Shown here: positions 1 to 64,000 of the stretch, in pieces
How positions within the stretch are numbered: the stretch's first letter is position 1
Layout of the letters: each line of letters opens with the position of its first letter
NCBI GenBank assembly: GCA_950295325.1
Contig: OX485807.1
Coordinates: 45,352,440-45,416,439, forward strand
DNA length: 64,000 bases
Reading direction: 5' to 3'
Source: Polytrichum commune
Lineage: Eukaryota > Streptophyta > Polytrichopsida > Polytrichales > Polytrichaceae
The notes under the pieces: generated by a model
Seen by the model: only the letters and a program-made list of their open reading frames with translations
Databases searched by the model: none
What the model was told of the DNA's origin: nothing
Program-made: the position numbers and the translations under genes

Positions 1-113
1 ATATGCCCAAAATTGGATGTCACTATACATCTTGTAAATCCACTACATTTTATCTTGTACAAAGTATATGTCTAGGGGTTGCAAAAGTCTTGGACATGTA
101 GAACATCATCCAA

Positions 114-2453
114 TTAGTCGACCACCATCTCCGCCACCTTCTCCAAAATAAGAGCATATGGAGTATTTGTGAGAACATACACCCCTGAGTTGCATACATG
201 GAAACCTCTGCTCTGCATGATCCTCAATTCTTTGATCAATGCCTCCATATAGGATTTCCAATTGGATATGATGTCTTCATCATCATTCTTGATAATTGAC
301 TGGTTTCTTGGAGGAAGAAGTTGTATTTCCTTTCCTATCTTATGTAGCATTTTAGTCATCCAAATTTTATTTTGACATGGAGACTCACGTACATGTTGCT
401 CAAGAAAACTCATAAAAAACTCAACACAATCACCAACATTGATGGAGCGTAGGAGGGTGCTAGCTCTCCCTCGAGCCTTGGCACATTCCTTTGTGAACTT
501 GCCGCTGATCAAGCCATGTGGGAAGTCATCGAAATTTTAATTTAGTAAGAATAATATATTGTAACCTAGTTTAACTTGTACAATTAAAGCTAGATGATGA
601 ACAATGCTCACATATCAAGTGGGATGAAGATGCCCAACCAAAATGCCACACGGTTTAGAGTCACTCCAATATATTCCACAACCTAAGCAAAACGCACATC
701 AAGTAGACTTTACATGATGTGCCCATGCCCAATCCACTGCTTTTGAAGCATGTGTAGCAATGTGACTTGCACACAAGTGCTTTACAATCCCTTAATATAA
801 ACACAATGCCAACCAATCCTTGGGTTATACGTAAGTGGTTAATTAAACCCATTCACAATGTTGACTTGAGTCAAGTTATTTAAAGATTTGGATGAATTTA
901 TAAATGTTGCTCAATCATAAAAGGCCTTCATAACTCCAACATCTTTCAAATTTAACTTGAATCCAGGACATGGGCAACTACATAGTATAGGGTTAAGCAA
1001 AAAAAACTAAAGGGCGAGGGGAGGGGGGGGGGGAGCACACAATGGGTGGGAGGGCTAGCAAAAATAGCGTTCCACTTAAATATACATAGCGTGATAAAAA
1101 AAACATAAAAAATCCCTATTTTAATGTCTCAATGTAAAACTTATGATTTATGTTTGAACATTTAAGGATATTAGAGTCATCCCTTAACCTCTAATGTCCA
1201 ATGTGACCATAATATGGGCATAGTACTTTGGATGATTTCTTTATTATTTTAACTATTCCTCTTGTTCATGTTTAAGTCTCCTATGTTCCACCACCTAGAT
1301 AATTTTGATTCAACAAAGTTGGCTATGTTTGGATTAATTCAAATACATGTGTATGCTCTCTATTGGTTTACAGTGGAACCAATCTATAAACAAAAATTTA
1401 ACATTTCTCACCTTTGCAATTTAAGGGCAACATATTGTAAACATGGTTTTTGTTGATCCCTATATGCAAATGATTCCCTGTTGATCTTAAAATTTGCATT
1501 ACACTTAAACACAATATATCCTATACATCTACTACATGAAGTTTTAGTTCGACATGTGCTCGTGAGTGTAAATACATGTGCAAGGAGCTTAATCATGGCA
1601 TTGTTGCCTCAAATTGCAAAGCTTCCCAAAAAAATCACAAAGTAATGGTTTCAAGATTTGTGAGCTGATTTGAGATGATTTGAGTAGAGGTTTGATTAAG
1701 AAAAAAACCCTAATTTATTTTCCAAATTATTGCCCCTCAAGACCACTATTGACATTCCTAGTATAATCTCCTACATAATAAAACTTTGACATTTAAAATT
1801 TGCATTGTACATAATCACCTCTAACTTGCAAACATGTATACGTTAAATTTGTCAAAAAAAAGCTTTAGATCTTTAGCTATGGTCAATGAAATTGAGGTCA
1901 CATTTTCTAGCTAAGGGAAAATTGGGCATGGGAAGTTAGGGGTTAATTCAACAAGAGTTTTGGTTAGGAGTTGGTTGTTTTTTATATTATACTTTTCATA
2001 TTTAGTAGGTTTTTGGTGCATGCTTGTAGTTGGTGTGGAGATTTGAACGAAGAGCATTTTATATTGGTTCATTGATAATCAAACTCATTTTTAAATGCCA
2101 AGAGGTGATAAAATGATTTTGGCTCCCAATGAACCTATATAAAATGTTCTTTTGCCAAACATCCTCATCGCACAAAACAATCTATTGTAGTTTCTTTTTA
2201 AAACTATACTAATAGGCACTCTCCAAAATATTCATCGAATATGCATAATATCACAAGAATCTACACAATATTATGAAGCCTTAAATCTCCCCTTGATCTC
2301 AACATGTCCATGTATAGTCTCAAAATTAATTTACAAAACCTTGAAATTATCTAAGTGATAAGTGATTCATGTCTTTTCTTGAAATGCTTCTATTGAGGAA
2401 ATTATGGTGTCAAACCAAAAACTAGTGGATGTGCCGCTCAAGAAGTCTTCCAT
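114..2453 (-). pseudogene. Decayed copy A of an unrecognised two-exon gene
   Basis: This is the left-arm counterpart of the intact gene at 51018-53945. The last exon survives as an open frame (114-512) with the shared core (NVGDCVEF..., SPCQNKIW..., YVLTNTPYALIL). Three lesions are visible. The 3' splice acceptor before the last exon reads CAA where the paralogs read CAG. There is a one-base length difference near the start of that exon, so the first dozen or so residues are read in another frame. Exon 1 is cut after about six codons: the ATG is at 2453-2451, and the sequence jumps near 2437 to what lies about 355 bp further on in the right-arm copy (51035-51389). That removes most of exon 1 and its donor. 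The upstream acceptor at about 2478 is preserved. Confidence 0.75.
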
Positions 2454-2478
2454 TGGTTGGTCAAGATCAAGCAGTATA

Positions 2479-4877
2479 CTGCACAAGCATGACATAGTCA
2501 TTGACATGAGAAACATCGGTTGAAACATATAGAAGATAAGTACCTTTTAGTCCATGCACTTTGCTTGCCAAATTTCAACTTATTTCCTTGCCACATCTAC
2601 TCGAGCAATGGTTTCAACCATCCATTGTGTGACAAATGTATTGAAATGTAGCTTTGTAACTCAAGAAATTTTTTTTGGTTACCGTATTAAGAAGGTTTCA
2701 GGTAACGAATCAATTGTCAAGGAATTGATATTGAAATTAGGACACCTTACATACCTTTAATACCATCTTTGATTACATGCGCACAAATGTATGAAGAACA
2801 TGGAACAAACTCACACACTCAACATGCACACCTCTGAGTTGAAGATTCTTGCACTAACAACAATTACACTAGAATTTTGAGCTAAGAATACACGAAATTT
2901 CAACCCAATTGCTAGCCTTGAGATGTCACCTCTGAGTCAAATGGCCTCGCAAATGGCACATCCATGCAGTCATTTTACATCCCTCACACAGTAGTAGCAA
3001 ACATACTAGTTCTTGAACACACGTCCATTTTGAAGGGACGGTCATTAGAGCACAATCAGGTGGACAAGAGAGTCAAGTCCAACCTACAACTATCATATAA
3101 CTCACCACATTTCTTACCAATGTATGGTACAAAAGGAAGCAACAAAAACAGAGGTCAATGCTCAAGCGGATTAAAGATTCAAGGCCTTGTCCATGCTAGA
3201 GGCAAAATGCCACGTTGGTGGGAGCAATTCAAAATCCAAACATGAATCTTGATTTTTTCTCCTCAATCATAAAATTACACCTAGATTGTGTTCTTTATTA
3301 TTGGTACTTGCCTCAAGTCACCACTATAATATGGTTAAGTATCATTTAAGTCGGATCTTGATTATTTTCTGCAAAAACATTTGTGGGACACATGTTGACA
3401 GTTGGGTCTAGCTTTTTGCTCTACCCAACTTGCAACACAAGTCCCAAGCCCTCACCTCCAAAAATGTTGCCATGTAGGCATCCATGTCATACTTGAAACT
3501 TAGGACCCCATGTGAAGTGGGAAGTCCCAGCTTCCATACTCTCAACGGTTGAGATTGCACGGATTGACCTCAAGTGACTTGGGACTGAGGACTTGGGAGC
3601 CCGTGTGAAGTGGCCTACGAATGTGCCTTTCACGAGAGCGGGAGGCACCAAAATGGAAACGAAATCTGCGAAGGGAATCGGTTGGAGGTCAGCTGAAGCC
3701 ACCTCTGTAGCGGCTCGCTGATGGCTCTGCTCCTTGCTTGAACCCTAAACCCATCTTGCTTGACCCTTCTCATATCTATTTTCTCTTCCCGATCGCTTCC
3801 TCGTTCGAGCTCTACGCTCCCGAGATAAATCGTGTGCGTTGATTGCGAGGGGCCCGCCTCGATGGCGGAGAGCCAGCAAGAGTATCAGGAAGAAATGAAA
3901 TGTCGAAGAACCTCAGTTTTCAAGTCCCTTTGAGACCTTCACTTAGAATCATGGTAATTTATGTCACAGAAAAGATTCGCCAAACGATCTCCTGCATCCT
4001 AGTGATGTGCACCACCCGTCAGAGAAGGGGGAGAAGGGAGATGAAGCTTGCACAAGTTTGTGCTGCACCCAATTAACTTAGCTTCAAGACTCGCAAGGCA
4101 TGAGTTCATGATTGCTCGTCCACTCCAGCTGCTCCCAGACACGCAGCTGGAATCTCTCGAGTCACTAAACATTTCTGGAACCGAGTGGTTCTCAGTTCGA
4201 GGTGCATTAGTAAGCAAGGAAACACCGCGCAAGAAGCCCCAACGGGGTGAAAGGAGAAATTTTCAATACGTGGTTTTTGAGACAGCGCTGCACATACTCG
4301 ACTCCAAACAAAAATCTTGAATTCGCCGGGTCTACAGAGCACGAACTTGCAAAGAATGCGGGCATCAAAACTGAGTGACGAACGCAAATGTATTGACATG
4401 GACTGGTTGAATGAAAATGGATATGAATACGATACAATGATGAGGAGAAGAGGAATGATAGGAATAAAATTAGTAATACCGTAGTTCGTCTAGTTGTTTA
4501 CATCTAAGAATACACTGTTCTAAGCCAAGAAATTAGAGGATCCTGGAATTTCAGAGAGGCCGGTCTCTTCTTGGACACTGTTTACAAGTTCAGTATGTGA
4601 AAATGAAGCCGGACCCCACAAGAAACTGCTCGCTCAATTGTTTGATGATTCTTCATCCAGTCCGTCAACCTACTCTTGAACACGCAACTGAGACAACACC
4701 TAACCAAACAAATAAAAAATAAAAGAATATGAACAATGAAGATAGGCTAAGAGGATTGCGCCTAGATTCGGTTTTGCACAAATGCTGTTACGTACAAGAC
4801 TGACGAACTCGTTCGGTGGTAGCTACTCGAGATGGTCGACCACCTCAACTTCCTTGTGTGCTTTCTTCAAGTGCGCA
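2479..4877. other. Conserved 5' region of gene copy A, no supported coding sequence
   Basis: This stretch is the reverse-complement counterpart of about 48.7-51.0 kb, and parts also resemble 16.9-17.5 kb. It lies upstream of the two-exon gene in all three copies. A conserved AG acceptor sits 15-28 bp before each ATG, so I read it as promoter plus 5'-untranslated exon and intron. Its short open frames are not preserved between copies and are not annotated as genes. Confidence 0.45.
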
Positions 4878-6444
4878 CAAGGAGCTTCTCACATTATCCC
4901 TCTTGATGGCCTTATCAACTAAAATGAGCCAATTGGGCCATTATGAGACAATCCTTTTGTCACAATTGATGAGATCTTTCATATTACAATTGATTATTTG
5001 TATGGTTTTATAAACATGTGTGGGTGTATTGGAATGGTTGAGTTGTATTTTAAGAACCCTCAACGGGTATTCTCTTGTACCAACTAGTAATCATTACGTT
5101 CCCATCATGTTCCCTACATTAAATTGAGCGGACCAATTGGCTCATTTTAGTTGATAAGGCCATCTTGAGAGAAGGGGAAACATGGCCCAAAACCCGTGGT
5201 TTACATGGACGAAAAGGGAGTTCATATTTTCCCCTTTAAACATTCCCTGTGTCACTTGGGAAAGCAGTCTTATTTCCCTCTTTGGAATTTCCAACATGAG
5301 AAAGTTTCTTTGATTTACCGTATTTTGCTATTAATTGGGTTTTTTAATATGGGAAAGAATAATACATTCTACTTTTCTGGTAGTTTTGCCGATCTTCTAG
5401 TGTGGTAGTTTCGCAGATCTTCTGGTGACATAGGAGAAATTTTCATCGATGCAAGACAATACCCAAGGCTCATAAGCTCGTAATGATACAACACAAAAAC
5501 ATGCTCCATCAAGGATAATGTTGGGAATTTCAACTATGTAAATCATAGAGAAGAACCCACTACATACTAAAAATGAAATGTCATATTGCATTTAATTTTC
5601 ACAAATATCCATTGATGGCACACTATAAGCATATGAGACTTGAGTGGCTTGTCTTGTGTATGTGAAAAATTGTCTTGCATCACAAAAATCTACAATTGTC
5701 ATAGGGTTGAAAGATGCCCTGGCATCAATATGCAAGTCAGATTTGTAGGCTTCATCATCATTTAGTTTGGATGGACTACTACAAGAAGGTTAGTGAAAAG
5801 CCGAAGCCTAACAAATTGGATTGATCTACAAAGGATTGGGGATACTTAAACTAAGAAATTTAATTAGAAAATAAGCTTGAGGCCTTCAAGAAAAGGCTTG
5901 GGATTTGTGGTGTCTTTGGAAACTCATCCATCGTGGATGAAGGGGCTCTAGTGAAAACAAGTCCCCCCACAATGTTGAGGGTGGGTTCATTCCACTTGAA
6001 ATCTAACAGACTAATTCAAGGTCCATGATGTTAGTTTTAGAAACTAATTCTCTAAAATTTGTTATTTTCATATTGTACAATAGCTCGTTGCATTTTCAGC
6101 TTGCTAATGTTCCAATGGATGAGTTTATGTAGACACCACAAATCCCTATCTGCGAGAAAAGTGGAGATGGGATTTTGGATGGTTTTTCCATGTGGGGTTT
6201 TGGATGGTTCTCCCATGTGGAATTTTTGATGACTTTTCAATATGAGGTTTTCGATGGTTTTCTAGAAGAATTCCCTTCTTGATATTCTCTCTTTAATTTT
6301 CCCTCTCAAGAGGAGGGAATCCGGGAAAAAAATACCCTTTTTGGCACATTTCCCCTTTGTAACAAGTAGAGCCAACTTTCCCATAAACAAGGCGGGAATT
6401 AGTACACTTTTCCCCTTGAGGGAAAGCACCAGAAGCTCCTTGTG
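4878..6444. mobile_element. 1.57-kb TIR element, absent from the right arm
   Basis: Inverted termini share CAAGGAGCTTCT and weaker similarity for about 30 bp (left from 4878, right to about 6443). The flanks repeat GCGC(A) (about 4873-4877 and 6445-6449), a possible 4-5 bp target duplication. The right arm reads straight through the corresponding place (near 48670-48680), so this is an insertion. It encodes no recognisable transposase. It contains a separate foldback (4905-5164) and imperfect tandem repeats of a 'TTTTGGATGGTTTT'-like unit at about 6170-6260. Superfamily undetermined. Confidence 0.6.
4905..5164. repeat. Small foldback with perfect 32-bp inverted ends
   Basis: Bases 4905-4936 and 5133-5164 are exact reverse complements (GATGGCCTTATCAAC... 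/ ...GTTGATAAGGCCATC), separated by about 196 bp. It is nested in the 1.57-kb element at 4878-6444, probably as a separate MITE-like insertion. It has no coding capacity. Confidence 0.7.
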
Positions 6445-6522
6445 GCGCATGTCTCACTCCTCCGAATCGCTCACCGTATCCCGAAATGAGGCATGGCAAA
6501 GTAGAGGATGCAACCTTCACTA

Positions 6523-6907
6523 AGGTAGGGGTGGCTATTTCCGTCCAAATTGCAGATGTGCCTAGTTGGGATCCTGAAACTATTTTTTTATAAATTTTGA
6601 GCACTCCGCAAAGCTGGTGCAAGAGCAACTATGAAAAAATCAAAATTTTCCAGCATGTTTATGATTTCCTACAAATTTTTAAAGGTAACCTTGTAGAGTG
6701 ACCAACACTCGCACATAGGGTACGTGGTATATCCACAGGGTGGATTTCTAAAACCGACCGCTGGCAGCCAATGAAATGCTGACAGCGCTGTGAACGGTAA
6801 AAGCACCTTGATAGGTGCTTTTGTAAAACCAGGTAAAAGCACCTAGAAAGGTGCTTCCGACATAGGGGTCGACTTTAGGACCCGCACGGAAATTGCCACC
6901 CCTACCT
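6523..6907. mobile_element. TA-flanked MITE with 22-bp TIRs
   Basis: The ends are inverted copies of AGGTAGGGGTGGC followed by (T/A)ATTTCCGT, with one mismatch over about 22 bp. They are flanked by TA (6521-6522 and 6908-6909). The right arm carries the unoccupied site with a single TA (48596-48597). A TA duplication fits a Tc1/mariner (Stowaway-like) non-autonomous element; TA-containing PIF/Harbinger targets are an alternative. No open reading frame. Confidence 0.8.
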
Positions 6908-6909
6908 TA

Positions 6910-8330
6910 CAATCTAACGATGCACCACACATGGAGTCGCTACAATCGACAGAAAGTGTGAGATCGCAGGACTACATGTTTTGTAGACCTCGTAAAGTCA
7001 GCCTTGTACACAGAACCGGTGTCTGTATACCTCCCTAATTAGATGATTATAGCCGGGAAACCGGATGATACCCTCATCTGTGCCTTCAGGCACACACAGG
7101 GATTAAGCTCGTTGGGATCTGTAAGTTACATGTGCCGCCTGACCCGGCATCCGGCACTTTGCACTAGGGGCCAAGGGAATTCCTATTCATCGATATTTAA
7201 CAGTTTGGGCCAAATCCTGAAGGAAAGCTAAAAAGCGCTGTTTGATGAGCCCACGTAGTACTAGGTAGTTGGTAGTAGCTGGTCCTTTCGTATGATCAGG
7301 CACACTTTGGACTCATCAAGACACAGCCCAGATTCCAAGGGGGAAAGGGAAAGGGTGCAGCAAGGGGAAAGGGTGCAGCTTGATTTTCTGGACGGACGGC
7401 TGTCCTTGTTTGAATATTCTTCCCTCGAAAAGTTTGTGGGGGGAACTTAGGGTTGCTTTATACTACGGTGGAGAAGTGCACCGGTCGGTCAAGAATTTTC
7501 GCTCAAGACATGGCTTGAGGTTGTCCAAGACAAGATTCTTGTCCGAGGGTTTGAGGTTGCCCAAGAAACTTGACCTCCGGAGAACTCCCCTTCAAAAAAG
7601 TGTCGCCATGTTGGCAGCCATGTCATTTTTTCATCCATGTACAAAGTTCTTCACCAAAGGACTTTTGGCCGTAGTGTAAACCACCACCGGACAAGAGTGT
7701 CACTCTCGGCCAATCAAATTTCAGAATTCCCCTAGAATTCATCTCTGGTGGACTTGCCCATTATAGTGTAAAGCGGCCCTTAATGTCCTCCGTGCAACAG
7801 TGTTGGGCACTGGTAGGCCCAGACTCCGACGGCCCATGCTCAAGATTGAAGCCCTCATATGAGTTTCATTTTGAAGGGCTCTCAAATTACAATCCTTCAA
7901 TTGAAGGGTTGGTTCAAATCCAAGACATCAATCCAAGAACATAGAAATGAAATACAAAACTCTTATTAAACTTGTGCATGAATTATATGATACATGTTTC
8001 CAGTACAATGTGAAGAATTAAGAATCAACCATCTAACTCCACTTCTTGTAGTAACAATGCCCTACGCTTGTTGGTTCTTGTAGCGGGCATATTATATTGA
8101 GAACTTCAAGTGATGTTGTCATTTTCACTTTGGGGTTGCGTTTGGAAGAGATGTTTTGAAAGAGGTATATTTTGAAGGGCCAAATTGCGTTTAAACGGCA
8201 TTGAAGACTTCAATCTTGAACACTGCCTACAGGAAAAGCGTGCAACAGTGTTGAGCGATGGTAGGCCTAGACTCCTACGGGAAAGGAGGCGGCAGTGGAG
8301 ACAACAAATTTTTTTGTGTGTCAATGGCAC
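6910..8330. other. Non-coding stretch; left-arm-specific insertion from about 7160
   Basis: 6910-7155 still matches the right arm (48.35-48.6 kb, inverted). About 7160-8300 has no counterpart there. It holds a direct repeat of about 45 bp (7793-7840 and 8238-8282, GTGCAACAGTGTTG...) and a short G/A-rich repeat near 7340-7380. I see no gene and no clean element termini. Confidence 0.4.
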
Positions 8331-8331
8331 A

Positions 8332-8447
8332 GATATAAGGTACTTTTAAGTTCTACAAGACAAGCGTCTCGATATAAGGTACTTCAAGTTCTACATAAAG
8401 AGGGTCTAGATATAAGGTACTTCAAGGTCTACAAGAAAAGGGTCCGA
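8332..8447. repeat. Three-unit tandem repeat, about 39 bp period
   Basis: GATATAAGGTACTT recurs at about 8332, 8371 and 8409, each followed by an AAG(G)TTCTACA-type segment. The right arm has only one such unit (about 48.2 kb), so the array expanded after the inverted duplication. Confidence 0.65.
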
Positions 8448-8839
8448 GTAGTTGCACAAGTGGATCGGAAGAGTCCTCAAGATATGGATCCATAATTTCG
8501 GATCAGATGGAGTGACGTGGGCCCTTAGAATATAACAATGGAATGTTGTGAGTTCAATCTGACTTTCAGTCTCCCTGCCCAACCTTTCAAGTATCTCCAT
8601 GTTATATTCTAAGGGTCCTCGGAACATGAGTTCCACACACTGAGTAATGTTATGTCCAACAAGTTTCCATTTATAATTGTTTTGATCTAAATACTATCGG
8701 TGAGATCCGAAGTGTCAAACCAAAGAAAATCACTCAAAATTTCATTCAAAATTTGGGTTTATGATTCCATCCTATAAACAAGGAGATCTAATTGCTACAT
8801 AATTTTGTCTAATCAGTGTGCGTTACCATTCGGAGTTAC

Positions 8840-9770
8840 GTGTTGGGTGCAAGCACGGTCAAGTGGACAACTCTTAATCCTTGCACATGTTTAAGTGAAA
8901 GTGACTAAACAATGTACCATAGTACCTTTACCACTGTGTCTATTTATAGAAAAATGTGAATTATGCAATTCTTTATTTAGAAATCCCATATTTAAAGGAA
9001 TATTCAATTTTTTCATATTCAAATTTTAGATTCGTTTTTTTCTATAGAATTAATAGAAATGTTTGGTTATTCTAAAAATAATTTAATTAGTGCCAAAGCG
9101 TTACAGGTACTACCGTAAGAGCTTTGAATGCTGCCAAAAAAAAGATCATGAACATTTTGAATAACTAAGTTATATCATATTCTTCAATGTGCATACTAAC
9201 TACACTAAATATGATATTTAGAGTCACTTACAATTTGGAATCACGTAACGCTAGAATTGTTTACTATACATCTCTTTTTTTTACCAACAAAGGTCAAATT
9301 GGTTGTTTTGACATAATAGAACATTAACATCTTTACTTGTTTAAAAAAATACAATAATAGTAAAATATAGGGATGTGTAACTCCAAATGGAGAGTTGACA
9401 CTAAATAACATATTTAGTGTACTTACGTTATTTGGGTAAGAGGATACTCTCAGAAAAACGTTATAGCAACACATAACTCCAAATGGTAACCCACATTAAT
9501 CAAACGAAATAGTGTAGTGACGGATTGTTTGAATGAGGAATCACTACACTAAATATTGTGTCTAATGTTACTTATTGTTTAGAATTACGCAATGCTATAT
9601 TTTTTTACTATATATCTCATATTTTGCCAACAAATGTCAAAATTGATTATTTGGACATTATAGAACATGAACAACTTTACTTGGTAAGAAATTACATCAA
9701 TAGTCACAAGATATAGCACTGTCAAACTTCAAAAAGTGATTGACAGTAAATACCATATTTAGTGCAGTTT
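8840..9770. repeat. Diverged repeat block with ACTAAATAtn-ATATTTAGTGT modules
   Basis: The segment has repeated modules in which ACTAAATA and its complement TATTTAGT lie close together, alternating with TACTATATATCTC and GAACATNAACAACTTTACTTGGT-type segments. Similar blocks occur at about 22060-22200 and 26740-27750. It also begins with the terminal-like sequence GGGTGCAAGCACGGTCAAG, seen (in either orientation) near 22200, 22795, 45345, 58320 and 59770. Probably nested old MITEs; no gene. Confidence 0.45.
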
Positions 9771-10341
9771 CACGGGTAGGTCACTCTAAGGCATTTTTGT
9801 GCACCACTTGTGGCTGGGGGTTTTTTGTTTTGGGGCTATTTACCTTCAAGGGTTGAATTAAAGCCTCCCTATAATTACTTAAATTTCAAAAATGGCCCAT
9901 TTGTTTGCACCCTTCCATTACTTATATTGTCCAAGTCACTGCAATTTTTTGTACTCTATATTTCTTTTAAGTAATAAAAGCTAATCTACTTCCTAACGCA
10001 TTGATGAGTGTTATGGGAAACCATGGAAACAAAGAAGGGTGCAAACAGTAATATCATTGCAAACAAAATTATGAAGAAAACACATAGGAGACCATAGGAG
10101 ACCATAGCAAACATACTAAACATACCTTCTAGGATCCTTATCTTCAGCCCCTATATTAATTTTACAAAAAAATAATGGCCCACATTTTATGTCCATCTAA
10201 CTTACTTATAATGGGATTGTCTACATTTAATGGCCCCTTCATTATTTGGAATTCCTTTATAATTTTTATTTCAAATGATTTTAATCCTCTCTATATTATG
10301 CCGCACGTCGTTTTTAAAATGCACTAAGTGACCTACCCGTG
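9771..10341. mobile_element. 571-bp MITE with 15-bp TIRs and 8-bp TSD
   Basis: The inverted termini are CACGGGTAGGTCACT (9771-9785) and its exact complement (10327-10341). The 8-bp flanks are TGCAGTTT (9763-9770) and CGCAGTTT (10342-10349), one mismatch. The right arm has the unoccupied site near 26745-26750. The TIR resembles that of 13604-14287. An 8-bp duplication suggests a hAT-like non-autonomous element. No coding capacity. Confidence 0.8.
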
Positions 10342-10741
10342 CGCAGTTTGAACTGGTTTGAGGAATTCAAGATGTTAGGCCAATTGCTGATCATTTTAGA
10401 GGAATCTATGGTATCGTTTTAAAGTAATAAGAATTGCTAATCCGCAAGAATTTATTGTATGTGTTCCATTGTGACCTCTCCCCTTTCATTAATTCCGTAT
10501 GTTTACCATTTAAAAGTATAAATTTGTAGGTCTTAGAACCAATTCAGTGTGTTACAGTAGTGCTTCAGTGTTCACTCTCAAACACAATAACAACTATCAT
10601 GATAAAATGATGACCATGCTAGGCTCATTGAAGTGTGGCACTTATAACATTATTAAGCAGTGTGCGATTGTTCATGTGAGGTCCTGAGAGTATAACTATG
10701 GGATGTCCCAACCTAGGGCAAGGTGACTCAAATTATGACTT

Positions 10742-10880
10742 TATATGATTAAGAATTGATTTGATTAGGACTTGATTTAATTAAGTCTTAATTTGATGAA
10801 GTCTTAATTTAATGAAGATTTAATTCAATAATTATGGCTTAATTTGATTAGGTCTTACTTTAAATAAGACTTGATTGAGA
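10742..10880. repeat. AT-rich imperfect tandem repeat (GATTAGGACTTAATT-like)
   Basis: Short units of the kind TTAATTTGATTAGGTCTTA recur at about 20-22 bp spacing. The inverted counterpart is at about 25917-26035 in the right arm, so the array predates the duplication. No gene. Confidence 0.6.
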
Positions 10881-11637
10881 GTCTCCTTGCACTAAGTTGG
10901 GGGATACCATGGTTATATTCTTAGAGCTCACATGGAAAAATTATGTTATGCCAACTTCTTCTCTTTAAAAACAATTTGAAACTCGTGAACCAACATGGGA
11001 ATTGACCATGTTTCCATGTAGCCCAAAATGGTGGATTTGAGTGAGTCTGGCTCCAAGACCCAAAAAAACATTAATTGAGTCAAAGGGCTTGGATGGAGTA
11101 TGAATCCAAAGCATGAACATTAATCTGCATAACTTTGGGGAATCCAGTAGGGTAAGTGCACCATTGACCGAACACGGCCCAAGGACCGCACAACCACCGC
11201 ACAACCACCGCACAGTTTTCAATCCTGAGAACTCTCGCAGGAACTTCGGGAACATTGAGGGAATTTCGGAGAGAACGTGAATGTACAAGTACCGCACACT
11301 GTGCGGTGAAGGGCTCACTAAGCTCTTGAGATCCACCTGTGTATGTTTGGATTCAATTTGTGATAGCTTTCACAAATGAAAATATCTTGCATTTTTATTT
11401 TTTTGTAAGAGAATCCTCACTTCACAATTAACAATCCTTCAAAATTTGAAACAATTTAAGCTTGTAAATTTGTACTTACAAGGATTTGAAGATTGATCGT
11501 GCGGTCATTGGCGCACTTACCTTAGACACCAAATGATGAATTTCCTAGAGTTAAGGTTCCCAACTAGTACATCAAATTAGAAAGAGTTTAGAAAACCCTA
11601 GGATGAGCAATGTTATAAAAATGCTAGTAGCACGCGT

Positions 11638-12805
11638 TGTCCTAATGTAAATGCGTACACTATATAGATGTGTACTTATTTTGTGTTGCATTGTGATTCT
11701 TTGATTTGGAGGAAAGTAAAAGGGAATAGAAATAGATTACCTTTTTGTTTACTCATAGTTTATTCTTAGTGACTTTTAGTTTACCCTTTTAATCTTATCT
11801 CTCTTTTTACTCTTAGCTTATCTCTTTTAGTCTTACTTCTAGTTTTATCCTTAGTTTATTTTTAGATCAATGGATAATTAGAAGCCATGTGATGAGGATA
11901 AGAGGAGGATTTTTGGGCTTATCTGACATGTGTGGTTGGATAGAAGACTCAGAGGGAGAGAAGAGGTTGGGGAGAGGAGAGTTTTTGTTGTTGTTGTTGG
12001 AAACTCATGGTGTGTGAGTGGATTTAATGAGAATCTTGAAATAAAAAAATACAGGAGTTGCGTTTCATGGTGTTGTTTTCTCGAGAGTGATCACTTGCTT
12101 GAATGGAAGTTAACAAAAAAACAAAAGTTGTGCTAGTTTGAGTGGAGGGAGGTCTGTTGGCTCTTGCAAAGAAGGGCTGAGACTTCAACCGACCATAGAA
12201 GACGGACAAGTCTTTTGTTTGCAACAAACCTTTGAGGAAGTGTAGCACTTATCGTTAGTTTTTTTTTGTGAAGATATGATTCGATCAATTTGGTGTGCAT
12301 ATGAAGATTTGAAGACTTGAAGAATTTCCAAGATTCAAGTGTGTTGTGGCTAGTTGTTATGATTTGGAGGCTAGTTGTACTTGATTTTTTTTGCATTGTA
12401 AAATTGTTGCAGGTTTTTGTGGGAAACCATAAAAGCCTCATTTCGTGTTTGTAACAAGGAAGTGGGATTGATGACCCACAAGGTTGTATTTTGTTGTTCC
12501 CATTGGTGAGGCGCGATTGCTGGTCACCATGGGTTTGAAAGTTTAGGAGCCAATCTGTCGGACGTCAGCTCGTGTTCTGATGTCCCGTTTTACCCGTCCG
12601 AGGCCTATGTTTTCTTATCACCCTACCCTTACCCTTAATCCGTTTAGAGCCGCAACAGGATAGGCCAACGGGAAAGACTTTGAAGTTTTGAAAAAACTAA
12701 AGACCGAGACTTTTGAAGACAAGAAGATTCGACGGTCCGGCAAGCAAATCTAGGTGCAGCTAAAAGCCCAGTGCTTTCCCAAAGCGGACCCCTCTCTACT
12801 CGACA
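11638..12805. mobile_element. Solo-LTR-like insertion, 1168 bp
   Basis: The segment begins TGTCC and ends CGACA (TG...CA with short inverted TGTC/GACA tips) and is flanked by GCGT on both sides (11634-11637 and 12806-12809). Across the gap the right arm reads from GATGACGTCACAT straight into GCTGCTAGCATT (25440-25460), so this is an insertion in the left arm. No second LTR or polyprotein is present. A solo LTR is the best reading; the 4-bp duplication fits a Gypsy- or other LTR-type element. Confidence 0.6.
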
Positions 12806-13603
12806 GCGTGTGATGTCATCTTACATTCCAATAATTTCATCTAGTTCTAACAACCTAGGTTGATATGGCAAAGGGTCCACTCTTCATACCTTGTTCAAAC
12901 CAATGTGAGTGTAGAAAGGGTTATCAAATAGTAAACATAAGGGGGAGTTCTTCTCTAGACTTGGGTGCAAGTAAAATCTACTATGAATTAAATGTAATCT
13001 TAGAGGTAAATTCACACAAGGGGGGCTTGAAGTTTATTTCAATTTAGATTGGCAATAGACGCATGTTGTAGGTCAAGTTATTTTATAATCACATCTTCGA
13101 ATGAATGAAAAGTCTTCAAAAACTTTCTCAGTGGAAAGTGAATGTGGATTGTTTACATAATAAAGAAGTATTATTCTCATGATTTGTATGTTGTTTATGT
13201 AGTACATGTATTTATGATATTAGAGTGGGAATCTTAGTTTATATAGTATAAGAGCCCATGATTTAGCATGATTTAGCATGTGTATACCTTTGTTCTTCGC
13301 TATGTATTTCTCATTTATATCTAAGGGGTTTTATTTTATAATCACCCATGTACATTGATTTAGAGTTCTAGTTTCCAATAAAGAGTGGACCCTCTGAAAA
13401 TTGTCTTCATTTCATTCAAGGGACACTCTAGATTTGGAGTGTAGCCACCACACAATGGAATTTAGAAGGTAGCATAAAGAAGACCATCATGAAGAAGATT
13501 GAAAGCGGGAGTTGCCAAAAGACCATGATGAGCACCAAGGAGGAGATGATGAAGGAGCAGTTGCAAGAGAGAAGAAGTTCCCTTCAAGGGAACAATGAAG
13601 GGA

Positions 13604-14287
13604 CCCGGGTAGGGCACTCATACATGTTTTTAATAACCCATCTGCGACGGAAGGGTATTTATCATGGGGCTATTTATCTAAGAAATTGGAATTCTTTACA
13701 CCCTATCAGTATAGATAAATCTAAATTTTGTCATTTTAGATGACCCTATCTGTATTCATAAAGTCGCAAGTGAACTAGTTTCTAGTACCCTATGTTCCTT
13801 ATAATTTTTATATTTGACCCCACAAATGACGAATCATAGGACTCTTGAAAGTTTGTAGTGAAAATTCAATAAACCATGTCTAGACTGAAGACATCAAATA
13901 ATGTACCAAAACATAAAAACTTGAAGCATTATTGCAAGAAAACTTGAGAGAAGCACCAAAATAAAAAAATATGAACATCTAAGCTCATTCGGGAATTTGG
14001 ATTGAAAATGGATAGTTTTTCATTCATTGACCACCATAAAATGCATTGTATACCTCTGCCTCAATATTTTTTTCTCTACCTACTATTCCCAACCCTATTT
14101 TAGATTGAAAGAATTAAATAAATTGATGCATTATATGGTACCCTTATTTTTTATACACACAACTTTGTAATTGAAGAGGTGCTTCATTATATCGAAGAAT
14201 TGTATAAATTTTCTCACAAATGAATAAAAAATACCCTACATTCTTTCTCACATGGTTTAATAAATTTTCACGAGTGCCCTACCCGGG
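13604..14287. mobile_element. 684-bp MITE with CCCGGGTAGGGCACTC termini
   Basis: The termini CCCGGGTAGGGCACTC (13604-13619) and GAGTGCCCTACCCGGG (14272-14287) are exact complements. An 8-bp direct repeat TGAAGGGA flanks the element (13596-13603 and 14288-14295). The TIR is similar to that of 9771-10341, so the two are probably one hAT-like family. The short open frame across its left boundary is not a gene. Confidence 0.8.
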
Positions 14288-14929
14288 TGAAGGGAACCTA
14301 AAGGCCAAAGGGAACGTTGAAGGGAACTAGAGGCCAAGGGAACACCGGAAGGGAACTAAAGGCCATGGGCACACCCAATTGACTCAGGAATCATGTTGGG
14401 AACACTCGGGCAACCAACAAGTATGAACCAAGACCCCCGGTCTTCAAACACAAATGAAGACCCCTAGACTTCAAAAGGTAGTTAGTAGAAACTATTTGAA
14501 CCAATGCATGTCGAGGAAGATAGATACTAGAAAATACTTAAATTCCAATGTTCAAATAATAGATATGATGATGCTAAAAATATTTTGAATATCCAAACAA
14601 TGTTACAATTAGAAAATCCAAGGATTAGGGATTAATCAAGTTATTTTGAGACTTGAGGCAATTTGTAACTTGAAGACTTCTGAAACAGTTTCAAAGCTTG
14701 AAGTACCTGTTGAGGTTAAGGAAAATTGCGAAGCACTTCGGAAATTGAGTTACTTAAAACACGTTGAGACTCAAACATACTACAATATATTGAAGACAAA
14801 GCATGGTTCAAATTGAGACAACTTTAAAACTCAAGGAATTAAAGCTAAAAGAGAATATTGAATTGTTGGCTTCATTGCGTACTTGAGAGAGAAAATCACT
14901 TTGCAAGAAAATTGAAACATAAAGGGCAA

Positions 14930-15075
14930 ATTGATTTACTGGATCAATTAAAAAGACAACATGCAAAGAATTGATTAATTGGATCGATCAAGAGAGATTG
15001 CATGAACACTTCATCAACCAGATCAATAAAATCGAGATTGCATGAAGAATTGATCAATCAGATCAATGAAGAAGA
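14930..15075. repeat. Imperfect tandem repeat (GATTGCATGAA / GATCAATCAGATCAAT)
   Basis: Units of about 50 bp containing GATCAAT, AGATTGCATGAA and TTGATCAA(T/C)CAGATCAAT recur three times with variation. No gene is apparent between 14296 and 15880 apart from this repeat and A/T-rich unique sequence. Confidence 0.4.
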
Positions 15076-15879
15076 TCCTTGACCAAATTAAGAACTTTGG
15101 ATTTTATAAATTTGATGTTCGGAATTTGCGTAAAACGAAAGAGCACTTGCAATCGATCATGAGACTCAATTACCTTAGTAAATCACCAAAGTATGTTCAC
15201 ATAATGATTTAAATAGATATGGTTAGAATAATTACCAAAATCCAAAAGCATATGAGGTCTAATGGATACAAGTGAAGGTTATCATTCGGAAGGGAGGCCT
15301 TTAAGCAAATCAACAAAATCTTACATAAAGTATAAATAGGTTCAAATACTTTAAAGTATGATTATAGGCGTAGTTACATATAATCAAGGTGAAGCTGGAA
15401 TGGTCATTGTCTGGATATAATTATGAATGCATAGTCCGATCTCACCCAAGGCAGGACTAACAAGCGTATGGGCCCACCTCGCCAATATTTTGTGCCGACT
15501 TACTCTTAAAAAAAACGACATGCTCCTAGGCATCGTTATGGAGATTTTCATACACCCACTAAATATTTATGTATATTTCTGTGAAGGAAAAGGTTAGTAG
15601 GTGGGTCGGGAAAAGGTAACTAGTTGGCACATATGAACCCTAGCCCACCAGATTTCCTCTACATGTAGGTGGGTTTGTTTATTCATATCATGGGGGGCCT
15701 ACATGGAGACTCATCATAAGACAGGGTCATGGATGCTAGTACCAAATGGTAGACGATATCCTTCCAGGAAGGTCGACACGAGCAGGGGCACACTACCCCA
15801 CAAAGAAATCGAGATTTTCTGGACTCGGCCGAAAACTTTTGCCCGTCCCGACTGACTCTAAAAAAACCATCGCCCTTGC

Positions 15880-16200
15880 ATTCTTGAAGGCCACTTGTCC
15901 ACAAATCCGATATTGAGTGCACTTCACCTACACGGCCCAAAATCCAATATATGTGTTCACTTTCATTGAGTAAATAAACAATTGATTGGGATTTCATTTT
16001 GGAAGTGAAACCATCAATAAAACATGTAATTAACTTGGAAGTAAGAAATATTACAATATTCTCATTAGCACCGAGGTTATAAATTTTGTGACTTACCATT
16101 GAAAGGGTTTTTGCCATTCTAAAATGGAACTAAAATTAGTGTTTTATTTTTAATATGTTTATTTTATAATAATTTAGTTAATACTTTCTACTTTCACGAT
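15880..16200. repeat. Relic of one arm of the foldback element family
   Basis: The sequence runs collinearly with 45570-45890 (ATTGAGTGCACTTCACC, GGAAGTGAAACCATCAA, TGTAATTAACTTGGAAGT, GACTTACCATT...). It is therefore a diverged copy of one long arm of the foldback element at 45409-47827. The matching second arm was not found nearby. The open frame 15683-16117 on the minus strand is incidental. Confidence 0.6.
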
Positions 16201-16204
16201 TTCT

Positions 16205-19066
16205 TTGTGGGGCAGCTGCCCCTGCCCGTATCTACCTTCTCGGAAGGCTCGTAGGCGGGCATCGTCTGCTGTGCCAAGTGGCACATCGGAATCAACATCA
16301 GAAACAACAGTAACGATGCAGACTACTTCAGGGCTGCAGATACGAGCTCACTCTCTCCGGATGATACCTGCTCCTGTTCCTGCGACGTTTGACAAAACTT
16401 GATAGTGCGTTAGCTGCTTCTCTTGATTGTGGCGTGGCGCGTGTTCATGTGCGTAGCTGCAACTTGCAACTTCACTTAGCTTCAAGTCCAGGTTGCATCT
16501 CTCAATCAGTCCGCTTCATTTTTTATCTGATTTGGTGGGCAAAGTTGAGGATCCGAAGCACTAGACATGCATTCTTGAAGCAAGCGCGTGGGAACGCTAT
16601 TCTAATCAGTTGAGATGTGCGAGCTAGCACAGGTGAGACCACTACGGTACCCATCAGCCAGGAACGCATTCATCAGTTATTTGAGTTTAGCATTTCGTAT
16701 TTTAATTCGAGGGCAGCCTCGTAACTTAGCACAATATCGACGATGTCGGCTGTGGGATCCTCAACCTCAATATCTTGTGCCTCCTTTAGAAGGCGAGTGA
16801 AGTCGCCTTCGAGAGAGACACGTCGTGGATTCGAATTTAATCCCGAGAGGTTGTCATCAAGAAATGTAGCGCTCCTTCCCTACTCGTTTTTCTGTTTTCC
16901 ACTTTTCTTATCATGTCGATGTCCAGCAATGTTGTGAACCTTCATGCTTCGCTAGCTGCTTGTCCAGTGGTGTAGACCCCTGGCGAATTAATCGAACATT
17001 TTTGTTCGTTCTGGCGGGCTCCTTGCAGCACTGTTTTCAAAATTGAACATTGAGAATCCGCCCCGCCCCCCGTGTGTCTTCGCGTGCTATTAGTGCATCT
17101 CTGAACTGATATTCAACCTGTTTTGAAGACTCAAGAGCTTTCAGTTGCGTATTTGATAGCAGCTGGAGTGGACGAGGAATCATGAACTCGTGTCAAGTAG
17201 TGTTGAAATAGAGAGGGAGTGAGCGCTTTGCTGTGTGCAGAGTCTTTAAATTGCCGTGATTTTCTGGGGGTGCAAAGAAATTAATCTTTGTTTTCCACCC
17301 TCTCTGACGAGTGGATCGTGTCTAGTACATCACCAAGGACGTAGGAGATCACATGTTTGCCGAAATTTCGTGCGTCAAGTCATCTCACTCCCAATTCAAG
17401 GTGCTAGTAGGCTTTCGAAGCAACATTCAAACAGAGGATTTTAGGGCCACTTCACAGATGAGCCAAGAGCCGTGACCATGAAATTGTGGGAGCCCAAAAG
17501 AAGTGTCCAAACGCCGTCTCAAGACAATTTCAAAGTGATGTAGTCTGGGCACGGGCCCATAACCAAATGCTATTTCAATTACATTTCTATTCATGTGGGT
17601 CCTCACACATGATAAAAATATGATAAATTAATGGATGTGAGATTTTGGAGTGTTATGGACTCCCGGTTTTGTGTTAGGTCTATATCCAAGAGATGGTTTT
17701 TGAAAATAGTCGAAGTGAGTGACTTGTTTTCTTAATCAAACCCCTAGATTTGATTGGTATGTGGTTTGGTGAGGATCAAAGAGCAAAATCATAAAGACAC
17801 ATGTTTAAACTAGATTGGACTACATCTTCAATATGAATAACAACTCTACACTCAATAATGAACACAATGAAGAGGACCTATATATGTATTCAATTAAGAA
17901 ATCAACAAACCTGCACTTTTGATAACCATAATTAAATTAGAGGACGCCCAATTTTCAATCCGATTTTTGCAGATGTTTCATTGTAGATCTGCTAATGCAA
18001 TACGAGTTTTGTTGTGTAAAATCTAATTGGTGGATGTTGGATGTTGTAAATCAACATTGTTGGATGTTGGTTGAGGCAAGTGTGCCTAGGATTTCTAGGG
18101 ATCCATGACTTCCCACCTCATTAAAGACTAGGATTTGCGCCTAACTTTTGGATGAGGCTTTTGCACTTTTTTTTGTTATTGGGAGGATATCCTGATTGCC
18201 ATTTTGTGTGAGCATGCAAAGTATAGTCCCATGTAAGGTTTTGACTTTAAATAGTAATTGATGAGGTGCTTTATTTGTTGGGTTGTGATATGGAGTTAGA
18301 CTCCAATGTGATGGTGTTTATTCTTTATGTTTGAATTGTGAGTGGATGTCACGAACTATACTTATTGTCTAGTTTGAACTAATCTAAATCCAAACTTTAC
18401 ACATGGTCCCTTATGAACCTAAAACCGAGTGACCCACTTGAGACTCTCAATAGGAGGTCTCATCATAACAAACATCTTGTCCATAACATGGACAATGCCA
18501 ATAAGTTTGAGATATACTAGTTGAGGCACCAATCTTTTGATAGAAGTGGCATAACCTAGCCTTAAATTTTAAAGACAACATGAACACACCAAGACATTAT
18601 CATGCAACATGATACTTTCAAAATGTTTTAGTATCTCCAGATAACCTGTGTTGCAATCGTGCAATCATGCATGTATTGATTTCACAAATGATACTCTTGT
18701 AAGCATTCTCATTTTTAGAAAAATATAATATACCCCTACTGAATCTTTCAAGTATGTGGACGTTTACGATGTGAAAAAACCCAAAGAAGGTCTCAAATGT
18801 ATATGATGTTATTCCGGTCAGGCTCACATCCAATGACTTCAATATCAGTTCCTTTTAAAGGGTACGTGTTTAATATATTCACGAGAGAGAGTGCCATATG
18901 TCATGTCGTGGCTGGTTGATACCTTTGAGAAAGTTGATGTGGCAAGCGGTGGGAATCAGTGTAGTTAAGTGCCATGTGTATCTTGCATCTCTTCCAAGAT
19001 ATTCGTCCTGGCCGATGGTTAACTTATGGCACGCTTGTGCAGGTTACTCCTTGACCTGAACCAACC
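16205..19066. other. Upstream region of gene copy C, no supported coding sequence
   Basis: About 16950-17480 matches 49380-49600 (e.g. AGCAGCTGGAGTGGACGAG and CTAGTACATCACCAAGGA versus CTAGAACATCACTAGGA). A likely 3' splice acceptor (GCTTGTGCAG) lies just before the gene C start, so the region probably holds promoter, 5'-untranslated exon(s) and a leader intron. 17500-19000 shows nothing else recognisable. Confidence 0.4.
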
Positions 19067-21874
19067 ATGGTGAGCTTCTTGAGCTTCGATGAAGTTACAG
19101 TGTCCGGCTGTGCATTGAGAACCGAATCAATGCACGTGTTTCCAGCAATCCAAGAAGACGAGCAGATCAGTGGAGGGCACGAATTTTCATTGCCCGTGAT
19201 GCTGGAGGGAGATCCACGTGAAGCAAGTTCTCCCAGTAAGTGTGGCTTTCCCGGGGTGACTGTTGTGTGACTTAGGCTTGTGTATTGGTTAACGTACACT
19301 CTAATCTCCCTAATACCTCTCCTGCAGCAACCAAAGTGCATATGATATTAAAGAGGTCAGTAGTATTAACATGGAAGTGTGATAATAGAGAGTTAGTGTA
19401 GTGTGTGACATTATGGAATAACACAAAGTCAACAATGCAAAATAGTAACGGTGACAACATGGTGTGTGCGAACGTGTGGTTTGAATTCTTTCATGAATTA
19501 TTTTAATGTAAAAGCCCATGATATATGGGAGGGAAATGTGACAACAAGGAGGAAGATTTAAACTAAGCACATCCGTTCCTTAGGGTTTTAGGATATAAGA
19601 GAGGGAGTGAAATTATAGTGGGTGATATTACTGCAGGTTACGGTGTATGTTATTTATTGATTTACAAAATATATAAATTTCCTCTTCTTTGGGCAGGCCG
19701 GTCGATGGTATAATGATTAATTAAAAGCAACAACCAGTCCATGATTGGTAAAAACCAACATACATTTATTTTATTAGAAGGCTTTTTGTCTTTTTTCCAT
19801 CTTTCTTTGGTCAATTGGCCCATTACCTTACTGGTAAAAACAAATATATTAAATTGTCCTATTAATCTAGACCCTGGTAATTCTTTACAACTCATGTTGT
19901 ATAATCAAACCACGCCAAATGTTAATAGTAATCTTCCCATTTAGTGAGGGTGGGCTAATAGTGCATGTGAGAAATTACCGAAGGTGGTACTAAATGTTTA
20001 TATGTTATGAAATTAGTGTCATTAGAAGATTTAGGGTTTTGGGAGCTTAAAGTGTCGAAATGCCGGAAACTCTTAATGCAAGCTCTCTTCAGTTTCTAAG
20101 TGTTAGGAGTTGTCTGCGGTTTGAGTGGCACCAATTGAAAAGAAGAAGAAGCCTCTTTGGGCTCACCAAAACAAATTATGTACTCCGTAAACACCTTAGA
20201 GTTTACAGTAGTTTTCTTGAAATATATAGTAATATATGAGTGTGTATTTAGTTTTCGTGAATTTTGTATCACTCATTAAGAAAATACTCAACCCTTACTA
20301 ATTTTGAGATTTGGCGAATTAGTGCTTGTTTCAAGAATTAGTATCACACGCACTAATTGGTATAATCAATGTAGTTTAAAATTAGCATAGGATGTTATGA
20401 TTGTTTTGGTAGGACATTGATGTGGGTGACTAGGTTCAAACGTGACAAAGTGTACCACTAAGAATTAAATAAAAAGGAGTCCTTACATTTCATAAGGATT
20501 CATGCTTAAGGCATTAATACCAATTAAAAGTACGAACCATTATTGAAATGTGATGACAATATCTATAATTGTCCGACATCTTTACTAAAACCTAAGTAAA
20601 ATTCAAATTAAAAGCATGATGACTATTCAATTGACTATGATAAAAAGGATTGTAAAATAAAAGGTGACACGTGACACAATTTTGATACACCTCATCATCA
20701 TTGGACGAACTATTTAGTTTATTGTTAGTTACATTTGTCTTTGAACTAAACTCAAGTTGTTGATCATAATTCATCATGAAGACTTAGAAGTAGAACTAGG
20801 GTCTTGGACCCACATTATTTTCACTCTGAGTAGACATTTAGAGCACAACCCATGTTAATCATTTCCAAAGTAATATCCCACCCCCACTAATAGGTTAATT
20901 TAGTGCACTTTATGTAAGTGATCATGCTTCCTAGTCTTGAGCTCCCTTGATTTGTCCCACTGAACGAACTTTGTATCAGGAAATTGAAGGTCCCAAACTT
21001 AAAGATACTTATTTATCTCCTCAACAATGATTACTTGTATTTGTGAGTTAAAAGAGATGAGAAATTCAATATAATTCAAGGAACTTTACGATTGGGCTTC
21101 CAATTCAAAACCTCGACCATCGTGGCTGTCAGGGCATGATTAGACCATAGAGGTGAACTTTGAAAATACTTGCACTGACATTTTTTTGTTGATGACGTCA
21201 AAAGAGACTCCATCCAAAGTTAACTATTAATTGAAATGTAAAAAATATGTGTTAATTTGATAGAAAAATGCTTTTGAAACACTTGGGTGATACTCACATT
21301 ACACATAACTTCAAATTATTAAGTTTGGGTCCTAAATTGGCAAACTATATAAATTCATTGCACGTGGGTTTTGTGATATGCTAGGATCGTGACCTATCTA
21401 TTTCTTAGGCTGCTCATTTTATCTCCTTGTATAGTGTAAATTTTGATGGCCATATGGATGGCTTGACTCGTGGCAGGCTCACGAAGGAATGTGCCAAGGC
21501 TCAATGAAGATGTCACTCTACAAGACTCCATCAATGTTGTTGATTGTGTGGAATTTTTGATGAGATTTCTCAAGCAACATGCCCTTGAGTCCCCATGTTA
21601 TAACAAAATTTGGACAAAGAAAATGCTCAAGAAGATAGCAAAGGAAATGCAGGTCCTTCCTCCTGGTAACCCTTCGCTTATCAGTAACGATGATGAGGAC
21701 ATCATCTCCAATTGGATGTTCTATGTGGAGGAATTAATCAAAGAGTTGAAGGTTGTGCAAAGTGGGGGTTTTCATGTTTGCAATTCAGGGGTGTATGTGC
21801 TCACAAATACACCATATGCTCTCATCTTGCAACTAGTGGCTGCGAGGGTCATTGGTGGTAGGCTAAATGGCTAA
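19067..21874 (+). CDS. Unrecognised two-exon gene, copy C (about 188 aa)
   Basis: Predicted CDS is 19067-19235 joined to 21477-21874. Exon 1 (MVSFLSFDEV..., 56 codons plus one base) ends at a GTAAGT donor. Exon 2 starts after GGCAG and supplies the two bases completing the split codon, so the phase is correct. The family core is NVVDCVEF, SPCYNKIWTKKML, DDEDIISNW, YVLTNTPYALIL. The protein is mildly acidic with no signal peptide, membrane segment or motif I can name; I do not recognise the family. Support that it is real: the same split, phase and reading frame are kept in copy B, and lesions in copy A fall on the same exons. An acceptor-like GCTTGTGCAG about 18 bp before the ATG suggests a leader intron. 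Confidence 0.65.
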
Positions 21875-22197
21875 TGTTTGTAATATCCAAGACCTTTGCA
21901 AGCCCTCCATTAAGTAGTATGTAAATTGAAACCCATTTGGGTTAGGTACACAACAAAAATGTATAAAATTTACAGATGTACACATCTAGCTACAACTATA
22001 GAGATTGGATGTCGAGTTATAAATCCTACTAGAACTTTTGTTCTTTTGCCATAGGCCTTGTACATGTACTACACTAAATATTGTATACATGTAGTGTCAC
22101 TTACTATTTGGAGGTAGACAATGCTATACCATTTTATTGTTAATGTAATTTTATATAAGTAAAGATGTCTATGTTCTATAATGTACAACAAAATATG

Positions 22198-22808
22198 AGT
22201 GCATGCATGGTAAAGTGGACCATAAAAGTGCTATGTTATCTTTAAACCATAGTTTTTTTTTGTCACACATTTAAAAGTAGTAGCAAAGTGTTGTTTAATT
22301 TGAAAAAGAATTCATGGTGAACTCTCTCATTGCGTTAAGTATTCAAATGTAGAATGCCGATATGACTTTTCAAAACTTATCATTAAAAGTAATGCTCAAA
22401 AGCAAATGGCTAGATTTGGTTTTAAACGTAAATTTCATGGCCTTAACTCTTTTGTACTTGATTATTTTTCATATACTTGAATTCGTTATACACTTGAAGA
22501 CATCATCAAATATTTTTGTAGGGAATCATCCATTCAATATGATTAAATAATGTTTTAAGGAGATTTTTGACAATTACTTGCTCAATATCACCACTTGCAC
22601 ACCCACTTGCACCTTCTCCTAAAATAAGTAAGATGGTTTGAGATTATTCTTGTCAACATAAATTGCTTGGCTTTGTAGATCAATATGTTTTAAAAATGTT
22701 TATGATCTTTTTTCTCACAAAATTCAAAGTTAGTATAGTGTTTTGAATCACTTTCGTTTAAACATGAGCAACGATCAAGAGTTGTCCACTTTACCGTGCT
22801 TGCACCAA
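22198..22808. mobile_element. About 610-bp MITE-like element
   Basis: The left end, GTGCATGCATGGTAAAGTGG, and the right end, GTCCACTTTACCGTGCTTGC, are inverted complements with few mismatches. The flanks (AAATATGAG / AATATATAG) rejoin into the ATATGAGATATAGAGTAAA-type sequence seen uninterrupted at 26890-26910. Target duplication is imperfect. No coding capacity. Confidence 0.5.
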
Positions 22809-22809
22809 T

Positions 22810-23985
22810 ATATAGTAAACAACTCTAGCATTTTGTATGTTATTTTAATTACGGAACCTTTACTTTTGTAGATAAAATGATGAAAGTTAGTCTTTGTTTG
22901 AGCATTGTTTGTTTCCTTTATTTGTTGTTAGCAAATGGTATCAATATTAGAGTTAGAGTTAACGATAAAGTTTGAAAAAATGGAGACCTACTCATGTATT
23001 TTGAAGGAATCCGCCATATTTGCCAGTTGTAACATTTCTGTCAAGATCCAAAGAGATAATTATAGAGGAAAATCCTTTTGCTCTATTCTAGGGCAACAAA
23101 ACTTTGAAAAATAATTGAGAATTTTTTTTAACAATTTTATTTGGCGGGTAAAAAAGTGGTGAGAGGAACAAAGAAATGCATGTGCATATAGGAGACAAAG
23201 AAAACAAGAAGATTCTTAATTATGTAAGGATAGAACATGTTGGTGTTCAATTTCAATGAAGCCTTCCAAAATTCTTCATTCATGTTGAACCAAGGGGCCA
23301 TCAGGGGAATTCAACTCTAGTTCATGTTCATACTTCACGGTTGATTTTTTTGTTATCAAGGTCAAATTGTCCAATGTTATCTTCAAGAATATATATTATT
23401 TTTCAATTTGACCATGGAACACTATGTAGTATAATCCATCCACTCATATTGGTGGTGGTATGGGATATAAAAACAAAGACTTCCATCAAACCACTCAGTG
23501 GGGACAAGTATCAATAAGTTGGCTTTGTTTATATATATAGTACCCAGGCGCCACCTTACCAATTTAGGCACTTTGCTTGCCAACATCGAACATAATTTCA
23601 TGCCACATCAAATGTTTCAATGTTTCTCATTTCTCATGACATGCGACACCTTCAATTCACATTTTTATTTTCTCCTAATTAACTCATGAAATACTACAAA
23701 TTGCATTAAAGATGCATGACTCCAAATGGAAGTGGACCAATGTTTCTCTAGTTTCTTTTCATTTTAGCACTACCCCATAATTCTTTACTGTTAATTTTAA
23801 CAATGCATATACTTGTTACTTAGAAACGAGTAGTTAAGTTAAAGGTTAGATAGCAACTTAAAATCAATCCATAACATACTGGGGACCTCTCCATGCTTAT
23901 CTTTGATATAAAAACAATCAAAAGATATCTCCCTCTCTCTCTCACACACACATATATTGAAGGCACACTTGTAATAAAATTCTAA
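22810..23985. other. Intergenic, no gene seen
   Basis: A/T-rich DNA. About 23440-23500 (CATATTGGTGGTGG... CTTCCATCAAACCA) weakly resembles 55280-55345. A CT/CA microsatellite lies at about 23930-23955. No splice-consistent coding sequence could be supported. Confidence 0.35.
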
Positions 23986-24620
23986 TACAATAAATTAATA
24001 TCATGATATCGTAATCAAGATATACATTTCATTGGATACAACCAAGTCCAACTGCATAGCTTGTAGACACATTTGCCATTTGGTTTTATTTCGATGTTTG
24101 TTGTGACATCTTCGATCCTTTACATCTGGGTCGTTGCCTCGAGGATCGGTCTTGAAAATCTGGGCTGTCGATCGGAATCCTCTCTCCTCCGGAGGTTGCC
24201 TCCATGTTCCTGCTTGGCCATTAAGATTAGCATTGCATAAATTCCAACTCCCTCCGCCATAGCCACGCTTTTGGAGGTTCCCTCTCGCTCCATGCGTCGC
24301 CACTCCTTGGCACCCTCATTATCGAGCCCTTCCTTGGTAATGAACTTTCAAGCAGTGTCCAAGGGGAGAGAGAGATTTCAAATGTAAGGATCCTCTATTT
24401 TGATGGTTTTTGTTTTTCTAATACGATCTACTGCAAATATTTAGACGTTCACGCAATTCCAATAAGTTTTATTTATATTATCTTCTGTAGACATCGTGAG
24501 TTCAGAAATTGCACCTCAAAGCGGCCTTTTCTTCACCATTACATACAATTCGCACACCTTACTAGTCTACATTGGATATGAAGGGCGCACTGGAGTTTGC
24601 AGTTGGCGATGAGCATGAGA
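23986..24620. repeat. Duplicated non-coding segment, partner of 55.96-57.0 kb
   Basis: CATCTGGGTCGTTGC, ATCGGAATC(G/C)TCTCTCC, GAGCCCTTCCTTGG and ATCTACTGCAAATATTTAGA appear in the same order and orientation at 56.01-56.95 kb. The partner has about 600 bp more between the third and fourth blocks, resembling 48.4-48.95 kb. It looks like an orphan copy of the gene family's upstream region. The minus-strand frame across it is not conserved. Confidence 0.5.
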
Positions 24621-26083
24621 TGGACTATGTTCAGGTCACCACATCGGAAGAAAGAAATGAAGTATGCTCTTACAGAGGGAATTAATATCCTGCACATCAC
24701 CTTGGCATTAAACTGATGTAATGTGCATACAACTAGTCACATGTGTTCAAGGAATCTAATCTAGTGAATTAGCGTATCCTATGACATTTTTCCTGTTCAA
24801 AGATTATGTGCACAAGCTCAGTTGGTTGAAATAAGTTGAGAGCTTGAGGTGGATTCTCATGTATATTAAATTAAATTGTGCAAACAACCAGGGGAGACCA
24901 TGGTAAGTCTCACTTCGACAAGCGGGGGTTCACTCAAGGTGCCCTTTCCACCGCAAACCGACTTCTGATTTGTGGTCTTCATGACTTGCCAAATCTATCT
25001 ATCTATCCTTGCTCTTCATCCATGGAAAATTTCTCCAAGAAGGTCGTGTAGAGGTTGCATGACTGCACAGGGGAGGTCATTTGAGGTTGAAACATGCAAT
25101 ATTCGCATGAGACTTATAATTAAGCGAATGCGTATGTGGTTTGCATTGAATCACACGGGTTCCATTCACGAGTATCATACGCAATTTCTGCATTTAGTCT
25201 GACCACTATCACGATCTCAGTAAGTGTTCAGAAACATATATTATTTCAATGTGAAGGGCTTCAAAATAATCACACTTCACTCAAACTCTCAAATTTTTTT
25301 GCAACACTTCACAAAAAAATACTTGATATTGGCCGTTTTGTTCGAAACATCAGATAATTGCACCTGAACCCTCAGAAAAATAATCTCAATTCCGACCAGC
25401 CTAGGTTGTTAGAACTAGATGAAATGATTAGAATCTAAGATGACGTCACATGGGTGCTGCTAGCATTTTTATAACATTGTTCAACCTAGGGTTTTCTAAA
25501 CTCCTCCTAATTTGATGTACTAGTTGGGAACCTTAACTCTAGGAAATTTATCAATTGGTGTCCACTGGATTCCCCACAATTTATGCAAATGATTACACTT
25601 CCATATCCATACTCTAATGGTAACAAATAACCGAATTTGGCAACATAACAAGAACTTAACCCCGAACAATGGTCAGTGTTCATGCTGTGGATTCATACCT
25701 TCATCCAAACCCCTTGACTCGATTTCATAAATTTTTGGGTCTTGGAGCCAGACTCTGTCACTCAAATCCACCATTTTGGGCTACATGGAAACATGGTCAA
25801 TTCTTCTGTTGGTTCATGAGTTTTTAAAGGTTTTTAAAGAGAAGAAGTTGGCATAACATAATTTGTTCATGTGAGCTTTAAGAATATAACGAGGGGATCC
25901 CCCAACCTAGTGCAAGGAGACTCTTAATCAAGACTTAATCAAACTAGGACTTAATCGAATCAAGACTTAATCAAATTAGGACTTAATTGAATCAAGACTT
26001 AATCAAATTAATTCTTAATCATATTAAGTCAAAATTTGAGTTTCCTTGCACTAGATTAGGACCTCACATTAACCTCGGGGGGG

Positions 26084-26405
26084 CAGTGTGTTAAAAAGTT
26101 AAGGATATAGGTGCAAACAACCATTATTTTATAGGGGGGTATTACTTTCAATTCTCTTCTTTTTTTCACATGCTATCATTATGTAAATTTCTACTTTGGG
26201 TTAATAGAAAAATGACTTGCATTACTTATAATTCCAAATTACTTATTATTTCATACCCTATATACTTTAAAGATGTCCAGTGCCATTTTTGATACCCTAT
26301 ATTACTCTTAAGTCCAATTATAATTTTTTGCCCCCATGTTTTTAAAATACCCTATCATTTGTTCGCACGTATATTGCTACTCCAACCAATGACTACCCCC
26401 CCGAG
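26084..26405 (+). mobile_element. G-tipped MITE, copy 1 (322 bp)
   Basis: The termini are CTCGGGGGGG and its complement. The element is flanked by a perfect 8-bp direct repeat ACATTAAC (26076-26083 and 26406-26413). The left arm has the unoccupied site (near 10670, CTCACATGAACAATCGCACAC on the complement). Internal sequence (GGGTTAATAGAAAAATG, AAAGATGTCCAGTGCC, CCAACCAATGAC) is shared with three other copies here. An 8-bp duplication suggests a hAT-type transposase in trans. Confidence 0.92.
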
Positions 26406-27213
26406 ACATTAACAATCGCACACTGCTCCATACTGTTGTGGGTGCCACACTTCAAGAAGCCTAGCAGGGCTGCAATTTTATCATGATAGTTGCTATTGCG
26501 TTTGAGAGTGAACACTAAGTGACACACTGAATTGGTTCTAAGACCTACAGCTTTATACATCTAGAAAATAAACAGACGAACTCAATGAAAGAGGAGAGGT
26601 CAAGATCCTAATTTCTCCAAGTCCAATGGAACACATACAATAAATTCCTTCGGATTCTTCTTATTACTTTAAAAAAAGATTCCACAAATTCCTCTAAAAT
26701 GATCAGCAATTGGCCTAAAATCTTGAATTCCTCAATCCAGCTCAAATTACACTAAATATGATATTTACTATCAATCACTTTTTGAAGTTTTACAGTGCTA
26801 TAACTTTTTACTACTGATGTTATTTTGTACCAAGTTGAGTTGTTTATGTCCTATAATGTCCAAACAATCCATTTGACATTTGTTGGAAAAATATGAGATA
26901 TAGAGTAAATAAATATAGCATTGCGTAATTCCAAATAATAAGTAACACTAGATACAAGATAAACTCTACTGATTCCTCAAACTCATTTAGCCAATCTATA
27001 ACTACATTTGAAGAGTGTGGGTTACCATTTGGAGTTACGTTTTTTTCCGAGAGTATCCTCTTGCCCAAGTAATATAAGTACACTAACTATGTTATTTAGT
27101 GTCACTTACAATTCGGAGTTACACATCCCTATATCTTTGACTATTATTTTATTTTTCTACCAAGTAAAGATGTTGATGTTCTATAATGTCTAGACAACCA
27201 ATTGACCCTTGTT

Positions 27214-27564
27214 CTCGGGGGGGGGGGGGGGGGGGTAGTCATTGGTTGGAGTAGCAATATACGTGCGAACAAATGATAGGGTATTTTAAAAACATGGGGG
27301 CTAAAAATTATAAATGGACTTAAGAGTAATATAGGGTATCAAAAATGGCATTGGACATCTTTAAAGTACTATAGGGTATGGAATAATAGGTAATTTGGAA
27401 TTATAAATAATGCAAGCCATTTTTCTATTAACCCAAAGTAGAAATTTACATAATGATAGCATGTGGGAAAAAGAAGAGAATTGAAAGTAATACCCCCCTA
27501 TAAAATAGTGGTTGTTCGCACCTATATCCTTAATTTTTTAACACACTGCCCCCCCCCCCCCGAG
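27214..27564 (-). mobile_element. G-tipped MITE, copy 2 (351 bp, reversed)
   Basis: Same family as copy 1, opposite orientation, with perfect 8-bp target duplication CCCTTGTT (27206-27213 and 27565-27572). The left arm near 9285-9295 (complement TGACCTTTGTTGGTAAA) is the empty site. The poly-G and poly-C tips are longer here than in the other copies. Confidence 0.92.
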
Positions 27565-28064
27565 CCCTTGTTGGTAAAAAATGAGATGTACAGTAAACTA
27601 ACTAGCATTCCTTAATTCCAAATTGTAAGTGGCTATAAATATCATATTTGGTGTAGTTAGGATGCACACTAAAGAATATGATATAACTTAATTGATCAAA
27701 ACGTTAAGGATCTGTTCTTTTGCAAAATTCAAAGCTCTTACGATAGTACCTTTAAACACTATATTCGTTATTTGGAGACTTTTTGTTAATTTTGAGACTA
27801 TTTAAGGACGTGGCTTTCACATTTATAGGAATGAAAACACTAAAAATATGCTATGTTCCCAATTTTGGAAACAAATAAGAGACTCAAATGCATGGAACTA
27901 CACATTAACAATAAGAAAATGGGATATATGAAAACATTTGCATATGGAAAATCAATATCATATTTATTGAATAGGGGTTGAAGTACAAAATGCAAGTGGA
28001 ATATCCAATATTAGGCGAAAGTCCTAGAAACATAATTCCACAACTACATGTATGTTAATATAGC

Positions 28065-28427
28065 CTATACGTTCGGATCATGATTACGACTCACTACTTT
28101 TGCTTTTGCAATACTATTATTAGCATTTACGGCCGTTTCACGTTCCTTTGCTTTCATGGCCTCCATGGCTCTAAAGATCTCGGGTCCGCGGCTGTAACCT
28201 TGTTTATTTGTTGACCCCGAATATGCGCCATTTGCCCATATTTGCCGACCCCCTTCCGAATAAGTGGAATACGAATGCGTTTGGGAAACCGAACGTCTTG
28301 CACTCTTCCGTAGGGCCAAACAACGATCAGACTCGCAAGAAGCTGTCTTCAGTGTTCGCCTATCCAATGACGAAGTCGATGATGCCCGGCCCACATTCGT
28401 GTACATTGGGGTCTGAACAATGACCAT
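28065..28427 (-). CDS. Putative 3'-side exon, unknown function
   Basis: An open frame follows a convincing acceptor (ATTGTTCAG, exon start at about 28412) and ends in a stop at 28065. The predicted piece (TPMYTNVGRASSTSSL... to ...SRNHDPNV) is rich in Ser, Arg and Ala with a short charged helix (AMEAMKAKERE). It may join the open frame at 28527-28961: AAG|GTGCCC at about 28553 would keep phase 0, but that donor is weak. A decayed palindrome (28471-28486) sits between the two, as in the other introns of this element. I cannot connect either piece to the phosphatase-like exon, which ends in its own stop at 29054. Confidence 0.35.
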   Translation of the reverse strand: MVIVQTPMYTNVGRASSTSSLDRRTLKTASCESDRCLALRKSARRSVSQTHSYSTYSEGGRQIWANGAYSGSTNKQGYSRGPEIFRAMEAMKAKERETAVNANNSIAKAKVVSRNHDPNV

Positions 28428-28526
28428 AAATATATATAATGAAGTGGGTTAGTATAAGTGGTTACAAGTTACGGATGGAAGTCCGAAAAACCCAAGAAGT
28501 TGAAATGCACTAATACACGGAAATCA

Positions 28527-28961
28527 TCAAGGAAAAACTTGAGAATGCCAATAGTTGGGCACCTTCGCCTTTGGGGCGCTGGTTAGAGCTTTTGGGACAT
28601 CGACGGGTGTAGATACAAGCCCGAGAGGGACGTTCGCAAACGCCGGGACATCAATTTGGGGTTCATCCATGCAAAGGCGTCTGGTCGACCGTGGGTTACG
28701 GACGTGCTTCTCACTGCGGAGGGGAGATGGAGATGGACTTGGAGAGTAATTGAGTTTTGCAACCTTTGCAGGAGGGCTATCCACGACTCCGTCTTCAAAC
28801 CCGGAGTCTTTGGAGTAATCAACAGCAGAGGCAGCATCGACGGCCGAATATTGGAATAGTGAAGGCATTGCAACGTCGCTCATACCAAGGGAAAGGGAGC
28901 CGGTGTCTGCCTGAGATGCAGACATGCCATTGACGACACTTTTGGGTGCTTGGTGAGGCAA
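28527..28961 (-). CDS. Putative Ser/Pro-rich exon, unknown function
   Basis: The open frame starts right after a good polypyrimidine-AG acceptor (TTTTTGTGTCTTAG, exon start 28961), phase 0 if internal. It encodes a low-complexity, mostly disordered segment (KLNYSPSPSPSPLRSEKH, a basic RNPRSTRRL patch, Ala/Val/Pro-rich end). There is no domain I recognise and no convincing ATG. It could be the start of a second minus-strand gene or part of an alternative 3' end of the large gene at 29054-34555. Confidence 0.35.
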   Translation of the reverse strand: MPHQAPKSVVNGMSASQADTGSLSLGMSDVAMPSLFQYSAVDAASAVDYSKDSGFEDGVVDSPPAKVAKLNYSPSPSPSPLRSEKHVRNPRSTRRLCMDEPQIDVPAFANVPLGLVSTPVDVPKALTSAPKAKVPNYWHSQVFP

Positions 28962-29053
28962 CTAAGACACAAAAATACATTACAAAGATAAGGGGAGAAA
29001 TGTTAGATATTTACATGGAGAGTCCAAGTACAAACCCAAAATCATCAAAGTTT

Positions 29054-32000
29054 TCATATTAATTTATTGAGTCTAGCGTAGCCGTACAATCTCCTAAATT
29101 CCTCATCTTGTGGGCCTAGAGGCCTATTGCCAATTGGGTTGGAGAGCACAAAATCCGGGACACTTCCGGGGTGATAGGCAAGCCTCCTAATGTAGGGTCC
29201 TAGTTCACTCTCTAGAAAGTTGTCATTTCTATCGCTTTCCCAAGGATCCGGGAATATGCAATTGCCCGGGGGATTGAGAATACTCTTTGCCGGGCTGTCG
29301 TCAATGAGGAGTGTGTTATCCGGGGTGGGCCAACAACCGTGGGGAACCCCCTCCAACATAGGGACGCCCACCCAGAGGTTCTTCCTCAGGACCTTTAAGA
29401 ATTGAGGCCCACGACCCCCTCCGACCTTGGGTACAATATTGCCACTACGGTCATAGAGGTCATCGCAGTGTTCTTGACCGAGAAGCAAGCATGGCATTGC
29501 GAGTTCTCGGAAAAGGAAACCGACAATGGCCTTCGTGTTGTCCATGAGCATAGAGCTCCAGATGATGACATGGGCGAAGCCAAGGACCTCACGAAGGAAG
29601 CTCCTCAAACCGGGGCGGGCACGTACAACCTTCTTATTTATGAGAGTATCGAAATGTCCGCCGTAATCCATGTCTTGTGGACTACGGAAGGGCCCCTTGG
29701 ACGCACTATTCGAGATATGTTTGGATTGACAAAGCACCCCATTGAGGTCAAATATTATGAACGGTTTCATCATGGGCGCGCTTGGTTTTCCCGCGGGGTT
29801 GCGACATATCTCCGACGGACCCTGTGATGGAACATTCTATCTAGGTAAATGGTACTACTCAAGAAAACCAATTGACAAGCATGGATAAACTCAACACAAA
29901 TTATAAGGCCAAAAATAATCCGAACCATCCAGTTGAAAAATTGGTATTAATGTAATTGGTGATATACATTTGGTGAATAATATACATTGTCGCAAAAAAT
30001 ATCTGTTGAAGTTAATGGAATCTATGCTAACAAAATTGTATCCACCCGCCGGGCGAAGTCGAGGATTGAACTCGATAATATACACACGCCACGAAGGAGG
30101 CAGACAAGGAAGTTTTGGACGCGCGTCCGTAACGTGGGAGGCATGCTCAAAGGTTGATTACCTCTTCAAGGGCGAGGTCCGCGCCAGCAGTGCCTCCCTC
30201 ACCTGGCCCCGTCATGGGCACAGGATCCGGACGCGCGTCCGCAAAATTGTCCAGATCTTCGACCACCAACAAGGTGTCTCCAGCCGCTTGCGACCCTTGA
30301 GTATCCACGTAAGGCTGATCCTCATCTGTGGAGTCTTGGCTGCCCCGCATATGTACATCTTCATCGCCGATGGGGGCATTGCCTTCATTGACATCTGTCT
30401 CGGCGGCACCCGCCATGTCACGTGCCGGTATCTCCTCCACTCCTGTAGGATGAGAGGAGGGCTCCTCTGGAGTGGCGACAACAAGGGGAGAGGGCGGGAC
30501 AATCAACGCGGGGGCTGGATAAGCATGCTCGGGTATATACACCGCATGGCTACTAGACGGAGGCCGCATGAGAGTGGGGGGCATAGACATGACGGCATCG
30601 GGAGCTGTATAGACTACAGGGGGTCTTGCCTGCAAGCTCTGCATCAGGCTCATAAATTGTTGACTTTGGGCCAAGAACTGTTGATTTTGGGCCATGAGAT
30701 CGGCGTGCCTTCGAGCAGACTCCAACCTAGCTTGCTCCATCTCAGCTTGGATGGCGGCCATCTTTTTGGCGTGCTCCTCGTTAGCTTCTCGAAGCCGTTG
30801 GTCAAGCTCTTCCTTCATTCGCCTCTCCATCTTCTCGTCCAATTCGGACACTGACATCGGCTCTTTCTTCACCTTGCCAGGTTCCGTAGGCAAGGCAGAG
30901 ATGGCATTGTGAATCCTAATCTCATCCTCGTCTTCATCGGAGAGCTCCAAGACCGCGCCTTCAGGGTATTCGTTGTATGGCGTCTTGTTCCTCTTTCGTC
31001 GACTCTCACGATATAGAGAGATATCAGGCCTCAATATCAACTCCAGCACATCCCTCCCCTCCATAGGGGGTAGATCTGAATGTTGAGATCCCCCTCCAGA
31101 TGAAGCGGTGCATCCGCCTTCTGCCGCAAGGTCCACATCCTTCTCGGCCATAACTCCTGGAGCACGAGATGGACCCGCAGTTGAGGGAAATCCAACTCGA
31201 GAGGTGGGAGTCCCAAAAGGTGAGAGAACAGGGGTATGAGGGACCCTTATCGGAGTGAAGTTCACGCGTGCCTCCTGCGCATCCGTGTCGTCTGTTCCCA
31301 GCAGGAAAGCACTTGGATTAATTGGGTCGCGAACAAGGCCGTGTAAAGGCTCCTGTGTGGAGGGTTGCGCTCTTGGGGAACTGGGATCTTGGTCCTCTTC
31401 AGGGTCTGTCTCCATTCCGGGCATTGCCTCTTCTCTAGAAGAAAGAGGCACAACAGGATGGGGTGTAAGGACGTCCATGATGTCCTGGATATCCATTTTG
31501 GAGGCCATTACCCTGTGAGTATGGGCGTCATCGTAGTCGGAATCCTGCACAAAAGAATTCACCTGCAAGCCAAGCATCTGGACCATAACAAGAAAATTAG
31601 ATAAGAACAATAGTGGTGATTGCATATAAATGAGGCTAGATGTCAACACGTTATACGGACGCGCGTCCGTAAAACCACCACTCAAAAGTTGGACAATTTT
31701 ACGGACGCACGGTCGTAAAATTCACATGCACCTGATACTGGGTTTTTACGGACGCGCGTCCGTAAAATAACTATGCAAAAGATAGGTGGGTTGAAAGACA
31801 AACAAATACTCACCAGTGCTGCATACATAAACTTCGTGCCTCCGAAGACGTTGTAAACTGTCTCACTCATGACAGTTAAAGCCTTCAAGACCCCTATATA
31901 AAAGTCCATCCGGAGCTCGAACGCCGGATAGATTGCATGCATTGTCTCCTCAACAAGCTCCTTGGGATGTGGTGGCGGCAACGAATAGACTTTCCTGAAC

Positions 32001-34555
32001 ACCTCGTGTGGTTTAATGGGCAATCGCCCAGTTGGGGAAGACTTGCGTGTTAAGAAATAAAGCTGCACAGCTCCCACTTGCTTCACCCCCCTTGCCTCTT
32101 GAATGAAAGTGATCCCTTCTGTCTTCGCTGGGATGTAGGTGCTGTGGTACATATCGTATTCGAGGTCCATCGTTGATGTGTACAGATGGACAATGGATGT
32201 GGACCTCTCTTGCTCTACAATCCATAACCACACATGAGGCTCGAAGAGGGCAGGCGAGCGATAGCTCTTGAAGGCTTTTAAGAAGGGCTCGTAGAAGGGT
32301 GCTCCCGCAACGTCTTGCTTCCATGCTCCGGGAATTGCACGAAAATCAAAAATGGCGAAAGGGCAACCCCTGGGGTCATCTCTCACAGAGGCTCTTGAAG
32401 CATAGGTGTCCCATGCGCCGAACTTCATGCCCTTTGCGACCGTGCAGAATCTTGCAAACCCTCCAAATTTCGCGTTCTTTTTCCTATCGAGAAAGTGAAC
32501 ATACAACCCTGCCTCCCTCTCGTCGATGGATCCCTTCTTTTCGTTCCTTCTGGATCGTTGGGCAAGGAAGGATGATGCCCCTCTTATCAAAGCTCGCATT
32601 GAGACGCCATTGATGTGGTATTCACCCTTCAGCTTCCTCCAATTCTCCCACACGATCTCACCATCACTATTAATGAGGTTGTGGGTGGGTAGCAATTTGC
32701 TAATCTCCCTTACAGCCATGGTCTTCTTCTTTCTGTAATCGCACCATTCCTTAATGTGGTACGTGGATGGCTTCATGTGCTTCGGCCGCTTCAGAAAGAT
32801 TTTGGGATAGGGCAGAGTTCTTCTAGGAGTTTCTAGAAGAATGTGTTCTGCTGCCCTGTACAGCTCCGAGTCCATCAATCCTTGGAGGGGACGAAAGAAC
32901 TCTCGCAGGATTGGTGGTACCTTAACTTTTGAGTCGCTCTTGTAGGTGTTCTCCGTATCTGGATTGACAAGGTCGCCGTTGTTGTGGGCATCGAAAAGTC
33001 GCAACCATATTGACCACGTCTCTTCTGTTGCAGTGATGAGCTTGAGTTCGCCTTTTAATTCATGCACTGTTTTCATGCCGCTTGTCTTCATGTCTATACT
33101 CAAGAACTTTGTCAATATGGCATTGCTGAATGTCTGCAAGAGGCGCGAATTGCAAGAACTGAGAACATTGAATTCAGTACAAATTAAATTCAAATATTTG
33201 AAGCAGTGGGAGGAGAAGGGCCACATTTACGGACGCACGTCCGTAAATCTATTTGAGTAACATACCTGCCATTTTGGGTTCTTCACGACAGCATTATCTC
33301 TTTCTTTTGGGGGACATTCGTGCTCCACCCACAAGGTCCTCCCAGCCACGATGTTGGCTGCCCATGAAGCCTCGAACTGCCTCACTTTATTCCCCTGGTT
33401 CATGAAGGCAGATATTGCTATGAGTTGGTTCGAGTCCTTGGAATGCACGACGAATGCCTTCCAATATCGGATTGTCTCCTTTAATGGGCTTTTCCACTCG
33501 TCGTCTTCAAGGAGAGCTTTTGCAGCCATTACACTATGTTGGCCGTCGACAATGTAGAACTCTCCATTCTTGAGAATCGGCCAATTTTTTTCGTTGACTT
33601 CAACGATAGGATCCTTTGGTGTCACACAAATGGTTTGCCTGTCAAACTTGGGGTTGTTCATGATGTTGTTCATTTGCCACCATACACCGCTTTCTTCTTT
33701 TGCTCTGGTATTCATACTTTCGGTGCCCTTGTGGCATTTGTAGACGTCTACTTCGAAAGTAAAATACCTGCCAAGGGGCCAGCATCCCTTCGTCTTCTCA
33801 TCGAACTCTTGGAATATTTTTGTTGAGAGTTCGGCGTCAGGGCGTTGACCCTTTTTGAGGAGTGGAGCGACAGTCAGTGTAGAGCTGACATCCGGACCCT
33901 CTGTTAGTCCAGAGTCCATCTGCGAGTGAGAGCGTTTACTCGCCTGTCTGCTCCCTCTTGATGCACCACTCTGCGAGGGCCTTGAGGATTCCGGCACTGG
34001 TTTAGGCACACGCTTAGGTCGTTCAGGAACGACTTGTTTTTTCTTATCTTTCCCCTTTCTGGCCTCTAGCAAGGCTCCATTTACTCTTGTTACATTGTTC
34101 AAGAGTCGTCCAAGCCGCTTACCCGTCCAAGGTGCATTGCATGCATAGTCTTGGAACTCCGTCTGGAGATTGAAGCAAGCCGCATCTGTACTAGCATTCT
34201 CACACTCATTTTTGTTGAAGGGGTGGTAGGATTCGTGCAAAATGAAAGTGACCCGATCTTCTTTCTTCTCAAGGTCTATTACTACATAATCCCCTTGTGC
34301 CACTGCACACTCTACTGTCCACGATTTAAGCTTTATCCACTTCTCAGCTTCATCTATGTCCGTCTTCATTTGATATGCAAATCTAAGCACAAATATTTCT
34401 TTCTCGTCCTTTTCTACCAATACTGTCCAATTATCCACAATTTCATCTTGTGACTTGTAATGGTCGTTGGGACTTATGTCTTTGATGGCTTCTGGTAGCG
34501 GAGGAATGAGAGCTTCTGCGAACATCTCAATTGCATGTCTCTTTTTAGATGCCAT
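29054..34555 (-). CDS. ParB-like / methyltransferase-like / coiled-coil / FCP1-like fusion, about 1597 aa
   Basis: Coding exons (complement): 33266-34555, 31814-33133, 30162-31577, 29054-29821. Donors are GTATGT, GTGAGT and GTAATC; acceptors are CTCTTGCAG, GGTCCAG and CATCACAG. Every junction is phase 0 and every length is a multiple of three. Residues 1-430 include a ParB/DGQHR-like motif (FYIVDGQHSVMAAKAL, about 333-348; the usual Arg after the His is Ser). Around 856-894 is VYNVFGGTKFMYAAL joined across an intron to MLGLQVNSF..., resembling motif I of beta-class DNA methyltransferases; the region about 690-700 (AIFDFRAIPGAW) sits where DPPY is expected but lacks it. A basic RESRRKRNK patch (about 1060) and coiled coil (about 1115-1185) follow. 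The last exon has an FCP1/NIF-type HAD fold: FDLNGVL (about 1367), IIWSS, and LLIDDS (about 1516). The ATG at 34555 follows an AG, so the leader is spliced. The last junction is the least certain; otherwise exon 3 stops at 30147. Confidence 0.65.
30115..30132. repeat. Palindrome copy in the exon 3-4 intron
   Basis: TTGGACGCGCGTCCGTAA, between the coiled-coil exon and the phosphatase-like exon of the minus-strand gene (intron 29822-30161). Confidence 0.75.
30229..30240. repeat. Palindrome copy inside coding sequence
   Basis: GGACGCGCGTCC lies within the third coding exon of the minus-strand gene and is read in frame as part of NFADARPDPV. It is the only well-preserved copy that I place in coding sequence. 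Confidence 0.7.
31651..31770. repeat. Three palindrome copies in the exon 2-3 intron
   Basis: Copies of the ACGGACGCGCGTCCGT core have their GGACG at 31657, 31703 (variant GGACGCACGGTC) and 31750, spacing 46-47 bp. All lie in the 236-bp intron (31578-31813) that splits the methyltransferase-like motif of the minus-strand gene. Confidence 0.8.
33225..33250. repeat. Palindrome copy in the exon 1-2 intron
   Basis: ATTTACGGACGCACGTCCGT followed by AAAT, in the 132-bp intron (33134-33265) between the ParB-like exon and the next exon. One central mismatch. Confidence 0.8.
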
Positions 34556-34607
34556 CTGCAAATGATAAGATAGATAAGTTAGAATTCTTGGCAAAAGATA
34601 TAGATCA

Positions 34608-35347
34608 TACTTTACGAACGCGCGTTCGTAAAGTTTTCCAAATTGTCTCAATTATATTTTTGGATCCAAATGAAAAGATACATTTCTTCCAAATACGCAT
34701 AACGCATATATTATATACTCAAATATCTCTATAAGTTACGGACGCGCGTCCGTAAACTTCGCAAAGATAGTATGGTGGTAAATATCAATGTATTCAAGTT
34801 ACGGTTAATATTTTTTTGAGAGTCTTGTTTCACACCTACATTTTTGAGAGTCTTGTTTCTCACCTACATATATTTTTGAGAGTCTTGTTTCTCACCTACA
34901 CAAAGATCCACAAAGTTTACGGACGTGCGTCCGTAAACTTTGAGTATTATAAAGGCTATTTTAATATGCCTAATATTACAATATTTGGCTTCGTTTGCGT
35001 AATATATTGTTTGAGAGGCTTGTCTCTCACCTACCCAAAGATCCACAAAGTTTACGGACGCGCGTCCGTAAACTTTGAGTATTATAAAGGTTATTTTAAT
35101 ATGCCTAATATTACAATATTTGGCTTCGTTTGCGTAATATGCGGTTTGAGAGTCTTGTTTCTCACCTACACAAAGATCCACAAAGTTTACGGACGCGCGT
35201 CCGTAAACTTTGAGTATTATAAAGGCTATTTTAATATGCCTAATATTACAATATTTGGCTTCGTTTGCGTAATATGTTGTTTGAGAGGCTTGTCTCTCAC
35301 CTACACAAAGATCCACAAAGTTTACGGACGCGCGTCCGTAAACTTTG
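34608..35347. repeat. Left palindrome array (135-bp period) in the leader intron
   Basis: Six copies of the palindrome. The last four have GGACG at 34921, 35056, 35191 and 35326, an exact 135-bp period including the linker (GAGTATTATAAAGG, TGGCTTCGTTTGCGTAAT, CTCACCTACACAAAG). In three of these the dyad is a perfect 32 bp, with CAAAG/CTTTG arms beyond the core. Two more copies, at 34616 (GAACGCGCGTTC, still a perfect palindrome) and 34740, lie outside the periodic part. The array lies in the predicted leader intron (34556-35706) upstream of the minus-strand gene. The long open frames across it on both strands result from the symmetric repeat unit and are not genes. Confidence 0.92.
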
Positions 35348-35706
35348 AGGATTATAAAGGCTATTGTAATGTTTGCGTATTCCAATGTTTTCATTAATGC
35401 TCCGTGTTTTTCGGGACTTTACCTTGTCGTCCAATATGGTTTTGCCCTCCAAATAAGAATGCAATTTTACTTCACTGCAATAGCAAACACTGCACTGCAG
35501 ATTGACAACATAAGGCACTTTCAGAACACTGACATGTCCATAACTAAATGATTCTTAGAATGTAGCCATAGACAAAGTACTAAACAAATTCAGAATTCCT
35601 TGAAACTGGAATCTCACATTCTGTCATGCTAACCTTAAGCCCTAAACCACAACAACCCAAAATTGCAATCATACAAAATGCAATTGCAATGTTCTAAAAA
35701 ACTTAC

Positions 35707-36151
35707 CTTTCTAGAGTGTTTGCTCCTAAACCACAACTAGCTGCTCCTGCTGCAGCTAATACCAACTGCAAATGAACAATAAAATTGAGGTCAGAAACCT
35801 CTAGTAATTCAATGTGCACATGCATGATTCAACATTGAGAACTACTCAAAAAAGTTGCTCATAAATCAGATTCATGCAACACAAGTGAAAGGAAACTATT
35901 GATTTGTATGCAAAAAATATAATGAACTACATGGTGAAGCTACAACTGAAACCCTAATGAGCAACATCTGAAACACTAATTACCCTTGCAACAACTGAGA
36001 TCAACAACTGAAAACAACCTAATGAGCAGTAGCAAGCAACAATGAGCATCCTAATGATCTAATGAGCAGCAAGCAAGCAAGCAGCAAGCAAAACTTACTA
36101 ATGAGCTAATGAGCTAATAAGCAAATGAGCAGCAAACAAGGAGAACTTACT
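35707..36151 (-). other. Predicted 5'-untranslated exon(s) of the minus-strand gene
   Basis: On the minus strand a 59-bp exon (35707-35765) is bounded by TTTGCAG and GTAAGT and contains no ATG. Upstream, a donor AGA|GTAAGT ends a further exon at 36151 whose 3' part includes a short palindrome CTGACGCGCGTCAG (36158-36172, just 5' of the donor). An ATG in that upstream exon (about 36200) opens only about ten codons, so it would be a short upstream ORF. Inferred from splice signals alone. Confidence 0.45.
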
Positions 36152-36179
36152 CTAGCTCTGACGCGCGTCAGCAATTGAC

Positions 36180-36660
36180 CAATAAGAATGAGTTTTGCAT
36201 TGTGAGGAAAGAGAAGCAAGACCAGCAAGGGAAGCAAGAGAAGAGAGAGAAGAAAGTGAAGATAAGGGTAAGAAGCAAGAGAAACAAGAGAAGAAAGTGA
36301 AGAGAAGCAAAAGAAGCAAAAGAAGATGAGCAGATGAGCAAGAGAAGATGAGAAGTTGAGCAAGAGAAGATGAGCAAGAGAAGAAGAGTAGATGAGCAAG
36401 AGAAGATGAGCAAGAGCAGATGAGCAAGAGAAGATGAGCAAATGAGCAAGAGAAGCAAGAGCAGATGAGCAAGAGAAACAAGAGAAACAAGAGAAACAAG
36501 ATAAACAAGAGTTGCAAGAGAAGGAAGCAAAAGCACGAAGAGGAGGGCAAAAGGGAGCTGGTGTACTTTGAAACCCTATAACCCTAAAGCAAGAGAAGCA
36601 AGAGCAACAGTAGAAGGAACGGAAGGAAGAGATGATAGAGAAGGAAGGAAAAGCACGAAG
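36180..36660. repeat. Purine-rich GAGCAAGAGAAGA tandem repeat
   Basis: The plus strand is nearly all purine with irregular units of AGATGAGCAAGAGA and AGAAACAAG. It lies at the likely transcription start or first exon of the minus-strand gene, so the leader would be CTCTTGCTC-rich. The three overlapping minus-strand frames (Leu/Ser/Phe-rich, all about 110-130 aa) are translations of this simple sequence and are not genes. A second, shorter GAAGGAA-type block ends near 36660. Confidence 0.6.
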
Positions 36661-37332
36661 AGCGAGGGCGAAAGGGTGCTGGAGTACTTGGAACCCTAAA
36701 ACAATGGCATGCCTCCACGTGTCCCTACCCCAAACGTCGCGCCCAATCGCCGGCCTATACCCTTACGTGGCATCACCCTACTGGTCTATATTTGGTATTG
36801 AAATAGGGGTTTAATTTATACTTAGTTTGGTGATTTTATTATCATATTATGTCATAATAACATCTTATGTTTATGCTAAGGCAAGTTAAAAGTCACACTA
36901 AATGTCACTCTAAATATAAAATGAGCCATCTCGTTGCCTCTTCTCTTCACTTTTGATAATGAGTGAAATATTCATACGAGCTCTAGAAAGTATTCATTAT
37001 TTTAGGAAATTATATTAGGGTGTGAGGTTGAGTAAATTATTATGTCATTGTCAACAATTAAATGACATCAATAATAATAATAATATCATTTTGGAACTCC
37101 AAACAATGAGAGAAACTAACTACAATTTCTAGTGTGGCCTCTATGGAGAGTGGGGGAGCACCTTTCATTAAAACCTAGAATCACGTGCGTTCACTGCATA
37201 CTCTAAAAACCCCCTAATATATACAAGTGATTTTTTGTGAAATGAAGTAATACACATACAATTGCAACAATAAATATACAAGAAACAATATGTATACACA
37301 AAAAAACATCCATTCATATATATTAGTCATTA

Positions 37333-37648
37333 CTCGGGGGGGCAGTGTGTTAAAAAAATAAGGATATAGGGGGGTATTACTTTCAATTCTCTTATTTTTT
37401 TTCACATGCTATCATTATATAAATTTCTACTTTGGGTTAATAGAAAAATGGCTTGCATTACTTATAATTCCAAATTACCAATTATTCCATACCCTATACT
37501 ACTTTAAAGATGTCCAGTGCCATTTTTGATACCCTATATTACTCTTAAGTCCATTTATAATTTTTTGCCCCCATGTTTTTAAAATACCCTATCACTTGTT
37601 TGCACGTATATTGCTACTCCAACCAATGACTGCCCCCCCCCCCCCGAG
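37333..37648 (+). mobile_element. G-tipped MITE, copy 3 (316 bp), inside the giant element
   Basis: Same family as 26084-26405, with a perfect 8-bp duplication AGTCATTA (37325-37332 and 37649-37656). It shows that the MITE family was active after the giant element was in existence. Confidence 0.92.
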
Positions 37649-37659
37649 AGTCATTAACA

Positions 37660-40140
37660 TAAGTATACAAATGCAATTATTGTCTCGAAGTCTACCATGG
37701 AATGATCAATAAGATCATATGTCCACTTGTTGTTAGCCCCTTTTGATACCAACATAAACCAATCTCCACGTTTGATGGACGGTCCATCAAGTCAAATGGA
37801 TCCCTATACTCCACCCAACGATTACCAAACTTCCTCCGCATCCTATAAACTCTCCCAACAAACCAAACCTTATGAAAACTTATCCAATATGAACACTTAT
37901 GATATATAGTATAGTAACAATACCATACAAGTACAATTATTCTATACTTTTTAAAGGCCTTCCATATATGTACGTAACTATAAATTATAACATGTATACC
38001 ATATGTATATGCAATACGGCAAGGTCCAAATCAATACCCCTCCTGTGCACTCACGTATAACTCGTACATGTTTAGTACAGTGCACCCCCCGAGCTATGGA
38101 GGGGACTCTATATTTCGAGAATAGTAATAATATTCAATAAAAGGATGTCTTGTTGATTAACTTCAGTATAAGAATTCTTTTTCTTCTCAAAGGTGGGATT
38201 CAAATGCAATTGGGGCAATATACCAATTGGCCACAAATTCTCATGAAACTTTGCCAAGAAATACTTGTGAATCCCTCAATTATCGCAATAAGTTGTGAAA
38301 CGCAATTAACAAAACCGAAACATCGAGATATGGGGAGAATTCATATGCTTGTAATACCTTAAACAACATTACGGATTAATTCAATCCCTCCACACATAGG
38401 TCTAAGCTTGTATTAAAACAAAATGCATGGGTATGTGTTGAATGTACATCCCTCTTGTACATTAAACAACCTTTCGGATCCATCCAATCCTTCCACACAT
38501 AGGCCTCAGCTTGTATTATCGCTTATAAGTAGTAGCAAACTTGTTTATATTTGGAGTTTTCTTTCGGTGGTGAGTTGTGTTTAGGACTCGATTATAGAAT
38601 ACCAATATACGATCTTCAAAACCTTTCATCAAAAGTATATGTTTAAAGCAAATGGTTTAAAGCCAAAGAAAGATTTAAAAAAATGAAAGGTAAGGTTACC
38701 CCTAAATTTGCTTCACATTTGAAATGTTTATGGTTTTATTTTACAAAATTTAAAGGTAGTCATATAGTTTTGAATTACTTCCACTTAAGGCTACACATGT
38801 ATTGGGAGTTATTCAGTTAACCATGCGTACCGTATGTCGTTGTGTTTGTTCAGGGGTGGGCGGTTATAGGGTATAGGGTATAGGGTATAGGGTATAGTGT
38901 TTAGGGTATAGGGTATAGTGTTTAGGGTTTAGGGTTTAGGATTTAGGGTACCACGTATGAACTAATGAGAGTATCCCCCTTCTGTCACCAACTTAAAATT
39001 GCTTGCCTTTATAATATTTGGATACCCTACCCTCCCCTTCTCTCCATTATGGTTTGTTGGGCTCATAATGTTACTTAGAACAACAACTGCTATTGTTTGA
39101 GTCAATATTGTAGATAATGTACATGGGGTACTAAAAATTGTTTTTTGTCTCACGTATAGTACATTAAGAATGCTAGTATTATTTTTTTTGAAATAAATGT
39201 TGATGTATTGAAGGGGGCCCTAAAGTTAAGAGAGGAAATTGAGAATATTGATTTTAAAGCAACCCATAGTGCCTATGACAATAGATGTGCTATTTTCATG
39301 GCATCTAGGCGCTCAAAGTTTGTGTACGTATTAGTATAATTATGTATAGGTGTGTAAAAGTGGGTAAATTAAACGGGTTGGATGGTAGGGTGGTGGCAAA
39401 TGTAATTACTAGTTTAAATGCTAGATGAGAGGAGATAACATGATATTGGAGTGAATATCATTACATCGTATGCAAAACAATAAAATAGATGCTAGTTTAA
39501 TTTTGAATGACACGTATTTTTATACTCCATGTACTATTGTTGTTGTTGTGGTTGATGTTTCACACGACACTATAATTTTCTGTCTCCTAGTTCTACAATG
39601 ACCTCTCAATATTAGGTACTTCAATATTATAAACCACCCCTCAACAATGTTCAATGCTCATATATTATTAGCCTATTTTCTTTGTTGTCCACCATAAATA
39701 CGTAGATGCCTTTTGCTTTGTCATTATGTGGACTCATCGTCTATGCATGTTGTCCACTATGAATACACATTCCATTGTAAGGCTGGCACACGGAATGTAG
39801 TAATGTTAGGTTTTTATTTATAGGACGTAGATGGTGGCTAGTATCCTATGTTGGAAAACGGATCCAAGGGAAACGATCAGTACTTAAGGGGACACCCCTC
39901 CACCAAGGGACTCTTTTTGCATCTCAGATGTGGGTTGCGCTGCTTGGACCCTTGTAGTGTTCTGGATGTTTATTTCGTGCAGGTACAGATCCTATTGCAA
40001 TGGACCTTTTATACCCTAAACACTAAATTCCAAGCCATAAACCCATTAGTGGAGCCAATTTTATGTGGATTGCACTGTCTGGATCCTTATAGTGATTGAT
40101 TTTTGTTTATGGCAAGTATCGTTCCTGGTGAAATGGTCCT
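37660..40140. other. Central region of the giant element, no gene supported
   Basis: Between the divergent units lies A/T-rich DNA with a direct repeat of about 45 bp (about 38368-38415 and 38475-38521; CACACATAGG(T/C)CT...AGCTTGTATTA), the telomere-like block at 38860-38950, and at 39925-40100 a short duplicated phrase (TTGGACCCTTGTAGTG / TGGATCCTTATAGTG). None of the short frames has splice or homology support. Confidence 0.4.
38860..38950 (+). repeat. Degenerate plant telomere-like repeats
   Basis: A run of GGGTATA, GGGTTTA and GTGTTTA heptamers, ending in AGGGTTTAGGGTTTAGG, resembles the plant telomere unit TTTAGGG. Because it is short and interstitial within the giant element it is not a chromosome end. 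It could come from break repair or capture, or be a simple expansion. Confidence 0.7.
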
Positions 40141-40160
40141 ATTATGGCGCCGCAAATCAC

Positions 40161-41212
40161 GGAGGTTTACGGACGTGCGTCCGTAAACCTTAAACCTCTT
40201 GCTTGGTTGGATATCTATTTCTGTGAGAATTGCACTTGAGCTATTTCATGTACATTGAGGTTTACGGACGCGCGTCCGTAAACCTTAAACCTCTTGCTTG
40301 ATTGGATATGTATTTTTGTGAGAATTATACTTGAGTTATTTCATTTACATTGAGGTTTACGGACGCGCGTCCGTAAACCTTAAACCTCTTGCTTGATTGG
40401 ATATCTATTGTTGTGAGAATTATACTTCAGCTATTTCATGTACATTAAGGTTTACGGACGCGCGTCCGTAAACCTTTAACCTCTTGCTTGATTGGATATC
40501 TATTGCAGTGAGAATTATACTTGACCTATTTCATCTACATTGAGGTTTACGGACGCGCGTCCGTAAACTTTTGCACCTTTTTGTTCCATTGTTCGGTATT
40601 GCACCTGAGCTGACATCATGACCACTTGCCATGTATAGTATACCAACGAGACTGTATTGTCATGAAAATTTTCTGACTCACGTCCAGTAACCTAAACCTA
40701 TTTGTGCTAGTAATGAGGTACAGAGAGGTTTACGGACGCGCATCCGTAAACCTGCAAACCTTTGGTTCCATACTTTTCACTATGTGCCATGTAGAATATT
40801 ACATTGAGACTGTACGGTCAATGGAGGTATAAGATCCCTAAACCCTAAGCTTACATCACCCTATGTGTCATAGTATAATATTTTGACATTCATAATACAC
40901 AGTAGGAACCTGGCACCTGGACATCTTGGTTTCCTAAACCTCTGTGTGTCTTGCACAACACTGACTTTTGACATTCGGATGTTTGCGGACGCACGTCCGT
41001 ATACCTATGTTGTATAGTTTGCGAAAACATTTGCGCATGATATTGACCTCTTTGACCACGAAGAGATTTACGGGTGCGCGCCCATAAAACTGTCATGTTT
41101 TTGTTGTCTGGACCTTTCCGCCGACTATGAACAAATAAAGACATATGTATGCGCGTGCTTGCACTGATAATGTTGTTACATGGAGATATACGTACGCGCG
41201 TTCGTATACCAA
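40161..41212. repeat. Right palindrome array (95-bp period) upstream of the transposase-like gene
   Basis: Five copies have GGACG at 40171, 40266, 40361, 40456 and 40551, an exact 95-bp period with linker TTAAACCTCTTGCTTGATTG... TTTCATNTACATTGAGG. The dyad extends as AGG...CCT or AAGG...CCTT arms, different from the left array's CAAAG...CTTTG. Further diverged copies are at 40734, 40987, about 41072 (GGGTGCGCGCCC) and 41192 (GTACGCGCGTTC, with TATACG/CGTATA arms). The array ends about 140 bp before the start codon at 41350. CACTTGTAG just before that ATG could be an acceptor, so the array may lie in a leader intron, as on the left. Confidence 0.92.
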
Positions 41213-41349
41213 TGTGTCTTTGTTTCCAGGCCATGAAATCCACTATTGTTGACATTGTGTTTCATTGACAATAAGCGTTAGGACTATCCATGACATTTAT
41301 TGAATGGGATATTTTGACATACTCTTCATGTGGGTCACTTGTAGTGGCC

Positions 41350-44300
41350 ATGGATTCCAACGTCCGAGATAGTGCATTCGAGTTCTCTTCGGAAGCGTCA
41401 AGCTATGCTAGCGAATTTGAAGGTGTTATGGAACATGAAACTACAATTGGTGTCGCCAATGCAGAGGATGATTTCATACCAACATGTGAGGGTTATTCGC
41501 GGGAACAATGGATTGATCTTGATGTTGTCATAGTCAATGGATACGGCGTCCCCGTGGCCAATGGTGTTTGTAGGAACTCAAATCCTATGGACTGTATTGA
41601 TGCAAATCCCCTTGGGGAGGAAGATGTTGGGGTGTGCATTTTGAACTCCTTACATCCATTGGAAGTACCTCCTGGTTGGAGATTCTCTCTTCGTCGATGG
41701 CCGTTGCGAAGTGTTCTTCACGATGGTGTCAGCTTGTGGAATCATGCACGTCGTTTTGAGGAAATACAAAAGACTTTGTTCGCCACAATGCGTCCTAGAC
41801 AAGGTCGGCGTAAATATGATTCCGTTCGCGTGCCCCGTGAACCCACGCAACGTCGTCGAGATCTAACATTGGGAGACACATCTATTAGGTCCGTAGCAAC
41901 AAAGGATTGTTGTGCAAAAATGTGTTGCCAACTATTTCCCCGTGACAAAATCAAATCTTTGAGACAAGAGATGTGGCTTGCGGACTTTCGGATGCGATCT
42001 GCAAAGAAACTTGAAGTCCATCGCAACATGCATTTTGATGCCGAAGGTCGTAAGGTTGTGACCTTGGAAAATATAGAGGTATGCTGCACGGCATGGTACA
42101 TTATACATGCAGTTTCAAAGGCAGATTTTTATAGGTTCCGGAACTACTCGCTGCAAGGACGGCGTTCTCGGTTCCATGGCAACTCTGGTACAAAGAAGCC
42201 CAGGGAGGCAACACTCCAAGCAGCTGCAACACTATCAACCATCATTATGCCATTAGCAGATGCGATGCCACACAAAACACGGACTCTGCCGTCGGGGGAA
42301 AAGGTTGTCCAGATGGTTTTGCCTACAGGGACAAAATGGAAGAACATACTTATGGATGTTAATGAGGTTGGCGAAAAGGCTGGATGTGGGCCGATTTCGT
42401 TGTCAAAATTGAGTGTGATCAAGAATCAACAATTTGCAGAGTACATTACGAAGAGGCCTGGGGATAAGTTTGCCAGGTGTTCTGCTTGTGAAAAATACAA
42501 GGGCCTTCGAGATGCACATCCCATAGGGACTGAGTCGCACAATAGACATCAACGGAAATACATTGAGCATGTCAACAACCAAGAGGCACACCGTCAAGAC
42601 TACTACAAGAATCGCGCATTATCGATAATGAGGCCGAATGAGGTTTTGACAATCATTCATGACAAAATGGACCATGCGAAGACTGCGTGCCCTTGTTATG
42701 CACGGAAAATAAAGGCTACAGATGGATATTTCAAGCTCCCAATATCTGTCACAGGTTCGTTGGTTTTCACATTTTTTTTGCGAACCCACATACTCATCGT
42801 TAAGAGTTACGGATGTACATCCGTAAGTGTTTGTTCATTTTCTTGGCCTGCTTGCGGAAAAATTGAATTTCCTTATTATAAATGATATTGGAATGTACTT
42901 CTCATTTGTATGTCTTAATTCAGGTATGATCGCACATGGCCATGTGGACGTCAAGTATGCACATTATGGCTTGGATTTCTATCCAGGCGACGCCAATCAT
43001 ACCGTAGGGTCTTTTGCAAAACTTCTACGAGATCTTGAGAGTCCGCCAACATCATCCTCTCGCGCTCTTTTTGTTGGATGTGGAACAACACCGATTTATG
43101 AGGCTGTGCTAGAGGGGAAAGAAGTATGTCTATCGTCACTGCAAGAACCGCCTGAACAAACCGTTCTTGCTAAACCTTTGCCTCCAACTCTACATGTGCA
43201 ACTGGACAATTGTGCCAAAGACAACAAATGTCGATACGTGTTTTGTTTTTGGTCATTGCTCGTAGCCAAGGGCATTTTCAAAGAAGTGTTTGTGTCTTTT
43301 TTGATGGTTGGCCACACGCATGATGACATTGACGCTTCATTTGGACGTTGGAGTATGAAGTTGCACGAGGAGGATTTTCCGACGATTCCTCTTCTCATGA
43401 AATCATACATGGATTTGGATAATGTGCCAGTCATCCCGCATTTGATTGAAGAAGTGCCCGATTTCAAAGCGTTTATCGAACCATTCATTCTTAAGGGAGG
43501 TGACCGTTTAGTGGGCCATACCAAGGCTCAACAATTCCGATTCTATATGCGTGATGATGGTTTGCCGGCCATGCAATTCAAAGTTTTGTGCACTTCCCCG
43601 GATTGGGGTCCAGAGGAAGGGATACTCGTATGGCGCCAAAACGAAGAAGGCAAATGTATGCTACCTGATGGGGAGCCGAAGCCTTGCAAACCCAACCCCA
43701 TGAGGAATGGACCAGAAATCATCAAAGGTATATCCGGATTCATCCAATATTGGAAAGAATTGTGCGAGGAAGACATCACAAGGCGTGTTCGGGATACCCA
43801 CGAACCATTGATTACGTACTGGGATCGCATTCGCTCAGCATTGCTAGCACCCGATGTCGAAACACATTCATGTTTGACACAAGGTTTTTGGCCACAAAGC
43901 CGAGTGACAATCGTGGAATCTGAGGCCATGTTCTTCGACAATGGGGACATCCGTGAAGAGTTCGCAGCGGACGACCATTATGTTGGCCCAGCTCGTAATC
44001 GTCTGGCTCCATCATTTCGTGTGGCTGTTGATTGCTACGAAGGGTATATGATCCTCGTACGTCCTGGAGATGAGGAGCACCCTAAACCGATTTGGTTGGT
44101 AAAAGCATTGTCATCACCAAATTTTGTTCCAACTAGCCCAAATTTTCATCAAATTGAGGTGGAATATTGCCGTCCCAGCACCAAAGATCAAAATGTGCTC
44201 CGCACATATTTAGAGTGGGACACCAAAAAAGGTTTCAAATGGACAATGGACTCAGCATACGAACCAATATGGATAAACACAGATACCATACTTTGTGCTT

Positions 44301-44446
44301 GGAAACCACGCAAAGGTTCCAAATCAGAGACAATGACCATCCCCCAAAAACATATAGATTTTGCCAAAGACAACTTGGCACGTATTGCTGCTGCAGAAAA
44401 CGATGTCGAGAATGGAAATGAAGCTGAAGATGAAGATGGAGAATGA
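41350..44446 (+). CDS. DUF7869-like, putative DDE/RNase-H-fold transposase, about 975 aa
   Basis: CDS is 41350-42754 joined to 42924-44446. The junction is ACAG|GTTCGT and TTAATTCAG|GT, phase 1, rebuilding one Gly codon inside LPISVTGMIAHGH. The ATG at 41350 (GCCATGG context, MDSNVRDS) is preferred over the in-frame ATG at 41290. The N-terminal half has an acidic start, basic stretches, a CCAKMCC cluster and a CSAC pair (about 377-380) that could bind zinc. Then come IIHDKMDHAKTACPC (Asp about 438), VQLDNCAKDNK (Asp about 563) and GHTHDDIDASFGRW (Asp about 602-605), with hydrophobic strands before each. I recognise this as the DUF7869 type found in plant, oomycete and animal repeat-associated proteins. 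The three acidic clusters would suit a DDE catalytic triad; that is inference. The C-terminus is acidic. It diverges from the minus-strand gene. Confidence 0.75.
42807..42826. repeat. Perfect variant palindrome in the transposase-like gene's intron
   Basis: TTACGGATGTACATCCGTAA is an exact palindrome in the 169-bp intron (42755-42923). It differs from the consensus core at four positions, paired symmetrically, all explicable as CpG transitions. It thus mirrors the intron placement seen in the minus-strand gene. Confidence 0.85.
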
Positions 44447-44449
44447 TAT

Positions 44450-45103
44450 TGACGTAGGGTTGGACCACAATTATTTGAAATGTGTCTTGGTTTTTCATGA
44501 AATATATGACATTGGGGTCGAATACTATATTAGACACATTTTATAGCAATTTTATAGATTACAATTATATATCATGATTGTATTGATTTACGGATGTGGA
44601 ATCCAACTTCACATGCGCTATCAAATGTTTTTTATATGTTTGTGTTTACGGATGTGGAGTCCAAACTATATAATTATATTGCAGATGCTAATTTGCAATT
44701 TCTTATACACACTGTCAAATTATTTTAATATTGTTGCGTTTGGGATGTGCCGTTCAATTCACCCACAATTGGCTAAGATGTTATGTTTGGGATACGCATC
44801 CAAGAGTCCCTAGATATAAAATCAGATGGCTATTTATAGATTCATTAATTTTGTTCAATACAAAATCAAAAATACAAAATAATTGTGAATTTGTGACATT
44901 GGAATATTGTGTTGGCGTAGTTTTGATTATCCCCCAAATAATTACTATATTTAGAAACATATATATTCATCACATATGGATCTTTCGAACATTATGTTGC
45001 CATTGTTCCCCATGTTCCCTACGTTCACAATATTCGCATCCGAAACTACGGGTCCAATTTATTTTGAGACTTTCCAAAGTCTCCAATTAACGAATATAGT
45101 GTT
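44450..45103. other. 3' flank of the giant element with decayed palindromes
   Basis: There is no gene. Four degenerate palindrome-like segments (TTTACGGATGTGGAATCC at about 44588, TTTACGGATGTGGAGTCC at 44644, GTTTGGGATGTGCCGTTC at about 44738, GTTTGGGATACGCATCC at about 44787) precede the terminus. GAGACTTTCCAAAGTCTC (45066-45083) is a near-terminal 18-bp palindrome next to the right TIR. Confidence 0.55.
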
Positions 45104-46678
45104 TTTATTGCTTTGGGACTAATTCGATTGTTTCAAGAATAACCAAACATTTCGGAAATTGTATTTTTGAAATCTAAAAAAAAATTATAGAGAAAAATGA
45201 GTTTTCCTTTAAACACGGGATTGACAAATTTAAAAATACATAATACGAATTCCCCTATAAATAGCCAAAGTGGTAAAGGTACTACAATACATTCTTAAAA
45301 TCACTTTCACTGAAACATGTGCAATGATTAAGAGTTGTCCACTTTACCATGCTTGCACCCAACACGTAACTCCAAATGACAACCCACACTAATTAGGAAA
45401 AATAGTGCGGGGGACGTTAAGTACCCCCCCACGAACTAATAGGGATTCCATATTCGGGCGGGGGCAGCCCTCCCACGAAATTTCTGCCCCCGCCCGGATT
45501 TTTTCCAAACCCGCCCGAAATAGCTGCCCGCCCCGCCCGAAAACGAAAAAAACATTGCTCTTCCATTCTTGAAGGCCGCTTGACTACAAATCCCATATTG
45601 AGTGCACTTCACCTTCAAGGTTTTAAATCCAATATATAATATGTGCACTTCCACCTAGTAAATAAGGCATTAAATGGGATTTCATTCCGGAAGTGAAACC
45701 ATCAACCAAGAATGTAATTAACTTGGAAGTCAAAAAATTAGAAAATCCTCATCAACATTGAGGTTATAATTTTTATGACTTACCATTTGAAATTGTCTTC
45801 GTCATTTTTAAATGACACTTAAATTTAGTGTGCTGATGTGGTATGTATATTTTATAATATTTTAGATAATTCTGGCTACTTTCAAGAATATTCATACGCA
45901 CTTATTCTAATTAAGTGTGATTTAATGTAATTATGTCTAATTAATCCTGATTAATCCTAATTAATCCCAAATAAATCAGAAAGTATTCTTTCCAAATTAA
46001 GTAAGACTAATTAATCCTAAAACTTAATTACTGGAATTAACTCCAATTAAGTCCAATCAATTTCAGTAATTACAATACTCAATTTTTATATCCAGTAAGC
46101 CTAATTAACCCTAAAATTTAATTAATGGAATTATCTCCAATTAAATCCGGTAATTAAAATAATTGATTAATTAGTTCCATTAAGTATATTTTATAAATAA
46201 GTGCGTATGAATATTCTTGAAAGTAGCCAGAATTATCTAAAATATTATAAAATATACATACCACATCAGCACACTAAATTTAAGTGTCATTTAAGAATGA
46301 CGAAGACAATTTCAAATGGTAAGTCATAAAAATTATAACCTCAATGTTGATGAGGATTTTCTAATTTTTTGACTTCCAAGTTAATTACATTCTTGGTTGA
46401 TGGTTTCACTTACAGAATGAAATCCCATTTAATGCCTTATTTACTAGGTGGAAGTGCACATATATATTGGATTTGAGACCTTGAAGGTGAAGTGCACTCA
46501 ATATGGGATTTGTAGTCAAGTGGCCTTCAAGAATGGAAGAGCAATGTTTTTTTCGTTTTCGGGCGGGGCGGGCAGCTATTTTCGGGCGGGTTTGGAAAAA
46601 ATCCGGGCGGGGGCAGAAATTTCGTGGGAGGGCTGCCCCCGCCTGAATATGGAATCCCTATTAGTTCGTGGGGGCGTA

Positions 46679-47812
46679 CAGTCTAACCTCGTTAGTACGA
46701 CACTCGTTAAGACGACACCCTCGATATTACAACACATTTTTGCGCGACCAAACTTCTTAGTTCAAAACTCCCTCTTTTAGACGACTATGACACTCGATAA
46801 TACGACACTTAGAGCGTGCATTTTGTCATATTAAAGAGGGAATAAATGCTAAAATTCCTTTCATCCATGATATGTACATCTAGAATACATCCATTTTCAC
46901 TTGGGAACTACTTGAGAACTTCACTTATCATTGGGAACTTAATGATAATTAGGGTTACAAGTGTAGAATGGACTTGGTTTAGGGTTAGAGGGGCCTCCTC
47001 CCTAGTATGTTGCCTCTTGTGCACTCCCAATATCAGACAAGCTATCATGTGGAGTTATGAAGTATGGAGTGAGTTGGATGCACAAATAGTCATGAATTGT
47101 TGGAGGATGGCGCATATATTACCTGCAACATGGAATGCCGATTTTGCCTTAGTTGATGAAAGGGAGAAGAATAGAATGCGAGAAGAATCAGATGAACTTG
47201 GTGCTTTGATTTCAAAATTGCGATTGGGTGATGATGAGATGTCTATCGAGACTTATATTCAGATGGAAGGGGAAGAGATTACTGAGCTAGAATTGACAAC
47301 TGATGAGTTGGTGGATGCCGCTTTGGGAGTCAATCATGCACAAGGCTTTGATCTTAATGTTGATTTGCATTCAGTAGATGTGGATGATGTTGCTCCACCT
47401 ACAGTAAAGCTTAGTGATGCTAAACATCATGCATCATTGTTGTCTAATTTCTTATTAGACAACTCTTTACATTTTGGTGTTAATGAAATTATTAGTTTTC
47501 AAAAGCTAGTAGGGAATTTAGAGAAGATGACAGTTGCTAACTTAGGTAGGCAACACCAGAGATCTTTGAACTCTTATTTCAAGAGTTCTTGAGAATTTTT
47601 GTATTTGTTTGGAGTTATAAGTTATTATTTCATACACTTCCTAAACCCTAAACTCAATGTATATGGTTTGAATCTCATATTTCTTATGTTTTTGTATTCC
47701 CTCGATAGTACGACAATTTTAGGCCATTAGTCATATTAACGAGAAGACGACACCTCGATAATACGACATTTTTTGCGTTTCCCAAAGGTGTCATACTAAA
47801 GAGGGAGAACAG
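46679..47812 (+). mobile_element. Nested pogo/Tigger-like (Tc1-mariner group) element
   Basis: The termini CAGTCTAACCTCGTTAGTAC (46679) and the complement CTGTTCTCCCTCTTTAGTAT (to 47812) are related inverted repeats, with TA on both sides (46677-46678 and 47813-47814). Removing the element and one TA restores the foldback element's right tip (GGGGGCG-TA-CTTAACGTCCCCC), matching its left tip. The terminal zones carry repeated ACGACAC / CTCGATANTACGACA phrases. At 1134 bp it is internally deleted relative to a full transposon. Confidence 0.8.
46846..47592 (+). pseudogene. C-terminal remnant of a pogo/Tigger-type transposase
   Basis: The open frame contains AIMWSYEVWSELDAQIVMNC and CWRMAHILP, which match the typical tail of DDE_1/CENP-B-like transposases (W...W..V...TI.NCW...GILP). 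An acidic segment and an end QRSLNSYFKSS follow. The N-terminal DNA-binding and DDE catalytic parts are missing; the first about 65 residues look unrelated and are probably read-through before the deletion junction. It cannot be an active transposase. Confidence 0.65.
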
Positions 47813-47836
47813 TACTTAACGTCCCCCAAATAGTGT

Positions 47837-50800
47837 AGCAATTAGAACTCCCTATTTGTAGGATGGAATCAAAAAGATGTGAATGTTATTTATTTATTTA
47901 TTTTTCCTCTAGTTTGACTCATTGGATCTCATCGATAGTTTTTGGATCAGAATAGTCATGAATAGAAACTTACCGGACATAACAGTCCTCAATGTGCACC
48001 TCACTTTTCAAGGACCCTCATATATAACACTGGAATACTCGAATAAGTTAGATGGGGAGACTCATATTTAAATTAAACTCACAACATCCCATTTGTTAGA
48101 TTATGAGGGGCCACGTCATTGACTATTGTTATGGAAACTTCCAAAAGTGTGGTCGCACATCTCAAGGAAACTTGCCCTTTGCATTCCACTTGTGTGAATA
48201 TTTAGACCCTTTTCTTGTAGAACATTCATCATCTTAGATCTGTGCCGTTGAGTAGTACACACATCTGACGGTTTTGTAACATATCATTGGAGAATCTCGT
48301 GGGAGATTCGGAGATTTCAGAGAAATCATGCAACCGAAATCTGCCGGATGCCGGGTCGGGCGTGCTCGTTACAGATCCCAACAAGCTAAACTAAACCCCT
48401 AGGCTTGCCGACACAGTCATAAATCAAGGGTTGCCGTGTATAATATGTATACCCGGGTAAACCAACACTCGGATACACGGCGACCTTACGGCTGGGGGCT
48501 ATTTTGTGTAAATTCAACACAGCGTGTATATAATCCTGCGATCTCACACTTTGTGTCGATTGTAGCGACATCATGTGCGATGCATCAATAGATTGTAGTG
48601 AAGGTTGCATCCACTACTTTGCCACGCCTCATTTCGGGATACGCTGAGCAATTCGGAGGGGTGAGACACGCACACTTGAAGGAAGCACACAAAGGAGTTG
48701 AGGTCGTCGACCATCTCCAGCAGCTACCACCGAACGAGTTCGTCAGTCTTGTACGTAGCAGCATTTGCACAATACCAAATCTAAGTGCGATCCTCTTAGC
48801 CTGTCTTCATTGTTCATTTCCTTGTCTCTTCTGTTTTTGTTAGGTGTTGTCCCAGTTGCGTGTTCAAGAGTAGGTTGACGGACTAGATGAAGAATCATCA
48901 AACAAGAGAGCGAGCGGTTTCTTGCGGGGTCTGCCTTATTTTCACATATTGTACTTATAAACAGTGTCCAAGAAGAGAGCGGGCACTCTGAAAGTCCAGA
49001 TCCCTTTTTGTTCAAGGATTAGAACAGTATTTTCTTCGATACAAACAACTAGACGAACTACGGTATTACTAATTTTATTCCTATCATTCCCCTTCTCCTC
49101 ATCATTGTATCATATTCATATTCGTTCGCATTCAACCAGTTCATGTCAATACATTTGCGTTTGTCACTCAGTTTTGATGCCCGCAATTTTTGCAAGTTCG
49201 TGATCTATAGACATGGCGAATTGAAGATTGTTGTTTGGAGTCCAGAATGTGCAGTGCTGTCTCAAGAACCAAGTATTGAAATTTTTATTCTCACCCCGTT
49301 GTGACTTCTTGAGCAGTGTCTCCTCGCTTACTCATGCACCTCGAACTGAGAACCACTCGGTTCCGGAAATGTTTAGTGACTCGAGAGATTCCAGTTGCGT
49401 CTCTGAGAGCAGCTGGAGTGGACGAGCAATCATCAACTCATGCCTTGCGAGTCTTGAAGCTAAGTTAATTGGGTGCAGCACAAACTTGTGCAAGCTTCAT
49501 CTCCCTTCTCCCCCTTCTCTGATGGGTGGTGCACGTCTAGAACATCACTAGGATGCAGGCGATCGTTTGGCGAATCTTTTGTGTGACATAAATTACCATG
49601 ATTCTAGGTGCACGTGTTATGCTCTCGAAGGAACTTGAAAACCGAGGTTCTTCGACATTTCATTTCTTCCTGACACTCTTGCTGCCTCTCCGCCATCGAG
49701 GCGGGCCCCTCGCAATAGACGCACACGATGTATCTCGGGAGCGTAGAGCCATCAGCGAGCCGCTACGGAGGTGGCTTCAGCTGACCTCCAACCGATTCCC
49801 TTCGCAGATTTCGTATCCATTTTGGTGCCTCCCGCTCTCGTGAAAGCACATTCGTAGGCCAGTTCACACTGGCTCCCAAGTCCTAAGTCCCAAGTTACTT
49901 GAGGCCAATTCGTGCAATCTCAACCGTTGAGAGCACGGAAGTTGGGACTTACCACTTCACACGGGTTCCCAAGTCCTAAGTTTCCAGTATGACATGGATG
50001 CATGCATGGCAACACTTTTTGGAGGTGAGGGCTTGGGACTTGTGTTGCGAGATGGGTAGAGCAAAAAGCTAGACCAAACTCTCAAATCAAGTCCCACAAA
50101 AAAATTCGCAGAATATAATCAAGATCTGACTTCAATGATAGTTAAACATATTATAGTGGTTACTTCAGGTTTTAACCAAAAATAAAGAACACAATCTAGG
50201 TGTAAATTTTTGATTGTCGAGTGAAATTCAAGGTTCATCTTTGGATTTTGAATTGCTCCCACCAACATGGCATTTTACATCTAGCATGGACATGACCTTG
50301 AATCTTTAATCCGCTTGACCTTTGTTTTCGTAGCTTCCTTTTGTACCTTACACTAGTAAGAGATGTGGTGAAATCTATGACAGTTGTACTTTGGACTTGA
50401 CTCTCTTGTCCACTAGATTGTGCTCTAATGACCGCCCCTTCAAAATGGACGTGTGTTCAAGAACTAGCATGTTTCCTACTAGTGTGTGAGGGATGTAAAA
50501 CAATTGCATGGATGTGCCAATTGACTTAGAGGCAACATCTCAAGGCTGGTAATTGGGTTGAAATTTTGTGTACTCTCAGCTCAAAATTCTAGTGTAATTG
50601 TTGTTAATGCATGAATCTTCCACTCACATATGTGCATGTTGAGTGTGTGAGTTTGTTCCGTGTTCTTCATACATTTGTGCATATGTAATCAAAGATGGTC
50701 TTAAAGGTATGTAAGGTGTCCTGATTTTGATATAAATTCCTTGACAATCGATTTCCTAACGCAGATTCCAAACCTTCTTAATTCGGTAACAAAAATGAAT

Positions 50801-51017
50801 TTTCTTGAGTGACAAAGCTACATTTCATATATTTGTCACACACTGGTTGGTTGAAACCATTGCTCAAGTAGATGTGGCAATTAAATAAATTCAATTTCGG
50901 CAAGCAAAGTAGTGCATGGACTGAAAGGTACTTATCTTCTATTTGTTTCAACCAAAGTTTCTCATGTCAATGATTATGTCATACTTGTTTAGTATATTGC
51001 TCGATCTTGACCAACCC
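47837..51017. other. Right-arm flank and 5' region of gene copy B, no coding sequence supported
   Basis: 47837-48700 matches the left arm between 6.4 and 8.8 kb. About 48700-51000 is the upstream region of copy B: 49380-49600 is shared with copy C (16.95-17.5 kb) and with copy A. An AG acceptor (CTTGTTTAG; CTTGTGCAG in A and C) precedes the ATG. Promoter and leader exons probably lie near 48.5-49.9 kb. Frames here are not preserved in the other copies. Confidence 0.4.
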
Positions 51018-53945
51018 ATGGAGGACTTCTTGAGCTTCGACGAAGTCATGGGGGTCTATGCATCAAATATTGAACAAATCGAGGTGTTCCCAACAATCAA
51101 CGAAGAGGAAACGGAAGTGGCTAAACAAGTAGGTGGATGCCATGAATCTACAATGAATATTATGGTGGACGGGGGGCATCCAATATGTGCAACAAGTTCA
51201 TCTTGTAAGTGAGGCTTTCCCTATGCCATCATTTTATTTCTGTAATGCATAAGGCAAACAAGCATTAAATATATGATTACAATAAGAAAAAATAAAAATC
51301 TTGGCACACAATATATGGTTTATGGTATATGGTTTATGGTATAATTTAGTGTCAAGTACACTAATTGCAAAGGGTTGCAACTCTAGGAGCGGCACATCCA
51401 CTAGTTTTTGGTGTGACACCATAATCTCCTTAATAGAATTATTTCAAGAAAAGACATGAATCATTTATCGCTAAGAATATTACAAGATATTGTAAATTAA
51501 TTTTGAGACTATACATGGGCATGTTGAGATCAAAACATTGCGTAAATTCATGTGATATTATGCACAATCGATGAATATTTTGAAGAATGCCTACTAGTAA
51601 TTCATTACTAATCATTTAATCACTATATTCGTTAATTTGGGACTTTTTTGGCATTTTGAGACAATTACAAATATAAGAATATGGATAAAATCACACAAAT
51701 ATTGGAGAATGTTGTAAGATGCAAATACTTTGAAGCGGGTGTTCATATCAAGAACCCAATTAAGAACTCATATCAAGATGGTTTAGGTAGGACGACCCAA
51801 ACATTAGACCATGTTGTTGTGGTCCATATATTAATTTGAGACAAGAGAAAATCTCAAATTAACGAAATCTCAAAAAGAACCTACAATAGATTGTTTTGTG
51901 CAATGTGGATGTTTGGCAAAAGAACATTTTATATACGTCCATTGGGAGTCAAAATCATTTTATCACCTCTTGGCATGTAAAAATAAGTTTGATCCCCAAT
52001 AAATCAGTAAAAAATGTTATTTGTTCATATCCCCACACCAACTACAAGCATGCACCGAAAACCTAGTGAATATGAAAAGAATTATATAAAAAAAACCAAC
52101 TCCTGAGTTAAACTCTGGTTGAATTAACCCCTAACTTCCCACGCCCAATTTTCCCTTAGATTTGTTTAAAAAATGAGACATCAATTTCAATGACCATAGT
52201 TGAAGATCTACTGCTTTTTTTTTGGCAAATTTAACGCATAAATGTGTGCAAGTTAGAGGTGACTATGTAGAAGCCAAAATTTTAAATGTCAAAGTTTTAT
52301 TATGTAGGAGATAATACTAGGAATGCCAACAATGGTCTTGAGGGGGAACAATTTAGAAATCAAATTAAAGGATATTCTTCAAATTCAAACCTCCACTCAA
52401 ATCATCTCAAATCAGCTCACAAATCTTGAAAGCATTACTTTGTGATTTTTTGGGAAGCTTTGCAATTTGAGGCAACAGTGCCATGAGTGCACTCCTTCAT
52501 GGATTTACACTCACGAGCACATGTCCGACTAAAACTTCCAGTATTAGATGTATAGGCTATGTTGCGTTTAAGTGTAAAGCAAATTTTCATATCAATCAGG
52601 AATCATTTGCACATAGGGATCAACAAAAAACATGTTTGGGATATGCTATCCCTAAACTTCAGAGGTGACAAATGTTAATTTTTTTGTCATAGATTGGTTT
52701 CATTGTAAACCAAATGAGAGCATACACTCATATTTTAGTTAATCCAAACATAGCCAACTTTGTTGAATCAAAATTATCCAGGTGGTGGAACATAGGAGAC
52801 TTGAACTTGAACAAGAGGATTAGTTAAAATAGTCAAGAAACCATCCAAACTACCCACGACCATATTATGGTCGCATCGGACATTAGGGGTTAAGGGATGA
52901 CTCGAATATCCTTAAATGTTTAAACGTAAATCATAAGTTTTACATTGAGACATTAAAATAGGGATTTTTGTGTTTTTTTATCACGCTGTGTATATTTAAG
53001 TGGATTGGCATTTTTGCTAGCCCTCACCCATTGTATGCTCACCCTCCCCCCCCCCTCCATTTGTTTTAACCCCGTACTTTGTAATTGCCCATGTCTTGGA
53101 TTCAAGTTAAATTTGAAAGATGTTGGAGTTATGAAGGCCTTTTATGATTGAGCAACATTTATAAATTCATCCAAATCTTTATATAACTTGACTCAAGTCA
53201 ACATTGTGAATTTGTTTAATTAACCAGTTATGTATAACCCAAGAATTTGTTGGCATTGTGTTTAAGGGATTGTAAAGCACTTGTGTGCAACTCACATTGC
53301 TACACATGCTTCAAAAGCAGTGGGTTGGGCATATCCACATCATGTAAAGTCTACTCAATGTGGGTTTTGCTTAGGTTGTGTAATATGCTAGGAGTGACTT
53401 TAAACTATGTGGCATTTTAGTTAGGCATCTTCATCCCACTTGAAATGTGAGCGTTGTTCACCATCTATCTTTAATTGTACAAGTTAAACTAAGTCAGAAT
53501 ATGTTATCCTTGTTGAATTGCAATTTTGAAGACATCGTGCATGGCTTGATTTGTGGCAGGTTCACAAAGGAATGTGCCAAGGCTTGACGGAGAAGATGTC
53601 ACCCTCCCACCCTCCATCAATGTTGGTGATTGTGTTGAGTTTTTGACGAGTTTTCTTGAGCAACATGTATGTGAATCCCCATGTGAAAACAAAATTTGGA
53701 CGAAGAAAATGTTGCATAAGATAGCAAAGGAAATACAAGTTCTTCCTCCAAGGAACCAATCAATTATCAAGAGTGATGATGAAGACATCATATCCAATTG
53801 GAAATCCTATGTGGAGGCATTGATCGAAGAACTGAGGATCGTGCAAAGCAGAGGTTTCAATGTATGCGACTCAGGGGTGTATGTTCTCACAAATACCCCA
53901 TATGCTCTTATTTTGGAGATGGTGGCGGAGATGGTGGTAGGCTAA
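51018..53945 (+). CDS. Unrecognised two-exon gene, copy B (about 190 aa)
   Basis: CDS is 51018-51204 joined to 53560-53945. Exon 1 (MEDFLSFDEVMGVY...) ends with TCTT|GTAAGT; exon 2 starts after TGTGGCAG with GT, completing a Cys codon, so the frame passes cleanly into SQRNVPRL. Exon 2 carries the conserved NVGDCVEFL, ESPCENKIWTKKML, SDDEDIISNW and GVYVLTNTPYALIL. Two intact copies with the same split, in DNA that has otherwise diverged, argue for a functional protein of unknown role. Exon 1 is acidic and weakly conserved; exon 2 is well conserved and probably forms a small helical domain. The intron contains a small element at about 51621-51871. The inverted-arm counterpart is the pseudogene at 114-2453. 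Confidence 0.65.
51621..51871. mobile_element. Small element with the giant element's terminus
   Basis: It starts CACTATATTCGTTAATTTGG and continues GACTTTTTTGGCATTTTGAG, closely following the left end of the 17.35-kb element. At the right, AATCTCAAATTAACGAAAT resembles that element's right end but the final bases have decayed. The left arm lacks this block (near 2200: CTATTAGTATAGTTTTAAAAAG on the complement), so it inserted here, in the intron of gene B. At about 250 bp it is a candidate internally deleted (MITE) derivative. Confidence 0.6.
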
Positions 53946-54060
53946 ATGGATGATGTTCTACATGTCCAAGAATTGTGCAATCCCTAGACATTAAGTAGAA
54001 TGTACTTTGTACAACATAAAATGTAGTGGATTTATAGGATGTCCAGTGACATCCAATTTT

Positions 54061-55955
54061 AGGCATATAAATTGCACCTAGAATAACAAAATCTACTCCA
54101 AGTATATGTCCTCCATATATATATATACACCGAATATATATATACATAGGTAGGGTGGCTCCGAGGCTAAGCTATCTAAGGCCAGAATAGAACTCACATG
54201 GGTGACCTTTCTAGCACTTTGGTTTTGGTGCACCCTACCACCTATGATCCACCCAATCATAGTCGGGTATTTGGGTGATTTAAATATTGGCAACCAACCA
54301 TGTGGAGCCTAGGGGCTTGCCCTTGGGGCAAAGAAGTGCCAATCAGCTTGTCCGCAACCTCAAAAAGAGGTAGTAGTTAACCGTTGTTGGGGGCCCTTTC
54401 ATAATGCCCGTGTCGGGATTACATATAGACTTAGGGCCACTCTAAAATGAGGCAACACCATAACTCATGTTGGTGGCAACATCATAGTTGTCTTTCTTTC
54501 TTTGTACTTACTATATAGGCATACAAATTTTGTCAAGTGAGCATCATAATAGTGTTTGGGATATTTTGTGGTTTTAACTTTAATTATGTAGGCAAATGGT
54601 GCTAGTTGTAGGATACCGAGCATATGATTCTCATTACATAACCTTAATTTTGTAGATTTAGTTGCACACATATATATATATATATATACAATTGCAAAGT
54701 TCACTATTATTACGTACAAGGTCAAATTGTCTCAAGGCAGACTCTTTGGTGCCATTCTAGAGAAGCTAAATTGACTCGGTTGATGTCGGCAAAGCCTTTG
54801 GCCACTACCTCCAAAGCATCTTCTTGGTTGAGCACTTCCATGTGGAGGAGGGGGGCCAACATATGAAGGAGTATATTAAATATATGCGTTGTTGTCAAGA
54901 ATGCAAGTTGAAATGTGGGTGTCATTGCATTTATATTTTGAATGTTGCATGTCAACTAGATTGATGAAAATTTATGTCTTGAGATTTTAGAGAAATGAAA
55001 AGAAATCCACAAAATATGAATTTTTTGGACAAGGAATTGAATATAATCTAAGAATATGCCACCATTATGAAACCAAGTAATGTTCAAACAATGATAATCT
55101 TGGGACCGCATCAATAAGTTTATGCAAAATTAATCAAACTTGTTCCGCTCCAATGGAAGCCAATTTATGGTTCTAGAAATGGTCAAGTCCCCTCCTCAAA
55201 CTTCAATTTCATACTCCCGATGTCCTATCACATTGTGATTCATCTTCAAGGTTGTTAACATTTCTAATGTCATACCACTATAATGATCCATCAACTTATG
55301 GTGGTCGTGGGATGTCAAATGAAGATAATTTCCATCAAACCATGATGTGGCGAGAGGAGGGTCATCAAACACCAATATAGCACCCAACTTAACTCCCAAT
55401 ACCTAAAACCAATTTACTGTGACCCACACTAAATACTGACAATCAAATTTTGCACTTACATAAGACAATGCCATGTAAAGTAATCGTCGTCGTTGTTGTT
55501 GCTACAAAAACCAACATTTGATTTTCTGTGTTGATTCGAATGCTTTGTTGTAAATGGCCTCAATTATTATGACTGAAATATGAAGATAGTAAGTGATTCC
55601 ATATGTAGTGCAATTTTGGAATAATGTGACAATGTATCCGAACGTTCAATATTTGCAAACAGATGAACCAATACTACTAATGCACATTAGTAAATAGGCT
55701 ATTGTATAGATTTAGGAAATATATCTACGTTGTTGAATTTGGTTTTGTTTTGATCTTTCTTGTGACACTAATTGAAAAAATCTTGGCAATTAGAATCTAG
55801 TGTAACCCATAGTGTAAGACATCATTATGGAGAAGTGACACTATCCGGCTGCTAACACTAAATACTACAAACCTAGAATATTACGAGTCCTAAAATCCAC
55901 GAGATTACCTTAAAGGTGCACATGTCACGTAGCCGTTGGTTTGAACTTTTGCAAA
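54061..55955. other. Non-coding; TA repeats and a possible 5S-like/SINE fragment
   Basis: (TA)n stretches lie at about 54110-54145 and 54668-54690. Within 54160-54240, GGGTGACCTTTCTAGC... GTGCACCCT resembles the 3' part of plant 5S rRNA, as in 5S-derived SINEs, but the rest of a 5S gene is absent and the match is partial. 55180-55400 weakly resembles about 23.2-23.5 kb. No gene is supported. Confidence 0.3.
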
Positions 55956-57030
55956 AGGTGATGTGGCGAGAGCAGGTCCGACCAATCATGTGGCCTTATA
56001 AGCCCAAGTCGTCCTTCACATCTGGGTCGTTGCTGGAGGATCTGCACTCAAATCGGGGCCGTCCATCGGAATCGTCTCTCCTTCGTAGGTTTCTGCCTCT
56101 TCCTTTCCTACTCCTTTAGCACTGCGTTGCACTGGCGTCGCCCGGAACTCCGTTTCTCTCCGCCATAGCCACCTTTTTCTCGCTGTCCTCTTTGCTCCAC
56201 ACGTCCGCTCTCCTCCCTCGCCTCCTCACGCCGACCTCCTCCTCGCTGCCGAATTTCGAGCCCTTCCTTGGCTTCTGAGGCGACCTGTGTGTCCAGATGC
56301 TAGGATTAACAATGCTTATAACCGTACAGTACAGTTCTGCTGCGTATAAGAAGGTGGTTTGGTTCTACCGGGTAAATAGAATGTTGATCATACGGGGTGT
56401 AGGGTGCGTTATTCCGCCAGGTAGTGTATTTCCGCTGGTTATAAGGAAGTCTCGGTTGTACACCGTGCATCACCTTCCCGCATGAAATGCCACTTATATC
56501 CAGACACATTCCTGCGATAAGCTCACAACTTCTCAAGATTGTAGAGGATTCATGTGCATTGCATCGCAAATTCAAGTGAAGGTTGCATTCTCTCCTTTAA
56601 CACGCCTCGTTTCCTGATGTGCTGAGGAGTTTTAAGGAGTGCACATTTGAAGTAACCAAAAATGTAGGTAGTTGAGGTGATCGACCGAAATTGACACCAA
56701 CTCCAGCCACGATCGAACGAATATGTCAATCTTGTACGGTGCAGCACTAGTGTAAATCCGAGTGTAGATCCGAGTGTAAATGTAGGTGCGATCATGTCAA
56801 AGAATCCTCATTGTTCAGTTCCATAATTATTGAGATCAAAGCAGGTCGACCATTGGTTCCTTGGCTCCGTTTTCAGTGTGTAGAGGTAATGAGCTTAGAA
56901 GCAGTTTCCAAGGAAAATGAGACATTTCAAATCTGATAATACAATCTACTGCAAATATTTAGACGTTCCTGCGATGTTGGGAAGTTTATTCCTATAATCT
57001 CCCATACAAGTAGTGAGTTTGCACATGTCT
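55956..57030. repeat. Duplicated upstream-region segment, partner of 24.0-24.6 kb
   Basis: It shares blocks in order with 24.0-24.6 kb. The extra middle part, about 56290-56890, resembles 48.4-48.95 kb: AAGTGAAGGTTGCAT, ACACGCCTCGTTTC, GTTGAGGTGATCGACC, AATCTTGTACG. So it is an upstream-type module of the two-exon gene family without the coding exons next to it. Frames within it are not conserved. Confidence 0.5.
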
Positions 57031-60000
57031 CAAACAGGAATTCTCTCCTTGAATTTTAAAGACCGTAAATTAGTACAGTTGAGGTCAATTGAGATGAATA
57101 AGCAACAAACCTATAGGGTATCCAGTTTTTATTTTGGATGGATGAGAGGTACGCTTGTATACAATAATTCCCTCCCTCTGTTTTAGAAGTGAACTTCCGG
57201 GTCTTCACATGTCAGAGCTCACATGAAAGATAATCATCTCTTTCATCCATAATAGCAATTAATGGACCTTGAAAGTACCCATGGACCAACCAACGCCATG
57301 GGCGAGCCAATTCAAACTATGGCTACTACAAGTTATTTGATGTCACTTTCTTTGGGTAATGAGATTCACATGGATATTTACATACAACAATTATCAATAG
57401 GCAATGCGTGCATAAATTATACTTCTTAGATGCATATATAGGGCAATAGAGATCTTTTTTTTGTGATTGATTTATCCACAATTTTGTGGATTAAGTAGCT
57501 TGGAGGCAGGGGAAGGGGGGGGGGGCTTGGCAATAATAGTTGGAGGATATAATGCTCAATCATGTCATTCATGTGTTCATTTAATGATATATAGTATATG
57601 ATGGTTTACATTGTTGTTTGCAAGAGGACAAAGAATCCAATATGGATGGCAATGCAAGCACTCTTATAAAGGATGTGACTACTAGGTTTGGAGCAACAAG
57701 AACATATACGATAAGCAATTTTATCATAATTGTAATCTACAATGCTTATGGAAGCAAGTATAGTAAAATGATCAACGACTTGATCTTCGCAAAGGTTTAA
57801 GTGAAAGTAATTCAAAAATATATATATTTAATTCAAATTTTGTGAAAAATATCATAAACATTTTGGAAACTTATTGATTTATAAAGCTAAGTATGTTGAC
57901 AAAACCAATTTCAAAAAAGAAATTACACAAATTTTAAAATATGATGCAATTGGTATAAAAGCAAGAGATGTTGAACAAGTGATTGTCTAAAATTTGTTTT
58001 AAATATGACAAAATAAAATAAAATTGGTTATTGTTTACAAAAATAGTTGATGATGCCTCAAGAATTTTTTTTATGAATTTAAGGATTTTGAAAAAATTCT
58101 TACTATCTGAGGTCATGAGACTTACATCCAAATTACATTTAGCCATTAAGTTTTAATGATATAATATTTTGAAAATCTCACCTTGATATTTTGTATTTGA
58201 TTACTTACCACAACGATAATTGGCACCATGAAAGAAAATCCAATTTGAAAATTATTTTGCTACTACTTTTAGGTATGTGACCAAAATAGTCATGGTTTTA
58301 ATATACTAGAGCACGTTTTTAGTCCACTTTACCATGCTTATACCCTTATATACTATGAAAATCATTAGTTTTCTAACATGATGGAACAAGCCGTGAAATT
58401 TAACACATGTCATCATCACATTCAACATGATGGAATAAGTAATTTAATGTAAAGGACATTGATTGTACTCAAGTTTTCGTCTCCCAATTGGCAGAAATAA
58501 CTTTACCTATGTTATGAATATGAGTTGGGAGAGAATCTTGAAACAATTTCCAAACTTGAAATAAATTGTGAGCTTTTTGTTAAATGCTTGGTATCAATTT
58601 CCAGACATGTGAAAAATCACTCCAATACCACCTTTGTACTACACTCATACATTTTCATTACCCTATAAGTTTCAGTTGCAAGTGGTGAACAACTCCAATA
58701 TTAATATTGGAGTAGAAAAGATTTCTTATTAGATGCTCCACCAAAAATAATGTTACTTCAAATTCACAGCAATTCAATAGTTGTTCATTCATGAATGTTA
58801 CTTGTTGATCGTTTACCTTTTGGGCATGGTAGGGGTGTACTTGTAACCTGTTAAGAACATGATTTTTGACATCCAAAACAACAAAGAAGCATCAAGATGA
58901 AAATTTATTGTGTCATGTGTTCCTTGTGTGCACGAACATGCTCTAAACCAATTAGTGAAATTGTTATTGATTGCATCATGTATGGGACGCAGATTTTCCA
59001 ATGCCAATATTACACTCAAGAGTGAAATGGACGAAGTGTATAAGCAGGTCGATCACGCCTACCCAAACGTCCTTAGCTCATGGAACGCAAGAATTGCTTC
59101 ATAGAAACCCTCCCCCTTCGCTAGCATCAAAACCTCCGGCCGCAAGTGGAAATCATCGCTTATGTCAATTACGGTTTAACACTCAGCACATCCTTTTCTC
59201 TTTGGGTCCCATCGGTTACTAAAATCGGGAAGTCTACTTCTTATTGTGGAGATTGGCAATGAAAGGATCTTCAGTTAAGATTATTCGACATCGAATGCTG
59301 CTGCAAGTCTACACTTGAAACAATATTCCTTAAATTGTCGAGTCTTTGAGTTTTTGCTTGAGAGATAGTTTCTTAGTATGTGATGTGAAAGTCCGAGAAG
59401 ATTTTACTGAGTGTCTATTCAAGTGCATCTTCAAATATGAAAATGTAGTTTTACGACTTTGTAAGGGTTTTCATATTATGAGAAAATATTATTTAAAGTC
59501 ATGCACGTCCAAAGAGTAACATGCAGTTGTGAATTGTGAATCTCAAATTGATCTGAACTTTCTATTGAAAATTGATAAGGATCATATCACGAAAGCCGGA
59601 TTCATCTTTCTTTTTAGAAGTGTGCAAATCGTTAATTGATTCCTTTAGGATAAAAATCGTGTTATCAAAGTAACATGTATTAATGATGTTTTTGAATAGT
59701 GTGGACTTTTTGTAAGAGATTATATTAGCCTACAAAATAGCACCAAATTTGGAGATATTGAATCTTATGGGGGCGTAAGCATGGTCAAGTACACAACTTC
59801 ATTACCACGTATAGGTTTCAGTGAAAGTGAACCAAAATTATATACTAACGTTGAATTTTTTGAAGGAAAAAATCATAAACATTTTAAGAAACACATTGAT
59901 CTACAAAGCCAAGCATTTAAAATAACAAAGAAAATTCAAGAAAATTCTACGTATTTCACAAAAACTTATTTTCTAAAGGGGTATTAGCTTTGGGAATTAG

Positions 60001-61075
60001 AATATTTGGAGTCCTTAAAGTAGAAAAAATCTACTGAGCTTAAAATTTCAATACCCTATTGGTAATTAGAAATTTGGAATGCATTCAATATGAAATACCC
60101 TATTATTCTTACAAATTTTTGATAGCCTTTAATTTTTAGCCGAGGGGGGGGGGGATGCATTGTGAGTTGGCATTTTAACAACGAGATTGCATTGTTGTGG
60201 TATGGCAAGAAGAAAACACAATAAAATTAATTACACCAACAAGATTGTAATGGAGAATGCAAGTAGAGTGCAACCTTAAAATTTAGTGTGTTAAGAAACA
60301 CAATTGTCCAACATTTGCAGGATAGCAAGAGTTTGTACAACACTTACAAAAGAATTTCAAACATCAAATATTGTCTCAAAAATACCCCTTTGTGTCAAAG
60401 TTTGAACATTATGGAGTTCAAAGTATCCTTAATGAAGAGAAACCTCCATGGAATAAAATTGAGCCCTCCATCTTTTTTGATAAAGCAAAATGTGGTCCCT
60501 TACTTTCTACTTCAAGGTTATTTTCAATAAAAATATAATAAAATGACACATATTATATTGCATGGTTTATTTTCTATAAGAGGTTTCCAACATTAATTCA
60601 CCCCCTATATTTTACATAGAATTCTTCAAAGTTTTACCTAAAATGAATATTAAATACCCTATATTTTATTGCATGTTGTTTCTAATATACCGCCAGTGGA
60701 CCCCCTCCCCCCCCAATGGATTATGACATTCAGCGTAGCATATTGGGATAATCGAGATGATGGTTTTGCATTTCAAATGCAAGGGGAGGATATTATTGAG
60801 CATACTAATGACAAGTGTCATGTGTTTACATTTTAGTATGCAATCTTGAGGAGGATACACTTGAGTATATTGATGCCAGATGTCATTTGTGTACACTTTA
60901 GTCAACTTGTAGACCATTGTGTGATATAGGCATACACCTCATAACACACTTGAACAAACTAATGCCAAGATATTAGTAAGTGCACTAAGGATGAAGTTGT
61001 AGGATCATCAATGTAACCTAGGCTAAGGCTCAAAATAGGGTAAGTGACACTATTACGCATGTGACACTAAATACC
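57031..61075. other. Intergenic, repeat-rich, no gene supported
   Basis: It contains fragments with the GCATGG(T)AAAGTGGAC-type terminus (about 58316-58350, 59768-59795), poly-G tracts at 57508-57525 and 60144-60154, and A/T-rich DNA. Short frames (e.g. 59781-59987, 60288-60530) lack splice support, composition support or recognisable domains. Confidence 0.35.
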
Positions 61076-64000
61076 ATAGATGATGTAGTGGAATGTATCT
61101 TGGACATTTGCAAGAGGTTGCCATTAACTCTTGAGGTTGTGGGTCGGCACCTTAGAGAATCATGATTAGCAATCTTCAAAGAGTCTGCAAAAAAGGATGG
61201 TTTGTTTGAAGAGGTGATCAAATCACTGAAACTTTGGAAGCCCCTATCAAAGATGATGAGCTCTTAGAGCCGTTGCCGTTTTGCTAGGAGCGACGTTCCG
61301 AGGATTTGAAGGTGAAATTCCTAGACATAGTCACATTCTTCTTGGGTTATGCATGGGAGAAGGTGAGTACTATTAATGGAGAGGATGATTTGGACACATT
61401 GCACAAGTTGGCATTTGTAAAGAGAAATCAAATCCATTCATATGATTACATCGAGGAAAGATATAAGGAGGAGATACGTGTAAATGTTCATGATTTGTTT
61501 GTTGCTTTGGGAGAGAATGTCGAGGACATAAGGGCACGAGGATTGGAAAAAAACAAAGCGACAACTTCCGCATTCTCATAAACCAAGGGACACGGGTACC
61601 AATTCTTCCTGCACTATTTGGTGTGACAATTATTTTCTCATTGTTTCGTGGTTGGATTATGTCCATGCAAATTTTCTATATGAATAAATTTTAGATTCAA
61701 ACATTTTCTATTTGTCAAAAATTGAAAACATGAATTGTGCAATCTTAGTTTCTTAAGTGTTTTAGACTTTATTTTAATTTTTGAAATTGTATGGCATGTG
61801 TACATTCCCCACTTTCATTTCTAACAAGTATTATATTCATTCAATACTTTGTCATTAGCATGGAGCTATGGGGGAACTATACATAGAACAATTTTTGCGA
61901 AAATAACTCATTTGGTTGTATGTATGATCATCGTCTTAAAAGTGTACTTTTATACGTTTCATATATCACGAGGAACTTCATGTAGCATTGTTTACCTATC
62001 TAGTTAATTTTTTATCAGTACATAAATGAATTTCTTGTAGTTGAACAAGATGCTTGGAATTGATTGAGTCATTATAATATATTAGTTGTGATAGTTGATG
62101 AATTCATTGTTTCAAGAATCAACTTAGATGAAAGGGTCCAACCATAATAAGGTGCATCAAAATTGTTTCATGTGTACCCTTTTTCTCAGTCCTTGACAAT
62201 CCTTTGGATAGTTCTCATGGTTTTATTGAGAGCTTTACTTAGATTTATAGTCAAGACTTAACATAATCATAGATATTGTCATCACATTTCATAATGATTT
62301 GTGATTTTCATTGGTAATATTGCCTCATCTACATTTCCTTATGAAATGGAAAGACTCCTTTCTATTTAGTCCTTAGTGGTACACCTTATCATAGTTGGAC
62401 CTGAAAACAAAAATGAAATTTTTATATACATAAGATGGGTTTTGTACTCAAAATCAGTTCACAAGGATAGAAATTATCATCATATCCTCATTGGAATTAT
62501 TTTTATGCAAACTGTTTGTTAACAAGAGCTAGGGTTGTTGGTTCATGAGGTATTTTGAAGTTATTACGGCGGAAAGGAATGGTCTCGGGGGGGGCACTGT
62601 GTTAAAAAATTAAGGATATAGGTGCGAACAACCACTATTTTATAGGGGGGTATTACTTTCAAGTCTTTTTTTTTTTTCACATGCTATCATTATGTAAATT
62701 TCTACTTTGGGTTAATAGAAAAATGGCTTGCATTACTTATAATTCCAAATTACCTATTATTCCATACCCTATAGTACTTTAAAGATGTCCAGTGCCATTT
62801 TTGATACCCTATATTACTCTTAAGTCCATTTATAATTTTTAGCCCTCATGTTTTTAAAATACCCTATCATTTGTTCGCATGTATATTGCTACTCCAACCA
62901 ATGACTACCCCCCCCGAGGGAATGGTATTTAATGGACAGTTTAATTCATTGTTTTCATGGAATGTGGGGATTGGGGTAGCCCACTAGAGGCCTTTGCCTA
63001 TCGAGTTCACATGATTTGAAGATGACAACGCACATCTTTGACTCGATATCCTCCGAGTTACATTTTCTAATACTTGATGAAAAAGTAAGGGATTATGCAA
63101 CTGCGAAGTTCCCATTGCAGTTGCATTATCTTTCTGATGCTGGATCATTGCATTTTACGACAAACCTTGCATTGCCTCCCTAGTTGGTTGGGCTTGTTTT
63201 CTTTGAAGTGGATATACAATATATGAAGGTACTACCAACAACCTTCTTTACAAACAGAGAGATGATATATTCATCTAAGATTATACAAACACCCTTGGGT
63301 TCAAGCTCTAGTATTATATTCTTGTAGTTGAAACTTTTAACACATTAATTGGAGCTCCAAAAGAACCTTGGTTGTGTAATTTTTCATGATGGTGAAAAGA
63401 GTACTTTTATTACAACAGAGCACATTGTTTGACATTTTTCCACATATTATGAGGCACTTATAGCTCTTTCATTCTTTACTATAAGTCATGCTTTCCCATC
63501 TAGCCTCTTTTAATTTACAAATGTAATGTGTATTCACCTTATAAGCAATAATTATCAATGTAAAGGAGAACTTAGATAAGTGTTTGAATTGCGCGTTTGT
63601 GATGGTGGAATGTATTGAAGTTTTTGCACCAGCGTTTGAAGGTGCCACTGCTGAAAAGCTTACAGTAGAGATTTCATCACTGCGTATAATAGATGTACAA
63701 GAGTGTCACTGATTGAAAGAAATCACTCTTGGAGTCTCAAGCCAACCAAAACTCCAACACTTCGGTATAAAGCTCTGAGAAAATTTCCAGAGAGTTTCAA
63801 GAACGTCATTTCCTTACAAAAACTTACATCGGAGGGATGTCAAGACCTTACATCACTACCTGTCCACTTTGGCAGGCTTATCGAGCTTCAAGAGTTGAAC
63901 ATACGGAAGTGCCCAAAGTTGAGTAAAGTTCCAGAGAGTTTCAAGGACCTGACGTCTTTAAAAAAGTTAACACTGTGGAAATGTCAAGACATGGCATCAT
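61076..64000 (+). pseudogene. Broken NBS-LRR disease-resistance gene, runs off the window
   Basis: 61088-61165 reads VECILDICKRLPLTLEVVGR, the GLPLA region of an NB-ARC domain, then hits a stop; a shifted continuation (FKESAKKDGLFEEVIKSL) follows. 61306-61581 gives FLDIVTFFLG... and VNVHDLFVALGENVE, matching the MFLDIACFF and MHD-type (VHD) part of ARC2. After about 2 kb with a MITE (62584-62918), LRRs begin at about 63600. EKLTVEISSLRIIDVQECH meets a stop, and a new frame from 63772 has ALRKFPESFKNVISLQKL, LPVHFGRLIELQELNI and VPESFKDLTSLKKLTL up to the edge. Several in-frame stops and frame changes point to a pseudogene. No P-loop or TIR domain was found upstream. Confidence 0.7.
62584..62918 (+). 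mobile_element. G-tipped MITE, copy 4 (335 bp)
   Basis: Same family as 26084-26405, with a perfect 8-bp duplication GGAATGGT (62576-62583 and 62919-62926). It lies between the NB-ARC and LRR remnants of the NBS-LRR pseudogene. Confidence 0.92.

Follow-up and report, generated by a model that had tools for sequence, protein, structure and literature searches.

This locus raises two questions: what kind of mobile element occupies positions 27755-45103 of the 64,000-nt window (the whole stretch of DNA analysed, from Polytrichum commune contig OX485807.1), and what the palindromes inside it are for. The left flank reads ..ACCTTTA up to 27754, and the 17,349-bp element begins with AACACTATATTCGTTA at 27755. 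Its inverted tips, AACACTATATTCGTTATTTGGAGACTTT at 27755-27782 (plus strand) and AACACTATATTCGTTAATTGGAGACTTT at 45076-45103 (minus strand), are alike over 28 bp with one mismatch, and a TTTA target site duplication flanks them at 27751-27754 and 45104-45107. These borders, tips and flanks, together with the length of 17.35 kb, had been given in an earlier note on this DNA and were exact to the base. The note had also claimed that the segment is missing from the otherwise collinear inverted arm. When the flanks were joined with a single TTTA, they matched the complement of about 9000-9199 over 144 bp without any gap, the target there being TGTA (9102-9105, minus strand); the blastn pieces of arm against flanks were 9101-9293 with 27755-27565 and 9099-8802 with 45110-45403. 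The arm thus contains an uninterrupted empty site.

A genome search for the termini, as the note had proposed, gave the exact 16-bp tip 635 times in one orientation and 638 times in the other (1,273 in total; reversed-pattern control, 0). We fetched the flanks of 10 of the about 27 copies whose two ends could be paired by eye. Each of the 10 had its own exact 4-bp duplication, and the flanking letters varied between copies immediately beyond the tips. The duplication was likewise present at all but one of 17 neighbouring tip pairs (one copy is common to both sets); in the sole exception the tips lie 45 kb apart and perhaps form no true pair. In the B lineage, where 22 neighbouring pairs were compared, a 4-bp duplication flanked 19 and was missing from three. 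The duplicated sequences are varied, with a weak A at -4 and a weak T at -1, and TTTA-specific or TTAA-type insertion was rejected for this reason; the expectation of TTTA-type duplications genome-wide does not hold. Among 26 neighbouring plus/minus tip pairs on C1, 16 span 14.4-18.1 kb and two less than 12 kb. What occupies the locus is a large cut-and-paste DNA transposon with recent activity.

Two opposing units would make up the element, a DUF7869 transposase gene (gene 2) and an accessory gene (gene 1). Exon 1 of gene 2 (41350-42754, plus strand) corresponds by gene model and alignment to the N-terminal half of the transposase, with the first candidate catalytic D (IIHDKMDH), and exon 2 (42924-44446, plus strand) to DUF7869, with the motifs QLDNCAKDNK and GHTHDDID. 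The DUF7869 assignment of the note was confirmed by Pfam (4.5e-40, and 3.8e-42 to PF25273 for the spliced protein). The candidate residues D (IIxDxMD), D (QxDN) and D/E (GHTH[DE]D[IV]D) align across the window gene, those of elements E502 and B25 and five distant genes, with two exceptions: L028 reads QASN at the second motif and L027 reads GHIH. Gene 2 would be a DUF7869 transposase acting on the AACACTATATTCGTTA tips to give 4-bp duplications, catalysis being predicted from the D-D-D/E motifs. Exon 2 had no match in viral contigs, and no paper naming DUF7869 was found in open-licence PMC.

The note had limited the likeness to CACTA elements to the tip, and the data agree. The element resembles CACTA/EnSpm transposons in the CACTA within its tip, in its large size and in its internal repeats. 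However, CACTA elements produce a 3-bp duplication, whereas here AA precedes CACTA and the AACACTA tip lies directly beside a 4-bp duplication; moreover, Pfam at E<=5 found DUF7869 alone in gene 2 and no CACTA-type transposase domain. CACTA/EnSpm membership was rejected on duplication length and transposase. Duplications of 4 bp, as counted above in the fetched copies and the tip pairs, are a trait of Sola elements and are given by Sola1 and Sola3. They are also described for Sola2 in PMC3627910, a part of which deals with Sola2-Fanzor elements having short inverted repeats, a Fanzor accessory protein and a preference for AWWT targets. Our element shares the 4-bp duplications, the short inverted repeats and the carriage of an accessory protein; it differs in showing a weak A..T tendency instead of AWWT, and the accessory protein there is Fanzor. 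The claim that no known superfamily fits was too strong, since a 21.5-kb giant transposon of Ectocarpus, Sola1-1_Ec32, has been published with a ParB-like/methyltransferase gene opposite its transposase (PMC12477816). Its authors suggest that an accessory protein of this kind may bind the transposon encoding it and modify that DNA, the relevant passages naming no target, and cite similar proteins in green and red algal transposons (Iyer 2011; Petroll 2025). Likened by description, the two elements share giant size and an opposite-strand accessory gene; a ParB-like plus methyltransferase(-like) make-up is also common to both, as a putative one in ours. Ours differs in an extra phosphatase-like domain, in a methyltransferase-like region that profiles do not support and in lineage-private palindrome arrays; the stem "palindrom" does not occur in the main text of that paper. 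The transposon is best filed as a giant Sola-like element with an accessory gene, a placement set by description.

Gene 1 lies on the strand opposite gene 2 in the window element and in seven other full elements. An in-phase GT-AG model on the minus strand predicts a product of about 1,590 aa. Exon 1 (33266-34555) contains a ParB-like GQH motif domain. The note had called the protein a ParB/methyltransferase/phosphatase fusion, and of its ParB claim a local motif, F[YWH][ILV][VI][DN]GQH, stands: profile-profile comparison with phage ParB_N-like proteins gave 94% in hhalign (E 1.4e-7) over only 26 columns, and PHROG ParB-like E=0.024. A ParB match in Pfam or NCBIfam was not obtained, and the ParB identity is thus a putative, motif-level one. 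Exon 2 (31814-33133) ends in NVFGGTK and looks methyltransferase-like by eye only, the comparison with five phage methylases being non-significant for lineages A1 and A2 (hhalign 0.2%). The methyltransferase reading was dropped for the window copy; its exons had no significant ParB or methyltransferase match in Pfam, NCBIfam, PHROGs or PDB sequences. Exon 3 (30162-31544, with the acceptor at 31544, 31562 or 31577) is a low-complexity linker. Exon 4 (29054-29821) carries a NIF/FCP1-SCP-type HAD phosphatase-like domain, so that the phosphatase of the note stands at family level (Pfam NIF 4.4e-13; UBLCP1 E=0.001 with a three-sequence profile), with the catalytic DxD reading DxN (DLNG). Other Pfam signals in exons 1 and 2 stayed below the cut-off (YEATS, E 0.02-0.04; CDC37_M, 0.12), and a recognised sequence-specific DNA-binding domain was not found in gene 1. 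The A1 alignment gave 99 pattern matches in prokaryotic genome contigs, none confirmed, and 154 in viral contigs, one confirmed over 24 residues; for exons 1 and 2 of gene 1, phage records gave no match. AlphaFold models of two single window segments were unusable (mean pLDDT 31.9 and 37.0).

Two further minus-strand segments are conserved as coding sequence, so that the two genes of the note are a minimum. Segment E (28527-28961) is 78% identical in element E77 and 41-51% in five A2-lineage elements; segment F (28065-28448) is 74% identical in E77, with one stop there, and 40-42% in the same five. Segment F is either a further 3′ exon of gene 1 or belongs to a small gene of its own.

The internal palindromes reported in the note are present and have a common design, two 10-bp half-sites separated by a 2-bp spacer. 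The window gave 17 sites at up to 3 mismatches of the 22-mer, all within the element (0 in 100 shuffles), and 21 by a shorter 18-position motif. Six sites, four of them in a 135-bp tandem array, form a cluster 5′ of gene 1 (34612-35341), and seven, five of them in a 95-bp tandem array, lie 5′ of gene 2 (40167-41002). The others are found in introns 1 (33227-33246), 2 (three sites, 31653-31765) and 3 (30113-30132) of gene 1, in its exon 3 (30225-30244), in the intron of gene 2 (42807-42826) and, in degenerate form, between segments E and F (28469-28488, oriented position 769). The CpG observed/expected ratio is 1.6 in the arrays versus 0.42 in central noncoding DNA, the motif itself being CpG-rich.

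We then read eight full elements of three lineages, A1, A2 and B. Each has 21-44 palindromes of its own lineage (239 sites in total), and motifs belonging to the two other lineages are absent even when 3 of 18 positions may mismatch. Three elements were each shuffled 20 times at first order, and no site arose. Because five of the eight belong to one close lineage, A2, the independent palindrome forms are three, in one genome. By eye, the three half-sites are related and share an inner core. Palindromes lie mostly upstream of genes and in introns: in all eight elements a cluster stands no more than 1.6 kb 5′ of gene 2, and in seven, E145 being the exception, another is equally close 5′ of gene 1. 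In B, the intron of gene 2 is at a different place and contains a B-type palindrome; the gene 2 introns of A2 elements have none. Exonic sites number 1/21 in the modelled exons of the window element and 5/239 over the eight elements by drawn exon intervals (matched segments for A2 elements and E77, hand-drawn for B), which cover 30-45% of the length. If every open frame with an exon is counted in full, the figure is 33/239 for a coverage of 31-58%; these include two palindromes each in the exon-3 frames of E502, E145, E1645 and E170, which could well be coding. The genome as a whole holds 1,310 copies of the A1 palindrome (control, 0). Among 50 A1 sites listed, 47 lie inside a gene 1 match or next to one and three in a deleted copy; two internally deleted copies have tips and no palindrome.

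Elements of these lineages have near-identical recent copies. Comparison of the window element with E77 gave dN/dS of 0.10-0.16 in the four exons tested, and that of E502 with E170 gave 0.05-0.19 in three of four; in the fourth, the ParB-like exon, synonymous sites were saturated and dN was 0.083. In the near-identical pair E1645-E170 the ratio was 0.06-0.79, from very few changes. Judged by these substitution ratios, both genes are shown to be under constraint. In two pairs compared, synonymous divergence was unequal (pS 0.64-0.76 in the first two exons of gene 1 versus 0.23-0.35 in gene 2); the elements are therefore mosaics, and lineage labels apply per segment. A1 and A2 have an identical 16-bp tip and different palindromes, with identities of 27-42% by segment in gene 1 and 63-66% in gene 2. 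Since the tips are the same and the palindromes differ, the palindrome reads as going with the accessory gene rather than with end recognition.

The A2 palindrome is also borne by an unrelated SWIM/MULE-like element with its own methyltransferase gene (hhalign 95.8% over 78 columns; PHROG 4e-4), and this accessory protein has no tblastn similarity to gene 1. The accessory genes of both palindrome-bearing element types contain, by eye, a GQH or GNHR motif. Of 100 A2-palindrome places taken from the top of the list, 19 have no exact tip nearby; these 19 form four clusters. Three of the four clusters were read, C1:462876 being left out: two are SWIM/MULE-like and one (C1:472500-480500) has no nameable gene. 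A host-factor model would also explain a palindrome shared with an element without gene 1 similarity.

VANDAL transposases are of MULE type; Pfam gave DUF7869 and no MULE domain in gene 2. The VANDAL/VANC anti-silencing system of Arabidopsis (PMC5735166; PMC10398659) offers a precedent: according to PMC5735166, a protein that a VANDAL element encodes binds short motifs, which are arranged as tandem repeats in noncoding DNA and are not the same from one related element to another. Here too, an accessory protein is transposon-borne, and short motifs, often tandem, build up in noncoding parts (5 to 33 of 239 possibly coding) and differ between related families. The systems differ in that VANC motifs are of 8-9 bases and non-palindromic versus 22-bp palindromes, and in that a VANC protein and a VANDAL transposase stand against a ParB-like/phosphatase-like protein and DUF7869. 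We lean, by a modest balance, towards a VANC-like self-recognition system in which the private palindromes and gene 1 help the element to escape silencing. The protein, with its ParB-like motif domain, degenerate methyltransferase-like region and FCP1/SCP-type phosphatase-like domain, probably binds the palindromes, and would do so as a dimer ahead of genes and in introns. The bound dimer would keep the element transcribed despite host silencing, as VANC does for VANDAL transposons, each lineage having a private protein/palindrome pair. An anti-silencing or self-activating outcome, as opposed to repression or control of transposition, is put forward tentatively, at slightly below even chances. 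A bacterial member of the ParB family, VirB, acts on a parS-like palindrome, spreading and relieving silencing, as described in parts of PMC10653881; it is CTP-dependent, whereas the resemblance here is limited to the GQH motif. As an unlikely extension, gene 1 may encode a ParB-type loader that loads at parS-like private palindromes, spreads along the 17-25 kb of the element and keeps this DNA open, with RNA polymerase II or chromatin as the target of its phosphatase-like domain; loader and palindrome would then be a portable cassette that evolves private specificity and has entered at least two unrelated transposon superfamilies in one genome.

The palindromes could instead serve host transcription factors that differ between A1, A2 and B; transposons would gather such sites in order to be expressed, and gene 1 would do something else. 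The clusters 5′ of gene 2 in all eight elements and 5′ of gene 1 in seven would suit such sites, introns can hold enhancers, and the A2 palindrome recurs in the unrelated SWIM/MULE-like element. We nevertheless regard this as unlikely, as three related 10+2+10 half-sites changing with lineage look like one protein family shifting its specificity, all 50 listed A1 sites belong to elements of the family or to their immediate neighbourhood, and both palindrome-bearing element types have an accessory gene with GQH or GNHR. An improbable alternative is that gene 2 itself uses the palindromes as internal transposase sites, for transposition or for titrating the transposase. Repeated transposase-binding motifs are known in CACTA-type elements, and the scarcity of short derivatives (the two C1 pairs below 12 kb) looks as if internal sequence were required; however, the palindromes avoid the tips and occupy introns and mid-element arrays, A1 and A2 differ in palindromes while having identical tips and transposases 63-66% identical, and the SWIM/MULE-like element has the A2 form with another transposase. 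The common tips and unlike palindromes of A1 and A2 also disfavour a transposase end motif.

Function as RNA, through transcript hairpins, small RNAs or splicing signals, would agree with the many sites in introns and 5′ regions and with the ability of perfect inverted repeats to fold. Yet the arm sequence itself, and not merely its self-complementarity, is fixed within a lineage, the 2-nt centre is too short for a loop unless the arms open, and some arrays are intergenic, which makes this very improbable. Hardly credible is a functionless origin as chance repeats or satellites amplified neutrally in the element: part of the sites do lie in the 135- and 95-bp arrays, but others stand singly across different introns and in both genes, different palindromes take similar places in three lineages, and CpG is enriched in the arrays as given above, with the reservation on the motif already made.

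What is new here is the lineage-private palindromes, given that a giant transposon with a ParB-like/methyltransferase gene is already described in PMC12477816; no paper on private palindromes accompanying ParB-like transposon genes was found in open-licence PMC. Candidate targets can be read from the DNA here, the three palindrome forms matching three forms of gene 1 in elements with near-identical recent copies, and this makes binding, specificity and anti-silencing directly testable. The three lineages offer candidate orthogonal protein/DNA pairs and, if the proposed VANC-like self-recognition is true, it would be a second independent case.

The transposon at 27755-45103 (17,349 bp) is delimited by its tips, a 28-bp match with one mismatch, and by a TTTA on either side, exactly the termini and flanks that an earlier note had described. 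Joined through one TTTA, the flanks gave an ungapped 144-bp alignment to the inverted arm (complement of about 9000-9199), which has TGTA at the target and shows no deletion scar or element remnant. This empty site lies in the other arm of a large diverged inverted duplication (window 1-12862 and 25397-54068, in pieces, about 75-94% identity), only one arm of which carries the element, and the claim that the uninterrupted arm demonstrates insertion was confirmed. A 280-330-bp repeat, about 95-97% identical, occurs within the element (37365-37645) and outside it (27223-27556, 26074-26405 and 62584-62918) and is perhaps a nested miniature element. A purine-rich tandem repeat (AAGAGAAGC-like units) occupies 36209-36762, in the middle of the element.

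In the genome around the window (408 Mb, 64 contigs), the tip 16-mer was counted 635 + 638 times (control 0). A single 145-bp sequence is shared by 29 of 40 scored left ends, that of the window among them (683 candidates), and all 80 scored copies of exon 2 of gene 2, the DUF7869 gene, are at least 90% identical as protein, 62 of them having no internal stop (1,861 candidates). Immediately beyond the tips, each of the ten copies with fetched flanks has an exact 4-bp duplication of its own. On contig C1, where 17 neighbouring +/- tip pairs were checked, 16 have one too; the two sets overlap by one copy. Among 26 neighbouring pairs, tip spacing was 14.4-18.1 kb in 16, below 12 kb in two and above 21 kb in eight, which are nested or mispaired. 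These tip counts, near-identical copies, duplications and spacings show a large, young, cut-and-paste family, and no swarm of miniature derivatives with the exact tip was found in the 26 pairs. Two short copies with the same tip, 3.6 and 4.8 kb long, have lost internal sequence.

Gene 1, the accessory gene, was modelled on the minus strand as four exons (34555-33266, 33133-31814, 31544-30162 and 29821-29054) with GT-AG borders and a single frame, predicting a protein of 1586-1597 aa, depending on the exon-3 acceptor. Gene 2, on the plus strand (41350-42754 and 42924-44446), encodes 975 aa. The proposed combination of a ParB/methyltransferase/phosphatase fusion with a DUF7869 protein stood in part. 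DUF7869 (Pfam, 3.8e-42) and, in gene 1 exon 4, a NIF/FCP1-SCP-type phosphatase-like domain (4.4e-13) were recovered; the DxD position of the latter reads DLNG in the window and lineage A2 and DVNG in lineage B. Exon 1, with the motif FYIVDGQHS, matched phage ParB_N-like proteins in profile-profile comparison (94%, E 1.4e-7) over only 26 columns. The C-terminal end of exon 2, NVFGGTK, looks like a methyltransferase motif, but profile comparison with phage DNA methylases was not significant (0.2%). The count of two genes is a minimum, because two more conserved coding segments (28527-28961 and 28065-28448) lie beyond exon 4. Both genes are under constraint, with a dN/dS of 0.10-0.16 between the window and E77, a related full element. 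Alignment of gene 2 with distant members from the same genome gave the motifs IIxDxMD, QxDN..NK and GHTH[DE]D[IV]D, a predicted D-D-D/E pattern with one exception each in loci L027 and L028. These two and L026, L030 and L031, distant DUF7869 genes without an intron at the window's within-domain position and some with stops, are a separate group.

Eight full elements were read, the window's and seven others. The window's lineage, A1, also includes E77 (C2:21464500-21482500); E502, E145, E1645, E170 and E167, all on C1, form lineage A2, and the 25-kb B25 (C2:68579968 onwards) represents lineage B. All eight are laid out alike, with gene 1 at the left and gene 2 at the right, each pointing outward from a long noncoding middle. 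The A2 elements have the window's 16-bp tip, with segment identities to the window of 63-66% in gene 2 versus 27-42% in gene 1. Lineage B has another tip (ATGGGGATATTAAC); of its 22 neighbouring pairs, 19 show a 4-bp duplication. Its gene 2 is 44/33% identical, and its gene 1 was recognised by the GQH motif and the phosphatase-like domain. Synonymous divergence (pS; window/E77 and E502/E170) was 0.64-0.76 in the first two gene 1 exons versus 0.23-0.35 in gene 2, and the sequences indicate that the element middle, or else the ends, has been exchanged between lineages. Beside a B-lineage element (L041 and L025, C5:45500000-45518500), long plus-strand frames, endonuclease- and reverse transcriptase-like by eye, are probably a non-LTR retrotransposon.

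Each lineage has a private palindrome: TTACGGACG-NN-CGTCCGTAA in A1, TTTGGGTCG-NN-CGACCCAAA in A2 and CCACGGGTG-NN-CACCCGTGG in B. Allowing up to 3 mismatches of 18, we found 239 own-lineage sites (A1 21 and 27; A2 33, 22, 35, 44 and 36; B 21), no other-lineage site in any of the eight elements and none in shuffled sequences of three. Of the 21 sites in the window, whose exons are modelled, only one is exonic. Over the eight elements, the number of exonic sites out of 239 is bounded below by 5, counting exons as drawn (30-45% of length), and above by 33, counting whole exon-holding open frames (31-58%). All eight have a cluster no more than 1.6 kb 5′ of gene 2, and seven, all but E145, have one equally close on the 5′ side of gene 1. 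In A1 and A2, no drawn gene 1 intron lacks a palindrome; in lineage B, three of four gaps have one or more. The gene 2 intron holds one in the window, one in B, where its position differs, and, judged by position, probably one in E77; the A2 gene 2 introns hold no site, nor do the two internally deleted copies. Genome-wide, A1 and A2 counts were 1,310 and 9,731 (controls 0). Fifty listed A1 sites (of 1,310) group into six clusters: five, with 47 sites between them, coincide with gene 1 matches, and the remaining cluster of three is in a deleted copy. CpG observed/expected was low, as cytosine methylation would predict, both in the window outside the element (0.54) and in the element's central noncoding DNA (0.42; TpG/CpA 1.18), but 1.6 in the palindrome arrays, whose motif is itself CpG-rich.

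The transposase accounts for the tips and duplications. It is not the tips that the palindromes track: A1 and A2 differ in palindrome while their tips are identical, and the most divergent part is gene 1. The half-sites have by eye a common inner core (ACGGACG, TGGGTCG, ACGGGTG), a pattern that would suit a single protein family whose specificity has shifted. In the simplest model, a gene 1 dimer would bind the palindromes before the genes and in introns; binding, dimerisation and anti-silencing are inferences by analogy with VANC21, a VANDAL-encoded anti-silencing protein. PMC5735166 and PMC10398659 describe VANC21 as binding the motif YAGTATTAY in noncoding stretches of VANDAL21, and VANC-type motifs as tandem repeats differing from family to family. 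In bacteria, the ParB-family protein VirB is known to act at a palindromic site and relieve silencing (PMC10653881, in part). By description, the element resembles a 21.5-kb Sola1 transposon of Ectocarpus that encodes a ParB-like/DNA methyltransferase protein opposite its transposase (PMC12477816, in part); the authors of that work suggest that proteins of this type may bind and modify the transposon encoding them.

The exact tip is absent nearby for 19 of the first 100 listed A2 sites (of 9,731). Of three tip-less clusters fetched, two lie in an unrelated family whose frames are SWIM/MULE-like (Pfam SWIM at E=0.076, which misses the cut-off), at C1:2142000-2170800 (L060+L057+L059) and C1:436500-440000 (L058). 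The copy read at length has six palindromes in a gap of its transposase-like gene and 12 before an opposing gene. This opposing gene has a GNHR motif where gene 1 has GQH (profile probability only 8%) and a methyltransferase region that matches phage methylases (95.8%, 78 columns; PHROG 4e-4); Pfam gave no match, and tblastn at 1e-3 no similarity to gene 1. The palindrome may accompany accessory genes of the ParB-like/methyltransferase type from one transposon superfamily to another, or the SWIM/MULE-like element may borrow the A2 protein, or it and the A2 elements may rely on a common third factor. A further locus, C1:472500-480500 (L056), has two clusters with nine A2-type palindromes in all, with no frame of at least 180 aa and no tblastn similarity to gene 1 or gene 2. 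The C5 cytosine methylase family has 123 matches in the genome. Several sit at separate places in open frames 1,366 or 1,386 aa long, as though a repeated element carried a gene for a cytosine methyltransferase.

As far as searches of open-licence PMC show, the private palindromes, a phosphatase-like domain in such an accessory gene and a palindrome common to an unrelated transposon are new.

What the first reader, a model, noticed from the sequence alone, without database searches (positions are those of the whole stretch)
34608..41212. Palindrome arrays with exact 135-bp and 95-bp periods upstream of two divergent genes
Core ACGGACGCGCGTCCGT recurs with GGACG at 34921/35056/35191/35326 (135 bp apart) and 40171/40266/40361/40456/40551 (95 bp apart). 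Dyads reach 32 bp. The linkers differ between arrays, yet the palindrome core is the same, so the palindrome is the selected part. Arrays of dyads are typical of binding sites for multimeric proteins (transposase subterminal repeats, centromere-like sites).
Basis: seen in the sequence. Interest (0 to 1): 0.9.

Follow-up and report, generated by a model that had tools for sequence, protein, structure and literature searches.

The report
Palindromic self-tags of a moss transposon
A large, many-copy transposon in a moss-like plant genome carries about twenty copies of one DNA palindrome in its promoters and introns, which look like docking sites for a protein that the transposon itself encodes, perhaps one that shields it from silencing.

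Summary
The arrays are real and as described, but part of something larger. The window holds a 17,349-bp DNA transposon (27755-45103; 28-bp inverted ends; 4-bp target duplications in 5 of 5 complete copies examined). It has 22 copies of the palindrome: 15 between two divergent genes, 5 in all three introns, 2 at the 3' end of gene A. The genome has 1,097 exact copies (reversed control 0); all 50 listed places lie in relatives of this element. Homologous proteins read on into these introns, and 38 of 51 usable tails translate the palindrome (shuffles: at most 1). Changes in one arm tend to be matched in the other, the tails show no G-U intermediates, and the core variant follows the gene A tree (one switch). 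This fits a DNA site read by a symmetric dimer better than an RNA hairpin. Gene A joins a weakly ParB-like part to a methyltransferase-like fold lacking the catalytic motif; gene B has a DUF7869 domain. Best reading: self-recognition sites that work like VANC target arrays of Arabidopsis VANDAL transposons (anti-silencing or self-activation), in an unrelated element. That gene A binds them, and the effect, are inferred. Subterminal-transposase and centromere readings are less likely.

The parts
27755..45103 (.). The whole DNA transposon, 17,349 bp; target duplication TTTA at 27751-27754 and 45104-45107
   Evidence: copies R369 and R279 align over exactly this stretch; flanks of 5 complete copies
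27755..27782 (+). Left inverted end, AACACTATATTCG...
45076..45103 (-). Right inverted end, 27 of 28 bases as the left
29054..29773 (-). Gene C, NIF-type phosphatase exon
   Evidence: PF03031 E 3.2e-13
30147..34555 (-). Gene A: exons 34555-33266, 33133-31814, 31577-30147; ParB-like segment in exon 1, methyltransferase-like fold in exon 2
   Evidence: splice sites chosen by eye
41350..44446 (+). Gene B: exons 41350-42754 and 42924-44446, DUF7869
   Evidence: PF25273 E 4.5e-40
30115..30242 (.). Palindrome sites 30115-30130 (gene C-gene A spacer) and 30227-30242 (exon 3), each 2 mismatches from the core
31655..31763 (.). Three sites in gene A intron 2: 31655, 31701 (degenerate), 31748
33229..33244 (.). 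Site in gene A intron 1
34614..34629 (.). A-T-type site ACGAACGCGCGTTCGT next to the gene A start
34738..35339 (.). Single site 34738 and the 135-bp array 34919, 35054, 35189, 35324
40169..40564 (.). 95-bp array 40169, 40264, 40359, 40454, 40549
40732..41205 (.). Sites 40732, 40985, 41070, 41190 upstream of gene B
42809..42824 (.). Site ACGGATGTACATCCGT in the gene B intron

Best explanation
The palindrome is the self-recognition site of a large moss-like transposon: a symmetric DNA site read by a protein dimer and kept in about 20 copies in the element's non-coding DNA (the shared upstream region of genes A and B, and all three introns). The most likely reader is the element's own gene A product. 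It gathers on the arrays, marks the element's genes, and keeps them open against host silencing or turns them on, as VANC proteins do on their motif arrays in Arabidopsis VANDAL transposons. Shown here: the element and its ends, the tie of the sites to it, their placement, their persistence in diverged introns, their dyad covariation, and the fit of the core variant to the gene A tree. Inferred: that gene A binds, that it binds as a dimer, and that the outcome is anti-silencing or activation. Tandem duplication makes the arrays; recombination between copies in opposite orientation would explain the matching outer arms (inferred).
For: 1,097 exact genome copies, reversed control 0; 50 of 50 listed places in family relatives. 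Placement: 15 in the A-B spacer, 5 in 537 bp of intron, 1 in the C-A spacer, 1 in exon 3, none in exons 1 and 2 of gene A or in gene B exons. Intron palindromes stand out as conserved islands in diverged copies (by eye). Translated palindromes in 38 of 51 usable intron read-through tails of homologs, 0 matches in 20,994 exon residues, shuffles at most 1 tail. Core R-Y pair in the tails: 28 matched, 0 G-U, 3 A-C. Two-sided pairing changes 22 against a swap mean of 7.3. Core variant A-T (12 rows) against G-C (6 rows) sits on one branch of the exon-2 tree, shuffled mean about 5 changes, 0 of 500 as low. Array periods differ between subfamilies: 135 and 95 bp, 97, 53. Gene A exon 2 has a DNA-methyltransferase-like fold. 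VANC comparison from passages of PMC5735166 and PMC10398659.
Against: No binding, methylation or expression data. A prediction written beforehand failed: the 74-76% subfamily keeps ACGGACG..CGTCCGT and has ACGGCCG..CGGCCGT only in intron 2. At DNA level one-sided mismatches (119 cells) outnumber two-sided matched changes (22) among 72 distinct 22-mers. The ParB-like match is weak and the exon-1 model poor. Gene A has no sequence match to a known DNA-binding family above a curated cut-off. Read-through tails of gene B relatives show no palindrome by eye.
Confidence: 0.5

Rival explanations
1. The sites are bound by the element's transposase (gene B, or A with B) to pair or enhance the ends during transposition, like an internal enhancer or subterminal repeats.
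For: Element-specific, repeated, dyad-symmetric sites in a DNA transposon.
Against: None within 2.28 kb of an end; they crowd at the promoters and in introns. The sites differ from the inverted ends AACACTATATTCG.
Confidence: 0.17
2. Binding sites of a host transcription factor that drive the two divergent genes; the intron copies act as enhancers.
For: Arrays sit upstream of both gene starts.
Against: All 50 listed genome places are in the element family, which is unexpected for a host factor's site, though only 50 of 1,097 were seen; the core variant follows the gene A tree.
Confidence: 0.13
3. The dyad matters as a DNA structure (cruciform or hairpin-prone recombination site) and its arms are kept alike by inverted duplication or conversion, without a sequence-specific reader.
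For: Outer arms differ in sequence but stay complementary at positions 12-14 (69 of 102 against 42.8 in swaps); perfect 56-bp and 46-bp palindromes; the same flank words occur on either side of different palindromes (by eye).
Against: A fixed core is kept in very different flanks; symmetry fades from position 15 on.
Confidence: 0.12
4. RNA hairpins in the transcripts (splicing, small RNAs or termination).
For: Sites in all three introns; palindromes can fold as RNA.
Against: 15 of 22 sites lie in the spacer between the divergent genes; no G-U intermediates in 31 sense-strand cells; no Rfam family. At DNA level G-T mismatches (40) and A-C mismatches (44) are equally common, but there the strands are mixed, so this neither helps nor hurts.
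Confidence: 0.08

Closest known systems
VANC target motif arrays of VANDAL (MULE) transposons, Arabidopsis
   Same: Short motif repeated in non-coding parts of one TE family, in introns and upstream regions, in tandem arrays that grow and shrink; motif differs between families of the TE protein (passages of PMC5735166, PMC10398659)
   Different: Here the motif is a palindrome of about 22 bp; the element has 4-bp target duplications and a DUF7869 gene; no MULE domain was found; binding and demethylation untested. 'Palindrom' does not occur in either VANC paper
CACTA (En/Spm) subterminal repeats bound by TnpA (recalled)
   Same: Repeated element-specific sites in a large plant DNA transposon
   Different: Ends are AACACTATATTCG with a 4-bp duplication, and the sites lie over 2 kb inside the ends
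Sola transposons
   Same: 4-bp target duplications; reported from the moss Physcomitrella patens (passage of PMC10741241)
   Different: Homology of gene B to Sola transposase not tested; palindrome arrays not mentioned in the passages seen
ParB-parS, and bacterial ParB-methyltransferase fusions (recalled)
   Same: 16-bp palindromic sites; a weakly ParB-like segment followed by a methyltransferase-like fold in one gene
   Different: No ParA gene among the ORFs scanned; ParB match weak; catalytic methyltransferase motif missing in 41 of 41 rows
Retrotransposons with acquired cytosine methyltransferases (PMC5890265; listing and start of abstract only)
   Same: A transposon carrying a DNA-methyltransferase-type protein
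   Different: Those are C5 enzymes; here an amino-methyltransferase-like fold, probably inactive

Membership tests
VANC/VANDAL-type sequence-specific anti-silencing | Motif enriched in non-coding parts of one TE family | tested here: met
   1,097 copies, 50 of 50 listed places in the family; placement
VANC/VANDAL-type sequence-specific anti-silencing | Motif arrays change by tandem duplication between copies | tested here: met
   periods 135 and 95 bp, 97, 53
VANC/VANDAL-type sequence-specific anti-silencing | Motif co-evolves with the TE protein | tested here: inconclusive
   A-T/G-C split follows the tree, but as one event; GGCC prediction failed
VANC/VANDAL-type sequence-specific anti-silencing | TE protein binds the motif and removes methylation | not testable with these tools
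   no binding or methylome data
VANDAL (MULE) transposon | 9-bp target duplication (recalled) and MULE transposase | tested here: not met
   4-bp duplication in 5 of 5 copies; no MULE domain in the seven ORFs scanned
CACTA transposon | Ends beginning CACTA with a 3-bp duplication (recalled); subterminal repeats | tested here: not met
Sola transposon | 4-bp target duplication | tested here: met
   5 of 5 complete copies
Sola transposon | Sola-type DDD transposase | not tested
   gene B is known only as DUF7869; no PDB relative by sequence
ParB-parS partition system | ParB fold with its CTP-binding motif | tested here: inconclusive
   phrog_1033 in 15 of 20 members, best E 0.0013; exon-1 model mean pLDDT 56.9, no fold match under E 0.001
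ParB-parS partition system | Partner ParA ATPase | tested here: not met
   none in the seven ORFs scanned
Beta-class DNA N6/N4 methyltransferase | Fold | tested here: met
Beta-class DNA N6/N4 methyltransferase | Catalytic motif [DNS]PP[YFW] | tested here: not met
   0 of 41 rows of alignment A5

The most novel reading that the evidence does not exclude
A eukaryotic transposon uses a parS-like system for self-defence: a ParB-derived protein fused to a dead DNA methyltransferase domain loads on palindromic sites, spreads over the element, and reads or blocks host DNA methylation, so that the element stays active without opening the rest of the genome. It would be an anti-silencing system evolved independently of VANC.
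Probability: 0.17. Interest if true: 0.92.

Novelty: new variant of a known kind. Interest (0 to 1): 0.72.

Why it matters
Sequence-specific anti-silencing by a transposon is known to me from VANDAL elements of Arabidopsis. A second, unrelated transposon with the same architecture (self-motif arrays upstream of its genes and in its introns, varying with an element-encoded protein) in a moss-like plant would suggest that the strategy is general. It would give a compact test system: one motif, one candidate protein, over a thousand genomic copies and natural variants of both. It also gives a first anatomy of a DUF7869 element; the paper search for that name found nothing.

Tried and rejected
Related DNA outside the genome: the motif pattern and three protein profiles found no relative in viral contigs, and one profile none in genome contigs. 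Rfam: no match at gathering scores in 27700-45200. PDB by sequence: none at E up to 1 for gene B and exon 1, three chance-level hits for exon 2. Pfam on 41 exon-2 rows: two chance-level hits. NCBIfam on exon 1: nothing useful. Exon-1 fold: poor model, 396 matches with E up to 10, none under 0.001.

A generic palindrome score on single tails was too weak to use: many tails did not beat 60 shuffles. The three reading-frame patterns were drawn up after I had seen the tails; their controls are the shuffles and the exon parts. Of 75 proteins (73 homologs and the window's two exons) 14 had no recognisable exon border and 8 tails were too short. Of the 53 used, 13 had no match; at least four of these (P0142, P0146, P0156, P0183) look like near-misses and were not counted (P0142 and P0156 did get a label, by wider patterns).

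My prediction that the 74-76% subfamily would carry ACGGCCG..CGGCCGT in place of the usual core was wrong; the GGCC palindrome that protein tails had implied for intron 2 is there in 2 of the 3 copies, the third (L034) has a decayed one.

Rows dropped: one search collapsed 111 sites to 34, which dropped the 56-bp palindrome too; arrays were collapsed to one copy each (14 sites) and site 31701 stood out of register; one search left 27 of 45 rows unlabelled or mixed, and the window's own label was set by hand; the Fisher tests left out A-P, T-P and D-S. Protein alignments held 41 rows for exon 2 (the window and 40 of 54 homologs), 20 for exon 1 (all 19 homologs) and 37 of 114 gene B homologs. 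CACTA and VANDAL membership were considered and rejected (see Membership tests). Paper searches on palindromes, CACTA, Sola, moss transposons and ParB listed no paper whose title or abstract start describes such arrays; PMC7466625 on Physcomitrium transposons holds neither 'Sola' nor 'palindrom'. This does not show that the element is unpublished.
Full report
OBSERVATION. Nineteen matches with up to two mismatches stand against 0 in 100 shuffles. A scan that knew nothing of the motif found 19 strong dyads in the 64 kb, 16 of them this motif. The sites reach further than reported, from 30115 to 42824.

THE ELEMENT. The sites belong to a DNA transposon. Inverted ends of 28 bp (27755-27782 and 45076-45103) bound 17,349 bp. 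In the same genome (G000, 407,808,757 bp in 64 contigs) two copies align from end to end, R369 at 99.5% and R279 at 97.7%; in the main blocks R312 is 92-94%, R304 84-90% and R254 79-92% identical. The 5 complete copies examined, the window's included, all have 4-bp target duplications: TTTA, AGTG, CCAT, ACAA, TAAA (read by eye from the flanks printed). A search with the exon-2 protein scored 96 of 1,180 first-look candidates; all 96 match, in identity classes of 92-100, 80-85 and 74-76%. The named relatives of gene B are moss proteins (Ceratodon purpureus, Physcomitrium patens), most of the 114 hits having no name; the organism itself is not named here.

GENES. Gene A (minus strand) has three exons, with GT-AG introns at 33134-33265 and 31578-31813 (splice sites chosen by eye; homologs stop being alike at the exon-1 border). 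Gene B (plus strand) has two exons around the intron 42755-42923 and a DUF7869 domain (E 4.5e-40). Gene C is a NIF-type phosphatase exon, without stops in R279, R312, R304 and R369. The paper search for DUF7869 found no paper.

PLACEMENT. Of 22 sites in the window, 15 lie in the 6.8-kb spacer between genes A and B, 5 in the three introns (537 bp in all), 1 between genes C and A, and 1 in exon 3; exons 1 and 2 of gene A and both exons of gene B have none. None lies within 2.28 kb of an end. Related elements have 26, 21 and 18 pattern matches (R312, R304, R254), with 1, 0 and 0 in the reversed sequence; the window has 22 and 3. In the aligned introns of five copies the palindromes stand out as conserved islands (judged by eye, no statistic; the third intron-2 site is absent from R304 and R254).

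GENOME-WIDE. The exact 16-mer occurs at 1,097 places, its reversed control at 0. The output lists 50 of them; 49 lie in six family copies, and the last (L005) lies in a diverged relative of the same spacer. So the motif is common, but with the element. The other 1,047 places were not seen.

TAILS. Many homologs of exons 1 and 2 come from sources in which open frames were read without splicing, so their C-termini run into the introns. I translated the general dyad TTACGRNCGNNCGNYCGTAA in three frames and searched the tails. Of 53 usable tails 40 match (38 of 51 without the window's own two: 12 of 12 for intron 1, 26 of 39 for intron 2). In 1,000 shuffles the mean was 0.02 tails and the largest 1; the exon parts gave 0 matches in 20,994 residues against 47 in 1,422 tail residues. 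The patterns were drawn up after a first look at the tails. The method was checked at DNA level: the GGCC-type palindrome implied by the tail LRPRGRK is in intron 2 of L035 and L036, and decayed in L034.

COVARIATION. For the fourth core base and its partner, the tails show D-P 9, N-S 7, A-P 1, T-P 1 in one frame and E-F 8, G-S 3, E-S 1, D-S 1 in another: 28 matched, 0 G-U, 3 A-C, the window's two tails included. Fisher tests on the main cells of the three frames give 9e-5, 0.018 and 0.010; related proteins are not independent, so these are rough. At DNA level, among 72 distinct 22-mers, two-sided changes that keep pairing number 22 against a swap mean of 7.3 (largest 18 in 20,000 swaps), while 119 cells are mismatched on one side or both. 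Outside the core, positions 12-14 are symmetric in 69 of 102 cells against 42.8 in swaps (0 of 5,000 as high), and the effect is gone from position 15 (34 collapsed sites; earlier and smaller test, 17 of 28 against 8.4, p 0.0004). Some sites are perfect over 56 bp (R304) or 46 bp (L035, L036). The same flank words recur on either side of different palindromes (by eye), which fits recombination between copies in opposite orientation.

CO-DIVERGENCE. On an exon-2 tree of 45 rows, the 18 rows with a clear core class in intron 2 split cleanly: A-T type 12, G-C type 6, one change each, branch support 98, shuffled means 5.2 and 5.3, 0 of 500 as low (quick tree; 27 rows unlabelled or mixed; the window's label set by hand). 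That is one historical switch in which both arms changed. It is consistent with protein-motif co-evolution and does not prove it. The window itself has an A-T-type copy next to the gene A start (34614) and a half one near gene B (41190). The 74-76% subfamily did not behave as I had predicted.

DECAY. Of 107 changes at CpG positions of the 22-mer, 100 are C>T or G>A (175 sites in ten copies or pieces, related ones included). The two C/G positions outside CpG show the same (28 of 30), so this is a general C-to-T excess, as methylated silent copies would give, and not special to CpG.

MECHANISM. I favour sites bound by a dimer of the element's own gene A product that keeps its genes active, by analogy with VANC: there, motif-rich tandem repeats in introns and upstream regions are bound, and methylation is lost (passages of PMC5735166, and PMC10398659). 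Transposase sites, host-factor sites, a structural role of the dyad and RNA hairpins are ranked below for the reasons in the rival list. Nothing here shows binding or an effect on silencing.

Noticed in passing
26077-26402, 27223-27555 and 37336-37645: A foldback (long inverted repeat) element left of the transposon, with a 96% identical piece nested inside the transposon
   Followed up: no
45421-46679: A second foldback element with arms of 100 to 268 bp just right of the transposon
   Followed up: no
29054-29773: A NIF-type phosphatase exon carried by the transposon, without stops in R279, R312, R304 and R369
   Followed up: partly
L016 1-2456 and L019 about 932-4337: Other DNA like gene B (about 67-75% identity) next to two copies of the element, so further families are present
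   Followed up: no
R304 element positions 6972-7027 (in L023): A perfect 56-bp palindrome around the core; the related copy R254 has a shorter one of 28 bp at the matching place
   Followed up: partly
34614-34629 and the matching place in R279, R312, R304, R254: The site nearest the gene A start is of A-T type or otherwise altered in each of these copies
   Followed up: no
38865-38950: A run of plant-telomere-like TATAGGG/TTTAGGG units in the spacer
   Followed up: no
36200-36700: A purine-rich low-complexity tract in the spacer
   Followed up: no
30227-30242: The one palindrome inside coding sequence (exon 3), also present in R312 and R304
   Followed up: no
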